Translations under genes and position numbers: made by a program
Notes under the pieces: model-generated
Told to the model about the DNA's origin: nothing
Database searches by the model: none
The model's input: the letters and a program-made list of their open reading frames with translations, nothing else
Shown: positions 1 through 64,000 of the stretch, one piece after another
Layout of the letters: each line of letters opens with the position of its first letter
Position numbering within the stretch: position 1 is the stretch's first letter
Assembly (NCBI GenBank): GCA_023374025.1
Contig: SIJG01000184.1
Span: forward strand, 29,506-93,505
Direction of reading: 5' to 3'
Source: Heterodera schachtii
Lineage: Eukaryota > Nematoda > Chromadorea > Rhabditida > Heteroderidae
Length of the DNA stretch: 64,000 nucleotides

Positions 1-3000
1 AAGCTGCTTCCAAACTGTGAACGCGAGATTTAGCATTAAATAAAATATACTTTTTTATAATTTTTATAAATTAGAGAGTGTTAGAAAGTGGGACATAAAC
101 ATCTAAAAAATTATAAATTTATTTTTTCACATTTAAAAGTTGTTCTGCGTAATATAAAGAAGAAAAATATTAATATAATTTTTAAATGTAAGTTACTTTA
201 TACTAAAGCAAACTCTAATAATCACACATTTGGTTGGACTCGATATAGGATTGTGCAAGTTATTTGAAAAAACTTACCATAAAACCCATAATTTATGAGC
301 ATTAAATTATGATTTAAGTCAAAGTCAATATATTTATTAAAATTTATTAAAGTTAAAGTATTAGCTATGATAATAAATAAATATCACTAATTTAAATTAT
401 GATTAACAAATTCATTGACTCAAATTCAATAGTCTTACTATTATTATTTAAAAATGAATATGACCAATAAATAGGTGAGTTTTAAGAGCATTAGATTCGA
501 ATATTTAAATCATTATTATAAATAAATTTTAAAGAAATACATCAATTTTTTTAAATTATTTTAAATCATATTTAAAGGGTTTATAAACAAAAGATAAATT
601 TTATTATTATAAAAAACATAATTAATTTTACTATAATTATTATTATCAATCAATTTTTATCTAATATAAATAAATTTGATCAAATCCTGCCGTGCTATAA
701 CCATCGATGCCTGTTCGTGGTGGATGCTCTACCGGCTATTTCAAATTAGCAAATTCGAAAATAATACTAAAGTTTAAAATACTTAGAACCAATGCCACTT
801 TTAATTCTGAAAATCAATAATTCTAATAAAAATTATTTTATAAATACTAGCAAAACTTGGATAATTTAAAATACTTGCAAATAATATATAAAATAAAATA
901 ATAATGCAACTGACCAAACAGATTTGTCTCAGTCAGTAAGAACTAGAAAAAAAGCATGTATGCTATATGGTGCGCAAAATATTTGAATAAATAATATTAG
1001 TCCTAGAATAGAAAACATAAAAACCAAGCAAAAAAAATTATTGGTAACTAGTACGACAAAAAATTTATGCACCGAACGATATTCAGGAAAAAAAATTATT
1101 GATATAGTCAGATGATATGATTTATTTAAAAAATAATATTTTCAAAACCTACTCTGTTAAAATATCTTATTATAATCTAGATTAAAAATTTTCATTTGTA
1201 AAAATAAAATTTTATTAGCTAATTATATAACAATAAAAAACAACCTAATAATGTAATGGAATCTATATGTAAGTGAGTTGAAATTTTTTTAATTAATAGT
1301 TCTGAATATAGTAAATATTAAAATCTCAAAAGAAAAAAAAATTAATTACGATATTACAGAAAGGATACATACGTTCACAGATCGGAGGAATATTAATTAT
1401 TATTCCTAAAAGTAATAAATCTATAGAAAAAAGCTAATTTGAAATAAATAAGAATGTTAACTGTAAATTTAGGCGGCGTTAGAAATTGTTAATTTTCATT
1501 AAACACAAAACGCTACATTTATTGCTTATTCTATAATCATAATAATTATTTTCTTAACTTTAAAATTAATAATCATTCAGTTTATAATAAGTTATGGCCA
1601 AAGTTTTGATTAAATATTTTGAATTTAATTTAAAAAGAGATTATTATATTATATTTGGAGATTGCCTTATGGGCGCGCCTTTTTTTTATTTAACCCAAAA
1701 TTTTTAGTAATAAATAAAAATGATCTATGGTTGCTTCGATTAATATAATTTTTAATTTATTTAAAAAAGAACTAAGCATAAAAATTTTATAACCCATCCG
1801 ATAGCAAAATTAAATTTTCATAATTACCTTAGAACAAAATCACTATTCAAAAGATAAATCATTTAAATAAGCATTAAAAACAAATAGGTGAAAAATTTCT
1901 AAAATTCGATTTTTTACATTTGATCTTTTGGTTAATAAAATATAAATATATAAAAAGTAGAGGAAGACTTAATTTCATTGTCTTTGATTAAAGTTTCTAA
2001 TTTATTGAATATTAAAAGTCAGTTTAACAAAAAATTGAATTTTCTTCATAAAAAATAATGAGATTTCCAGTAATGACTCACTAATAAATAAAATATAAAT
2101 TTGAATATAAGCATTAAAAAACAATAATGTGTTTAAAGGCTTGAAAATCCCAAAAAGGCATTAAGACAAGTCATATAGTCTTTTTTCATCTTAGGAAAAG
2201 GCGGTGGAAAGCGACGAAATGGCCTAAAATTATCATTACATAATTGATTAGGCTTTTATTACTAGGGAAGGATTTATTGAAAAATCCGAAATAATTAACT
2301 AAATAGTGACCAAAAAATGCCAAAATAGTGGCGAAAAAAAGTCCAAAATGAGTGAATTTTCCTTACAAATTTAAAAAATCGCGCTGGGAAAAATACGACG
2401 AAACGCTAAAACAGTGTCAAAAAATATTTTATTGGCCAACTTCCAAAATTTTTTTTAATGGTAAAGCTCAAAATAGTGATGAATAGTGGCCTTAAAACGA
2501 AGAATCAAAATATTTGCATAAAAATTTAATTCCAACAATTTTATCAAAAAATAACATTTCCGAATATGCATTATTCTTTAGCCTTTTTTACAGCAGCAGT
2601 TCATTCATTTTAATTTTTTTTCACTACAGATAATTCATAATTAATTCCAACGATAAAATTTACATTTTTTAGTGTTTTGCTATAATAATATAAAGTGAAA
2701 TAATTATTAATCAAAATTTAAGTCAAGCATTAAAACTCAAACAAATAAAGTATCATCAGAAATAAAAATTTATGATAAAATAATTTAAAATATCATTAGG
2801 CTATAAATTACATATACTTATTATTTTTTTCAAAATAATGGTATCTAAAAAATGTCAATAAAAAATAATACCAAAATTAATTGGGTATACAAGTTCAAGA
2901 TCTTTGTCAAGTTAAATAATTAAAATTCAAATAAAAAAACCAAAAATTATTAACATATTCAAATGGCTTGAAAATATGTACTTTATTGAAAATATAATAA

Positions 3001-4639
3001 TTAAATATAATGTATAGACGAACAAGGTAGCGTACAAAGAGGACAAACAATCATGAATATGTTCCATCAAATGAAGTTAATAAAATTCCAAAATATAAAA
3101 ATTTGATAAAATATTAAAATAAAAAAAGTTTCTGTTTTTTTAGTAATTTAAGCTAAAATTATTTTATATAAATAAAATATTTATAAATTACAATGTCCAA
3201 TTCCGAGGTGTCGATTCAATAATTTTTAATTACGAAAATTTTAATTAATCAAAAAATTTCGAATTTATTTAAGTTAGCTACAAATAAAGTAAATGCAATA
3301 AGTTTGAGTATAAAAACTTTAGCAATGTTTAGTTTAATTTTTATAAAATACAAAAAATTTTGAAATAGAATAAAAACTAAAAATCGAAAAAGCTCAATAA
3401 TAAAAAGTAAGAAAGCATTAACAATCAAAAAATAAAGAAATAACTTGTTTAAATGAATATAAAAAACAAAAACAAAAAAAATATTTACATAAAAATAAAA
3501 TAAATTCATTCTTTGGAATAATGTTATGTGCGTTTCCTCGAGGACCAGTTCATCATCAAAGCAATTATTATAATTGAATATTTAATTTTATTTCAATCCA
3601 AATTAACTATTTTTATGTATAAAATTGAAAAAAAAAATTAAATAACTTTATAAAAAAAAATTGAATAAAATAGTTTAGAGAGTTCAATTAAAGTTATTAA
3701 ATTAAAGAAATTAAATTTACTGATGTTGCAAAATGCTATAATTAAAAAATGAAAATGTATCCATTAATTATTCTCTGTCAATAAATAAGGAAATATTTGA
3801 TAACAAAAACTTGTATACAAAACTTATTGAATTTCTTTACATTAATAATTAATTAACAAATCGAAATATTAATCAATAAATATTTGATAAATAAGCACCA
3901 AGCGAAGCTTAACAAAAAAAATGTATATAAAATAACAGTAGCTGTAAGATAATTAGTAAATTCAAAAAACATAAGAAGTTTGCTTCAATAAAAATACGTT
4001 TATTACAAAAATAATAAAGCTTTTTAATAATATATTTAATTATAAACACAAAAAACACCAATTCATTTTTATTAGAGATTCACAATTTTCAAATTAATGT
4101 AATAAATTTGAATGACCAGGCTTTGACACAGTCACGGATTTTCAATAAGATTAAAAATATACTATTTTATTATAAATAACTAGGGCTTCTTTTTTAGGCA
4201 AATGCCTAAAATTTTTGCGCACTTAATACGCACAGATAAGCACGAAAAACGCGTTTTAATACACCACTAAAAATTGAAAAAAATTTTCACAAAAATTGAT
4301 CCTCAAAATCAATTATTGTTTCTTAATAAAAATTTTTGATTTAAAAAAATATTTTTATCGAAAACAACTTTAAAACAATTGAAATATGGGAAAAATAAGT
4401 TTTTTGATTAATTTTTACGGTTTTGCTACCTAAAAAGCTTTAAAAACAATTTTTTTTTGCCTATTTTGGTGCCTAGTTGAGGATTTTTGTGCCTATTTTT
4501 TTAACTACAAAAATTAAGTTTTATTTGGGCAGGAAAACATTCATGAATTTAAAATTATAAAAATTCCATTTTTGGTCTAAAGAATAATTAAACTCAATAA
4601 TTTAATTTAATTTATTTTATTTTAATCAACAAACCAAAG
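1..4639. other. AT-rich gene-poor flank
   Basis: No recognisable gene. The only longer open frame (3249-3509, minus) is a run of F, L, I, Y, N and K codons, as expected from AT-rich DNA, and is not supported. The stretch 2560-3000 is an older copy of a repeat seen again at 19080-19640. At 2280-2500 several short phrases such as AAAATAGTG recur, which suggests an old degenerate repeat. At 4180-4510 a slightly more GC-rich patch carries recurring TGCCTA words. Confidence 0.6.
2560..3000 (+). repeat. Diverged dispersed repeat, copy 1
   Basis: This is the partner of the copy at 19080-19640, in the same orientation, with the same ordered series of matching words. The left and right limits are approximate. 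Confidence 0.65.
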
Positions 4640-4780
4640 AAAATTGTTTTGTGTTTTGGCCGTGTGGCACTTTACTCGTAAAAGTAAAGGCCTCTTTGGC
4701 ATTTTTAAGAAAACAAAATTTTCCCAGAAACAAGGTTGGTGAAGCGTGTAAATATTTTTTGAACACGTTCAAGGGCGTTC
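4640..4780 (-). mobile_element. Fragment of non-LTR retrotransposon (RT C-terminal end)
   Basis: The reverse complement of this stretch matches the 3' part of the reverse-transcriptase reading frame at about 9700-9810. The shared words TTTGGCCGTGTGGC and ACTCGTAAAAGTAAAGGCCT read in the same order. The fragment has lost both the rest of the ORF and the 3' tail, so it is a dead remnant in inverted orientation to the copy at 9.4 kb. The 60-aa plus-strand open frame here is antisense to the real coding sense. Confidence 0.7.
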
Positions 4781-7700
4781 GGAAAATGGATTATAATACA
4801 ACTTATATTCCAAAATCGCTTTTAAATTTGTAACAATTCGTAAGAAAGTGATAAAAAGGTGAAACAAAATTTACCTTATAGAGCAAATGCGGATTTTTGT
4901 AGTATTTTACTTTTCCAGAGCGACATTTCAGAACCGATATTGCAAATTCTTATTTTTTAATTAATATTTATTTATATTTTTAGTATTTTTTATTGCAGGA
5001 ATCAGTATTAGGACTTTACATGATTGATAAAATCTTGTGCACATAAATAAACTAACATTTTGATCATTTCATCTAAAGGTAGGTGAAGGTCATAACATGA
5101 AATTCTTTTGGAATAATTAAATTCATTATATTATTAATTGAATAAAAAAAAATTAAATTTAAGGTTTTAAATAGAAATCAACATTAAATTGTAAGATTAA
5201 TGTTAAAAATTTGTTCATATTTATGTCATCTGTTTTCCACAACATATAAAAATATTTTCTCTAATTTGACTTATATTAACTATATTTGTTTAAAAATAAA
5301 ATTTAAATTTTGTAAAAAGTGTCTTTCAGATAGAGTAAATATAAAAATTATCGAAATTGCCACAAAAATAATTCATTTTTTAAATTAACATATCATTATT
5401 CAATATTTATAATGATTATTTTGTAATAATTTTAAATAATTATAAATAATTAAATAAAAAAATCGTATAAAATAAAATAATGAAAACATCTGAATTTTAT
5501 TGCAAGGTTAAGTGCTCAATAATAATAATTTTATCGTTACATATATACAATATAAAGCGCGAAAAAAACTTTTTAGGATATTATATTTCAAAATTTAAAT
5601 ATTTTCATTATTAGTTTTGCAACTAATAAGTATTTTAAAAAATGTTAGCATCAATATTATTGCAAACATTTGTTCTTTGAAATAAAAAACGTTTGAATAT
5701 GAATAATTTATATGATTATTCAAATAAATAATTTTTGTGCAAGAATTTTAAATTCAATAAATGATGTATAATTAATGTGTGCCAAAATAATAGGACCATA
5801 ACTGGATAATATTCTTCATTATTCTCGAAGAATGAAAAAAATTCTTTAGTGAAAATAAGCAAAAATCAGTCAATTTTAAAGGTTTTAAAATTAATAGAAA
5901 GTGAAAAAAGCTGGAAATGGGCCCTTTGGTTCAAATTTCGATTTTTAAGGCCTCATAACTTTTTTATTTTTCGTCTCACACCGGTAAAATTAAAAATTCA
6001 CACTAGAAGTCGACCCTGCTCTATCCAATGGTACCAAATTTAAACCCACTTTTTGAGTGACAGTTCGTGAGGTTCCCTTGTTAAATAGGCGAGGGTAGCT
6101 CAATGTCAAACACAGCAAGACATGATTTATCTAGGATAAAATGCAATAGGAGAGTATAATATATGCAATTAATATATTAAATTCTCCTACATATTTTCAA
6201 AAGAAAAAATAATATTAAAAATGTAGATTTATTAAAAAATTAATTTTTTATTATTCATTTAAATTAATAATATAACGCAATTTAATTTTATTACAAAAGA
6301 ATAACATGAATTTATGTAACGTTATAATACTATTTTCCGACAATTAAAACATCACATCCATATAATATTTTTAATAACTTCGTTTAAATTTGAAATTAAC
6401 AAGATTTCAAATATTCGATGCTTTAAAATTCTTCTTATTTTTATGACCAGATAAAATTTGAAATTTAAATGTTTGATTTAAAACTTCTATATTAAAATTA
6501 AAAAAGGTAGTCTTCAAGAACAGTTTAAAGAGGAAGGGTTATTATGCAAGAAATTTTATTTAATTATTCAACCACTATAGGTGAAATAATTTAAAATATT
6601 TAATGCTTAATACTGAAGAGCATATTAAAATTATTTATGTAAAGCAATCATATTTATGAATTTAAATTAAGGTTGCTCCGCGACCTCTTGGGGGGCGACA
6701 TGTCGGAAGTCAAAGCGAGGAGAAGCTCAATTGTCGGGAGTCGGGGACCCCGATCGGGGAATTACGAAATTTTATTTTAACCGACAAAAACATTTTTTCT
6801 TTCTAAATGCTCGTAAATCTTCTTTTTTCACTTCAATTATCTGATTTCGTTAGTGCCAGTAAGCGTGAGTCCAAACTGGCCTTTAAACCAGGGGCTTTCA
6901 TTTATGGAAATTTTATTGCATAATGTCACTATTTTATCAAGAATTTTTAAAGTCTAACGCAAAATTTTTTTTGATCTTTTGATCCCAAATGTTTGAAAAT
7001 TGTTGCAAAATGTTCATATTTTGATAGTAATATCTTATTTCTCGGGCTTGGTGTTAATTAGAGCCCAGCGGGATCGGGACTCCCGCGAGATTTTTGCGGG
7101 TTTTCCGTTCGGCACTCCCGTCACGGAAATTTTGAACTCACGATCCCGCTCCAGATCCCGGAAATTTTACCTAAAAATGGGAGTAAAAATGCACTGTATG
7201 AATTGAGTTATTTTGGCAAATTCAAATATCAATTTTTCCCGACGGGGCCTTAACAGATTTTTCCAAAAAAATCAATTTTTGCAATTTTGGACAATTTTTT
7301 GCAAAAAAAAATTGGAGTTTTGGGGGGCCGGCGGTGCCGATAGATGCCGTCGAAAAGTATTTCGGAATATTTAAATATATATATATATATTTTACAATGT
7401 ACAAATATTGTCAATTGGTGCAGATGTGAAAGAAATTAAAATATGGTATTATATGGCAATTTAACTATTTATTAATAAAAAAACGTTATAAGAAATTGTT
7501 TAAAGAATTTAAATGAATTATTTTAAATATTTTCTATTTTACAGATTAATATAATTTAATCCATCCACATAAAATTGACTTTTTGCACTCGTTCAACTTG
7601 CTGGGCCAAATCACCGATATATAAAGAAATCAAAACAAAAAAGAAAAACCATTCAAAAAAATAAAAATAAAATGTTTAAAAAAAGCAAAGATTATGACCT

Positions 7701-8878
7701 CAATTCAATATGATAAGTACATTTATTTGTTAGCGAGTTCAGTTTATGATAAAATTGAAAAAATGCACCATTATTTAAAAATAATATATATTCTTATACT
7801 AATTAAATAAATTTAGTAAAGAGCAGTATAATAATTAAAGGACAAATAATAAAATAAAAAATAAATTTAAAAGCGATTTTTATTCATAAAGCAAGTCGAA
7901 AAATTTAAAAAAGTTGTTTCCAAACGCAAGAGTTCTAAATTATAAATATGGCAAATACTTACCACAATTCGATTTTCCAAAACATTTGAAGAGTTCAAAA
8001 AAATAAATAAATAAATAAAATTGTATCATCACGTCTACAAATTTAACAATAATTCGTTGGGTTCTAAATTATATTTACAAAAAATACCAAATATTGACTA
8101 AAAAGCTAAAATTGGCCAATCTTAGAAAATACACTAAACTACTTAAAATGGTTTAAATCTTAAAAATGACAAATGTTATCAAACTCGAGCTTCAAACTTT
8201 TTGAGTTTTCAGGAAAAATTTATATTTTATTTTTGGATAAGGAATTTCATGCCATTTTTGATTGCAAGGACAGAATTACGTTTTTTGCTATCAAAAACTG
8301 TTAATAAATAAATAAATAAAAAAACATTACAATTCATACTCAAATTCTGCTTTACTCTGCTAAAATTTTATCTTATTTTAATTATATTCAAATATACTGC
8401 GCATAAAATAGTTATGGACAGAACATTGATTAGATGGATATTTTGAAAATAATAAATTATCTAAATAAAAATAATATATAAAACAAAAAGATAAAAAAAG
8501 ATAGTTCTGCTCGAAAAATAGTGAAATGGTCTGGAAACGCATGAAAACTTATAATAAAGACATAAATTGTATTTATTAAAGAAAAAGTACATACAAATAT
8601 AGATTATGATTTAATATTTTTGAAATGAAAAAAGAATAATTAAATATGTTCAAAATAATCAATAACAATTATTTGGCGTTAGATCATGATAAATAAGGGA
8701 TTTTAAATTAAATATTATTTAATTGTACGAATTTCCATTGACTTAATATAATTAATCCTTTTGATAAAACAAAAAGTATTTATTGTTTTTTGAATTCAAC
8801 ATGAATTTTTTAATAACAAACCAAAACCCAAATAAATGAAATAAAAATGGATTTTATATGCATATGTCAAATAGTTAA
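4781..8878. other. AT-rich gene-poor flank with GC-richer patches
   Basis: No gene recognised. Two GC-rich islands stand out. At 6668-6790 there is a GTCGGGAGTCGGGGACC-like patch, and at 7060-7180 a run of CGGGATCGGGACTCCCG-type short inverted repeats. A further patch at 7235-7350 contains GGCCGGCGGTGCCGATAG and resembles the interior of the inverted-array element at about 52235-52275. These look like remains of GC-rich repeat families rather than genes. The open frames crossing them are not supported by any recognisable domain. Confidence 0.5.
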
Positions 8879-8947
8879 TTGGTGAAAGATTCGAACTCAC
8901 GATTTTGAAACAAGAACAACTCATTGGTGGTCTACCTACTTATAAAG
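8879..8947 (-). other. tRNA-like remnant (low confidence)
   Basis: On the minus strand a stretch ends with GTGAGTTCGAATC, a near-perfect internal B box, preceded about 35 bases upstream by GTAGGTAGACCACC, which resembles a D-loop/A-box region. The acceptor and D stems do not pair well and the anticodon arm is irregular, so a functional tRNA is unlikely. It may be a decayed tRNA gene or the tRNA-derived head of a SINE. Confidence 0.25.
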
Positions 8948-9414
8948 TTTCATTATACTACAAAACTTCGTCAAATTGATACGTAATTCGTGGTTTTTTA
9001 GCCATTATCATGACCATCTTTTTACCCAATCAACTACCATTATTTCCAATTTTCGATGATTAATAGTTATTGTCGCTTTTAGTGATCCCATTTTTAGGAC
9101 ATTAATTGCCCTTAATAATATTTTATTAAATTAGTTTCATATTTAGTTATTCTTATACTAAAATTAGTTGATTTCATATAAATTAAATTGCTATTAGAAA
9201 GAATTAGTTTTTAGTTTTTTAATGTTAATTGTATTATGACAGAAATATCAAAAAAGAGTTCATTAAATAATGATTTTTTGTTTTATTGTATTTATTTTCA
9301 TTTATTTATCTTTTATTGTTAAATTTTTTTGTTCATTATTGATGCTAATTTGATAAATTATATATAATAAAAATATTTAAATATTTATCGTACGTAATGC
9401 ATATCTTAGAAATT
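8948..9414. other. AT-rich spacer, nothing recognised
   Basis: No coding, RNA or repeat signal could be supported between the tRNA-like remnant and the retrotransposon fragment. Confidence 0.4.
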
Positions 9415-10115
9415 TCCAGATTTTAAGAGTGTTAAAAACTAGAGAAATAAAGACTCTAACAGCAGCTTACAAAACTTTTATACGACCTCAATTAGAATAC
9501 GCTACCGAAGTTTGGAACCCTAATCTTAAAAAAGACATAGATAAAATTGAACGTGTTCAAAAATTTTTTACAAGAAAAGCACTTAGAAAATGTGGATTTG
9601 TGTACAAAAAATATGGGGAAAGACTAAAAATTACTGATTTACACAAATTAGAAGAAAGAAGAAAAATCAATGATTTAACAACAGCTTTTAAAATAATTAA
9701 AGGGTTCACCAGCCTTGATGCTGGGAAAAGTTTCTTTTTCTCAGAAAGGCCAAGGAGGCCTTTACTTTTACGAGTAAAGCGCCACACGGCCAAAACTCAA
9801 AATAATTTTTTCAATAGAATAGTAAAAAACTGGAATAATCTTCCAGTGGTAGCGGTGCAAATTAATAAGGCAAAGGAATTCAGGGGTTTACTAAAAGCAA
9901 TGAGTTCTGAGTAGGATTTTACATGTTCCATATTTACATTTTATATAATCACCTGTAATTTTTTAACATTTGATTTATTTTTATTCATTTTTATTACGTT
10001 ATTCATTTTGTATTTTTTATTTGACCAAATTTATTTGTTTTTCTTTTTCGCACCATATAAGAGCACTAATGTGCCTTTGGTTTGCTCGATAAATTAAATT
10101 TAAAAAAAAAATTAT
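9415..10115 (+). mobile_element. 5'-truncated non-LTR retrotransposon, 3' end
   Basis: This is the 3' end of a LINE-type element. The ORF end (9429-9914) is followed by a 3' UTR and a tail GGTTTGCTCGATAAATTAAA that runs into an A-rich end near 10115. The same 3' end recurs at 42478-42724 and part of the ORF recurs inverted at 4640-4780, so it is a dispersed family. The 5' truncation just upstream of the ORF fragment is typical of target-primed reverse transcription. Confidence 0.8.
9429..9914 (+). pseudogene. C-terminal fragment of LINE reverse transcriptase
   Basis: A 161-residue open frame matches the C-terminal thumb and connection region of non-LTR reverse transcriptases of the Jockey/CR1/RTE kind. 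The characteristic stretch YKTFIRPQLEYATEVWNP appears near residues 15-32, then an IE-x-VQ-x-FTR helix, and the terminal NWNNLP segment near residues 137-142. The catalytic FADD region and the endonuclease would lie upstream and are missing, so no activity is expected. The frame is open to the stop at 9914, which implies a fairly recent insertion. The ATG is not a true start; the frame is open a few codons further upstream. The exact clade cannot be set by eye. Confidence 0.8.
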
Positions 10116-13100
10116 ATAATGTTTAGTGTTATATAGTAATGCTTTCAATAATTTGAACATAAAATCACTTTAAAATAAATTTAAATTGCATTGTCCGTAA
10201 AACACTCATTGAGGATGGCACTTTGTGACGCTGTCATACCTAAATTATTCTTTCATCAAATACATTTTATTAAATTTATTTATATATATATATATTAATA
10301 TCTATTACTTATAATTAATTTATATTTTTTAAAAGCAATTTTAATTTTTATTATTTTCTTTTGTTTAGTTAATATAAAAAATTTTTTTTGTAAATTTTAA
10401 AATAAATAGTAACTTGAAACTAAAAAGTATTTATTCGTTTAGAATTATTTTCGTTTTTTTCAACATAAGTTCAATTGTTCGAGTCTGCGAAAATTCAGAG
10501 GCATACACCATATTCACGTGATATTAGATCGCTATTTTTTATAAATTCAATTAAATATGACTAATTAATTTTACATTTTAAATATACATTGTTAGTTTCT
10601 CGAAAAAAGGTATGAATGAACTCATTCCAATATATTTTTTAATAGTCTAGGGGCCAGTCACGGGGTTGAGCGGCCAGTACTGATTGGGTGTTTGTTGATA
10701 TTAAATTATTAATTCATCATTTTAAAAAATATTATCAAATTTATTTATTTTATTACTTTAATTTCTTTTAAAATTATTCTCTTGTTATCTGTCTCATCCT
10801 GAATAGAAAGAATTTGTTGGCATAATTATATTATTTTTTTAAGACAAAAACATTTTTTAAACTGACAATAATTCTTAGCCAATATATGTTTTAGTTGTCA
10901 AATTTATTAATTCGCTGTTGTTACATTACAAATTCTGCATTTACTTAGTTAGATATTTTAAATATTTAAAATCATTAAAATACTATTTGCTTTAAAATTT
11001 TATGATATTTCTATTAGCAGTTTTATTTATTTTCTATAAAAAGAGATAATTAATTTTAATAGTTATTAATTTTCTCCTTTGATGATATATATGCATGTTC
11101 ATTATTTCATTTATTTTGTAATATTATTTTTTCAAGGCTTCTCTTTTAAAATTCAAATATCATCTTTCAATCTAATCATTTAACTCATGACAAAGTTCAA
11201 CAATCGTTCTCATCATGTTGTTGCGGGCATTATGATAATAGCGTTAAATTATGTAATTTGAAATAAATGCAAATTTTTAATTAAATAAATTAAATTTTCT
11301 ATAAAATTTATACATATTTGTAATTCATTCAGAATGATCGAAGATATATATTAAGTTAAATATCGCAGTAAATAAATTATAATTATTTGAAAAATATTCT
11401 GTTATTAAGAGTTGCTGTAAAGGCTTTTACTTTTATTCTTGGTCAATTTATAATTATTTTAGCGTCTGTAGTAAATTTTAAAAATAATTTTTTTATATTT
11501 TTCACATCATTTTAAGTCAACTATTATACAAACTTAGAATTTTCTGTAAAAATCGTATTTTCTTGCAATTCAGCATTCTCTCTTTTTGCGTTTTGCCTAA
11601 AGCGTTTAAAAAATTGAAAATAGGCACTAAAAAGCTCAAATTAAGGGGTGTAAATGACAAAATTTAATTCAAAAAGCATTAAAATTAAGTCAAATCAGTA
11701 TTGAAATAATAATTTGAAAAACTAAAATTCTTATCAAGAAAAAAAATAAAATAATTTTGTTTTGAGATCTTATGAATAAGAATTCAAAATTAATATTAAT
11801 TTATCAGTAATTATGAAACACTTAGCCGTATTCTGATATTATGTTTTATGCGTGATTTCTGAAATTATTAGGTTTTTTTCTCAGATTTAATATTTTTTTA
11901 AATTTTCGTTACTGTTTTTTATTGGACAGTGTCAAAAAAGGATTTTTTCCAATATTCTACTAATTTTTCTTTAATTTAAAAAAATACAAAAAAAAAGAAT
12001 AAAAATATTTTAAATAAAAATTTTAACCTTTTGAAAAATAAAATTTCTCCGAGCTTTTCAGAGAAATTAGGATGATCATATTTTTATAAATTCTCCAGTT
12101 GTTTTAATTAAACCTATAATAAACCGAAAGATAAACAAATAAAAAATCACAGAATTAATATAAATTCTAACATAAATTTTGTCTTAAATCAAAGATACAA
12201 AAGTTCAATCTTGTTATAAATCCAGTTAACACTTTAATTTTTATTAAACCTTTAAAACCAAATTTTATTAATAACTTTTATATTTTAAAGCATATTTTAC
12301 ACTTAATATATAAGATTAACGTAATTAAAATTAATAAAGTGATAATTATTTTTAAAATTTTAATTTATCAACTATATTAAAAATGCAAGTTGAAAAATGC
12401 TTTTTAATTAGATTAATTAATTATAAACGAAAAATCCTTTTAGTTGAAAATATTGAAAAATAAGCAAAGTAAATGTTGTTTAGGTTTATTGAAATATTAC
12501 ATTTTAACAAAATATTTTCTTTATATTAAAAATTATTTTCAGATTTTCGAGTTGTTTCGAATTGTTGAATTTTAACAAATTTCGCATGTTCACTTGACGA
12601 AGAGGGATGATTTCATTTATAGAAATTGTTTTTTATTTTGTTATAATTGCAGAATCAATGCTAAAATTTTCTAGATCAGGAAATCGTGATTACTCCAAGA
12701 AATTAAAAAAGTTGATTTTTTCAAAATTCATTCAAAACTCAAGAAAATTATTTTTAATTCCAATGACTCCGTTTTAAAAAAGTTTAATTAGATTAATAGA
12801 AATTATATATAAAATAGAATAAACATTTTCATTTTTAAGAATATAGAGAAGACATTCTTCTGGAAAAACTGCACATTAATTTTGATTAAATTTATTACCA
12901 AAATAAAAAATGACTGAAATAAATTAACATATAAAATTTTATAAAAAAAGCATTACTTTATATTTATTTTATATAAAAGAATGAAAATCAATTTTGTTGA
13001 ATTCGTCTCCAAAGCAGTCAAAGACAATAAAAAAGAATAAAAAAAAAATTAAATTAGTTTCTAGAGAGCAGTAATTAATTTATCTGAATGCTATAAATAA

Positions 13101-16100
13101 ATTACTTATTTACAATAATAATTTTTTAAAAAACCAAGAAATCTCTAACCCAACGGCATTAAATCCGGTAAATATGTTCACTATGCATAATTGGTAATGT
13201 TCTCATGAACATTAAAAAAATGCATGCTTACAACCAAAATAAAAAAAATCAATATACAAATTTTAAGTTTTAATAAATGAAATCAAATAAATATATGAAA
13301 ATAATTTTATTTTGATTAATTTTAAAAAGTTTTATTTTCATCTTAGAAGACAAAAAGGATCAAGCATTGGAAGCGCATGACTTGGATAATGAAAAACGCA
13401 CATGAAATTTAAGTCAAAGCAGTTCATTAATTGATCATACAATAATTAAAAATGTAATCTCTTGTGTAGCATAGCATTGATCACGGCTTCCTGCCCATTT
13501 GCTGAAGTTGGTCAAGAAATTAACAAAAAGAAAAACTACATCATGGTTTTGAATAAAAACCAAAGAAAAAAATATCAATTTAATAAATCTTTTGATACCT
13601 TGAAAGAGGTATAAAGAAATAAAAAATGATTGAAAATCTATAATAAATTCTTATCTTAAGCCGGAAAATTATTAAATTGGTTTACATAAAAATTAAAAGA
13701 AATATTCAAATGAAAAATAGTATAAATAAAACATTTACGTAAAAATTAAAAGAAATGTTCAAATGAAAAATAGAATAAATAAAAAAATCATTATAATTTT
13801 TCAATAAAATAAAATTAAAAAATAAAATTAAACTAATTAATATAATTACTAGGTATTACAAAGAACATATACATCAGCCAGGACAATAGTTTAAACCAGT
13901 TATAAACTGCTTTTTTTATTTTATTGAATTTGTTTTTTTTTTACTATGTTAAATCCATGTAAGTCTAATCTTTAGAGCATTTTCTAGAATTATTTATTGT
14001 GCGAATTATAAGTTTTATATTATTTATGAATAAAATTCAGAAATAGAAAAAAATGCTGCGCTATTTAATCATTACGTACCCAATATAATCATTGGGAATC
14101 GAATGTTTAAAAATTTTAAAACTCTATTCTACAATGAATATTTAAAAGGTAAAATAAAATTAAAAATGAGTTCTTAATTCATTTCATAAAATAGTTAAAA
14201 ATTGAAAATCTAGGACCGAATGCCTCCATAGTAAGACCTCAAATCGTGATATAAAATAACAAGAAAATTTTAAAAATATTATCCAATAATTTGTAAATAA
14301 TAGCAATGCATTTTCTAAACAATACAAAATAAATAAAATTAAAAAAGTCAAAAATAAAGTAACTGCAAATTCAATTAAATGTCAACGCATTACTGTCTTC
14401 GCCGAGGCTATGTATGAAAATAAGGCTAAAGGAACATTTATATAAATACTTCATAATGAATTTAAACTAAATAAATTTTGTAATAATTTCAATTTACACA
14501 TTAATCTCACGGTCAATTGATTAAGCAACTTAGCTTAATCTAGAAAAAGTAATAAAAAATAACGAGAATCATAATAAACGAAAATATAATAAGTTATTAC
14601 CATAAAATATTGTCTTATAAAATTAAAAAAAACTTATCTAAATAATAATCAAAAAAAGCAAAAAATAAAATGTTCTATGAAAATAGTTTTTACACAACAT
14701 TATTTTGTTATTATTCTACATATCTTCAGTAAAGCTCAGTTTTATCAACATTCTTCAATAATTGTAAAAAAAAAAAAGATGAATACAAATAAAACGGAAA
14801 ATCTAAATATATAATAGTCAATTAATTTTTAAGGTTTAATATTAAAGTTTAATATTCTTCTTATTAGATTCAAGCATTATGAAATTCAACAATTAAATGT
14901 TTAGCTATTTTATTCAATTAAAGTCAGCAATATTAATATTATATCTGATATAAAGGAATTAATATTTTCAAAAATAATTAATTAGATAAAGCCTTAAAAT
15001 CTATAAAATCACTCACGAGAAGAATTTAATTTGTTTCTTTAAAATTAACTCAATAACCTATTTATACCACCACATTTGCGTTCAGCCTACAATTTAAATT
15101 TTTTAAATACCTTAACCTATTTTAAAAAATAAAAAACAAAAAAAGAAGCGGAAATCAAACAACCATTGGAATATTAAAAATCTACAAATTTGAAAGCTTA
15201 AAGCACAAAATAAGATTTAAAATAAAACCTAAAACGAAAAATTTTAAAAGACGCGTGTAAATATATAAAATATACAACATAAAACAATTTAATATTTAAT
15301 GCAGGAATAAAAAAACTAATATTAATACAACAAGAATAAATTGCATAACAAAATATATAAAGAAAAAATTTTGCGAAACCATTCTTTGCTAAAACAATTT
15401 TTTTTTTAAATTACAAAATATTTTTTTTAATTTATTCTTAAAATTAAATTTAAGCAATGAATTAACATTAATTTCAGTTAAACAAATAATATATTTTTTA
15501 AAGTAATATATCCACAACAATATTATTCGCTCAAAATAATTAAATTTTTATGCATTTAAAAATATTTTTTTGTATATATAATATTTAAAAAGAAACAAAT
15601 GTTAAGCCAATTCCAATCCATTCTTAATATATTTAAAAATTTTTGATTAGATAAATAAATAACGAAAAGGATCCCTATTAATGCTAGAATGAATCTGATA
15701 TGTTGCATTTATTTTAATAAAATTTTTTTGAAAATAAATTATAAATTAACATTTTAAAATTAGTATTGAAAAATTCATTCTTCAAAATGAGTCCGTTCCG
15801 TGCTTCTTTAACAAATGCCAGTCAACATGGCATAACAAACAAATTAAAATTAAATTATTGTAATTGTTGAAAAATTAATAAGGTTTTAATTATTGATAAA
15901 TAAACAAAAATCCAAAAAATAAATTAACAAGCCAAAGTTACATCTTCTAATAAAAAAGTCATAAAAATTTTAATTTTAAATAAAATAATAAAAATTTAAA
16001 TGCAATTCTAAAATATTTATTACGCTGAGATTAGGTAAATCCATATTTATTAATCTGTTTAATAACATTTTTTGTAAGGGATAAAAATTTAGAAAAAAAA

Positions 16101-16769
16101 AAAAAAATTAATTTCGAGTTTGTAAATAATTATTTCTCTTTTATAGTGTTTATCTTTCTAATTCTTTATATATTTTATTTTTAATATTTATTTACTCATA
16201 TAGATATTAATTTGTTTTAATTATTTGAATTATATTTTAATGCGGCCGAGCTAACTTAAAGAATAATATTTTTATTTAACTTGAATAATATTGAAATTAT
16301 GGAAAAAAGTTTTATTTTTGGTCTTATATTAACTTAAATTAATTTCTAATTTTTATGATCTAGCATATCTCATGAAATTTTCTTGCGATAAATCTAAATT
16401 ATTTCGTCTAAGCATAATTATGATTGAATACAAATTCTAAATAAGGTTTTAACAACTTCAAATACTTTTAGACAAATTTAAAACAAAAATATTTTAATCC
16501 CTTTTAAATCCTAGAAATAACGACTTTTATCCTCTTTTTTTACGCAAAATTAGTTAACAATTTTAGTAAAATTTGATATTTTTTTGCCATCGCTGAATAT
16601 CAATTCTTATATTTTTAAAATTGACACAATATTTTTTCACTTTTTTTTAGAATCTTGTTCAAGTTGAGCCTAATTTTTGAAAAATTTTTCAGATGTTTGC
16701 ATTTTTAACATTCTTCGACAAAATTTATTCAAAACATTTATTTGTGAACAAAGTTTGTTTAGCGGAAAT
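10116..16769. other. AT-rich gene-poor region
   Basis: No gene, RNA or complete mobile element was recognised in about 6.6 kb. A local tandem duplication of about 60 bp lies at 13685-13785 (AAAAGAAATATTCAAATGAA and its variant). Runs of A and T and short TA repeats (about 10279-10293) are frequent. No open frame reaches a length or composition that argues for coding. Confidence 0.55.
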
Positions 16770-17448
16770 ATTATGTATCGTGGTGAGTCGTTCCACAAAA
16801 AAGCTCAGTGTGGGCGTTCCACAAAAAAAGCTCAGTGTGGGCGTTCCACAAAAAGCTCAATGATTGATTGGCCATTTTCCGGAAGCCTATTGCACCCCAT
16901 TCGGGGCACCAAAAGTGCCTGATCCGGAACCCGGACCAGCCAGGTTAAGAACCATTTTTTGTTCGTTTTTAAAGGGCTATCTCCCAGGCCGGGTCCGGTT
17001 CATGGTCCATTCACTTGGACCCCGTCATGGGTCGGGCACATCTGCCGGATGACCTTCAACCTCGCCCCTGACCCTGTCGATGTCCAACTCAAACTAAGCG
17101 TGCCGGTACCAGCGGCTTTTTTGTACAGCTCGATGAGCTCTACAAAATGGTATCAATGGCATCCGTCTGTGTCTACTACAAATGGAGAAAATTGGCGAGA
17201 TGTGATCCGAAAAATTGAAAAATGAAAAAAAATTGAAAATGACTTCAGTCCCGCCGTACATTAGGGTTAACCGGACGGCACCGTGATTTGGTGAATTGAA
17301 TTATTAAATTTATTTAATTAATTTATCAATCATTGAGCTTTTTGTGGAACGCCCACACTGAGCTTTTTTTGTGGAACGCCCACACTGAGCTTTTTGTGGA
17401 ACGCCCACACTGAGCTTTTTTGTGGAACGACCTAGCACCATTATGTAT
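16770..17448. mobile_element. Foldback / MULE-like non-autonomous element with 9-bp TSD
   Basis: The element spans 16779-17439 (661 bp) between direct repeats ATTATGTAT at 16770-16778 and 17440-17448. Its ends are inverted repeats built from a tandem unit of about 25 bp (CGTTCCACAAAAAGCTCAGT...): three units on the left (16789-16863) and four on the right (17330-17430). The GC-richer interior holds no transposase-like frame. A 9-bp duplication fits Mutator-like transposases and the multi-unit inverted ends fit foldback-type elements, so it was probably mobilised in trans. Open frames inside it (16677-17225) are not recognisable proteins. Confidence 0.75.
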
Positions 17449-17825
17449 GAATCATTTCATATTAATTCATGCAGTGCATCTTTTTTTAAATCATATAAAC
17501 TGACAACATTTTAAAATTACTTATTAGTATTTTTTTGTTATTCGTCGTGTTATTTAATTTTCCTCAAATTTTTGTCATTCTTATTTTCAAATAATCTTTT
17601 AGGATTTTACTTATAATTCCATATTAATTTTTCCCAAGGTATGTGTATATATGTGTGTTGAATGTGAGTAAAGGTGTTTTATACAGTTTTTGGTATTTTA
17701 ATTTGATTTTAATTTTAATAAATCAATTAATTTTCTACAAGGTCCGTTGTTTATGATAAAATTATTCTTTTGTCAGAGTGTCAGGGAAACACAAATATTC
17801 GCCGTTCATTTAATTTATCACACAG

Positions 17826-17827
<2 letters not shown>

Positions 17828-17897
<70 letters not shown>
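17828..17897. repeat. (TA)n microsatellite
   Basis: An uninterrupted alternation of T and A is broken once or twice near its middle and is followed by TTA triplets. Confidence 0.95.
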
Positions 17898-17900
<3 letters not shown>

Positions 17901-19079
17901 ATTATTATATTTTGCAATTAAAAATATTAAGTTGATTTTTAATTCATTGATAATTTTTATTTTATAATTGTTGATGTGTTACTTTTTTTTTGCCATTCAT
18001 TCTCGACCCACGCGCCTTTTTCTGCGGCTAATATTAATTATTTTTTATTTCTCGGAATTTGGCCCAGTTATTGTTTCGGGTGATTTGTGGAATTTCATTA
18101 ATAAGCAAATTATTTTTTTTAAAGATAGTTTAGGTGAAAAAATATATTATTAATTTAATTTTCATTTAATTCTTAGCTTTTAAGGTGAGTTGTTTATTCA
18201 ATATTTTTATATAGATATGGCATACTGGTTAACTTTAGTTAGCATTTAGGAAAGCACAAATACCTATTTATTCAAAGATTTTTTCTACTTTCTGTTATGA
18301 AAATAGATTTTAATTATTTTTTTGTTTAATTTACGTAAATTTTCGTTTAGATTTTTATTTATTGTATTTAGAACAAAAAATTTTTTAAAAGAAAAATATT
18401 ACAAAAGAGTAAAAAACTTAAATCACTCTAAAATATTACTACTATGCACTTCTTACTATCCAACACTTTTTAAGTTAATGTATTTAAACATTATATTAAA
18501 TTAAACCAGACAAAAGTTATTAATTAATTAATATGAATTTTAAACAATTTTATCACTGATTTTATATTTATTTTTTGCTTCTTTTTTCCAAATCTTTTAT
18601 TTTTGAGAGACTTCAATGTCGAAATTTCTGTCTGCTTTCTTTCTCATTACTTTATTTTCTAGCATAATTAAATTATATTATAAATCTTTCGTTCTATGCA
18701 CCACTCAAGAAGTGAATGGTGAAATTCATTTTATCAACTGCATTTTTCGTAAAAACTTAAAAAAAACATTATAAAAATTTTTAAAAAAACTTTTTTTTCA
18801 TTAACCCCCCCCCCCCCCCCTCCCTCGTCTTCTCGTCAAAAATTTTATTTTGAGTTTTTTTTTTATTCAAAAATTTCAGTATCCCATTAATATAATTATT
18901 GTTTCATTTTTATTCTTTATGCGCAAATTTCGTTTATTATTCGCATTTAATTAATTTAAATAATTTTTAGTTTTTATTTAAATTTAATGCGCCATTAAAA
19001 ATTGGCAAATTTTTATCACTTTTATTTTATTGCATACAATATAATTTAAACATTATTATCAACAACAAAAAAAAATTAC

Positions 19080-19640
19080 TTCGGCATTCGCATTATTCGT
19101 CAACATTTTTTTACAAGATTTCATTCATTAATTTTTTAACAATTAATAATTCATAATTAATTCAAACAATAAAATCTTAGTATTTTGTTATATAAATTAA
19201 AAAGTGAAATAATTTTTAATAAAAATTTAAGTGAAGCCATCACAGAAACAAAAATATTGCCGCCCAATTGGTTCAAAAATGCATGCAAAAGTGATTATAA
19301 CTATCAAAAATAAAATTGAAAAATCTAAATTTATAAGGAATTATTATTATCTACAAAATGTGCGAGCACAATAAGTATCATCACATAATTAAATATTTAT
19401 AGTAAAAACAATTGAAAAAATCATTAGGCTATAAATTTCATTTACTAATTATATCAAAGTACATAAAAAAATTATTTTTTCAAATTAATTAGTAACTAAA
19501 AATATAAGGCATATATTTATCATGCAAAAAAAAGATTTCGACAACAATTTGGCATATATCCGTTCAAAAGATCTTTGCCAAGGGAAACAATTAAATCATT
19601 TAAATTAAAGTATTAAACCAATATATTAACATATTCTAAA
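19080..19640 (+). repeat. Diverged dispersed repeat, copy 2
   Basis: Collinear words are shared with 2560-3000: TAATTCATAATTAATTC, AAGTGAAATAATT, AGTATCATCA, AAATCATTAGGCTATAAATT, AGATCTTTG and TTAACATATTC. Order and orientation are conserved, with many substitutions and small gaps between them. It is an old duplicate or a pair of decayed transposon copies, and no coding content is seen. Confidence 0.65.
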
Positions 19641-22600
19641 TGACTTGAAAAATACTAAAGTTTAAAGAATACATGTATTTTTTCAATATAAATTACAATC
19701 TCAAAAACGAACAAATAATGAAAAATATTTAGTTATTAAAAATATCCAAAATCGAAGATTAATGATGAATTATGTAAGAAAAAAGTTGATTTGTCATGTT
19801 TATGATTTGTTTAATGTTGTTAAAATAATACTTACTAGAAAAATTAAATAAATAATTTAAAAATTTACTATATGAGTAACTCTGATGAAAAAACATCCTT
19901 CCAAAAATATTAAAAATATCCCAGCCAATATTACTAATAAAAAATTAAAATCAACTAAATTAAATATAAAAGCATAATTTCGTATAATATTTTTTTTGTA
20001 ATTAAAGTATTTTATACTTCGATCAAAATTGTTTTAGCTGTAGACAACATAATCGGTATAGAAATTGATTAATAAAGGGACATATAGTAAAATATAAAAA
20101 ATGATGAGACAAATTATAAACAAACAAATGTTGAAAAATATTTTACTATTAAAAATTATCAAAAATCGAAAATAGTTTTGAAATTAAATATAATTAACAA
20201 AAATGAATTATTGAACATAAAATTAAAATCTTCTTTATATCAGATGCAAATTATTGTTAAAAGCATCAAAAATTTTTTTTATTATTTTTTAATATCTAAA
20301 TAAGATTTGTAACCGAAAATATAAAATAATTTTAAAGAATATGCCTTAAAAATACAATAATAAGGATGAAATGAGTTTGTATAGGTTAAATAAATGAATA
20401 AAAAAATTTAATATCCGTGGTAATGATATAATTAAGCATAAATTATGCAAAAATAAATGGAATTTGAAGCCATTTACAACAAGATTAACATTACTAATAA
20501 TTAAATAATTTTGTTGCGGAAATAAGTTTTGTAGTTAAAAATTTAATTTGAAATTTTAAATATTAGTTGAATGTTTTTTATTCTTTAGGGATTTATTGTT
20601 TGTAAAATTTTTGACTTAGAACCAAAAGCTCAAAAAACAAAAAATTAATAGGCCTTTAAATAATTAAATGATAATTATTTGTTGTTTGAATTTTTTCATA
20701 AAATGCATAATTGAATTGATAATTTTGTTGATGTCATTCCGCATTTTTTTTTTTTGTTATTTCGCTGCGTATCGTGAAGCCTTTTGGTCGGCATTATATT
20801 GAAAATGTTATATTTCAATCTGCTTAATCCTTTGTTAATAAGTTTATAAGTTTTGATAATTTTAAGGTGAATGTCAATTTTGAATTTCATTAGGCGTAAA
20901 ATTTAATAATTTATATATACAATCTAACTGTTGTTTTATTTTATTTGAAATCACACTATTTATTTCTTTATTATTGAATTAAATCCTTTCTTTTGCAAAT
21001 TTTTAAATAATTTTGCCTGTTTTAACACGCGTTGTTTCCATCTTTTTTTTTCTCCAACTTGTTGAGTATCTTTACTTCATTTAACAAATTTCGTTTTTGG
21101 TTAATTTTTTTATCTGATATTGTCTGCATTAAATACAATTAACTATTTAATATTTTTAATAATTGTTGGCTTTGATTGACAGTATTTTAATTTAATGTTG
21201 AGAAATTGGCCAATATTAATTAACATATTATATTGTAAGATCGTAAATAGTAAAAAGAAGTTAATAATTTAAAGTCTCATAAAATATTAGATTTTATATA
21301 AATTTTGTTAATGATATATTTTTGATATAAATAATTTTATAAAATTACTTATATGTCAATCATTTAATAATTTGTACATGAACGCAGCGCAGCGGTTGCG
21401 CATTAATAAATTGTGGAAAACTTAATGAATTTAGATTGGTTATCACTCAAATAAACCAAAATATGTAAAATATATTTGCCAAAAACACCGAAATATTTCA
21501 TGAAATTCAAAGTCTTTTGCTTTTCTTACGTTTATATTGTTCTTGACCAGCATATTTTTTGCAATTTTGTTATTTATGTCTTCTAATTTCGCAATAGGAA
21601 TTGAATAAAAAGAATCTTTTTATCTTTTTTAAACTAATTGAATTCGTTTTTACTTCAATAAACTATTTTAAAACTGCACCTAAAGCTCTAATCATATAAA
21701 TAATATAAGATGGAAATTCTGAATTCAATAATAAATTAAGATTAAAAAGAATTTATTAGAAAAAAGGAATGGCAATTCAAATCTTAATGTAAATGAATAT
21801 TATTAGTTCTATAAATTGTAAATTACGATATATCTATCAAACATATAAAATATAGAGCAATATATTGCAAATATATTAAATAAAATTAAAAATAAAAACG
21901 ATTCAGCGCATCATCATGATGCCATTGATTCACTCAAGCTCGGCTAGAACGCATGAAATGATTACAAAACAGAAATTAACATTTGTTAATAACTAAAATA
22001 TAATACATAAAAGAAATTTGAACTTCATTTTCCGTTCTAAGCAAAAAAAAAGAAAAGAAATAATGTGCGGCAGCATAACGAAAAAGTACTAATTATCATT
22101 CATTTATTATTTTAATTCGTAACAATGCATTTTAAGATATAATTCTTAAATTAAATTATGCTTAATAATTTATCATTTAATTTTAGAACTTAAATTCACT
22201 TAATCTCATGTGCCATCAAAAACTGACAGCATTGTATAAGAATTTTGAGATTTTTAGTAATTAACAGCTTATAATTTAATAATTATATTATTTTTCTTCC
22301 GATAACAAACTTAGTGTTAGCTCAAATATCAGATTAAATATTTTTTCGTATTACTTTTTTTTTAATAAATTCTATTTATTAATTTAATGATTGTTGAAAT
22401 AAATAATTTTTAGCATTATTTAATTATATTTGAATACAAAAAATTATAATTTTACTCAATTCGGTACTGCATTTCTAGTGCATCCCATTTTATTCGTTCG
22501 ACAAATACCGCGTTTAAGAATTGAGAATCTATAATAAAATAAAAAAGTAAATGTTTTAAATTTTAATAATTTTTCGTTTAATGCCTCACCAGTCATGGTT

Positions 22601-23155
22601 TTTTTTGTAAATCTGTATTTTTATATTTTAATCAGTTTGGTTTTAATTTTTAGCTTACTTTATTATACTTAATTAAATTTTGAATTATTTTATTATATTA
22701 TTAGACTTCTTAAAATTTAATTCTCAAATTTTAATATATTGAAATATTTTTTAGTCGACGATCTTTTTTATGGAATAGGATTATTTTAGCTGGCATTATT
22801 TTTTTATTAAACACAAAGGAAATCTAATTTTATCATATCATCTACTTTTTGAATAGGAAGCCATTATTTTTAAATTATCAGAATCTTATAGTGAACATAT
22901 GATAAACATATAATAAAAAATATAGGAGATTTTTTTGCATTCAAATTAAAAAAATAAATTCTTAACTCAAGATAAAAGAGATTTTAATATAAAAGTAGAT
23001 TACTAAATGGCAATAATAAATAAACAGGTTCCATACAGGATGAACAGAATTTTTGGCTGAACAATAGTTCAAGTCATGGAAAAACTCATATATTTATTTC
23101 ACTTTAAAAGAGAGGACGGAATGAATCTCTGATAAAAAAGTTTTTAATAATTACA

Positions 23156-23262
23156 AGTAGTGTATGGCCACAAATGTGGGGGTAAATTTTACCCCCACAT
23201 TGTGCTCTCGCAGCGCGCGCCGACGGTCGCCCCCTCCCTCCCCATTGTGGAAGTGTTGTGCC
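23156..23262 (+). repeat. Left terminal inverted repeat
   Basis: It begins AGTAGTGTATGGCC directly after the TSD and is matched in inverted orientation by 39778-39882. Inside is a near-perfect palindrome (ATGTGGGGGTAAA, one base, TTTACCCCCACAT) at about 23174-23200, followed by a GC-rich stretch CTCTCGCAGCGCGCGCCG. The match fades after about 105 bp. Confidence 0.92.
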
Positions 23263-23425
23263 CTTCGCAGCGCGCTTAACCTCCTTTTTTTTGTATGAGT
23301 TGCGCTCAAATATTACACAAAACCATGGGAGCTATAATTTGATTAGTCGAGATTATTTGATTTTGTAAGATTGAATTTTTATTAAATATACTTAGATATA
23401 GAATAAAATATTTCTCTATTTCTTT

Positions 23426-23932
23426 CTATTCTAAAAGGACTGAAAAATATTTCTTTATCGGGTTTAAACAAATGCTTACTGCGGTTATTCTAATTTTATT
23501 GTATAACATTCTCATGTTAAACCGATAATTTTGAACTTGTTTTTCGAATTCATTTACCTTTGAAAAAGAAAATTCCGATATATTCTCTGCTTCTTGACAT
23601 TTAAATATATCTGTTTCTTTGATGCCAATTTCTAGTTTCTGCATAGCTAAGGCCTGTTTTCTATATTCACCCATAATAAGGCGGGGTAATTTTTGAATTT
23701 TTTCGAGAATTTCTAAGAATGAAAAGTATAAATTATATAAATTTTCGATTCCAGGTGCACTAAATGCTGATATGTAGAAAGTTTTCACACCTTTAAAAAG
23801 TTTATTTGCAAAGATTTCAAGATTATTTGATCGTTTAAGTATATTCCTCGCTATTTTCCAATTTTTTGTTACATTATTCTTAATAAATTCAATTTCTTGA
23901 ATTATTAAAGCCTCGGCCGTGTTTTCGCTAGG
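23426..23932 (-). pseudogene. Helical protein fragment, unknown function
   Basis: A reading frame of 168 codons is open from just after a TAA at about 23933 to the stop at 23426. Its first usable start (GTG) is only at 23788. It lies in exactly the same frame as the upstream small ORF at 23933-24166, separated by one in-frame stop, so the two may be one gene broken by a nonsense change or joined by an unrecognised intron. The product is rich in Lys, Glu, Asn, Ile and Phe and looks largely helical. No domain is recognised. It is the last gene before the left inverted repeat. Confidence 0.45.
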
Positions 23933-24166
23933 TTATCGAAGAGGGCAATAAAATGATTCAAAACCAAAAGAAAGCTTCAAAATGCTTCTGAATTTCCTTT
24001 GCTCATTTTTATAATTTTCTTCAATTATCGATGTGAGGGTATCTTTAAAATTTTCCTCCGCATTAACTATGAAAGGATTTTTAAAATAAAATTTAGTTTT
24101 ATATTTTGTAAAGCCAAATTTTAAGTCTTTATGCCGAAATGACTCAATTAAAGAACACCCTTCCAT
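23933..24166 (-). CDS. Small paralogue of the PolB N-terminal-like protein
   Basis: The 77-residue frame starts at the ATG at 24166; an earlier ATG at 24244 is possible, but the later start aligns better with its relative. Residues around 22-45 (TKFYFKNP, then EENFK) match residues of the protein encoded at 26618-27074 (STFYFKCP, then ENNFK), with the same spacing to the following helix and strand. It therefore looks like a duplicated, shortened copy of that protein. The frame ends at an in-frame TAA and resumes directly downstream, so the true C terminus is uncertain. Function is unknown. Confidence 0.5.
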   Translation of the reverse strand: MEGCSLIESFRHKDLKFGFTKYKTKFYFKNPFIVNAEENFKDTLTSIIEENYKNEQRKFRSILKLSFGFESFYCPLR

Positions 24167-24197
24167 TTTGAGTGTTGCCCTTTTAGTTTTTATGTTC

Positions 24198-24652
24198 TTA
24201 TATACCCATATGCTCCCAAACAATTGTTTGGAGCCTATTTTCATAATTTAACATTTGGCTTTGCACCCTTCGGGACTCGAAATGTAATCTTCGGGCTTCC
24301 GCTAAAGAATTTTGAGATTGTTCCTCAAGCTTTGTTGCCTGATCAAAAATTTTGCATCTTTCGAACTCACGCCATACAGATTCAGCTTTTTCTGACTCCA
24401 AATTGATTTGGTCCAGGATTTTGAAAATTTCCCAAATTGAATCGGACATTTTAAGATACAATTCCCGAACACCATTGCGTAAGGAGCCTTTTCTCTTGAT
24501 TTTATTGCACGATTAAGGGTTTCTTGAGAAGACTTGGCAAAGTCGCTTACTTCCTCCGATAGCACAACGACATCTCGCCATGCTCTCTCTGTCTCTCTTT
24601 TAGCAGCTTCCAACAAAATGGAATTAGCTTTTTCTGATTTTTCCAAATTCAT
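24198..24652 (-). CDS. Coiled-coil protein, unknown function
   Basis: The start is the ATG at 24652. The first frame is open to about 24490 and then a second frame takes over without a stop to 24198. A GTAAGC donor at 24550 and an acceptor ending CAAG at 24495 would remove 56 bp and keep the frame, giving 132 residues; this model is an inference and a simple 1-base frameshift is the alternative. The protein is almost wholly charged heptad-like helix (long runs of E, K, R, A, S and L), with no signal peptide. The segment RNGVREL resembles NGVRKIH in the next gene upstream, so the two are probably duplicates. Codon use matches the neighbouring element genes. Confidence 0.5.
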
Positions 24653-24691
24653 TTTTTATTTTTTATTTTCTGTTTTTCTTTTATATTTTTA

Positions 24692-25284
24692 TTATATTTT
24701 ATAGGCAATGAATTCGTCTCTAAATTCTGCTGGGGGTCTTGGCTTTTCAAATTTTATTTGATTTTCTCGCATTATTTCTTTTATTTTATTGGCCATGTCT
24801 CCAATTCCTAAATCTGGCTGTGAATAAGAGTTACGATAAGTCTGTCCAATTTCATGCCTATATTTTTTAGCTATTTCTATTGATTGTTTGGCATCTTCAG
24901 CTAATTCTTGGCACATCACTGGGTCCTTTCTATCTAGACATTTTTCCATGCCTTTTTTAATATTTTTTATATTCTTTTCCTCATTTTTTATTTTATCAAA
25001 TTGTGAGTGTATTTTTCTTACTCCATTTAATAGTTTTTATGCCAAAAAATGATTTCAGGTTTTCCCGAATTCCTATCCTTAATAATCTGAGCTTCAACCA
25101 TGGTGTTATGAGCAGAAAATGAAAAGTCTTTGGCCTCATTTATTAACCTAATTATATCTTTAATTACTTCTTCAATAACCCTTCGGGAGGCATCCATCTG
25201 CTGCTTTTCTTCTTTCGATAAGCAACAACAACACTGACCCCCAATTACCAAGAAACACAAAAGAAATAGTTTTAGTAAAAACAT
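24692..25284 (-). CDS. Secreted helical protein (signal peptide), frame broken
   Basis: From the ATG at 25284 the frame codes MFLLKLFLLCFLVIGGQC, a clear signal peptide, followed by four cysteines in a row and then an amphipathic helical region to a stop at 25027. A second frame (about 25045 to 24692) carries on with helical, coiled-coil-like sequence containing two Cys and a PRPP segment. No GT-AG pair that closes the frame was found, so either the gene is frameshifted or the splice is unusual. The related neighbour at 24198-24652 breaks frame at an equivalent place. It could be a secreted or membrane-anchored factor of the element; no family is recognised. Confidence 0.45.
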
Positions 25285-25319
25285 TTTATTTAACAAAAAT
25301 TAACAAGTTCATTTATAGA

Positions 25320-25760
25320 TTAGAGGCTGACAATATCAATCAACGAATAATAAATCTTCTTCTTTCCTCCGAATTCTTTCACCCTAGCCCCGATTTTCAT
25401 TGTGCACACGGCCCCAGACAAACTTTTGACCTCATCCTAAATTTAAACGTATGGATTTTAAAAAGCGATGCGTTACCATCCCGTTTTGTTTCCCACGCAC
25501 ACCAAAAAATCCCACATTTTCCAAAAGCCCTGTATCATCGGCCACAGACACCTTCAAATAAGGTGTCACCTTCTTCTCAGCCCCGCAAGAACACAACCCC
25601 TTACGGCATACAACGCATGCCTTAAAAACAGGTAATTTGGTTGATTTTTAATACAAACCCTGTACTCCGCATGCATCACATTTTCAATTCTCGCTCTCAC
25701 AATAAAAACTCTTCCGCCATCAACAATCTCGAAATTTTTAATTTCAGCGATTGTTTGCAT
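25320..25760 (-). CDS. RPA1 C-domain-like ssDNA-binding protein
   Basis: Three exons (25659-25760, 25477-25620, 25320-25436) with introns of 38 and 40 bp, both GT-AG and phase 0, give 120 residues. The order of features matches the C-terminal OB-fold of replication protein A 70 kDa subunit: an N-terminal TIAEIKN strand, then ARIENV, a Cys-x2-Cys pair (ACVVC, about residue 35), a second Cys-x-Cys (CSC), then the strand LKVSVADDTG and a C-terminal strand pair ending YYSLIDIVSL. The two cysteine pairs would bind zinc as in RPA1. The likely role is to coat single-stranded DNA during strand-displacement synthesis by the element's polymerase. It lies downstream of PolB on the same strand. The family call is by eye, but the motif order is specific. 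Confidence 0.78.
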
Positions 25761-25849
25761 TTTTTCTTAATTTCTACGAAAAATAGCAAATCAAAATTCG
25801 AATCAATAGTTTGGTCAGCAGAAACCAATTTTTAAAAAAACACTTCCAT

Positions 25850-26532
25850 TTAATATTTATTATAAAAATTCATGCGAAAATATGATGGTAATTTTAAAAA
25901 TTCTTCCATTGTCTTCTCAGCAACCACCCGCCGTGAAGTGTCAAAAAGTGAAGGCGGAAGCCTATAGAGTAGTGCCCATGTTCCGACCAAATCTCTAAAA
26001 AATTTAAAACTAATGTTTGATTTCTGTTCTAACCTATCAATCCGGTGGAAGAAGATGTCAAGTAAAACTTCAATAGGGTTCAAAAGTAGTTCCCTGCCCC
26101 ATGCCTTACCCATCGCTCTCAACGATGAAACGCAATATAAAAAAAAACGGCTCCTGAAGGATGCGTTGGTTATTTGACTTTTGCCCTCCCAATAGAACCA
26201 AAAGTAAAACGCTGGTGCCATGTACCCTTCTCCCGTATAATTCGCCTGTACCGTAACATGTAGCACTGTTGTAAACCTTCCGATAGGCGTCCCTCTTCCA
26301 GAGTCGTGAAAAAATCTTAAGTTTCTCTCAACCATGGTGAAACAAAAAATCGAGGTACGATTATACATGGATATATAATCAGAATAAGGGCTTTCGTAGT
26401 CCCTATGTATCGCAATTTTATAATCTGACGACTCAAATAACAATGTCTCCACTTCTTCTTTGTTTTTCGGCCAGAAAAACTCTTCTTTTTCGAGAGCCTT
26501 CTCAAAATATTTTTGAAACGAGTATATTTTAA
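25850..26532 (-). CDS. Unknown protein, 3' exon of 227 codons
   Basis: The frame is open from a good acceptor (TTTTTCAG at about 26533) to the stop at 25850. There is no convincing ATG at its front; a GTG lies at 26452, but the frame is clearly coding upstream (FEKALEKEEFFWPKN). It needs an upstream exon ending in phase 1, which I could not place; the neighbour at 26618-27074 has a weak donor in the wrong phase. The product begins with an acidic helix, continues with beta-rich sequence containing GRFTTVLHVTVQ and a Tyr/Phe/Trp-rich stretch, and ends in helices. A jelly-roll coat protein cannot be excluded, but no signature proves it. Confidence 0.5.
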
Positions 26533-26617
26533 CTGAAAAATTAATAAAGGAAAAAATTTGAATAAATAATTATTGTGAGAACAAAAAAAATCAAATAAAA
26601 AATACAAAATAAACAAA

Positions 26618-27074
26618 TTATTGAACAGGAAAAGAATAAGTGGTAATAATTATTGAAATTCTCTGGTCTAACAAATTCACTTCCCCAAATGATTGCTGTC
26701 TGTGCATGAACTCGTTGAAAACACTGTCTGGGTTTGAATGTTGGAAGGGGCGAGCAGGGATGATCACAGGATCCGTCAAAGCATTGCAATACAGATCGAC
26801 AGAAATTTTCGCAATTTTCCATCCTGGCTCGGCTTCTTGGCTTATTGCGTCGGACATCAATTTTTTGAGGATTTTTTTAAAATTGTTTTCGGGATCCTCA
26901 TTTGGTGGACATTTAAAATAAAAGGTGCTCACATATTCTTTGATCCCAAACTTTTTGTTTTCCTTCACATGTTTTTCCACCTCTTCGTAATACTTGCCCA
27001 AGTCTGGGCTTTTCCGGAAATAATTACGGGTATTTCTCGAGCGCCTTACGTCTTTTGAAATTTTTCTTGGACAT
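26618..27074 (-). CDS. Stand-alone PolB N-terminal-region-like protein
   Basis: Two exons (27050-27074 and 26618-27003) with a 46-bp GT-AG intron give 136 residues starting at the ATG at 27074. After a basic N terminus it has a FYFK strand, a helix, then WKIAKISVDLY, the segment IIPARPFQHSNPDSVF, and a final strand SIIITTYSFP. In Polinton-type PolB proteins a domain of this layout commonly sits ahead of the zinc-binding and exonuclease parts. Here PolB starts without it and this gene lies just downstream of PolB on the same strand (88 bp apart). A smaller relative is at 23933-24166. The homology is inferred from layout and weak matches. Confidence 0.55.
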
Positions 27075-27161
27075 TCTTAAAAAATAATTAGCATAAAAAA
27101 CTTTTCTTAAATATTGAATGAAATAAACAAGCCAAAAAATAAACACAAAAACAAAATTATT

Positions 27162-30100
27162 TTAATAATATCCAAAAGGCAACACATTATAGTCAACATC
27201 AATTATCCCCTTCTTCTGCACTGGCTCGTATTCTTTCTTTACATCCTTCGAGAGGACTCGACAGTCCTTCGTCGGCCCAATTTTCTCAGGATAACGAAAC
27301 ACTTTCTTGAACCCCTCCCGGTGATTCAACACCATGTCCTTGAACAATTCATATTTAAATTCATTTCGTCTGTCCAACGTCATCCCACTGATCTTCGTTT
27401 TGTGCCAGATCACACCATCTTTCTTCCTCCTCATTTTCAAGGCGTACTGCTTCGGACCCGCCGATACATACTCCAAAATTTCACTTTCCGCATACTCACG
27501 AGTCATCTCCCTAAAACTGTGTTATAATGAGCCAAAAAATATTATGCCTTTACCCTAAAAATTTTCCTTCCTTCAAAGGACACCGACCCTTCGGATGAGC
27601 AAAAGCCAGAGAATCTTAATGTTTTAATTTTATGGAAATTTTTCTAATGCCCACCTGTGTCACAATACAATAGGTTAGACCCCTCCTCCCTGTAGACCTG
27701 CTCCATATACTCGTACAGCTTTACCCTGGCAGCACTCGTGGTCCACAATGACAAAATTATGTTCGAAACCTTATGCTCCTTTATAAACTCTTGCTTCTTC
27801 TGGTATACGGCTCTCATCACACCCTCATTTATCTCAATCGGTCTTTTAAACTCAATCGTGTCATCTTTGATGAGCTCCGTCCATCTTTCCAAATTATTAA
27901 CAATCTCAGTCACAGAAAGTGTGTTCCTTATTGAAAATTTCCCCCATAAACTGTTCAACCCCTTAATATTTATTTGTTTTTTGAATTTATTTGTTTTTCT
28001 CACCAATTTAGCGATCATACGTAGCCCAGGATTAAACACCATTTTATCATATTCCAGCCAAATGTTGTACTTGGCCTTGTACATTTCGATGAATGCTCTC
28101 TTTTCGTCCTCATTTCTCACCTCCGATGGCCAGCCCGACGCCTCCACCTTTATTTTCAAGAACATGCGCACATACCCCTTGAACAGTTGGCTGTCAAACT
28201 GCTCAAAATGATAGGCCCTGTAGAAGCCAATGACCCTATAACCTAACTCCAATGCCTTCCGCAGTTCTATCGAGGTGAATGTACCAATCAAAGCTCTCTG
28301 CTTTGGCCGATGCTTGCATTTTTTGACATCCTTCGCCATAACAAACTCTTTCTTCGTTTTTTTCGCACAGGTATAACAATTGGGGAAGAGAAGCATATTG
28401 TCAATGTGCATAGGGAGGAGAGGATAAAGCAGTTCCTTCGGGGGGATTACCTTCACCTTTAGCAGTCCATCATAGGGAACATCGTCGGGCACCGTCCAAT
28501 TCACATCGAATTCCCTGCTCACCACAATTTTAGGGACCCCAACAGGATAGGGGGTGTCTTAAACGAAGGAAAAAATAAAATAAAATAAAAGTCAATTTTA
28601 CCATAATTTACAAACGGATACAAGCTTATGATATCGAACATCGAAATCTCAACTTCTTCTGTTGCTTTTGCGTACAAACAAAAAGGCATTGTCCGTCCCC
28701 CCGCGTAAGCATCCCTCGGATTTATTGGCCCCTTATCCGGCACAGCGTCAAAGAACCTCTTCATCTCCCTATTTTTTTCAAGTTCTCTTTCACATCGCAT
28801 TCCTAAATGTCCTTAATTATCAATAAATTTTGAAATTGGCACACCCAAACTTCCTCCACAGAGAAGTTTTTGCATTTTTCCCTCAAAAACTCCATTCGTC
28901 TCAGTTCGTCGGAAATTTTCTTCCATACAACGCCCATTGGGTCCTATGGTCCAGGGCAAAAAACAATTTGGACATCCATGAAACGCACATCCCTTTAGCA
29001 AAAAATAAAATAGTGAAGAAAATTCTGTCTACCTGAAATTCAATGATTTTTTCTCAGCCCCGATGATACAATCCACTTTTAATCCCCCCATTTCCACTTC
29101 ACCCCCATTGCAAGCGTGTCTAAGTCTCACTCTTTTGCTTTGAGACAACCATTCAAAATATTTTACAGCAATTTTACTCTGATTCTCAGCTCTCTCATAA
29201 CCGCCTTCCGGAATAATTGGGAGATGATTTTCTCTCAAAAATTTTGTTTGAAAAATTCTCATCACAACCCCCGCAATTGTGACACTGTCCTTCAACACAT
29301 CCATCCCATCAGTAATCTCCAAAAACAAATGCCGAAACTTCAAAATTGCCTCCATCAAAATTTCGACGTCACTTTCGCAATAAACCTTAAGCTGCTCTCC
29401 TAAAATTCAATTTTAAATGGAAAACAGATTTTCTCTAACCTAGCTCAAATTCAGTTCTATAATTTTCATTGTGCCATTTTTCCAATTTAGCACATTCCTC
29501 CTCCTTCATATTGTCCGGACAATAATCTTCAAGGGGTGGCAGGTGTGCCAATTTCTTTCCAACGTTCACATTTTTGTTGTACTTATGAGGGAAGTACAAC
29601 TTTGCTAAGGTCTTCAAACCCAAAGTCTTTGGAAGATCTGCCAACTTGTTTTGGCTGAGCAGCCAGAAATCCCGAAAATACACACCACGCGCTTTCATTT
29701 GATAAATCTTCAGGTCTGCCATCATCAATTCGGTTTCGACCCCTCTTTCCGTCAGCTCTTTTAACACAAAATGCGAGTCGAACCTTCCAGCATAATGGGC
29801 AAAAGCGACCGTTTCAAATCGTTTAAACCCCAAAATCCAATCAACAAATTCGCTAATCGGTTCAAACCCATCTGCTACAGACCAAGTGATCATCCGAGGA
29901 CCGCTACAAATTTCGCATTCCCTCTCTTCTCCCACACAAACACTACAAGTATGCGCGGCACTAACAAGATTTGGTTTGTGTTCGCCCCCTTCAACCGTCG
30001 TCTCGAGGTCGTTGTTTGTTTCGCGTATTGTGTGTTTCCCCACATTTGTTGCATTTCTTGTACTCCCTACAAGCTGTCTTTTTGTGAGACTCAAAACAAT

Positions 30101-30780
30101 CATTGTTGTAGAAATTCCGATTGCATTCTCCACAGTGTATCGCCTCACAAACATCCAAACAGGGAAATCCGAACCCCATCCGGCAACACTTTTTGCAGCG
30201 CTCCCTACATTCCATTCGGTGGCGGTCAGGTCGATCGAATGTCACCTCACAGCTTACACAAAAATTTTTGACGGCGAAAAATTGAGTAACAGATTTTAAA
30301 CCATCCCAATGTTCGCCCACTCTTATCACACAAACTTCGTTTTTTCTTACTCCCTTCCCTTTGAAAATCGGTCTAAGTCCGGTTTTCTAAATAAAGCGAT
30401 CACAAAAAGTTTAGGAGGTGTTCGTTTACCATATCAAACGCAACGATACGAAACATTTCTGGAAATCCCTTGTCCCAAAATTTTTGCACAACTTCTAGGT
30501 GTTTAAGCCCAAAAGTTTTCTCCTGTGTGTTTATCCCAGCCTTTTCCATCAAAACAAATGCTAATTTGTGTTGTTTTTTCCCTGTTTGCAGGATATAGCG
30601 GAATTTATCACGAGAAATTTCGTGTCCAATCGTTTGATAAAGCTTAGCAAACTCAAGCGCATAAAATATACCTAAATATTTTCATAAATTGAGTTTCATT
30701 TTCTTCTCACTAAATTTCCCCATAGGTGCAGGAATACGCCCTAATTCTTTGACATCAGCAAAAAAGGATGAGTTAAACAT
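27162..30780 (-). CDS. Family B DNA polymerase, protein-primed (Polinton type)
   Basis: Replicates the element from a protein primer. Exons as read: 30711-30780, 30430-30671, about 29440-30386, 29033-29399, 28845-28992, 28602-28802, 27655-28557, 27554-27614 and 27162-27510; introns are 39-44 bp. Visible in order are a Cys/His-rich zinc region (30060-30270), Exo I DLE (30002-30010), Exo II AGRFDSHF (about 29769-29796), Exo III YCESDV (about 29364-29382), HGCPNC (about 28965-28985), Pol motif A DIISLYP (about 28615-28637), motif B KGLNSLWGKF (about 27931-27962), motif C YCDTDS, which is split by an intron at 27615-27654, and a C-terminal GPKQYAL. All key acidic residues are present. The last five junctions are in phase. 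The frame does not close between about 29995 and 30045, or at the 28993-29032 intron, so small indels or sequence errors are likely. The usual N-terminal extension is absent. Confidence 0.93.
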
Positions 30781-30880
30781 TATTCGACGTTAAAAGCTTT
30801 GATATTTGAAATGAAAATGTTAAAGCAGAAAAAATGTACATGGCTTTTTTCTGACACATTTCGACAAAAAATTTATTTAA

Positions 30881-31051
30881 TTAATAAGGCGGTGGGTATT
30901 CTGGAAAATCATCAAATTCTTCTGGTTCTTCTTCTTTTGTCCAATAATACCATGCTGCACAAAGAACAAAGAGCACCAGCGAAACCAGCAAACATAACAT
31001 GAGAAGCATGGCAAAGGAGAAACCCATAATGAAAATGAGAAATTCTGACAT
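30881..31051 (-). CDS. Single-pass membrane peptide with PPxY late-domain motif
   Basis: The frame from the ATG at 31051 to the stop at 30881 gives 56 residues. A hydrophobic segment covers about residues 4-36, followed by the aromatic/charged interface WYYWTKEEEPEEF and the C-terminal end FPEYPPPY. PPxY motifs bind WW domains of Nedd4-type ubiquitin ligases and are used by many viral proteins to recruit the ESCRT machinery for budding. The short acidic tail would face the cytoplasm. The gene sits 100 bp upstream of PolB on the same strand and just downstream of the F-box-like gene. It is small, but the membrane segment plus exact terminal motif is unlikely by chance. No named family is recognised. 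Confidence 0.65.
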   Translation of the reverse strand: MSEFLIFIMGFSFAMLLMLCLLVSLVLFVLCAAWYYWTKEEEPEEFDDFPEYPPPY

Positions 31052-31128
31052 TTTTGCTAAAAACTAGTTAAAAACACATCAAGAATTAACAATAAAATAG
31101 CATAAAACCACTAAAAACTAAAAACCAA

Positions 31129-31347
31129 TTATTGCACATTTAATCCTTTGTGACTTTCAAAAACCAAACGAGATATTTTTAACAGATTTTCCCATTCTTG
31201 TTTCTGTGACATCAGCGAATTGAAAGTCCCTCTGAGACGCTTTTGAGCCCACGACGACATGAGATGATTGCTCAAGAAGACTGTAGACAATTTTGAGGAG
31301 GGGAAGGCTTCAATTATTTCAAACAATAGCTCAGGGGGCAGTGACAT
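31129..31347 (-). CDS. Small F-box-like protein
   Basis: A complete 72-residue frame. The N terminus MSLPPELLFEIIEAFPSSKL followed by LSNHLMSSWAQKRL fits the F-box pattern (LPxEll-x-II-x-x-hP ... L-x-x-v-x-x-x-hp-x-x-W) that binds Skp1 and links a target to SCF ubiquitin ligases. The remaining 30 residues are helical and too short for a standard substrate domain. Nematode genomes carry many F-box genes, so capture from a host is plausible. It lies between the exon-repeat gene and the PPxY peptide on the same strand. The start ATG is the first in the frame. Confidence 0.6.
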   Translation of the reverse strand: MSLPPELLFEIIEAFPSSKLSTVFLSNHLMSSWAQKRLRGTFNSLMSQKQEWENLLKISRLVFESHKGLNVQ

Positions 31348-31610
31348 TATTAGCTAAAAAAAACACGGTGACATTCTCTTACAATAGCGGCACCGAAACA
31401 CAAAACCGAAAACGAATAAATGACAAAAAGAAAAACAAATTCAATTACTTTTTCATTATTTTCTTTTTGATTAATTTCTGTGTCGTTTAACATTTTCCTA
31501 AAACTTAATTCTGTCACTTAAATTTTTAGGAATCAAGGAATGTTCTCAACCCTTTACATAAAACGATCAATCAACAAATAATTTATTAACAAATGCATTC
31601 TGTTTTCTCA
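31348..31610. other. Spacer between F-box-like gene and exon-repeat gene
   Basis: AT-rich, with AATAAA-like words on both strands (for example 31413-31420 and 31575-31590). It would hold the polyadenylation region of the exon-repeat gene and the promoter of the F-box-like gene. No gene is seen. Confidence 0.4.
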
Positions 31611-33927
31611 TTAATGTGGGGGTGAGCGGGGGTCAATTGGTCTCCCAATCCATTGTTGTCGTGGCCAACGGATCATTTGCTGTGGATTTTGCCCCAATGG
31701 ATTGACAATTGGAGGCGCCTAAATAAATTCACGATGATGATTTTGGGTGTTTTGAAAGTTCCGAACTTGAAGAGCTTCGTTCCTTTGTGCGACGGGCGGG
31801 ACGCCAACGATGACAGGTGGAAAATGCCATGGTTGGGGCGGCACAAGATGAGCCTAAATTTCTCCTGTCTTAGAAAAAACTGCGGGTTTAGGACCTGATG
31901 GGGCAGCGGAAGAGGTAGGCCGTTGACTGGATGATGATGATGTTGAACAGGCACAACATGACGCAACATTGCTTGCCCCTAAGAACTCAAAGCGGTGAAA
32001 TTTGGGTCAAAAGAAGGCGAAAAGGTCATGAGTTTTGACCTGATGTGGCAGCGGAAGCGGTAGGCCGTTGATTGGATGATGGTGATGTTGAACAGGCACA
32101 ACGTGACGCAACATTGCTTGCCCCTAATAACTCAAAGCGGTGAAATTTGGGTCAAAAGAAGGCGAAAAGGTCATGAGTTTTGACCTGATGGGGCCGCGGA
32201 AGCGGTAGGCCGTTGATTGGATGATGGTGATGTTGAACAGGCACAACGTGACGCAACATTGCTTGCCCCTAAGAACTCAAAGCGGTGAAATTTGGGTCAA
32301 AAGATGGCGAAAAGGTCATGAGTTTTGACCTGATGGGGCCGCGGAAGTGGTAGGCCGTTGATTGGATGATGGTGATGTTGAACAGGCACAACATGACGCA
32401 ACATTGCTTGCCCCTAAGAACTCAAAGCGGTGAAATTTGGGTCAAAAGAAGGCGAAAAGGTCATGAGTTTTGACCTGATGTGGTAGCGGTAAGTGGTAGG
32501 CCGTTGATTGGATGATGGTGATGTTGAACAGGCACAACATGACGCAACATTGCTTGCCCCTAAGAACTCAAAGCGGTGAAATTTGGGTCAAAAGAAGGCG
32601 AAAAGGTCATGAGTTTTGACCTGATGTGGTAGCGGAAGTGGTAGGCCGTTGATTGGATGATGGTGATGTTGAACAGGCACAACATGACGCAACATTGCTT
32701 GCCCCTAAGAACTCAAAGCGGTGAAATTTGGGTCAAAAGAAGGCGAAAAGGTCATGAGTTTTGACCTGATGTGGCAGCGGAAGTGGTAGGCCGTTGATTG
32801 GATGATGGTAATGTTGAACAGGCACAACGTGACGCAACATTGCTTGCCCCTAAGAACTCAAAGTAGTGAAATTTCGGCAAAGCAACATCAACAAGCATTC
32901 AGCTTCTGACCTGGGGGGGCAGCGCAAGTGGCGGAACATTCACAATTGGAAACCGGATGGGGTGTTGCGGGGCATAGAGGGCATTGTATGGCATTGGTGG
33001 CCCCTAAGAACCAAAACTTTAGAAATTTTGGCAAAGTAACATCAAAAAGCATTCAGCTTCCGACCTGGGGGGGCAGCGCAAGTGGCGGAACATTCACAAT
33101 TGGAAACCGGATGGGGTGTTGCGGGGCATGGAGGGCATTGTATGGCATTGGTGGCCCCTAAAGCCCAAGTTGGCAATTTGTGGCAAAGGAAAAAACGATT
33201 TCGATTTCGACCTGACGAGGCATAGGAAGTGGTCGGACGTGGAGAAAAGGGTGTTGGACATGGGGGTGTGGGACTGGGAATACACGATGTGGCACTTGTG
33301 GGCCCTAAGAACCCAAAGATGTGAATTTGGGCAAAGGAAGCTCAAAAAGTCTTCGGTTTCTGACCTGACGCGGCAGCAGAAGTGGTGGGAAGGGACGAAC
33401 TGGGGCTTGACGAAATCCAGGCGGCACCCGGGCAATCGGACGTTGGACAGCTCGTGCGTCAATGTCCTGTCCTTGTCTTTGCACAATGTTTTGCTGGGCG
33501 GCATTGTCGTCGGCGTCGTCATCGTCTGAGCTTGCGTCTTCCACCGGCCGATTGCCTAAAATTTTTGAAGGATAAAATGGTCAACTATGAAACCGTTTCT
33601 CTCATTGCAAAATCACAAACTCACCCTCCACAACAGGAATTGGTAGTCCAACGATTGGTCGCGGAGTTGGCGCTCGGAGTCTTTTGGGAGATGATGGTGG
33701 AGTTGGGTCACGTCGGCTGCGTTGCAAGTTGTGCCATTCTTTGCGCCATTTCCTTCAAAACTGATTGATAAAACACATTTAAAGAAAATGGTTTACAAAA
33801 AATCAGAAACAGCCTCTTTGTTGAATGGCCTTTGGTGGGAGGTTTGGGACGGATCGAACATTTGGCCGTAGTGTTTTTTAAAGTCAAAAACCAATGCGTT
33901 ATAATACGCGGAATAATTGAAATCCAT
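31611..33927 (-). CDS. Multi-exon His/Pro/Gln-rich protein with amplified exons
   Basis: Fifteen exons were read: 33797-33927, 33625-33752, 33365-33555, 33212-33304, 33065-33157, 32911-33003, 32766-32849, 32621-32704, 32475-32559, 32330-32413, 32185-32268, 32040-32123, 31895-31978, 31767-31853 and 31611-31718. All introns are GT-AG. From exon 4 on every intron is phase 0 and every exon starts with Gly or Ala and ends with Gln. Exons 7-13 are 84-bp near copies (containing PVQHHHHPINGLPLPLPHQ); exons 5 and 6 are 93-bp near-identical copies. The product is about 500 residues: an aromatic N terminus (MDFNYSAYYNALVFDF), a KWRKEWH segment, a basic SP/TP-rich part, an acidic DDDD patch, then H/P/Q-rich repeats. 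No signal peptide and no known family. Exon 9 is 85 bp because of one extra base, which shifts the frame unless that exon is skipped. Confidence 0.8.
31895..32910 (-). repeat. 145-bp tandem exon-intron unit, seven copies
   Basis: Seven head-to-tail units of 145 bp, each an 84-bp exon plus a 61-bp intron (GTCAAAACTCATGACC ... GAGTTCTTAG), lie within the exon-repeat gene. Exon and intron are about equally conserved between copies, which suggests recent unequal crossing over or gene conversion. Two further units with 93-bp exons follow at 32911-33157 and a more diverged one at 33158-33304. Confidence 0.92.
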
Positions 33928-33928
33928 T

Positions 33929-34794
33929 GAATTTGGTCACCAAAGAAATTTGAAGAATGAACGTGGAAATGAATAGAGCTGCATTACCCCGCTTAAGTTT
34001 GCTCCTCCCTTTGCCATGCCATCGCGATTGGCTCCTCCCTCAGCTCGGCTGCAATTGGCTCCAGCCTCAGCCCGCCACGGACAGCACACAAAATATGAAT
34101 GATTGATGGGGAAATTTGAATATGCCTGTCTTTCTGTGCCATCCCTTCACCCTCCCCCATCATCGCACTGCAAAGAGTGGGCAAAAAAATTTTTTTCTCA
34201 ATTTCATTGGATGATTGATGGGGAAATTTGAATATGCCTTTGCATTTCGGTGCGCTTCTCCCCCGCCAGGCACCACTTTGTTATTGCCCACTGCAATGGG
34301 AGGGCAAAAACGGATTGAAATTTACTTTTGATTGACAGTTAACTGTCATAAAAAAAAGAAGAAAATTTGAAGGACCAAACGGAATTGTCATAAAAAATTC
34401 AAATGCGAAGGACGAAAGAATTGTGATTGCAAAAAAAACCAAAAATAATAAAGACGGACAAAAAATTTTGTGCGTTTGTGCACAATTTACGTTGGACAAA
34501 AACGAATGAGAGCAAAAAACTTTGAGCGTTTGTGCACAATTTACGTTGGACAAAAACGAATGAGAGCAAAAAAAAACTTTGAGCGTTTGTGCACAAATTA
34601 TGTTGGGCAAAAAATGACGTTTGTTTATGATTGTGTTGTGTAAAACATGAATGAAAGGAAAAAATTTTGCGTTTATGCACAATTGTGAGAGGCAAAAAAT
34701 AACGGAGCAAAAAACTTGTGGTTGTGCATTTTGTGGGAGAAAAGTGACGAAAAAAGGAATAATTTGCAGGAGATGTCAATCAAAAACCGAAATT
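33929..34794. repeat. 866-bp tandem duplication, copy 1
   Basis: Nearly identical to 34795-35660. It holds GC-richer sequence with CTCCCTC motifs, a repeated GGGGAAATTTGAATATGCCT block, and a short array of about 55-bp units (GCGTTTGTGCACAATTTACG). It lies upstream of the start of the exon-repeat gene (33927, minus strand), so it probably contains promoter material. Confidence 0.95.
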
Positions 34795-35660
34795 GAATTT
34801 GGTCACCAAAGAAATTTGAAGAATGAACGTGGAAATGAATAGAGCTGCATTACCCCGCTTAAGTTTGCTCCTCCCTTTGCCATGCCATCGCGATTGGCTC
34901 CTCCCTCAGCTCGGCTGCAATTGGCTCCAGCCTCAGCCCGCCACGGACAGCACACAAAATATGAATGATTGATGGGGAAATTTGAATATGCCTGTCTTTC
35001 TGTGCCATCCCATCACCCTCCCCCATCATCGCACTGCAAAGAGTGGGCAAAACAATTTTTTTCTCAATTTCATTGGATGATTGATGGGGAAATTTGAATA
35101 TGCCTTTGCATTTCGGTGCGCTTCTCCCCCGCCAGGCACCACTTTGTTATTGCCCACTGCAATGGGAGGGCAAAAACGGATTGAAATTTACTTTTGATTG
35201 ACAGTTAACTGTCATAAAAAAAAGAAGAAAATTTGAAGGACCAAACGGAATTGTCATAAAAAATTCAAATGCGAAGGACGAAAGAATTGTGATTGCAAAA
35301 AAAACCAAAAATAGTAAAGACGGACAAAAAATTTTGTGCGTTTGTGCACAATTTACGTTGGACAAAAACGAATGAGAGCAAAAAACTTTGAGCGTTTGTG
35401 CACAATTTACGTTGGACAAAAACGAATGAGAGCAAAAAAAAACTTTGAGCGTTTGTGCACAAATTATGTTGGGCAAAAAATGACGTTTGTTTATGATTGT
35501 GTTGTGTAAAACATGAATGAAAGGAAAAAATTTTGCGTTTATGCACAATTGTGAGAGGCAAAAAATAACGGAGCAAAAAACTTGTGGTTGTGCATTTTGT
35601 GGGAGAAAAGTGACGAAAAAAGGAATAATTTGCAGGAGATGTCAATCAAAAACCGAAATG
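34795..35660. repeat. 866-bp tandem duplication, copy 2
   Basis: Second copy of the unit above, differing at only a handful of bases (for example CCCATC for CCCTTC near 35009 and AATAGT for AATAAT near 35312). Its right end is followed by unique sequence leading to the Q-rich gene, so the duplicated block covers most of the space between the two divergent gene sets. Confidence 0.95.
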
Positions 35661-35732
35661 AGAAGGTTATTAGTCAAATTAACAGTAGATTTGTGTAAAA
35701 ACTTGTCCTTGGTAATATTTTTTTGTTTTTGA
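35517..35732 (+). CDS. Possible small zinc-ribbon protein (weak)
   Basis: A 71-residue frame contains CGCAFCGRKVTKKGIICRRC, a Cys-x2-Cys pair, 10 residues, then another Cys-x2-Cys, a spacing typical of zinc ribbons. The first 49 residues are duplicated in the 866-bp repeat (copy at 34651-34842, which ends differently because the repeat boundary cuts the frame). It could be a real small gene, an exon, or a chance frame within the repeat array; expression is unknown. Upstream plus-strand frames in the same repeat contain a reiterated CTIYVGQKRMRAK peptide, which may belong to the same transcript. Confidence 0.35.
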   Translation: MKGKNFAFMHNCERQKITEQKTCGCAFCGRKVTKKGIICRRCQSKTEMRRLLVKLTVDLCKNLSLVIFFCF

Positions 35733-35798
35733 CGTGTCGTTTGTGCGGTTATTTAAAGCGGTTGAAAGTTGTTGTGATCATCATTCGAGCAAAAAAAC

Positions 35799-36371
35799 AT
35801 GGACGTCACCCTCCCTTATTTTAATTCCGCTGGTGAATTCGTCGGATTGGATAATGAGAATGGGGTTGTTCTTTTCGGCAGATGGCGCGACGAATGGCAC
35901 CAACAGCAGGAGCAACAGCAACACCAGCAACATGGGCAACAACAACAGCATCAACAGCAACAAGGACAGCAAAACGAGATGCAGCAGCAGCAAATTCGGC
36001 GTTCAAACGCGCCTTTAGTGTTGAACGGCGCCGCTTGGCGTGAGCCAATAGTCTTTGCACAGTGGCGTGAGGATGAGGAAAATCGGACGCAAAGAAAGCG
36101 ACTACAGCGTGAAAATCCGGAATATTGGTCACGAATACTGGAGGAGGAAAAGCGAGCCGGTGAGGAGCGCCGCTTAAGGGATTTGCGGATGGAGCGCACA
36201 TGGGATGGCTACAAGGAAGGCCACTTCGAGCGTCGGCACAATGACGGCTCGTTTTTTGAGGCCAGAAAATTTCTTTGTTCAAATCGACAAAATGACTTTT
36301 TTCATTTTCAGTTTGTTTCTGGTGTCGGAAAGGCAATGGGTGGAAGTTCTGGAGGAGGAGGGCTTTGGTGA
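35799..36371 (+). CDS. Gln-rich protein of unknown function
   Basis: 190 residues from the ATG at 35799. The N-terminal 30 residues contain GRWRDEWH, recalling KWRKEWH of the exon-repeat protein. A Gln/His low-complexity tract covers about residues 34-67, then a charged helical region rich in Arg and Glu (about 85-150) and a Gly/Ser-rich end GGSSGGGGLW. Near 36262-36310 a possible intron (donor at GTTCAAATCG, acceptor TTTTCAG at 36310) would replace the last 20 residues with a longer end reaching about 36434; both forms are open. The R/E-rich helix resembles nucleic-acid or scaffold-binding regions, but no family can be named. Confidence 0.6.
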   Translation: MDVTLPYFNSAGEFVGLDNENGVVLFGRWRDEWHQQQEQQQHQQHGQQQQHQQQQGQQNEMQQQQIRRSNAPLVLNGAAWREPIVFAQWREDEENRTQRKRLQRENPEYWSRILEEEKRAGEERRLRDLRMERTWDGYKEGHFERRHNDGSFFEARKFLCSNRQNDFFHFQFVSGVGKAMGGSSGGGGLW

Positions 36372-36506
36372 ATGATGTTGGCATGGGATTGAATGTGTTA
36401 AGATTAACTGTGATTGGGGATGGTATTTGGCATTAATCGCTGATAAATAAATTTTTCGTTGAGTTGAAACGATGGGGAAGAGGAGGGGAGGGTTGGAATA
36501 AGTTGG
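36372..36506. other. Spacer after Q-rich gene
   Basis: Contains AATAAATAAATTTTT-like sequence (about 36445-36458), a plausible polyadenylation region for the upstream plus-strand gene. No gene is seen. Confidence 0.35.
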
Positions 36507-37060
36507 TTGTTGGCAACTAAAACCATACATCTGGCCTATCCATCTGTGGGTGGGAGGCAGCTTAAGCCTCCCAACCGCTTCTCAACCCCTGCCGAATGTT
36601 GGCAACTAAAGCCATACACCCGGCCTATCCATCTGTGGGTGGGAGGCAGCTTAAGCCTCCCAACCGCTCCTCAACCCCTGCCGAATGTTGGCAACTAAAG
36701 CCATACACCCGGCCTATCCATCTGTGGGTGCGAGGCAGCCTAAGCCTCCCAACCGCTCCTCAACTCCTGCCGAATGTTGGCAACTAAACCCATACACCCG
36801 GCCTATCCGTCCGCGGGTGGGAAGCAAAGTAAGCTTCCCAATCCCTCCTCATCCGTTGGCAGGTGTTGGCAACTAAGACCATACACCCGGCCTATCCGTC
36901 CGCGGGTGGGAAGCAAAGTAAGCTTCCCAATCCCTCCTCATCCGTTGGCAGGTGTTGGCAACTAAGACCATACACACGGCCTACCCTTTCGCGAGTGGGC
37001 AGCAACGTAAGCTTCCCAATCCCTCCTCATCCCCCTCCGGATGTAGGCAACTTAAGCCTC
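36507..37060. repeat. 89-bp minisatellite with conserved hairpin
   Basis: Six clear units of 89 bp plus a degenerate seventh. Each has a hairpin: arms GGGAGGC/GCCTCCC with a 7-base loop in the first units and GGGAAGC/GCTTCCC in later units. A second pair of arms is CACCC/GGGTG, extended to CACCCG/CGGGTG in later units. The period is not a multiple of three, so the serial 63-aa frames are artefacts. Confidence 0.9.
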
Positions 37061-37421
37061 ACATCCGACCTTAATCCGACCTCGGGTGGGGGCATTTGAA
37101 GCCAACCTCTTATTCTCAATCCTTCACTGGTTGGTAACATAGCCATATAAAAGCATTTGATTTTTTGATTTTAAAAACATTAATACAAAATACGTGGAAA
37201 ATTAATGATAAACAAAGAAATGTAAATTATCGGCGGGAAGGTTAAAAACCTTCTATGTAATTATGGGTGTGTACAAACGTCCTTGGGTGTTTCGGAAAAA
37301 ACGAGTGACAGAGAGCAAAAATTACTGCTTACCTATGCAAAAAACAGCAAATCGGACAAAAAACTCTTGTGAATAGCTCCTATTTAAGTAGCTAGCTGCT
37401 CGCTGCTGCTATTCACAAAAA
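37061..37421 (+). promoter_or_regulatory. Putative promoter region of chromodomain gene
   Basis: Non-coding upstream sequence. A TATA-like TATTTAAG lies at about 37381-37388, roughly 35 bases before the ATG. It is bracketed by an inverted repeat GTGAATAGC (about 37371) and GCTATTCAC (about 37410). The promoter role is inferred from position and sequence. Confidence 0.4.
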
Positions 37422-38200
37422 ATGGAGCATCCCTTTGAAATAATGCCCGTCGATTTGGATGATTCCCTTCTATCTTTGGATGTGTCACCGACGAATTCCT
37501 TCCCTATTGATCCTCCCCTGGCCGACGTAGATTCGTTTGTCCCTGATTTGGTGCCGGAATTGGGCGACGATTCGGCCGAGTATTCGTCCGACTCCGAGGA
37601 ATTCGAGGTTGAGCGAATATGTGGCCAAAAAATCGAAAATGGCCAACAGTTCTACTTGGTGAAGTGGAAAGGGTTTGCAAAATCACAAAACGATTGGGAA
37701 CCCGAGGAAAATTTGGTCAGCTTTGATATTTTTCGAATATTCTTTGCCCATACCGTTAATTTTAGCTAAATTGTCAGCCCAAAATATTGCAATATTGGCG
37801 TCGCCGCCAATACGATAAAAAATACCGAGCCCGGACAAAGGACGATGAGAAATCGGCCAGAGGGGGGAAGAAGAAGAAGAGCAAAGCGGATGAAGAAAAG
37901 CCAAAGGCCGCCATGGATGTGGAGCCGGATCCGGGGGAAAAAGCAAAAGAAGAGTTGGGCGCTGCCCCTGGGGAGGTGTTGGAGGAAGAGACCGAAAGTC
38001 TGGAGGAGGGCAATAAAGGAAAACCGGAATCGGCAGATGCTGGACCAGAGATTGAACAATTGAAGAAAATGCTAAGAGACAGTGACCAAATGCCGATGGA
38101 CAATGCCCCACTACCCCTACCCCGCTGGGTGCGGGGTAGTGGGGCATTTAAAAAAAGGTACAAAAAATTGTACGACGCAATGACTAACAATGTGGGATGA
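37422..38200 (+). CDS. HP1-like chromodomain protein
   Basis: Two exons (37422-37715 and 37766-38200; 50-bp GT-AG intron, phase 0) give 242 residues. An acidic N terminus leads into a canonical chromodomain at about residues 63-113: FEVERICGQ, then YLVKWKGF, then DWEPEENL, with the aromatic cage positions (Y, W, W) in place. The intron lies exactly within the last chromodomain turn, and exon 2 continues the expected NCQPKIL helix. The second half is a K/R-rich stretch, an acidic helical stretch and a basic end (KKRYKKLYDAM). Chromodomains bind methylated histone H3 tails; some transposon integrases carry one at their C terminus, but here no integrase precedes it. Likely roles are targeting the element to, or shielding it from, heterochromatin. 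No chromoshadow domain is evident. Confidence 0.88.
38103..38147. repeat. GC-rich inverted repeat inside coding sequence
   Basis: TGCCCCACTACCCC (left arm) and GGGGTAGTGGGGCA (right arm) are perfect complements, separated by a short segment that itself contains ACCCCGC/GCGGGGT. It encodes the PLPLPRWVRGSGA segment of the chromodomain protein. Confidence 0.85.
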
Positions 38201-38749
38201 TGTTGGTGTTTATGTATTGCTTGTTGTTGCCTAATAAAAAATAAAAGAATCAAAATCGAAAAACCAATTAAATTTAAAGAAATTGACAGTATTTTGTAAT
38301 TTTCATTGTTTTTCTGTATAATGTGACTCACTGCCTCCCCCCGACACCCGCCACACCCGGCACACATCACCGAGACCACACCCATTATCCCACATTTGGA
38401 TGATAAACATTTGGAATGGTGTGAAAATAAAACGTAAATAAAATTTGGTAAAAATTGTTATGATTTATAAATTGAAAAATAATATTAGGGTTAATAAGTA
38501 GATAAAAAGAATTTTTGGTAAAAATAAAATTTAAAAAATAAAAATGAAATTGTTAAACGAATAAGGTTAAAATATTGAAAATTTAAATTAGAAATTAAAT
38601 TTTAATTTAGTCGTAGAAATAAATTAAGAACAATTAAAATAACGGATTATATACAATAAAATTTAAAAAAGGTTGGGTTTGATTTTGACAATTTAAAATA
38701 AAAATTAAAATTAAAAAAAGTTTAGAAAAACGGAAATTAAAATTAGAAA
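38201..38749. other. AT-rich 3' spacer
   Basis: Begins with CCTAATAAAAAATAAAA (about 38230), a good polyadenylation signal region for the chromodomain gene. It then grades into A-rich sequence made of AAATTAAAATT-type words. No gene is seen. Confidence 0.5.
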
Positions 38750-39310
38750 TAAATTAATAAATAAAATTGGAATGGAATGAAAAAGAATTGAAATTAAATG
38801 GAAAATAAAAATAAAATAAATTAAAAATAATAAATAAATTGGAATGGAATGAAAAAATAAAATTGAAATTAAATGGAAAATAAAAATAAATAAATTAGGA
38901 ATTAAATTGGAAATAAATTAATAATAATAAATAAAATTGGAATGGAATGAAAAAGAATTAAAATTTAAATAAAATGGAAAATTAAAATTAAATAAATTAG
39001 GAATTAAATTGGAAATAAATTAATAATAATAAATAAAATTGGAATGGAATGAAAAAGAATTAAAATTTAAATAAAATGGAAAATAAAAATAAAATAAATT
39101 AGGAATTAAATTGGAAATAAATTAATAATAATAAATAAAATTGGAATGTAATGAAAAAGAATTAAAATTTAAATAAAATGGAAAATTAAAATTAAATAAA
39201 TTAGGAATTAAATTGGAAATAAATTAATAATAATAAATAAAATTTGAATGGAATGAAAAAGAATTAAAATTTAAATTAAATGGAAAATTAAAATTAAATA
39301 AATAAATAAA
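38750..39310. repeat. AT-rich satellite, about 102-bp period
   Basis: The phrase AAAATTGGAATGGAATGAAA recurs near 38763, 38932, 39034, 39136 and 39238, the last four at 102-bp spacing, embedded in AATTAAATTGGAAATAAATT sequence. An irregular earlier copy lies near 38833. Confidence 0.85.
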
Positions 39311-39369
39311 TTTTAAAATGGAAATTGAACATTACAATTAATTTTGAGCAGACAGTCAATTAATGACAT

Positions 39370-39777
39370 GCGCGGCGGCGGGGGGGGGGGGGGGGGTTGC
39401 GCATCGATAAACGATTCATCGAAGGTTGGAGGGGCGAGTGGAGGAGGTTGTACGCAACGGGTTCAGCGCACGGGTTGGGGGTGTGGAGGGGGAGGGCAGT
39501 CACACCTCGTTACGCCGAACGGTGTTCCCTTCGCTCTCCACGCCGATGGGGAGGAAAGGGGAGGGGAGGGGGGATGTGTGACAAAAATGGGTTAATTTGT
39601 CGGGAAGGGAAATGTGTCACAGCCGCGAGCAGTAACAGCTCAAAAATCACTGCGCAGAGGGGGGGGGTGAGGGGGAGGGGGCAGTCACCGCTCGTTTCGC
39701 CGAACGGCCTTCCGTTCGCGCTCCCGCGCTGGGGGGGGGGGCAGCCGCCGATCCTAAGCGGCGCAATTCAAAAGCCC
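39370..39777. repeat. G-tract-rich subterminal region
   Basis: Homopolymer G runs lie at about 39380-39396, 39659-39666 and 39731-39741. Two imperfect copies of a stretch of about 70 bp (GGGCAGTCAC...CTCGTTACGCCGAACGG at 39495 and a variant at 39677) are present. No protein in this region is credible; the glycine-rich frames are products of the G runs. Confidence 0.7.
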
Positions 39778-39882
39778 CAACACTCTCCCACAATGGGGAG
39801 GGAAGGGGCGACCGCCGGCGCGCGCTGCGAGAGCACAATGTGGGGGTAAAATTTACCCCCACATTTTTGGCCATACACTACT
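39778..39882 (-). repeat. Right terminal inverted repeat
   Basis: This is the reverse complement of the left end with only a few differences (for example GACGGTCGC against GGCGGTCGC). It contains the same 13-1-13 palindrome. It is followed directly by the TSD copy ATTACA at 39883-39888. Confidence 0.92.
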
Positions 39883-39888
39883 ATTACA

Positions 39889-42477
39889 TAACTCGAAGTA
39901 TTCATGAAGAAATAATTTCATAATTCTTATAAGTATCTACCAAGGTAAATTTCATAAATACAAGTGAAATTTATGCTAAAGTATATCTGTCATGCAGAGA
40001 AACCATAATTTTACTTTAACAATAATATAAATAAATTTATTTAGATTTTGTTGCTCCATTATTAATTTATCGTCCATATTTTTTGTAATCATTACAATAT
40101 TTTGTTAAAATAGTTTTCTAGCGTTTGATAATTTATTAAAAACAAAAAATAATATTTCTTTTTCTAGGCAAATTTTTTAAAGAAATTTAGAAATATATTT
40201 TAGTTTTGATTCAAATAAAAAAGAATTAACTAAATAGAATAAATTTTAATATACAATGAACTCATAATTCAATACCTTTCAAAGAATTAACGGATAAAAG
40301 AATATTTTAATATTTCTTGCAATTTATTAATTAAATAAAACCAAAACATATAATATTCCCACAAAAAATTATCTAAAACAGGAAATCATTTTATTATGTT
40401 CTTCTTTTTCTTTTTAAAATTTTTATCTAATATAATTTTATTTTTTCATATATACTTATTTGTTTTTGAATTTAAGTGGTTTTTTCAGCATTTTGATTTA
40501 CAGTAATTTCTTTATATTTTACTTACATCTATTTATAAAATTAGATATTTATAATTTAAATAAAAACATTAGTTTTAGTTTTATTAATTTTTGTGCATTT
40601 AGTTTTTATTGTATTTTAAAAATATAAAAAGAAAACCAATTAATTTCCATTATATTGAATTGAAAGACCATAGGAGATCGGCGGCGCCACAGAATTCTGT
40701 CAAAAAATTGTTCAAAACAGTTAGATTAATACAATTTTTTTCTTAATATTAATTATAATGGAATAAAAAATTATAAAAAAAACGAAGATGATAATCGTCA
40801 TTCGAGATCAATTCAAATCGGATATTTTTTGTATAGAAAATAAGTTTTTTGCAATGTACACAGTGAGTTGCAATAATAAATAATACCAATGTAGTTAAAA
40901 TATTCAAAAAATTCAATTTTAAATTAATTTAAATTTCAATAATTAATATTTTAAAATAAAATTCTATTCTCTAAAATAAATTGTATGAACACAATAAAAA
41001 TGATTAATTTAGAATAACAAAAATAAAAAAAATTCATTTTAGCGTTACATTCTTTCTAATGAATTCCATACTATAACAAAGTTATATTAAATCAATAAAT
41101 TGTCTATATTAATTGAAAAGTAATTTTTTACGAAAGAGTGGAAAGAATAAAAATAAACATTACAATTTGAATAAATAATTAATTTTAAAATGATAAAAAA
41201 TAAAAAAATAGCGATGTTGTTGGAATCGTAACAATAGCTCAAACACTAAACTTTTTCACAATCAACAGCAATTTATTAGGCAATACAATCTTCCACATGT
41301 GACTTTTAGATGTGCCATCGATAATTTTACGAGTTAAAAAATAAATTAATATTATGGTTCATTTTGATACAGCATTTGGCCATAAAAGGCAAAAAACTAC
41401 TGTTATGAGCATAAAATTTCCGAACTCAAGTTTCTTTAATATAATGTAAATAAATTATTTTTTCTGAAAATATTGTCCAGACATTTATTAATGTAAACTA
41501 AAAATTTTTAAATACGAATTATTCTCATAAAACAAACTAGCTATATAAAAGATTAGAATTATAAAAGCGTATAACAAATCACTATCTTTTGCGTAATAAA
41601 ATCTTATATCTTTGAAATCATGTAAGAAGTTTAAATTTATAAATAATAATTTTAAATTTATTATAAATAGCTTAAAAAATATATATATGTATAAAAAAAT
41701 AAAAAGAAACATTTTAAGCCAAACTTACATGAAAATTATATTAAAGTTTATAGAAAAGTCAAGATTTAATGTTTGGTAAATGTACAAATATAAAATAAAA
41801 AATTTGATTTTACCACTATTTAGGCAAACTCAACGGAAGACAACACCAATCAGTCGAAACAAGTTTTGTTAAACTTTAAAAATTTCTAGATAAAACATAA
41901 TTCTAATTAATGAGAAATAAGTACTTATAAAAAAAATTATACATTACACATATGGTGAAGCTTATATTCAAATAGAGAAAATTATTTTTGAATGAAAAAT
42001 TTAAATTAAGAATTATAAATTTTTTAATTTATCTTTTGTAACTTTAAGTGATTTGATCGAATATTCATTAGTTTTATTTTAATAATAATACAAAAGTAAC
42101 TTAATTTATTTTAATTATGCTAAAATAATATTTTATACCCGCGTTATTATAATTGTGTAGAAAAAATTTGTTTGAAATTTAAAAAATACCATTAGTTTTC
42201 ATAAACTTTTTTAATCGTAGCGACACTTACTTCACCTTTTAAAATTATTTATCTAAATACTGAATTTGCTTAATTTGTCATTTTTTGGATAAAATTTTGA
42301 CATTTTACAAACCTAAATTTATAACATTGGCAGTTTATTTTCCCTTGAAAAACAAAATTTTAAAGAAGGAACAAATACAAAAATATTTTATTTGAACAAA
42401 TATGCTTTTATCAATAGTATAAACTCAAATAAAATATGTTAAAATAAATCAGATATGATCAAATTTAAATGCCATTT
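39889..42477. other. AT-rich gene-poor flank
   Basis: No gene recognised. A short GC-richer island (GGAGATCGGCGGCGCCACAG) lies at about 40673-40692. The minus-strand frame at 41488-41712 consists of F, L, I, Y, K and N codons and is not supported. Confidence 0.5.
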
Positions 42478-42724
42478 TCAGGGGTTTGCTAAAAGCAATG
42501 AGTTCTGAGTAGGCAATTTTCTGTGCCACATTTACACTACATTTTAATCACCTGTGAATTTTAACATTTGATTTATTGTATTTAAATTTTTTATTTCCTT
42601 TATATTATGATATTCATCGGTACTTTTTTATTTGATCAATTTTTTGTTTGTTTTCTTTTCTGGCACCATATAAAAGCACAAATGTGCTTTTGGTTTGCTC
42701 GATAAAAATTAAATTAAAAAAAGA
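42478..42724 (+). mobile_element. 3' end of the same non-LTR retrotransposon family
   Basis: Begins with GGGGTTTGCTAAAAGCAATG, matching the last codons of the reverse-transcriptase frame at 9885-9914, and then follows the same 3' UTR down to TTTGGTTTGCTCGATAAA and an A-rich tail. It is heavily 5'-truncated and has no coding capacity. Confidence 0.85.
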
Positions 42725-45700
42725 TGCGACACAACGTATTGGACAATGTCACTCACATTAACTGCTAATTTTTGTTGTTGCTTTTTGCTTCTTTACTTAA
42801 AATAGAGAGAGAGAGAGAGAGAATTTCTCAAAAATTAAAGAAGGGATGTGCGAGAGTCTCGGTTCTCGGTCCCCGACTCGGGAAACTCAGCAATTTACTA
42901 TCTATATAAATCCACTTCAAACATTTCATCCATATTAATTTTACACTGCTTCGACGAATTTTCCTCCAATTTTTTTCTATTCTTCTCATAATTGTCTGCG
43001 TTAATTTTAATTTTTCTAGGTTTTCCTTTTTCCTTAAATATAGCGCAAAATTAATTTTTAAACTTAAATTTTTATTTTTGGTTTTATTATTTTTTTCTAT
43101 GCTTTATAGTTCTTTGCATCTAATTTATGAGAATAAAAGCAACTCACATTCTCTGTGGATAATAATAGATCATTTAATTAAAAATAAGAAATTCAAAAAT
43201 CCACACTAAAAATGAAAATACCACATTTCTAATAAATTTTTGATAAAAATTTTTGTTTCATGAATAAATTTTTTAAAATTAAATATTATTTGACTCAATT
43301 CAGTTTAGGTTCTCTATACCATTTCTACAAAATATCAATAAACACTGCACGCAATATTTATTTTAAATAACATATATACACCCCTTAAGAAAGAGATGGT
43401 ATTGGTTGTACTCAAGCTCATGCTTATTAAATAAATATTCGCAATAAGAGTCAGAAAAAGTACAACACGGATAATAAAATTATTTGTATAAATTTTTTTC
43501 TCATTTGTTTTTAGATTTTTTCAAATACTTGGTCGAATATTTTTCCTCTTACGGTAAATTTTCCATCATGTTCGGAAATGTTTTTTATTGAATTATTCGA
43601 TATGATATTTTATTTTAAAAGATAAATTCTTTAATTTTTCATATTTTTTTTGTTTGATAAAATTAAATTATTTTATTTACGATTCTTCAGTTTAGTTTTA
43701 GTAATGATTCCAGAATTATAACTATTTTATATTATTCAAAATGAATTATTTTAACATTTTTTAATTTTGTGATTTAGGCACAGATTAGGCTGAATTTCCT
43801 TGGTTGATTTATATATTATTTTGAGAATATTTTAAATTTTTATTTCAAATTATCTTCATATATACATGCTCTGTCAGATTCTATTATATATGCAATTATT
43901 AGTAAATCGTATTCTCACACACTTTACACTGTATAGAAAAAATTAATAATGCATATTTTTATTTTCTGCTTTTTTGGTTAAATTAAATTCACTTAATCTC
44001 ATGCTTTGATGCGGAACTCATAACCATTTTCGGGATTAGTATAATATATGGTATTTTATAAAATATAAGTTTTTAGCTTGAACTTTTTGTTGTTCTTTTT
44101 CATTTTGCGATTTTTAATTTTTGTGCCTTTTTGTCTTAAATTATAAGAAAGTTTTATTGGAGAAAAGGACAAGTTTCACTCCAGAAAATCTTTAAATTTA
44201 TTTGATTGGTCAGGTCGAAAAAATAAATTGAGAAATTTTTTATTTGATAAAAAAAATTTGTCAAAAGAATTAATTTAATTCCTTTTTTCAATTTTATGCA
44301 TTTTTTGTCGTTTATTAAGTTTAATGAAGTAACAAATTATTATCTTAAATAAATAAAGGATTTGTTTATTTTAATAATATTTTTATTAATTTAAAATTTG
44401 TCTTCGTAGTAAAAAAAGACTTTAAATAGTTTTTATTTCTTCTTTCTATGCCACATGCATTCTTCCGATGCATCTCGCATTGTCAGACACCGAAATTTCG
44501 TAGTCTGGTCGGGTAGTCCTTTCTTATCACTTTAATAACTTTATTTTAATTATGTAATTTATATGAATAATTTCTTATTTTATAGATTTTTTTAATTTTG
44601 GTTTTCTTTACTAATTTAAATTATTTATTAAGTATTTCGAGTATGTAATCAAAAATTCTTTCAAAGCCTTTCACAAGTGATAAACACCCCAAACATCAAT
44701 CCAGTCGACAATAAGTATTATGGAAAATGAATTTTAAGCTATATAATTTAAGATCGATTTTGAGTTTTTGAGTGCGAGCATTCTTTATTAAACAAATTTT
44801 TTGCATACAAATATTTATATTATTTCAAAGATTTATTCTTATGATTCAAAATAATAAAAAAAAACCAAAAAAATATATAAAAAAATTTAAAGAAACAAAA
44901 ATAATAATGTGTTTAATCACTATAGTACAATATATATAGTTTTTTCATTTTTAAATATTGATAAAATAAAATATTTTTTAATTTAAATATAAAAAGATTT
45001 TTTATTTTAATTAAACTTATATTATATATTTTTATATATGCATTGAAAAGTTTATCAAGAATTTATGATTTAAATATTTTTATATTTTATTTCAAGATTT
45101 ACTAAAATCCATATCTGTAGTTATTTCCTAATTGTTTTAAAACAGGCGTTTATTTTTAAAATAAATTTATTTAATTAATTTCCTTTGAATTGTAATTTAG
45201 CTAAAAAATATTTCATGACAGCTGATCATTTTTATAAATCGTGGATACACCTAATATGTGCTTACATTTCATACTTTCTTTACAAGTGATCTACTTTTAA
45301 GCTCCGTAACAAATTATACAATATGCCGCTGTGATATATATTTAACTAGCAATTGATTATCATCAATGAAAAATCAAAACTACTTTGAAAGAAAATAATA
45401 GAAATAACGTGTTATAGGTTTGGTTACTGTATTTGCTTCCCAATTACTGTATTTTGATTTTGTGTGGTTTGTAGAAACAGATAGGAACAGGGTTTGATAC
45501 TTCAATTGTGCGATTGTTTAACTGTATTTAATTTTATTAATTATTTCTTTATTAATATATTTTATATTTTATTGAAAAGTTTGACATCCTTTCTGTTTTC
45601 ATAATCCAGTATTATTTTTCGTGAAGATAAATAAATCCACAAAGAGTTAATTTACCTTTTTTTCAAAATTCAAAATTTGGTGTGCATCAAAGACATTCAA

Positions 45701-48700
45701 GTTAAATTTAAACAAAAAATTTCATAAATTTTATATAAAACAATTTGTTAGTTTAAAACTCAAATAATCGAATGAATTAATGAGTGATATTCAAGATTAT
45801 TTGTGAGATTTGGATAAGGAATGCTTTAAATATATTTTTGAGAATTTTTTTTATTAATTTATATTTAATCAGACATTCTTCCGCTTTGCTTCCATGAAAA
45901 TATTTTGTTTTTTTATATTTTCTATCTATTTTATTAAGAAATTTTAAATTGAATTTATTATTTATTTCATTTCAAAAAACATTTCTGTATTAAAATGGAA
46001 ATTTTAAGAATTATCGGTTATTTTTCGGTTTATTTTTTGTAAGTTTTCCAGATTAAATATATTTGCGTTATGCAGCAAGCGCGATAAATTTTTTGGCGAT
46101 TCATTGCTTTTACATTTTAAGAAATGTTGAAATTTTGTGAAAGTAAATTCTGAAAAATACATTAAGCAAAATCAAATTATGAAATACAAGACTAAAAATT
46201 TGCTTGAAATTTAATAATGAAAAGAAGAATTTGAGTATAAATTCTTTACAGAGTTTAATTTTTTATACCACGAAAATATTTTTAATTTTATAATATTCTT
46301 TTTTTGTATATATGAAAATGTAAATTTTTCCTATTTTTAAAATATTTAATTTTGCTATTTTCACTAAAAATTTAATTTTGCTCCTTTCTTTAAAACTTAT
46401 TATTTGATCTTTTAAAACAAGCAAATTATTATTATTTTAAATAAATGATTTTATTATTTAGCTGACGATCGCGCAAAGATGCCAAATCTCAAATTTCGGC
46501 TCCAGCAGATGTATTCTGGCATAACTTTTCTCAAAACTAATAAACATAGAACTTTTGTATTAACATATTTGATGCGAGAAAAAAAAATACAAAAGAGAAA
46601 AATTATTAAATAAATTATTGAATAAAGGCGAAAATATATAATAAAACAAGCATAATGATACTTTCATAATATACCTCTATCATTATAATATTTAATTTTC
46701 TTTCACTTTTTTATTATTTTTAAAATTTATTTTTTTAATTTGCAATGTTTTTTCTTCAAAATGTTAGACATTTTTAAATTAATTCCTGATAGGGTTTTAA
46801 CACTACTTGAAGCCTCATTTTTCGTTATAAATTATCATTAATGATCTGATATTTAAAATTTTAATTAAATTTTTTCAAAATTAATTATAAATCTTTTATC
46901 AATTTAACATATTAATCGTATTAATAATTAATCAAGGTTATGAAAATTTAATATGTATTATATAATTTAGTGCAAATTATTTATATGCTTTTTGAAAGTA
47001 GTGTTTATTAAACCTAATAAGATCATGGTGAAAAATTAATATAAAATAAGAATATAAATTTTTTAAATTTAATTTAGCATTCCGAATAAAATGTGCTATT
47101 AAACTTATTTTTAGGTTGAAAAATATTATCAAATTCATGAACAAATGTCTAAATGCTTTGAATTAATCGGCAACAGTGTTTTAATATAATGAGTATTTTA
47201 AAATTTTATTTAAATAATAAATTCACTTCATTAAAATTTGAATAAAATCTTGTATTCTTAAAATTATACGAAATTTACAATCGAATTCTGTTGAAACAAG
47301 CACAGAGCTTCTGGCCAATTAATTTCAAAAATTGAATAATGATCTCTTATTGTTTAGACTTTGTTAATATCGATGGTATGATAGTCGTGAATAAGTCTTG
47401 TTATCCTTTTTACCACTGTTGTCATATTTGCTAGTTAATTTAAAAAATACGTTTAATCGTATAGAATAAACTTGTTTAAAGTAGAAGGATTTTACTTACA
47501 AGTGTAGTTTATCAACATTTTTTATATATTATTTTAAATAAATTTCTATTTAATGAGCCGAACAAGCTCGACTATTTTGTCGCTTGAATATAACTACCCA
47601 TTTTGAAAGTCAGAAAAATACAATTATATTTTCCTTATATCAACAAAAAAAAATACCTAATATATTCATTGACAAAAAAAACAATAGCAAAATTTTATTC
47701 AGCATATTATAAACAATTATGTTCATTTAAAAAATATTTTAAATACAATGACGATATTGGTATTTCAGAAATACTCTGATGAAGCGAGTTGTGAAACAAA
47801 AAAATCTTGTTAATATTTTAAACCGTTTACATTTAATTGTTTCCAGAATTTGTTAATATTTTAAATATTTTCATTATACTTATGAATTTAACATAAAGTA
47901 TACAATCTTTCGCATTTTCAATTTTTATAAATTTTTTGCTTCAAAATGACTTTGCTCTAGTCTTATAAAATTAGTTTATTTTTTTTATTTTTATGTTTTT
48001 AATCATCGTATTATATAGTTTTGTAGATCAAAATATTTTATTTTGTTTTATTTATCTAATTTGTGTTTTGGCCAAAAGTCAGGAATATTTCTTTTTAAAT
48101 TGATTTAATAATTTTGAATAATTTAACAATAAGTTCTGATGTGATATTTTTAGAGTATTTTGTTCCAGAAGCCTGGGCGAATAATGTTCTCTTGTTCTTT
48201 CTCCACTCCGTCACTTGCAGTTTTTCTAACTCTTTCTAAGTTTAACTTCGTCTCTTAAGTAAAAAAATATAATGTTATAAAAAAATATTAGAAATGCTTT
48301 TCTTCATTTTTTTATAAACTATAATTAATATAGTGACATCAAAAGATTTTTAGAAATTTTCTAAATTTAATCTGTTCTTATTGATTAATTTTTGAAATAT
48401 AATTGGCGAATAATATTGAGTTCATTTATAGGGAGAATTTATGGTTTGTTGTGCGGTAAATTGAATTTTAAAAGTAATTTTAAAGCAATTCCCTTCAAAT
48501 GTATATCGTTAATAAAGAAATATTGACTAAATTAATTATTATCGAAGATTAATAAGCTGAAATTTTTATTGAGAGATGAACAAAATTATATTTTGCATTC
48601 ATTGTTTTGAATTTGACCAGATGTGTTGGTACTGTAAAGGTTTTAGTATTGCAATTGTTTTTGGCATTATTCAACATTTAATAAAATATTAAATTTACAA

Positions 48701-51650
48701 GATAATGTTTATTTAATTATCTTCAATAATATATATTAATGGCGAAAGTTTTAAATACGGATAAAAAATTATGAAAACCTACATGTAAGTGCTCTCTATA
48801 AATATATGTTGAGTATTTTCAACAAATAAAAATAATTGTGGACAAACAAATTTGAAAATAAATTTATTGAAGAAAATAGAAGAAATTGGTCGGAGGAAAA
48901 TGCACAATAAAAGTGATATTATTTACTAAAATCATTAGATAATTTGTGATAGTGTTATGCAAGTCCACTTTTTATTTAAATGTGAAACAAGTTTAATAAC
49001 GGTCATCTCTATACCGCCAGCCTTTTCCAGCCAATCGATTTGAAGAAAAATTTTCAACCCTCATGATACCTCATGCTATCCTGACTTTAGAAGAATAATA
49101 ATTCAAAATACAGAGAAATAATAATAAATAAAATATAGACACAAAAAAGCACCAAGTCTTTTCACTTAGCGGGGAATTCACATTTTACGCACTAATTAAT
49201 ATAAAAAATAAAAAATAAATCATATTATCTAATGAATGAAAACAATAAGTTTCCAAGCGATTTAATATCATAAAAATTAACATGCTAAAAAGCTTAAATA
49301 TAAACAAAAATTTTAATATTCTACAAGATTCTATTTATATAAAATATTACTTCAAAATTCTGTCATAAAATTAAGCATAGTTCTCAAAAGGAAATAAAAA
49401 TAAAATATTTTACATGTAAATATAATAAGAAAATAAAAATAAATGTTTTACATGTAAATATAATAAGTAATAGCAATAGATTATTTAATAAGAAAAAATT
49501 TAATCAATTATATATATGCTCAAATTATACGCAAAAAATTAAATAAGAACTAATAATAATAAAATGGAAAATCGACGATTAGATTAAATCAAATAATAAA
49601 AAAGTATAGGAATGAATTGAAAAAGGTGAAAAATATTAGATCATTTCTATCGAATAATACATTTATTTTAATAAAAAAAATCACAAATTAAATTACCTAA
49701 GACCAAAAAATTCATTATAATAGAATTGAGGGAAAATTTTTTAAATAAAACCTGAAATATAATGATATTTTTATAGAAAAATAAATATATTAATCAAATA
49801 AAAACAGGTATAGTTATTATAATCTAATTTTAAAATATTATAATTCTTTGAAATGTTAAAAGATAAAAATCCTACAATGAAGATAGGGACGAAAACATCA
49901 ACATATCTCTTAATTAATAATTATTAATTAAAACTATAAATTTAAAAAAGATAAAGAATTAAGAAACAAATTGAATTGTGAAATTAAATGTTATATGAAA
50001 AAGAATAATTGCTGAAGGAAATACATGACGAAAAAAGCGACTAATTGTTCAAGAAAGAAATAACTGAAAGGATGGATTTATTTTACGTTTTAAGAAATAA
50101 ATTTAAAACGCGAGTAATAATTGAAATAAGTAAAAATTAAAATTTTAATATTTTGACAAAAAACTTTCACTTTTAAAAATGTGTTAAATGATGTTGTATA
50201 AAATTTAAAAATAAAATTCCATTTTGACAAATTTATTTTAATAATTGTTGTTAAAATCTTAAAACAAAATTAATGAACTATTACTAGGGTTTCTTATCAA
50301 TCATTTTTATTTTACTTTTATTCGCATAATATTACACATTCGGATAATTTAAATTGAACACATTAATATTCAAAAACAAAATTTTCATTCATTATAAAAT
50401 AGTCTTTTTCCGCTTTTTTCAGTTTTCTGAATTTATTTTCGTAATTTATGTAATTAATTTTTGTTTCCCCAATGAAATTTTATTCAAATAAATATAGCAT
50501 TTGCCAATTTATTTATTTTGAAAAGTCAATATTTTTATTTGAGTTTTAATTAATTTTTAATATTTCATAAATAATTGACGAGATAAGTTTAATTTTTTGT
50601 CGCTATCGGCTTGAATTTAATATTAGTTTTTAAATACATTATAAAATAAAGCAAAAAGTTTCACTTTTAAATAAAAACAGTCTATTCATTATTTTAAACA
50701 TACATAATGATTATAATTTATTATTTGTATTTCATCAAAAATTATTATTCTTTATATATAAAATATGAAATTTTCTTATTAACAATAATAGCACTTTTTT
50801 CCAATTTATAATTAAGACAATAAAGGTCAGGTCATTGCAGGTTTATTAAATTCTATAAAAGAAATAGCGTATCGTGAGTAAATCACATTTTGTTGTTCGA
50901 TTCTTAGTTATTTTTAAATAATTTTATATTTTATTCACTTAAATAAATTATATCTTTAACAATGTTATTCTCAGTAAAACCAATTGATTTGAAAAATGTA
51001 ATTTAATAATAAATTATATTTGAATTAGATGGATTCAAATTTAATGAATATAAAGTTCAAACCTTAAATACCTTTTTAATTATAATTAAAAAAAAAAGAA
51101 GTAATTAGTTTTTAATCCGTTCTCCTTTATACATACGTATAGTTAAAATAAAAAACCATAAAGAATGTTTTTCATTTCATTTATTTATTTTTTTAATTGT
51201 TCCAATGTATTTTATTTAAAACTATTTTGTATAATCTAACATCATTCTTTTAATTATTTTTTCTTTTTTCTTTTTCGCGCATCGAGAGTTTCGTTATATT
51301 CAAGTATATGCATCTTTTTTCAAATATATTTTTATATAATATAAATGTTTTTAGTCATATCCTTAATTTAATGAATGTTTATAAGTCGTAATTTGGTTTA
51401 ATGTAAATTAATGAATTAACTTTTTCGATTTGTTATAAATAAGTCATTTATTTATTAAATCATTTTTTAATTCAATCACTTTATTAAATTTCAATCTGAA
51501 AAAAAAATATAAAAATATTTTTAAAATCGAAAAAAAAAATAAATTTTAAATAATCAGAAAAACTAAATAACTAATTTATCAAGGGTCTGGAAATAAATCA
51601 AAAACTAAGACTAAAATAAAGATGGTAAAAGGGAAACTTTTAAATAAATG
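42725..51650. other. AT-rich gene-poor region
   Basis: About 9 kb without a recognisable gene. A (GA)n microsatellite lies at about 42804-42822. A GC-rich patch at 42840-42895 (GAGTCTCGGTTCTCGGTCCCCGACTCGGG) matches, in inverted sense, the GAGTCGGGGACC patch near 6740. A local tandem duplication of about 45 bp lies at 49390-49470 (TTTTACATGTAAATATAATA twice). Confidence 0.5.
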
Positions 51651-52712
51651 GTGATGCGACATTTGCGGCGCTGACATTTGCGGCGCTGACACTTGCGGCG
51701 CAGACATTTGCGGCGCCCAGCCAAAGCGACACTTGCGGCGCTGACACTTGCGGCGTGACACTTGCGGCGCCGACACTTGCGGCGACGACACTTGCGGCGC
51801 CGACAGATGCGGCGCCCAGTCAAAGCGACACTTGCGGCGCAGAATTAAATGACCCCAAAAATTATTTAAACAATATTTTTGATTAAAAAACATTGGTTTA
51901 ATCACACTTTCAATCCATTTCTTCAAAGCCTTTCATCCCTAGGCGGTACTGCAATGTATGAATGTGATTAATTTATATCATTATCGTTTTTTCCTTATTG
52001 TCAAAATTGATGACTAATCGACGGATCGCTTCATCATTTCGCAGATATTTTTTAAGCGAGACCTTTCAGAAATTCGATCAAAAATGTTTTAATTATATTT
52101 TTCGTCTCTCATTATCGATTTTAACAATTTTGGGTAGGAAATAAGCAAATCGTAAATTTCAGTGCAATCGGGATCAAAAACCAGATTTTTAACATTTTTT
52201 GAGGCACTCAAAAAACTTTTGGGAACAGGGCGGGGGGAGAAGGTCCGGCGGTTCCGACAGGCGCTGCCGGGGGAAAATCTTAAGAATTTCTGATGAATTT
52301 TGTTAGGAATTAACCAAATTTTTCAAAAATTTCCATCTTTTAGATGAAAATAAGGCACTACTCCCAAATCAGAACATTTCTTAGAAATAAGGACATATAG
52401 AAACCTTGGATTAGGTTGAAGATTCTTGTTAATGTGTCATTGTTAAATATTAAACTATTAAAATAACAATCTGTTAACTTAACTAAATTGTTCAAATTTT
52501 TGGGGTCATTTAATTCTGCGCCGCAAATGTCATTTTGACTGGGCGCCGCAAGTGTCTGCGCCGCAAGTGTCGCTTTGACTGGGCGCCGCATCTGTCGGCG
52601 CCGCAAGTGTTGCGCCGCAAATGTCGGCGCCGCAAATGTCCTCGCCGCAAGTGTCTGCGCCGCAAGTGTCGCTTTGACTGGGCGCCGCAAATGTCTGCGC
52701 CGCAAATGTCGG
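51651..52712. mobile_element. Inverted-array element with 15-18-bp GC-rich units
   Basis: Left array 51651-51840 is made of GACACTTGCGGCGC / GACATTTGCGGCGC units. The right array 52517-52712 is its reverse complement. Beyond the arrays the inversion continues into unique sequence (AATTAAATGACCCCAAAAAT against ATTTTTGGGGTCATTTAATT). The arrays form the outer ends, so the whole looks like a foldback-type transposon of about 1.06 kb. The interior has a GC-rich patch at about 52225-52275 and no transposase. No target duplication could be identified at the edges. The Arg/Cys- and Ala-rich frames here are translations of the array. Confidence 0.7.
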
Positions 52713-55700
52713 CCAATCGATTATTTGTGGTTGAAATGTTGATTTTTTGATCATAATAGATATAAGTAATAAGGATATCAATTTTCATGTTTTTGTGGAA
52801 ATAAAGCGATTAAATTATTTCAGATAAACGTAAAAAATGTATTAGTTTTTGTAAAAATGAAATAATAAAAACCCTACCAAGTCGAAAAATTAAATGAAAA
52901 CATTAATCAATGCACCAATAAAAAAGCTCAGTAGAGTAAGAAATAAAATAATTTTAATAGCATCAGTAGAACAAAATAATTTAATAACACCAGTAGAATA
53001 AAATAATAATTATATGATTAAATTGGGGTGCACCGCAATAAAAAATTTTTGCATTTGAATATTTTTGACAATCATGTCAATAATATTTGATAAGAAAAAA
53101 CCGGAATTTTTAACCCTTTGAGCATTATGGAATTTTAAGAAATCTATTAGTTGAATATTATTGATAACTATGTTATTTTTAATTTTTTTATTTAAAATAA
53201 TTTTAATTTTATTAACATTAAAAAACTTGCTATTTTGTTGGATTTTGTAAAATTTGCGTTAGATAAAGCCTTTTCATTAAATTAGAGCCACTTGAAATAA
53301 AGCCTTCCCCCCGTTCGTTTTTTGAATGGGTTGAGAAAAAGTTCCCAGGGTCGTGAGGTGGCGGCATACCCAAAACAAAAGAATTCATTTCGCAACACGC
53401 TAATTAATCAGCTTCATTCATCTGAACACTTCGCGATAATTGAGTTGAACTACTGTAAATACGGTTATTAAATCTTTTTATGCGATGAAATTTGTACAAT
53501 AAAAAATGAAAATTAATAAATCCAGGGTAATCACCAATAAAAATTAAAAATTTATTAAATGAGTATAATTTATAAAAATGAAAGGTTCCTAAGTAGAACT
53601 TTGAAAAACAACTGTAAAATTAATTTAAAAAAACAAGTAGAATTACTGAGTTAAGCTATGCAATAAATTAGTAATAAGATTTGTATTCATTTAAATAATT
53701 TTTTATTCAGAAATATGAAAATTAAAATAATATTATTTATAATAGTTTTCAAAAATGCAATTGATAACATTTATTTTGGAAAGATAAATGAAGGAAAAAG
53801 TTTTGACGAAATCTTTGGCTAAAAGATAAATGTTGTATTGATTTCATACATTTTTTTGAGAAACTAGCAATTATATAAATAGTTCATTGACAACTAATTA
53901 CTATTAATTATTTTTATTGGAATTTACAATTATAATGAAGTATTTAGATTAATATTTAAGAACAAACAACAAGAGTGGAAGAGGTCTTGGAACGATTCAA
54001 TAAAAATTATATGTAAGAATTCGTAAGAATTAGGAGTTTATGAATTAATTTATTTTATAAAAATTAAAGTAAAATTTCCAAAATAAATATTTTCGTTTTT
54101 GATTAAAACGTTTAAAAAATTTTCGAAAATAGAGCCAAACTTAAATCTACAAAAAAAAATGAATATTTTAGAATTAAACAGGTTTAATTTATAATAACAA
54201 AAAATATAATGTATTGAAAATAAAAAAAGATGAAAAAATCTTGAAAAAGTATTATCGATAATTTAAAAAAAAAACAAATAAAATTTGCAAAGTAAGTTTT
54301 ATAAAGTTGGGCAATTTTGTAAGCGTAATCATTTATCAGAATCAATTACAATTAATTAAGGAATTCTGAAATGAATTAATTAATAAACCGTAGTAAACTT
54401 GTTCAATTATCACATATTGTAGTATTTTTCCCACATATTTTATTACATATTCCAGGATTTTTACACATAAAAATCCGGTTTCTAGTAATAACCAATAACA
54501 AGTGCTTGCTTATACGAAATAACAACATTTTTTTGAAAAATAATATTTTACATTAGCACTTATTAAACTGATAAATTCAAACCGACAAAAAATCAAAAAT
54601 TATTAGATGCTTTCAAAAATAAACAATTTTTAATTTTTAATTAACAGTTTTATAAAATAAATTAAAATTATATAAATTGAAATTTTAAAGAATAAGACAT
54701 AGATCAACGCAATTTTTCACGTTAACAAAGCTGATGAATTAACCTATCTGAACACAAATAATATCTCTAATAAAAGTTATGCGAATTCAAAAGAAGTAAA
54801 TTTTAATACACTGAAATTTGAAATTTGCGATTTAATCGTCATGGAAATTAATAAATAAAAAATCATTATAATATATCCAAGCGCATTTGGTTCAGTCAAC
54901 TCGAACACAACACTTTTTTCTGTTTTCACCAATTCAGGACAAGCCTGAAATCTCACTTCAAATTAGAAATAATTTTTGATTTAGATAAACTTTTTTATAT
55001 ATTTTTTATTTTTTTCATTTTATAATATTGCATCATTATTTAATAAATAATAAACAAATTATATGAGGTAATATATAGACTTGGATAATCCTACTTATCA
55101 TCAATATTCAAATATTCAATTTATCTCACTTATAATTATTTAAAAATCAATGCAAATTATTTATTGACAATCAACAAAAAATAAACAATGTATTAATACA
55201 AATATTACTTTCTTATAAATATAAATTAAGAAGTCATTCTAAAGTTTAGTTGCAAAAAAATAAATAAAGTTGCAAATTTATGCCAAACACTTCACCAGAT
55301 AAATTAATGACGTTTCAATTTCAAAATTTAATTTACACAAATTTGGCTTCATCTGTTAATTCCGAATACTCTCTTCCCAAATATTTGTAAGCATCTGTTT
55401 ACAAACTTTCAAAAAGGATTAATTGCCTTATAATTTTATTCTTTGAACAGTTGGTGAAAGATTTAAATTATCTATAAATTTATAAGTTACATTATTTAAT
55501 AACAACGAAATGCACAAGCATAATATTATCATGACTTAAAACATATATAATTATTTCAAAGTACTTAATCTATAAATTTAAAATTCCAAAATGGCATATT
55601 TTGATATTTTTTAGAAAAATAAAAGTCAAAATAAAGTGAAATGTATGTATCTATTAATCTAATAATTTTATTAATTCTTAGAATTATCATATCAATGACA

Positions 55701-58700
55701 ATAAATATTAATTTTGCTATATTTTTTACTAATTTTTCTTGAATTATATCAAAACAATATTCTCTTAATAAAATTAAGATAACATCAAAATTTATCAATT
55801 AAAAATGCAAAACTCTATTAACACAGTTTTTTACAAAGTAAAATTAAGAAATTCAAAAGAATAGCTAGAATAAAATGGTGAGACTGAGAGAATGCACGAT
55901 TTATGCAAACAATAATACCTTTTTATATTTATTAAATATTTTTTATAAACTAATAAAAATTTTCTCTTTTATTTTATCTGAGAAAATTCTGCAAAACCAT
56001 ATAAAAATTATTAAATAAATTTAGCTAAAGAAAAATAAAATTGAATAAAATAATGTCCAAAAAAGAATGTAGAACTTTTTTGTTTAACTGAAAAAGTACA
56101 CGTTTATCCATATTAAGTTATAAAATAAATATTATTCCAAACATAACAAAATAAAACATATTATCACAATGAAAAACAAAATTAAAGAATAATATAATAT
56201 AAAAGATTAAAACGTACAGCGGTTAAAAGTTATAAATTATTGTTATACCCAATAACTAATAATAGCGTATCCAAGTCAATTTCGGCCCTAATTTCATCTA
56301 CACAAGAAATCGAATTAAATGTTTTATGTATGTCGAACAATACAAATAGAAATCAATTAAAAATAATATTAAGGATATTCTGGGAAAATTGATCAATGAC
56401 CGATAGAAGAGACACAAAGTTGAGTAAATAAAATTTTTAGTTATCAAATATAAATTTAAATTAAGACAATTACATTAAATTATCAAAGGCAAAATAAATA
56501 TTAAGCAATCTCTGGTAAGCTCACAAAAAAATGATTTTATCCTATGATAAAGATATAACAATACTGTAAATTCCTTTCGCAAGAATAAGAAAGATATAAT
56601 TCAATAAACTATTTTCTTTCAATAAAAGGAAGAATGTTTAAAATAATAAAGTTTAAAATATAAATTTATAACTAAAAAAGTCTGATAAATGGAAACCTTT
56701 TAATGAGCAACTTATTCAATAGAAAAAAATAGAGGCAGTAATAAATAATAAGCAAAATTTAAAATTATAAATAAATTAATATTAAATCAAACGAAAATAA
56801 GACTAATAAAAGCGTAGACAAAGGAAAATTATATTAAAATAGCAATTGATTTTGCATTTATATGGCTAATTGTAAGAGCACTAAGAAAAAACTTATTGTG
56901 CATCAAGTGATTTTTTTTATTCAAAATGAATATGTTTGCACATCAAAAGTTAAAACATTTCTAGAAAAAATTGTTATAAAGATGGGAAATATATATAAAA
57001 AAGCACTATTTTAAGTAAAATCTAAAATTTTTCATGTTCAGTTTATTGTAATAACAAAAGTGAATAAACATAAAAATCTTGAAAAATCAATATTCGATAG
57101 CTTAATCGTACAAACGTATCGCATAATAAAATCAATATGTACTAATTAAATATTTTTTGTTTTTTAAAATTTGATTATTAGTTTAATTTATGTTGAAACA
57201 CAACGATATCACGCAAAAACATTTATCTATGTTCTGTTGTTAAATAATATATTGCTTTATATTAATATTTTCTAATTTTTAGACTTGTTAAAAATGACAT
57301 TTATTGATATAAAACGATGATATTTTTAAAATATTATATGATTATTAAATTTTATTCCTTAATTAATGATCGTAATTAAATTACAATTTTACTGTTATAT
57401 GCCAAATAAGACGACTTTATTGTAATTATCTGAATGTTATTGAAAATTTTTGAAATTAATTATTTATTTATGTTTTTTTGGATTTAAGTATTTATTTTTT
57501 GCAAATTAGTAGCAGTGTGAAACTGAAAAATCTATTTGAAGATAATAAAATATTAATGTTTTTTAATAAATCAATAAAATCAATAATAGAAATTTAGTTT
57601 TAAAGAATAATAAAATTGAAGCTCGTTCACACACAAGCAAATGAATTGATCGGTATCAATATTAATGTCGCAGCTGACGATGATAATAATTAACGTTATT
57701 TTTTATACTTTTTTTGTTTCAAAGCCATTTCTGTAGTTTGTCCGGCACTAAGGGATTATTTATTCATTTTGTAATAATTTGTTTTAATTTATAAATAAAA
57801 TTTACTATTATTTACAACATATAATAATTTTACAATATATTTTTTATTATTACACGGAATTGCCTTTAATATGTAATTGTAAATTTTCTATTTAAAATAA
57901 GTTATTAATATATTTTTTAAATTTTTTATTTTCTATTTCTGAAATTTTGGTTTTTATTAGTTAAGTTAAATATTTTTTAGGATTTTCTTATAATTCGATA
58001 TAATTGTTCCCCATGGTGTGTGCGTTGAATGTGTATGCATTCTAAATATATATGAATAAAAAATTTACAATTCTTATTTTTTTGTTATGAATCATAATGA
58101 GCAGACAAACAAAATTTCATGTGTTCCTAATTTCCACGATTGCATTTATTATTAATTCATTACTTAAGATTGCATTCAATTATTTATTAAACTCGTCATT
58201 GTGAAACGATCAGTTTCTTCTCATATAATGTGCGTTAATTTTTTAATTCATAAAATAAAAATCGATATGTATAATAATAAAATTTACAATTTTTTTAGTT
58301 AATAAACACAAAAATTCCTTTTTATTTTTGTTGTTATCAATAGTTAATTTTTTGCATCAGATAATTTTAAGAAAATTTTTAAATCAAATTTGAAATTTTA
58401 AATGAAAAACTTAAAAATGATAAAAGAAATAAATTTTATTACAATTTTTTAAATATTTATTTTTATATTGATAGCATTTTTTAATTATTTATACTTTAGG
58501 TTTGTTTCTTTATTAATCGCATGTAAGCTTTAATATTAGTTTGTGATATTTTCTCGTAGATATTTAAATTTTTTGTTCGTTATCTTTAATTTTGCTATTA
58601 ATAAAAAATAAATTACAAAAAGTTTTCATTTTATTAGCAAATTATTATTTGTTATTTAATATTCTTTTATTGGTTGTTTAAGATAATGATAAAAACGTTT

Positions 58701-61700
58701 CTATAAATTTTATAACTTAAAAAATTACCAGTTTTTACCGGTAACATTGATAATGTTGGACACAATTCTAAAAATTTAATTTTAAATTCTTTGTTTTAAT
58801 CATTTATTAAATATAAATTTTTTTAATGTTTAAATTACAATATTTTTACTTGAAAAAAATCATTTTTAAATTGCATTTTTATTAAAGAATTTTTTTAATT
58901 TTATAAATTCTTTTATAAATCTTAAAAAGGTAGATAAATTAAATATATCGATATAACACTTTAGACCAAAGTTAAATTCTAAATAAAAATGATTGTTGAG
59001 TTTTAAAAGATAAATGAACTTATTAAAGAAAAAGAAAAATTTACGTGTTTTTTTACGAACTAATAAAAACAATAAATATTTAAAAAATTGTTGTTAAAAT
59101 TATAAAAAAGAAAACTTTATAAATTTATAATTATATCTAAATAAATAAATTATTGAGCAAAAAATTGAATTTTTGAGTAATTTTATGACATTTTTTGAAA
59201 TACTACACCAAGTTGTTTGTTTATCTTTAGAAAAAATATAATAGTTTTTTTAATTTAAATAATTTTACTCTAAAATATTGGATGTAATTAAACTGCCAAT
59301 AAATAAAAATTACTTTGTTCAATTTTTATTTTATTTTTTTGTTCTAATTGTTTTGCATGGTTACTTAAAAAATTTGAATTCTCCATTTATAAATTAAAAA
59401 ATTACTAATTGATCATATTCTATGGAAAAAAATTTTATGAGAATTTTTGAAAAAAATTTAATAAATTATATTAGTTTATTCAATTGATTCTTTCATTAAA
59501 TGTCTTTTTGAATACTGAAAATTGTAAATTATTATTTATAATTTTTATATGAATTTTCACTATATTTAAAAATAATTTTGTTACACCGTTATTAAGCTGA
59601 AATTTAAATAAATTTAATAATTTTTATTATTAAAATTATTATTTTTATATATATTTTGTCTGCTTTTGTGATGCTTTACATGACATTACAAGTTGTCCCT
59701 CGTTCTCGGGATGCTCGCATAAAATAGATATTTATTTAACTCCGCTCTGTATTCCGTTAAAGAATTTTATTTTTTATTGAGTTCTGTTTTTCACTTCCAA
59801 CCATTTGTGATATTGATAATTTTTTTGGGATCCGGCAAAAAAATAAACCGAGTTATTTTAATATTAAAAACAATTTGATTAAATGACTTTAAGAAATTGA
59901 GTAAATAAATTTTTGAAAGTTAGGAAATATTTAGTTAAATTTTAGTTATTATTTTTAATTTACTCTATTTATGCTTTTTGCATTTTTTCTATATTTCTTT
60001 TTAATTATTCACTCATTTCTTGCTTGGCACATTTGTTTCTCTTTTAAAAAGGTTTTCTTTTTAAAATAATAATCTATTATTAAAAAATAAAAAAATAATT
60101 GAGTATATTGATTCCAATGGAAAAACATTTCAAATTTTGACTATGCTTCCGAGACTGCTTTTTTTTGAAAGAATGCAGGCTAATAGAATGTATTTATTTG
60201 TGAATATGGGTGGATTTTAATCCCAAATTAATAATGTTCAGTAATATAGATTCAACAAAATTTTATTTATAAAAATAAATTAAATATTTTGTTATTTTTA
60301 TAATTTAATTTCAATAAAATGAATGATTTTATCATTCGCCTTTGACTTTACAAAATTAATATCGCCAAAAGCAAATATTTGGTTTCGTTAAAAATTACAG
60401 TTAGTTTTAAGAATGTTTGATGTTTGATTTTCCTTGATGAAAACTTTTTATTTTAAAATTTAAATTAATTACTTTTTAATTAAATTGCAAATAACAAAGT
60501 TTTATTATGGTTCTTATTAGTTTTTGGACTTAAATCCCTTGATTACTTATTACGAAAATCGACTAAGAAAATGTGAATAATTTAACGCTTTAAAAAATTT
60601 TCGACTCCATACAAAATCATCGCTCAATTAGTTATTGTAAATGTGTTGCCACTGCCTTATCTCTCTTCAAGTTCTCGTGTCCAGTTTCTGCACTATATTC
60701 GTGCGGCGTTTCAAGGTTTTTTTAAATATAAACTTGCAAAATATGGACCTGAATTCTATAAAATAATTTTTTGCTTTTATGATAGCAAAAACCCACAAAT
60801 AATTTTTAAATTTGTGAGTGAAAAGGCACTCTAATCTTTTAAATTTTTTATAGTGATCTCTTACATTTTTTTTCAATGATTAACTTTTTTTCTTTTGGTA
60901 CCAAGTGAGTATAAAGAATAGTAATTTTTAAATTATTGTCTTAATATTTTTCACACATCAATTATTTAATTTGGATTATTTCTTTTAGTTTAAATGTTTG
61001 CTTTAATTTTGTAATCTTTGAAAATTTATTATATTAAATAAAGAATTATATTTTTATATTGTCTGATAAGATTGTTCAGTTTTTGTATTAAAATCAAAAT
61101 TGTAATAACAATGTGAGTTTATTTGTGCCTGAAAATGAGACCATAATTATTAGTCATTTAAATTTCTTTTTAATATTATATATTTTAAATCAAAATTATA
61201 TTAAAGTAATGAAAATTGAAATATTGTCATATGTTAGTGCAACGCTCAAAGTAATAATTTTTATCAAAAATATTCTATTTTATTTTTTTAGGAAACAAAC
61301 TATGCTTTTAATATTTTTTTAACAACTTTTATATTTCTAATTCCTTTTTCTTGTTCGCGTCATACAGTCTAATCCCAATCAGGGTTGGGCGAAGCTCGGC
61401 TTAGCACTCTAAGCCGAAGGCGAAGCCCAATTTTTATTCGAAGGCGAATTCAGAAGCTCGAAGCCCAAAAACCCGGCCCAATTTTTATTAGAAGGCGAAT
61501 TCAGAAGCTCGATCCCAAAAACCCGAAGTTTTCAAAGCCTAAGTTTTTTCAAATTTTTTTTTTAATTTCATAAATTTTCCATCACAAAATTTCGGTTAGA
61601 TACAAAATTTAACCAATTGACAAAACTGCTAGAGACTAACTAATCTGAAAGATGGAAAAATTTTTTTTTTTTTTGTGTTTTACGCTACTCATTACTATAA

Positions 61701-64000
61701 ATAAACCATTTTGATTTTTGATTAAAACCAATCATAATTTTAATAATGATTGACAATTATTCTTAGATAAAATATAATCAAGAATATAATCAAATCTGGA
61801 TTTAATGGATACGATGAATAAATTCAATAATAAATACACCTTTAACCGACGACGTGATAAAAAGGTAACGTTGCAAAGATTAAAAATATTTATAAAAATC
61901 ATTTTCTTAATGTATATTATAATAAATAAATATAATTAATAAATTTCTAAATAAATCATAAAAACACAAATATAACTTCTAAAACGAAAAGAATAATTAA
62001 AAATAAAATAAATGAATAATAAATAAATTAGCATTTCATAAATAAGAAAAATAAACATAAGTACATAATAAATATAGTAAAATAAACTTTGTCGGCAATA
62101 AATATTTTTAAAGTCTAATAGAGTAAAATATTTAAAACATATGCGAAATGTTCATTGCCATTGTCATGAAGTGTTGAAAGAAGGAATTGGCTTTTTCTAA
62201 ATATTTATGTATGTTCTTATTTAACAATACGAATACATTGAATTCTAAATCTTTTAAATTATCATAAGATAATAATTTAAGTGACGATAATAAAATATTA
62301 ATAAATAATAAGGGTATTAAATAAAATAAAAATCATGTTAAAATACTTTTATTTAATAATCAGTCAAAAGTTTTAATAATTGCTGTTAAAGATTTTTAAT
62401 ATTTATCATTTTTTGCGCACAAAATAGGCGTATTAGAAAATTCATCAAAATGTAAAAATTTTGATAAAATTTTGTTCAAAAACAATATAATTTTTGATTC
62501 TTAATGTCATTTGATAGCACTAATTGTTTTCTATTATATTGCAATTGAAGAAAAGTTATGACAAAAAATGTCCAAGAAAACTTGCTTTTTTAAGTTTTTC
62601 AGCTCATAACTTTTTTGAAGCTTAATGAATTTTTTGAAATTTTGCAGGATAAAGAATTATTCTTTAATCTCAAATGAAAAATAAAGAAATACATTAAAAT
62701 GATTGGACGGGTAAAATGAATATAAACTAATAGACCTAAAAGTGCACATTTAACGATTGATCTAAAACAACCTTTAAAGTTCAAAGTATCAAATGAATAA
62801 AAAACTATTTTTAAGTGTTAAAATCATAGAAATGAAAATTTAGGAACAAAGATTAAAATTAACACACATTTGCATAACAAACTTTAAAATCCGAATATTA
62901 AAAAACAAATACCAAATTCATTGCTCAACAAAACCGCGAAGAAAACCTTTAACTGAAGGAAGCATTGCGTGTAATATATGGAAAATATTAGAATCAAAAT
63001 TAACCAAACATAATAATAAATAAATTTAGCCTATTAATTTACTTCAAAAAATATTTCTTTCAAAAAGTATCATTTAAACCCTAAATTTCTCTCTGAATCC
63101 AAAAATAAGATTAAAACAAAGACAAAGAGATTAAATAAAGACAAATCTTACAACCCTGCCTAAATCAGGTATAAGAAACAATGAAGAATATACTTCATCT
63201 TTTTAAAAATAAAAAAAGATATAAAACAGAAAAGTAATTTAAAATGATGAATCAAAATAAATTAAGAACCACTTTTTAATATTTGACTCAAAATTATTTA
63301 AACAGTTATTTTACTTAATAAAAAGAATAAAAATTTAAATGGAAAAATATAAAAAAAAGATTACAAGTGTAAAAATAAAAATTATAGCAATGAGTTAATG
63401 ATATTTAATAAATATTATATTGCAATTTAAATATTTATTGATTTTATTGGTTCTAAATAAGCAAAGACTCATATTTTATCTATTTTTTTTGTTTTTATAA
63501 ATTTTATTATTTTAAATTTTTTTTTATAAATTCTTGCTTTGATATAGTGTAATTTTTTAGATGCTTTTGAAAATGCATAAGTAAAAAAATACTATATTTA
63601 AATATCTTTTAATAAAGACCGCAAAAAATAAACAAAAAAAAAGTTTATTTAAATATCTTATTAATAAAAATAATCATTCTTTTTACTTTATCAAACTATT
63701 CATTTATTATTTTTTGATAAATTAATTTATAAATTAATTTCTTCTGAAATTTGCGATTAATATTTTCTTACATTTTATACTTTTTTTTGTTATTATTGGA
63801 TTTGTCCAATTATAATTTTAAAATTTAACTTTCTGCAATTTATTCATTTTCATAAATTTTTTTTCATTAGATTTATTAAATCTTTCAAGATTATTTATTT
63901 TTATTTTTAGTGTTTTAAACTTATGCGCTCTTCGCGACACTCCCGACGGCGATTTTGGTTTTCCGTCATTTAAATTTATAATATATATAAGTTCTTTTTG
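52713..64000. other. AT-rich gene-poor region
   Basis: No gene recognised in about 11.3 kb. Open frames (for example 55565-55798, 60643-60834 and 61113-61322) are AT-codon rich with no domain. The stretch 57975-58040 resembles 17600-17690. A small GC-richer patch with two copies of a unit of about 65 bp (GAAGGCGAATTCAGAAGCTCGA) lies at 61385-61520. A GC-rich patch CTCTTCGCGACACTCCCGAC lies near 63930. Confidence 0.5.
61385..61525. repeat. Short GC-richer tandem repeat
   Basis: Two copies of CCCAATTTTTATT(C/A)GAAGGCGAATTCAGAAGCTCGA spaced by about 62 bp follow a GGCGAAGCTCGGC stretch with short inverted repeats. The 62-aa frame across it (RRSPIFIRRRIQKLE...) is a repeat product. Confidence 0.7.

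Follow-up and report, generated by a model that had tools for sequence, protein, structure and literature searches.

The window, a stretch of 64,000 nucleotides of Heterodera schachtii DNA, contains a minus-strand gene at 31611-33927, which is held by a Maverick/Polinton-type element of 16.7 kb (23156..39882). The terminal inverted repeats (TIRs) of the element (23156-23256 and 39782-39882) are 101 nt in length and 95% identical, both starting with AGTAGTG, and the 6-bp target duplication ATTACA lies at both flanks. The end base of the right-hand repeat is common to other genomic copies, including C86, C223, C149, C18, and C95. Pieces of a PolB gene are found downstream of the gene on the minus strand (27647..30241), where PF03175 was matched in four ORF pieces, two of them above the curated cut-off. 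A chromodomain ORF lies on the plus strand in the right part of the element (37392..37766; PF00385, E 3.4e-14). AG-starting TIRs, a 6-bp target duplication, and viral-type PolB are marks of Mavericks/Polintons, and the host element has all three. The preliminary description, which placed the gene inside a DNA transposon or virus, was thus right about its location. On the other hand, a search for an integrase in 22 distinct ORF stretches matched the chromodomain PF00385 alone and no integrase core in Pfam, and a packaging ATPase, a protease, and a capsid gave no Pfam match in the 22 stretches, a search that diverged genes could escape; in these respects the element may differ from a Maverick/Polinton. 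An exon-array gene is not known to belong to the Maverick/Polinton core gene set. Mavericks are reported to be common throughout plant-parasitic nematodes (PMC11118728).

Several other features were noticed around the gene. An 866-bp tandem duplication (33926-34791 and 34792-35657; 99% over the 300 nt compared) lies immediately upstream of exon 1, and each copy has a 54-bp repeat array inside. Another array, at 36508-37052, has 6.1 copies of 89-bp units with no splice pattern evident by eye, and related arrays are found in C28 (7.6 copies) and also in C18. On the minus strand, a 60-residue ORF (30881-31063) has a hydrophobic segment, and its C-terminus carries PEYPPPY, which is reminiscent of a viral late-domain motif; Pfam gave no match above the cut-off. 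A short ORF at 31129-31353 (minus strand) has MSLPPELLFEIIEAF near its start and looks F-box-like by eye, with no Pfam match, while the ORFs at 24692-25299 (minus strand) have a hydrophobic N-terminus and, by eye, a long charged coiled-coil-like body, with no Pfam match above the cut-off. Outside the element, an ORF at 9381-9914 looks by eye like the terminal part of a LINE reverse transcriptase, without a Pfam match, and its 3′ region takes part in direct repeats 32.6 kb apart (42477-42725).

An array of exon-intron units

The gene was modelled as 15 exons and 14 introns, and all borders were checked, with GT-AG found in 14 of the 14 introns. The model is predicted splicing read from DNA, in which ambiguous sites were settled in favour of the frame. 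From 5′ to 3′ on the minus strand, there are three 5′ exons, three 93-nt exons, seven 84-nt-type exons, and two 3′ exons. Exon 1 (131 nt, 33797..33927) has the start codon at 33927. Exon 2 (128 nt, 33625..33752) encodes a PTPPSSP-type proline-rich segment and has a related exon in the diverged subfamily B described below, and exon 3 (191 nt, 33365..33555) encodes an acidic stretch and ends in phase 0. The 93-nt repeat exons are exons 4 (33212..33304), 5 (33065..33157), and 6 (32911..33003). They are followed by exons 7 (32766..32849), 8 (32621..32704), 9 (32475..32559), 10 (32330..32413), 11 (32185..32268), 12 (32040..32123), and 13 (31895..31978), all 84 nt in length except exon 9, which is 85 nt. 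Exon 14 (87 nt, 31767..31853) and exon 15 (108 nt, 31611..31718) complete the gene; the latter encodes a GRPIDPRSPPH end, similar to the GRPxDPRRPP end of subfamily B, and closes with a stop codon at 31611. Since the 5′ exons, when joined, form 150 stop-free codons and the last exon stops at 31611, the borders of the gene are exact. The introns are 44, 69, 60, and 54 nt, then eight times 61 nt, and finally 41 and 48 nt in length.

The gene had been proposed to be built by tandem amplification of a whole exon-intron unit, and the arrays, the splice borders, and the relatives agree with this. In detail, some corrections are needed. Of the seven 84-bp exons claimed, six have that length; of the seven 61-bp introns, one indeed precedes each 84-nt-type exon, while only six of these exons are followed by one, exon 13 being followed by the 41-nt intron. 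The phase of 0 claimed for all of them is correct for the repeat introns, which are mostly 61 nt in length; introns 1 and 2 are in phases 2 and 1, given the splice sites that I chose. The 93-bp exons ahead of the 84-bp exons were found as three, the diverged one being exon 4. Tandem Repeats Finder reported a period of 145 with 6.8 copies and 97% matches at 31892-32881 and a second, 154-bp array of 2.1-2.6 copies within 32838-33237. These arrays are far beyond chance expectation. Each regular repeat exon contributes 28 or 31 codons, and the 84-nt unit is open in all three frames. At exon 9, the unit spacing is 146 instead of the array period of 145. Thus, the window copy is frameshifted because this exon is 85 nt instead of 84 nt.

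Copies and relatives of the gene

Are there other copies in the genome? A genome of 178.5 Mb in 356 contigs was searched, in which only the best candidates were scored. Besides the window copy, subfamily A includes at least C18 and C86, together with a fragment at C28 that covers exons 1-4 and the beginning of exon 5 and gave no match to the 84-nt unit. In the left part, C18 and the window are 96-98% alike; on the right, the likeness is far lower. The numbers of 84-nt-type units are seven in the window, seven in C18, and three in C86, and those of 93-nt-type exons are three, two, and two. The last unit is identical in the window and C86, while the inner units are locus-specific. With the two 85-nt units excluded, the exons differ on average by 3.8 within the window, by 1.9 within C18, and by 4.3 between them. 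In C18, units 2, 4, and 6 have identical exons, which is the pattern expected from two-unit duplications. All three array-bearing copies found in subfamily A have frame-breaking changes; in C18, the lengths of exon 2 and of the last unit are altered, and C86 has a 95-nt exon and a deletion fusing exon 2 to a 93-nt-type exon.

A diverged subfamily, B, was reached through at least 148 matches of PolB relatives together with matches of the flanks. In C197, C106, and C34, the second and last exons are related to those of subfamily A, the first exon is similar by eye, and the tandem exon-intron arrays are their own. When the C34 model served as the query, at least C49, C16, C5, and a pair of arrays on C19 were added, with a weak match on C84. 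DNA resembling the interval between the gene and PolB in the window adjoins the gene in the same orientation at three loci of subfamily A and five of subfamily B. Complete unit counts were obtained for four of the eight B arrays (eight in C197, nine in C106, seven in C34, and eight in C5). Together with the counts of subfamily A, they bear out the idea that copies are gained and lost as whole units. The B units are mutually only about 70-79% alike, and the repeat exons range from 72 to 96 nt. Among 40 parsed repeat exons, 37 are divisible by three and the remaining three are all from the C19 copies; not counted were three merged stretches (in C49, C16, and C19) and five exons for which the parse had taken the nearer acceptor where two were possible. 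One repeat exon among those parsed has a stop codon. In contrast to the exons, the introns follow no multiple-of-three rule: their lengths leave remainders of 0, 1, and 2 in 10, 13, and 17 cases, or in 14, 13, and 13 cases if four introns parsed as 41 nt are taken as 60 nt, the frame-keeping choice.

In two members of subfamily B, the frame is open throughout. The 13 exons of C197 join to 1113 nt, encoding 370 residues, and the 12 exons of C34 join to 1050 nt, encoding 349 residues, both without an internal stop; the 5′ splice sites in these models were picked so as to keep the frame. C106 has three near-identical units in succession and a frameshift in exon 1. On C19, two B arrays in opposite orientation lie about 0.6 kb apart (1415714-1416930 and 1417503-1418708), and both hold a 91-nt exon with a common translation. 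The intron between units V and H of subfamily B is 60 nt in length, a multiple of three, and is open (VTSIWIKLWLLFLSLWVFLQ). It is kept in 12 of 17 database models, and its retention may represent an isoform.

Of these 17 proteins, 16 belong to Heterodera trifolii and the last to H. schachtii; they were found by a protein search with the C34 model in which the candidates sharing the most words were scored. A 24-nt exon of the C197 and C34 models is present in two of the 17 relatives and omitted in at least 12. A piece of the window found eight proteins, seven from H. trifolii and one from H. schachtii. In total, at least 25 distinct database relatives were found, all from Heterodera. P0111 of H. 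trifolii is 100% identical over 81% of the window query and comes very close to the window gene itself: it includes the translation of the 85-nt unit and of four phase-0 units, and the prediction switches frame around the remainder. P0110 has eight 84-nt-type units in phase 0 and part of exon 4 read in a switched frame. In P0112-P0114, P0117, and parts of P0111 and P0116, the 84-nt unit is translated in a different frame. By eye, P0113 (H. schachtii) is similar to the C18 copy, while P0015 (H. schachtii) had no match above 93% in the genome searched. According to the annotation report (PMC11817004), BRAKER was combined with transcript evidence and genes were retained given RNA-seq reads or homology; Iso-Seq and RNA-seq data are both reported there. 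These retention criteria, as given there, hint at expression of the relatives. No such gene is described among the top matches in the literature on Mavericks/Polintons with nematodes, cyst nematodes, or exon duplication.

Selection and growth of the array

Is the predicted frame really used? dN/dS was estimated by Nei-Gojobori counts over shared exons. Between C197 and C34 (six units and the last exon), dS is 0.133 and dN is 0.047 in phase 0, a ratio of 0.36, and the Fisher test, which was applied with rounded counts to this pair alone of the three, gave p 0.003. The phase-0 ratio is 0.43 for C197 and C106 (four units) and 0.72 for C34 and C106 (five units, few changes), while the other two frames of the B pairs gave 1.01-2.40. 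In the 5′ exons of C197 and C34, dS is 0.191 and dN is 0.049. Between the window and C18, exon 3 has a dN/dS of 0.43 in the proposed frame and of 1.13 and 1.35 in the others; exon 4 shows no clear preference, with nine synonymous and 13 non-synonymous changes against nine and 12 in another frame. The claim of a used and selected frame was supported by the relatives and not by the window copy. A comparison of intron with synonymous divergence had also been suggested. For C197 and C34, the intron divergence of 0.128 matches the dS. Within the A arrays, exon and intron variation did not differ (Fisher test: p 0.47 for the window, 1.0 for C18, and 0.43 for all). The A units alone therefore show no selection; within subfamily A, the units are too similar to reveal it.

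This equal variation of exon and intron parts in subfamily A is what would be seen if the locus were a non-coding minisatellite in a transposon, whose 145-bp unit spreads as DNA and looks like an exon and an intron by accident. The length of the unit is not divisible by three, and the window units are near-identical, as such a repeat would be. However, the flanking exons, the stop codon, and the phase are consistent from end to end, and subfamily B keeps the frame, the splice ends, and a dN/dS below 1 despite the low likeness of its units. A minisatellite is thus very improbable.

The array introns also bear on how the unit arose. Four different introns from the window array were compared, one of them lying just ahead of the first 93-nt exon; each of the six pairs is more alike than dinucleotide shuffles would be (z 3.4-8.0). 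They have no likeness to introns 1 and 2 and the last two introns (z -1.7 to 1.0). Therefore, the array grew from one intron-exon unit, and the more diverged 93-nt exons presumably arose first. Between the array introns of subfamilies A and B, the mean z per A intron (0.8-1.4) is not clearly above that of control introns (-1.0 to 0.9).

I consider it quite probable that the locus is a spliced protein-coding gene of a Maverick/Polinton-type element, with an array of phase-0 units whose length changes by whole units. As the likeness among its exons and introns shows, the middle of the gene arose when one phase-0 exon, together with its intron, was duplicated in tandem again and again, and unequal crossing-over or replication slippage between units would be the route by which whole units are added or removed. 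The protein length would shift by about 28-31 residues per unit with the frame intact; because every unit keeps the reading frame, the protein can lengthen or shorten without being scrambled. The introns are predicted to be spliced out, and skipping of exons, as proposed in the preliminary description, is possible in principle. The window copy itself is probably in decay, within a family of which some members are still open. The broken copies of subfamily A and the relatives that translate the 84-nt unit in another frame speak against this reading. A less favourable view is that the gene was once real and that the family is now entirely dead in this genome, with its arrays drifting. The window, C18, and C86 copies are broken, C106 exon 1 and the C16 and C19 copies are damaged, and P0110 has its switched frame in exon 4, as a dead family would have. 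Against this, C197 and C34 are open across all predicted exons, and the dN/dS between copies is below 1, although this reflects past selection. I regard a wholly dead family as unlikely.

Genes that grew by whole exon-intron multiplication, such as those of collagen and titin, are usually studied as old products. In the family described here, the birth, loss, and frame-proofing of exon units are directly traceable, because related copies at different stages occur in this genome and in sister species, and the units of some copies look freshly gained. The growth of exon units here sits in a virus-like element that depends on host splicing.

The product and comparable systems

The product is probably a Pro/His/Gln-rich element protein, predicted to be largely disordered with conserved ends. 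AlphaFold modelled P0001 from a 16-sequence alignment with a mean pLDDT of 39.3, with 353 of 425 residues below 50 and short helices at 74-77, 80-95, and 402-414; the low pLDDT may be an effect of the shallow alignment. By inspection, a PLPL-like core is common to the repeat units. The most likely role, tentatively suggested by these PLPL-type motifs, of which every unit would contribute one, would be that of a multivalent disordered scaffold or adaptor for the element. Pfam gave no match in P0110 or P0001, the two members tested, and Maverick/Polinton-type elements here gain a large, fast-changing gene.

Could the element carry a hypervariable secreted nematode effector? In favour of this, the repeat protein is of variable length and comes from a cyst nematode that parasitises plants, and the HYP effectors of potato cyst nematodes likewise have conserved ends around a centre of variable repeats. 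However, the N-termini MDFNYSAYYN and MPFIAPGTF have no hydrophobic leader by inspection, and the gene remains beside PolB-linked DNA. HYP effectors (PMC4177990, PMC11228951) have a single-exon variable domain behind a signal peptide and motifs of 5-17 residues. In contrast, the completely read copies have 7-10 repeat exons, and the repeat region of the window is spread over 10 predicted exons. The suggested effector link was thus given up, and an effector is barely conceivable as an explanation. The repeat exons of 72-96 nt likewise led to the rejection of a micro-exon gene, the other comparison drawn in the preliminary description.

Titin PEVK and fibrillar collagen have small frame-keeping exons and extended repeats. 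They differ from the present gene in being host muscle or matrix genes outside mobile elements. For titin PEVK, PMC6469411 describes rows of small exons and proline-rich repeats that grew partly by tandem exon duplication, as in the array gene.

The closest analogue is EBNA-LP of the Epstein-Barr virus, which the array gene resembles. In that virus, exons W1 and W2, which encode the repeat domain, are present in every IR1 repeat, and the number of repeats differs among strains (PMC5686732). Both systems have tandem genomic repeats of exon and intron, variable in number, whose exons, predicted in the nematode gene, correspond to a protein repeat domain. In EBNA-LP, however, the units are 3 kb in length with two exons and a promoter each and belong to a herpesvirus, whereas the nematode unit is about 145 bp with one exon and one intron; the two are not known to be related in sequence, and this is an analogy, not homology. 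It is conceivable, though doubtful, that the array is a length dial, an animal-transposon counterpart of EBNA-LP whose valency is quickly reset by exchange of units at the DNA level, and perhaps by exon skipping, to track a host factor. If so, the gene would keep up with that factor while the element passes from copy to copy and from species to species. Both the anatomy and the selection fit a complete exon and intron per unit, as in EBNA-LP, with splicing predicted from DNA.
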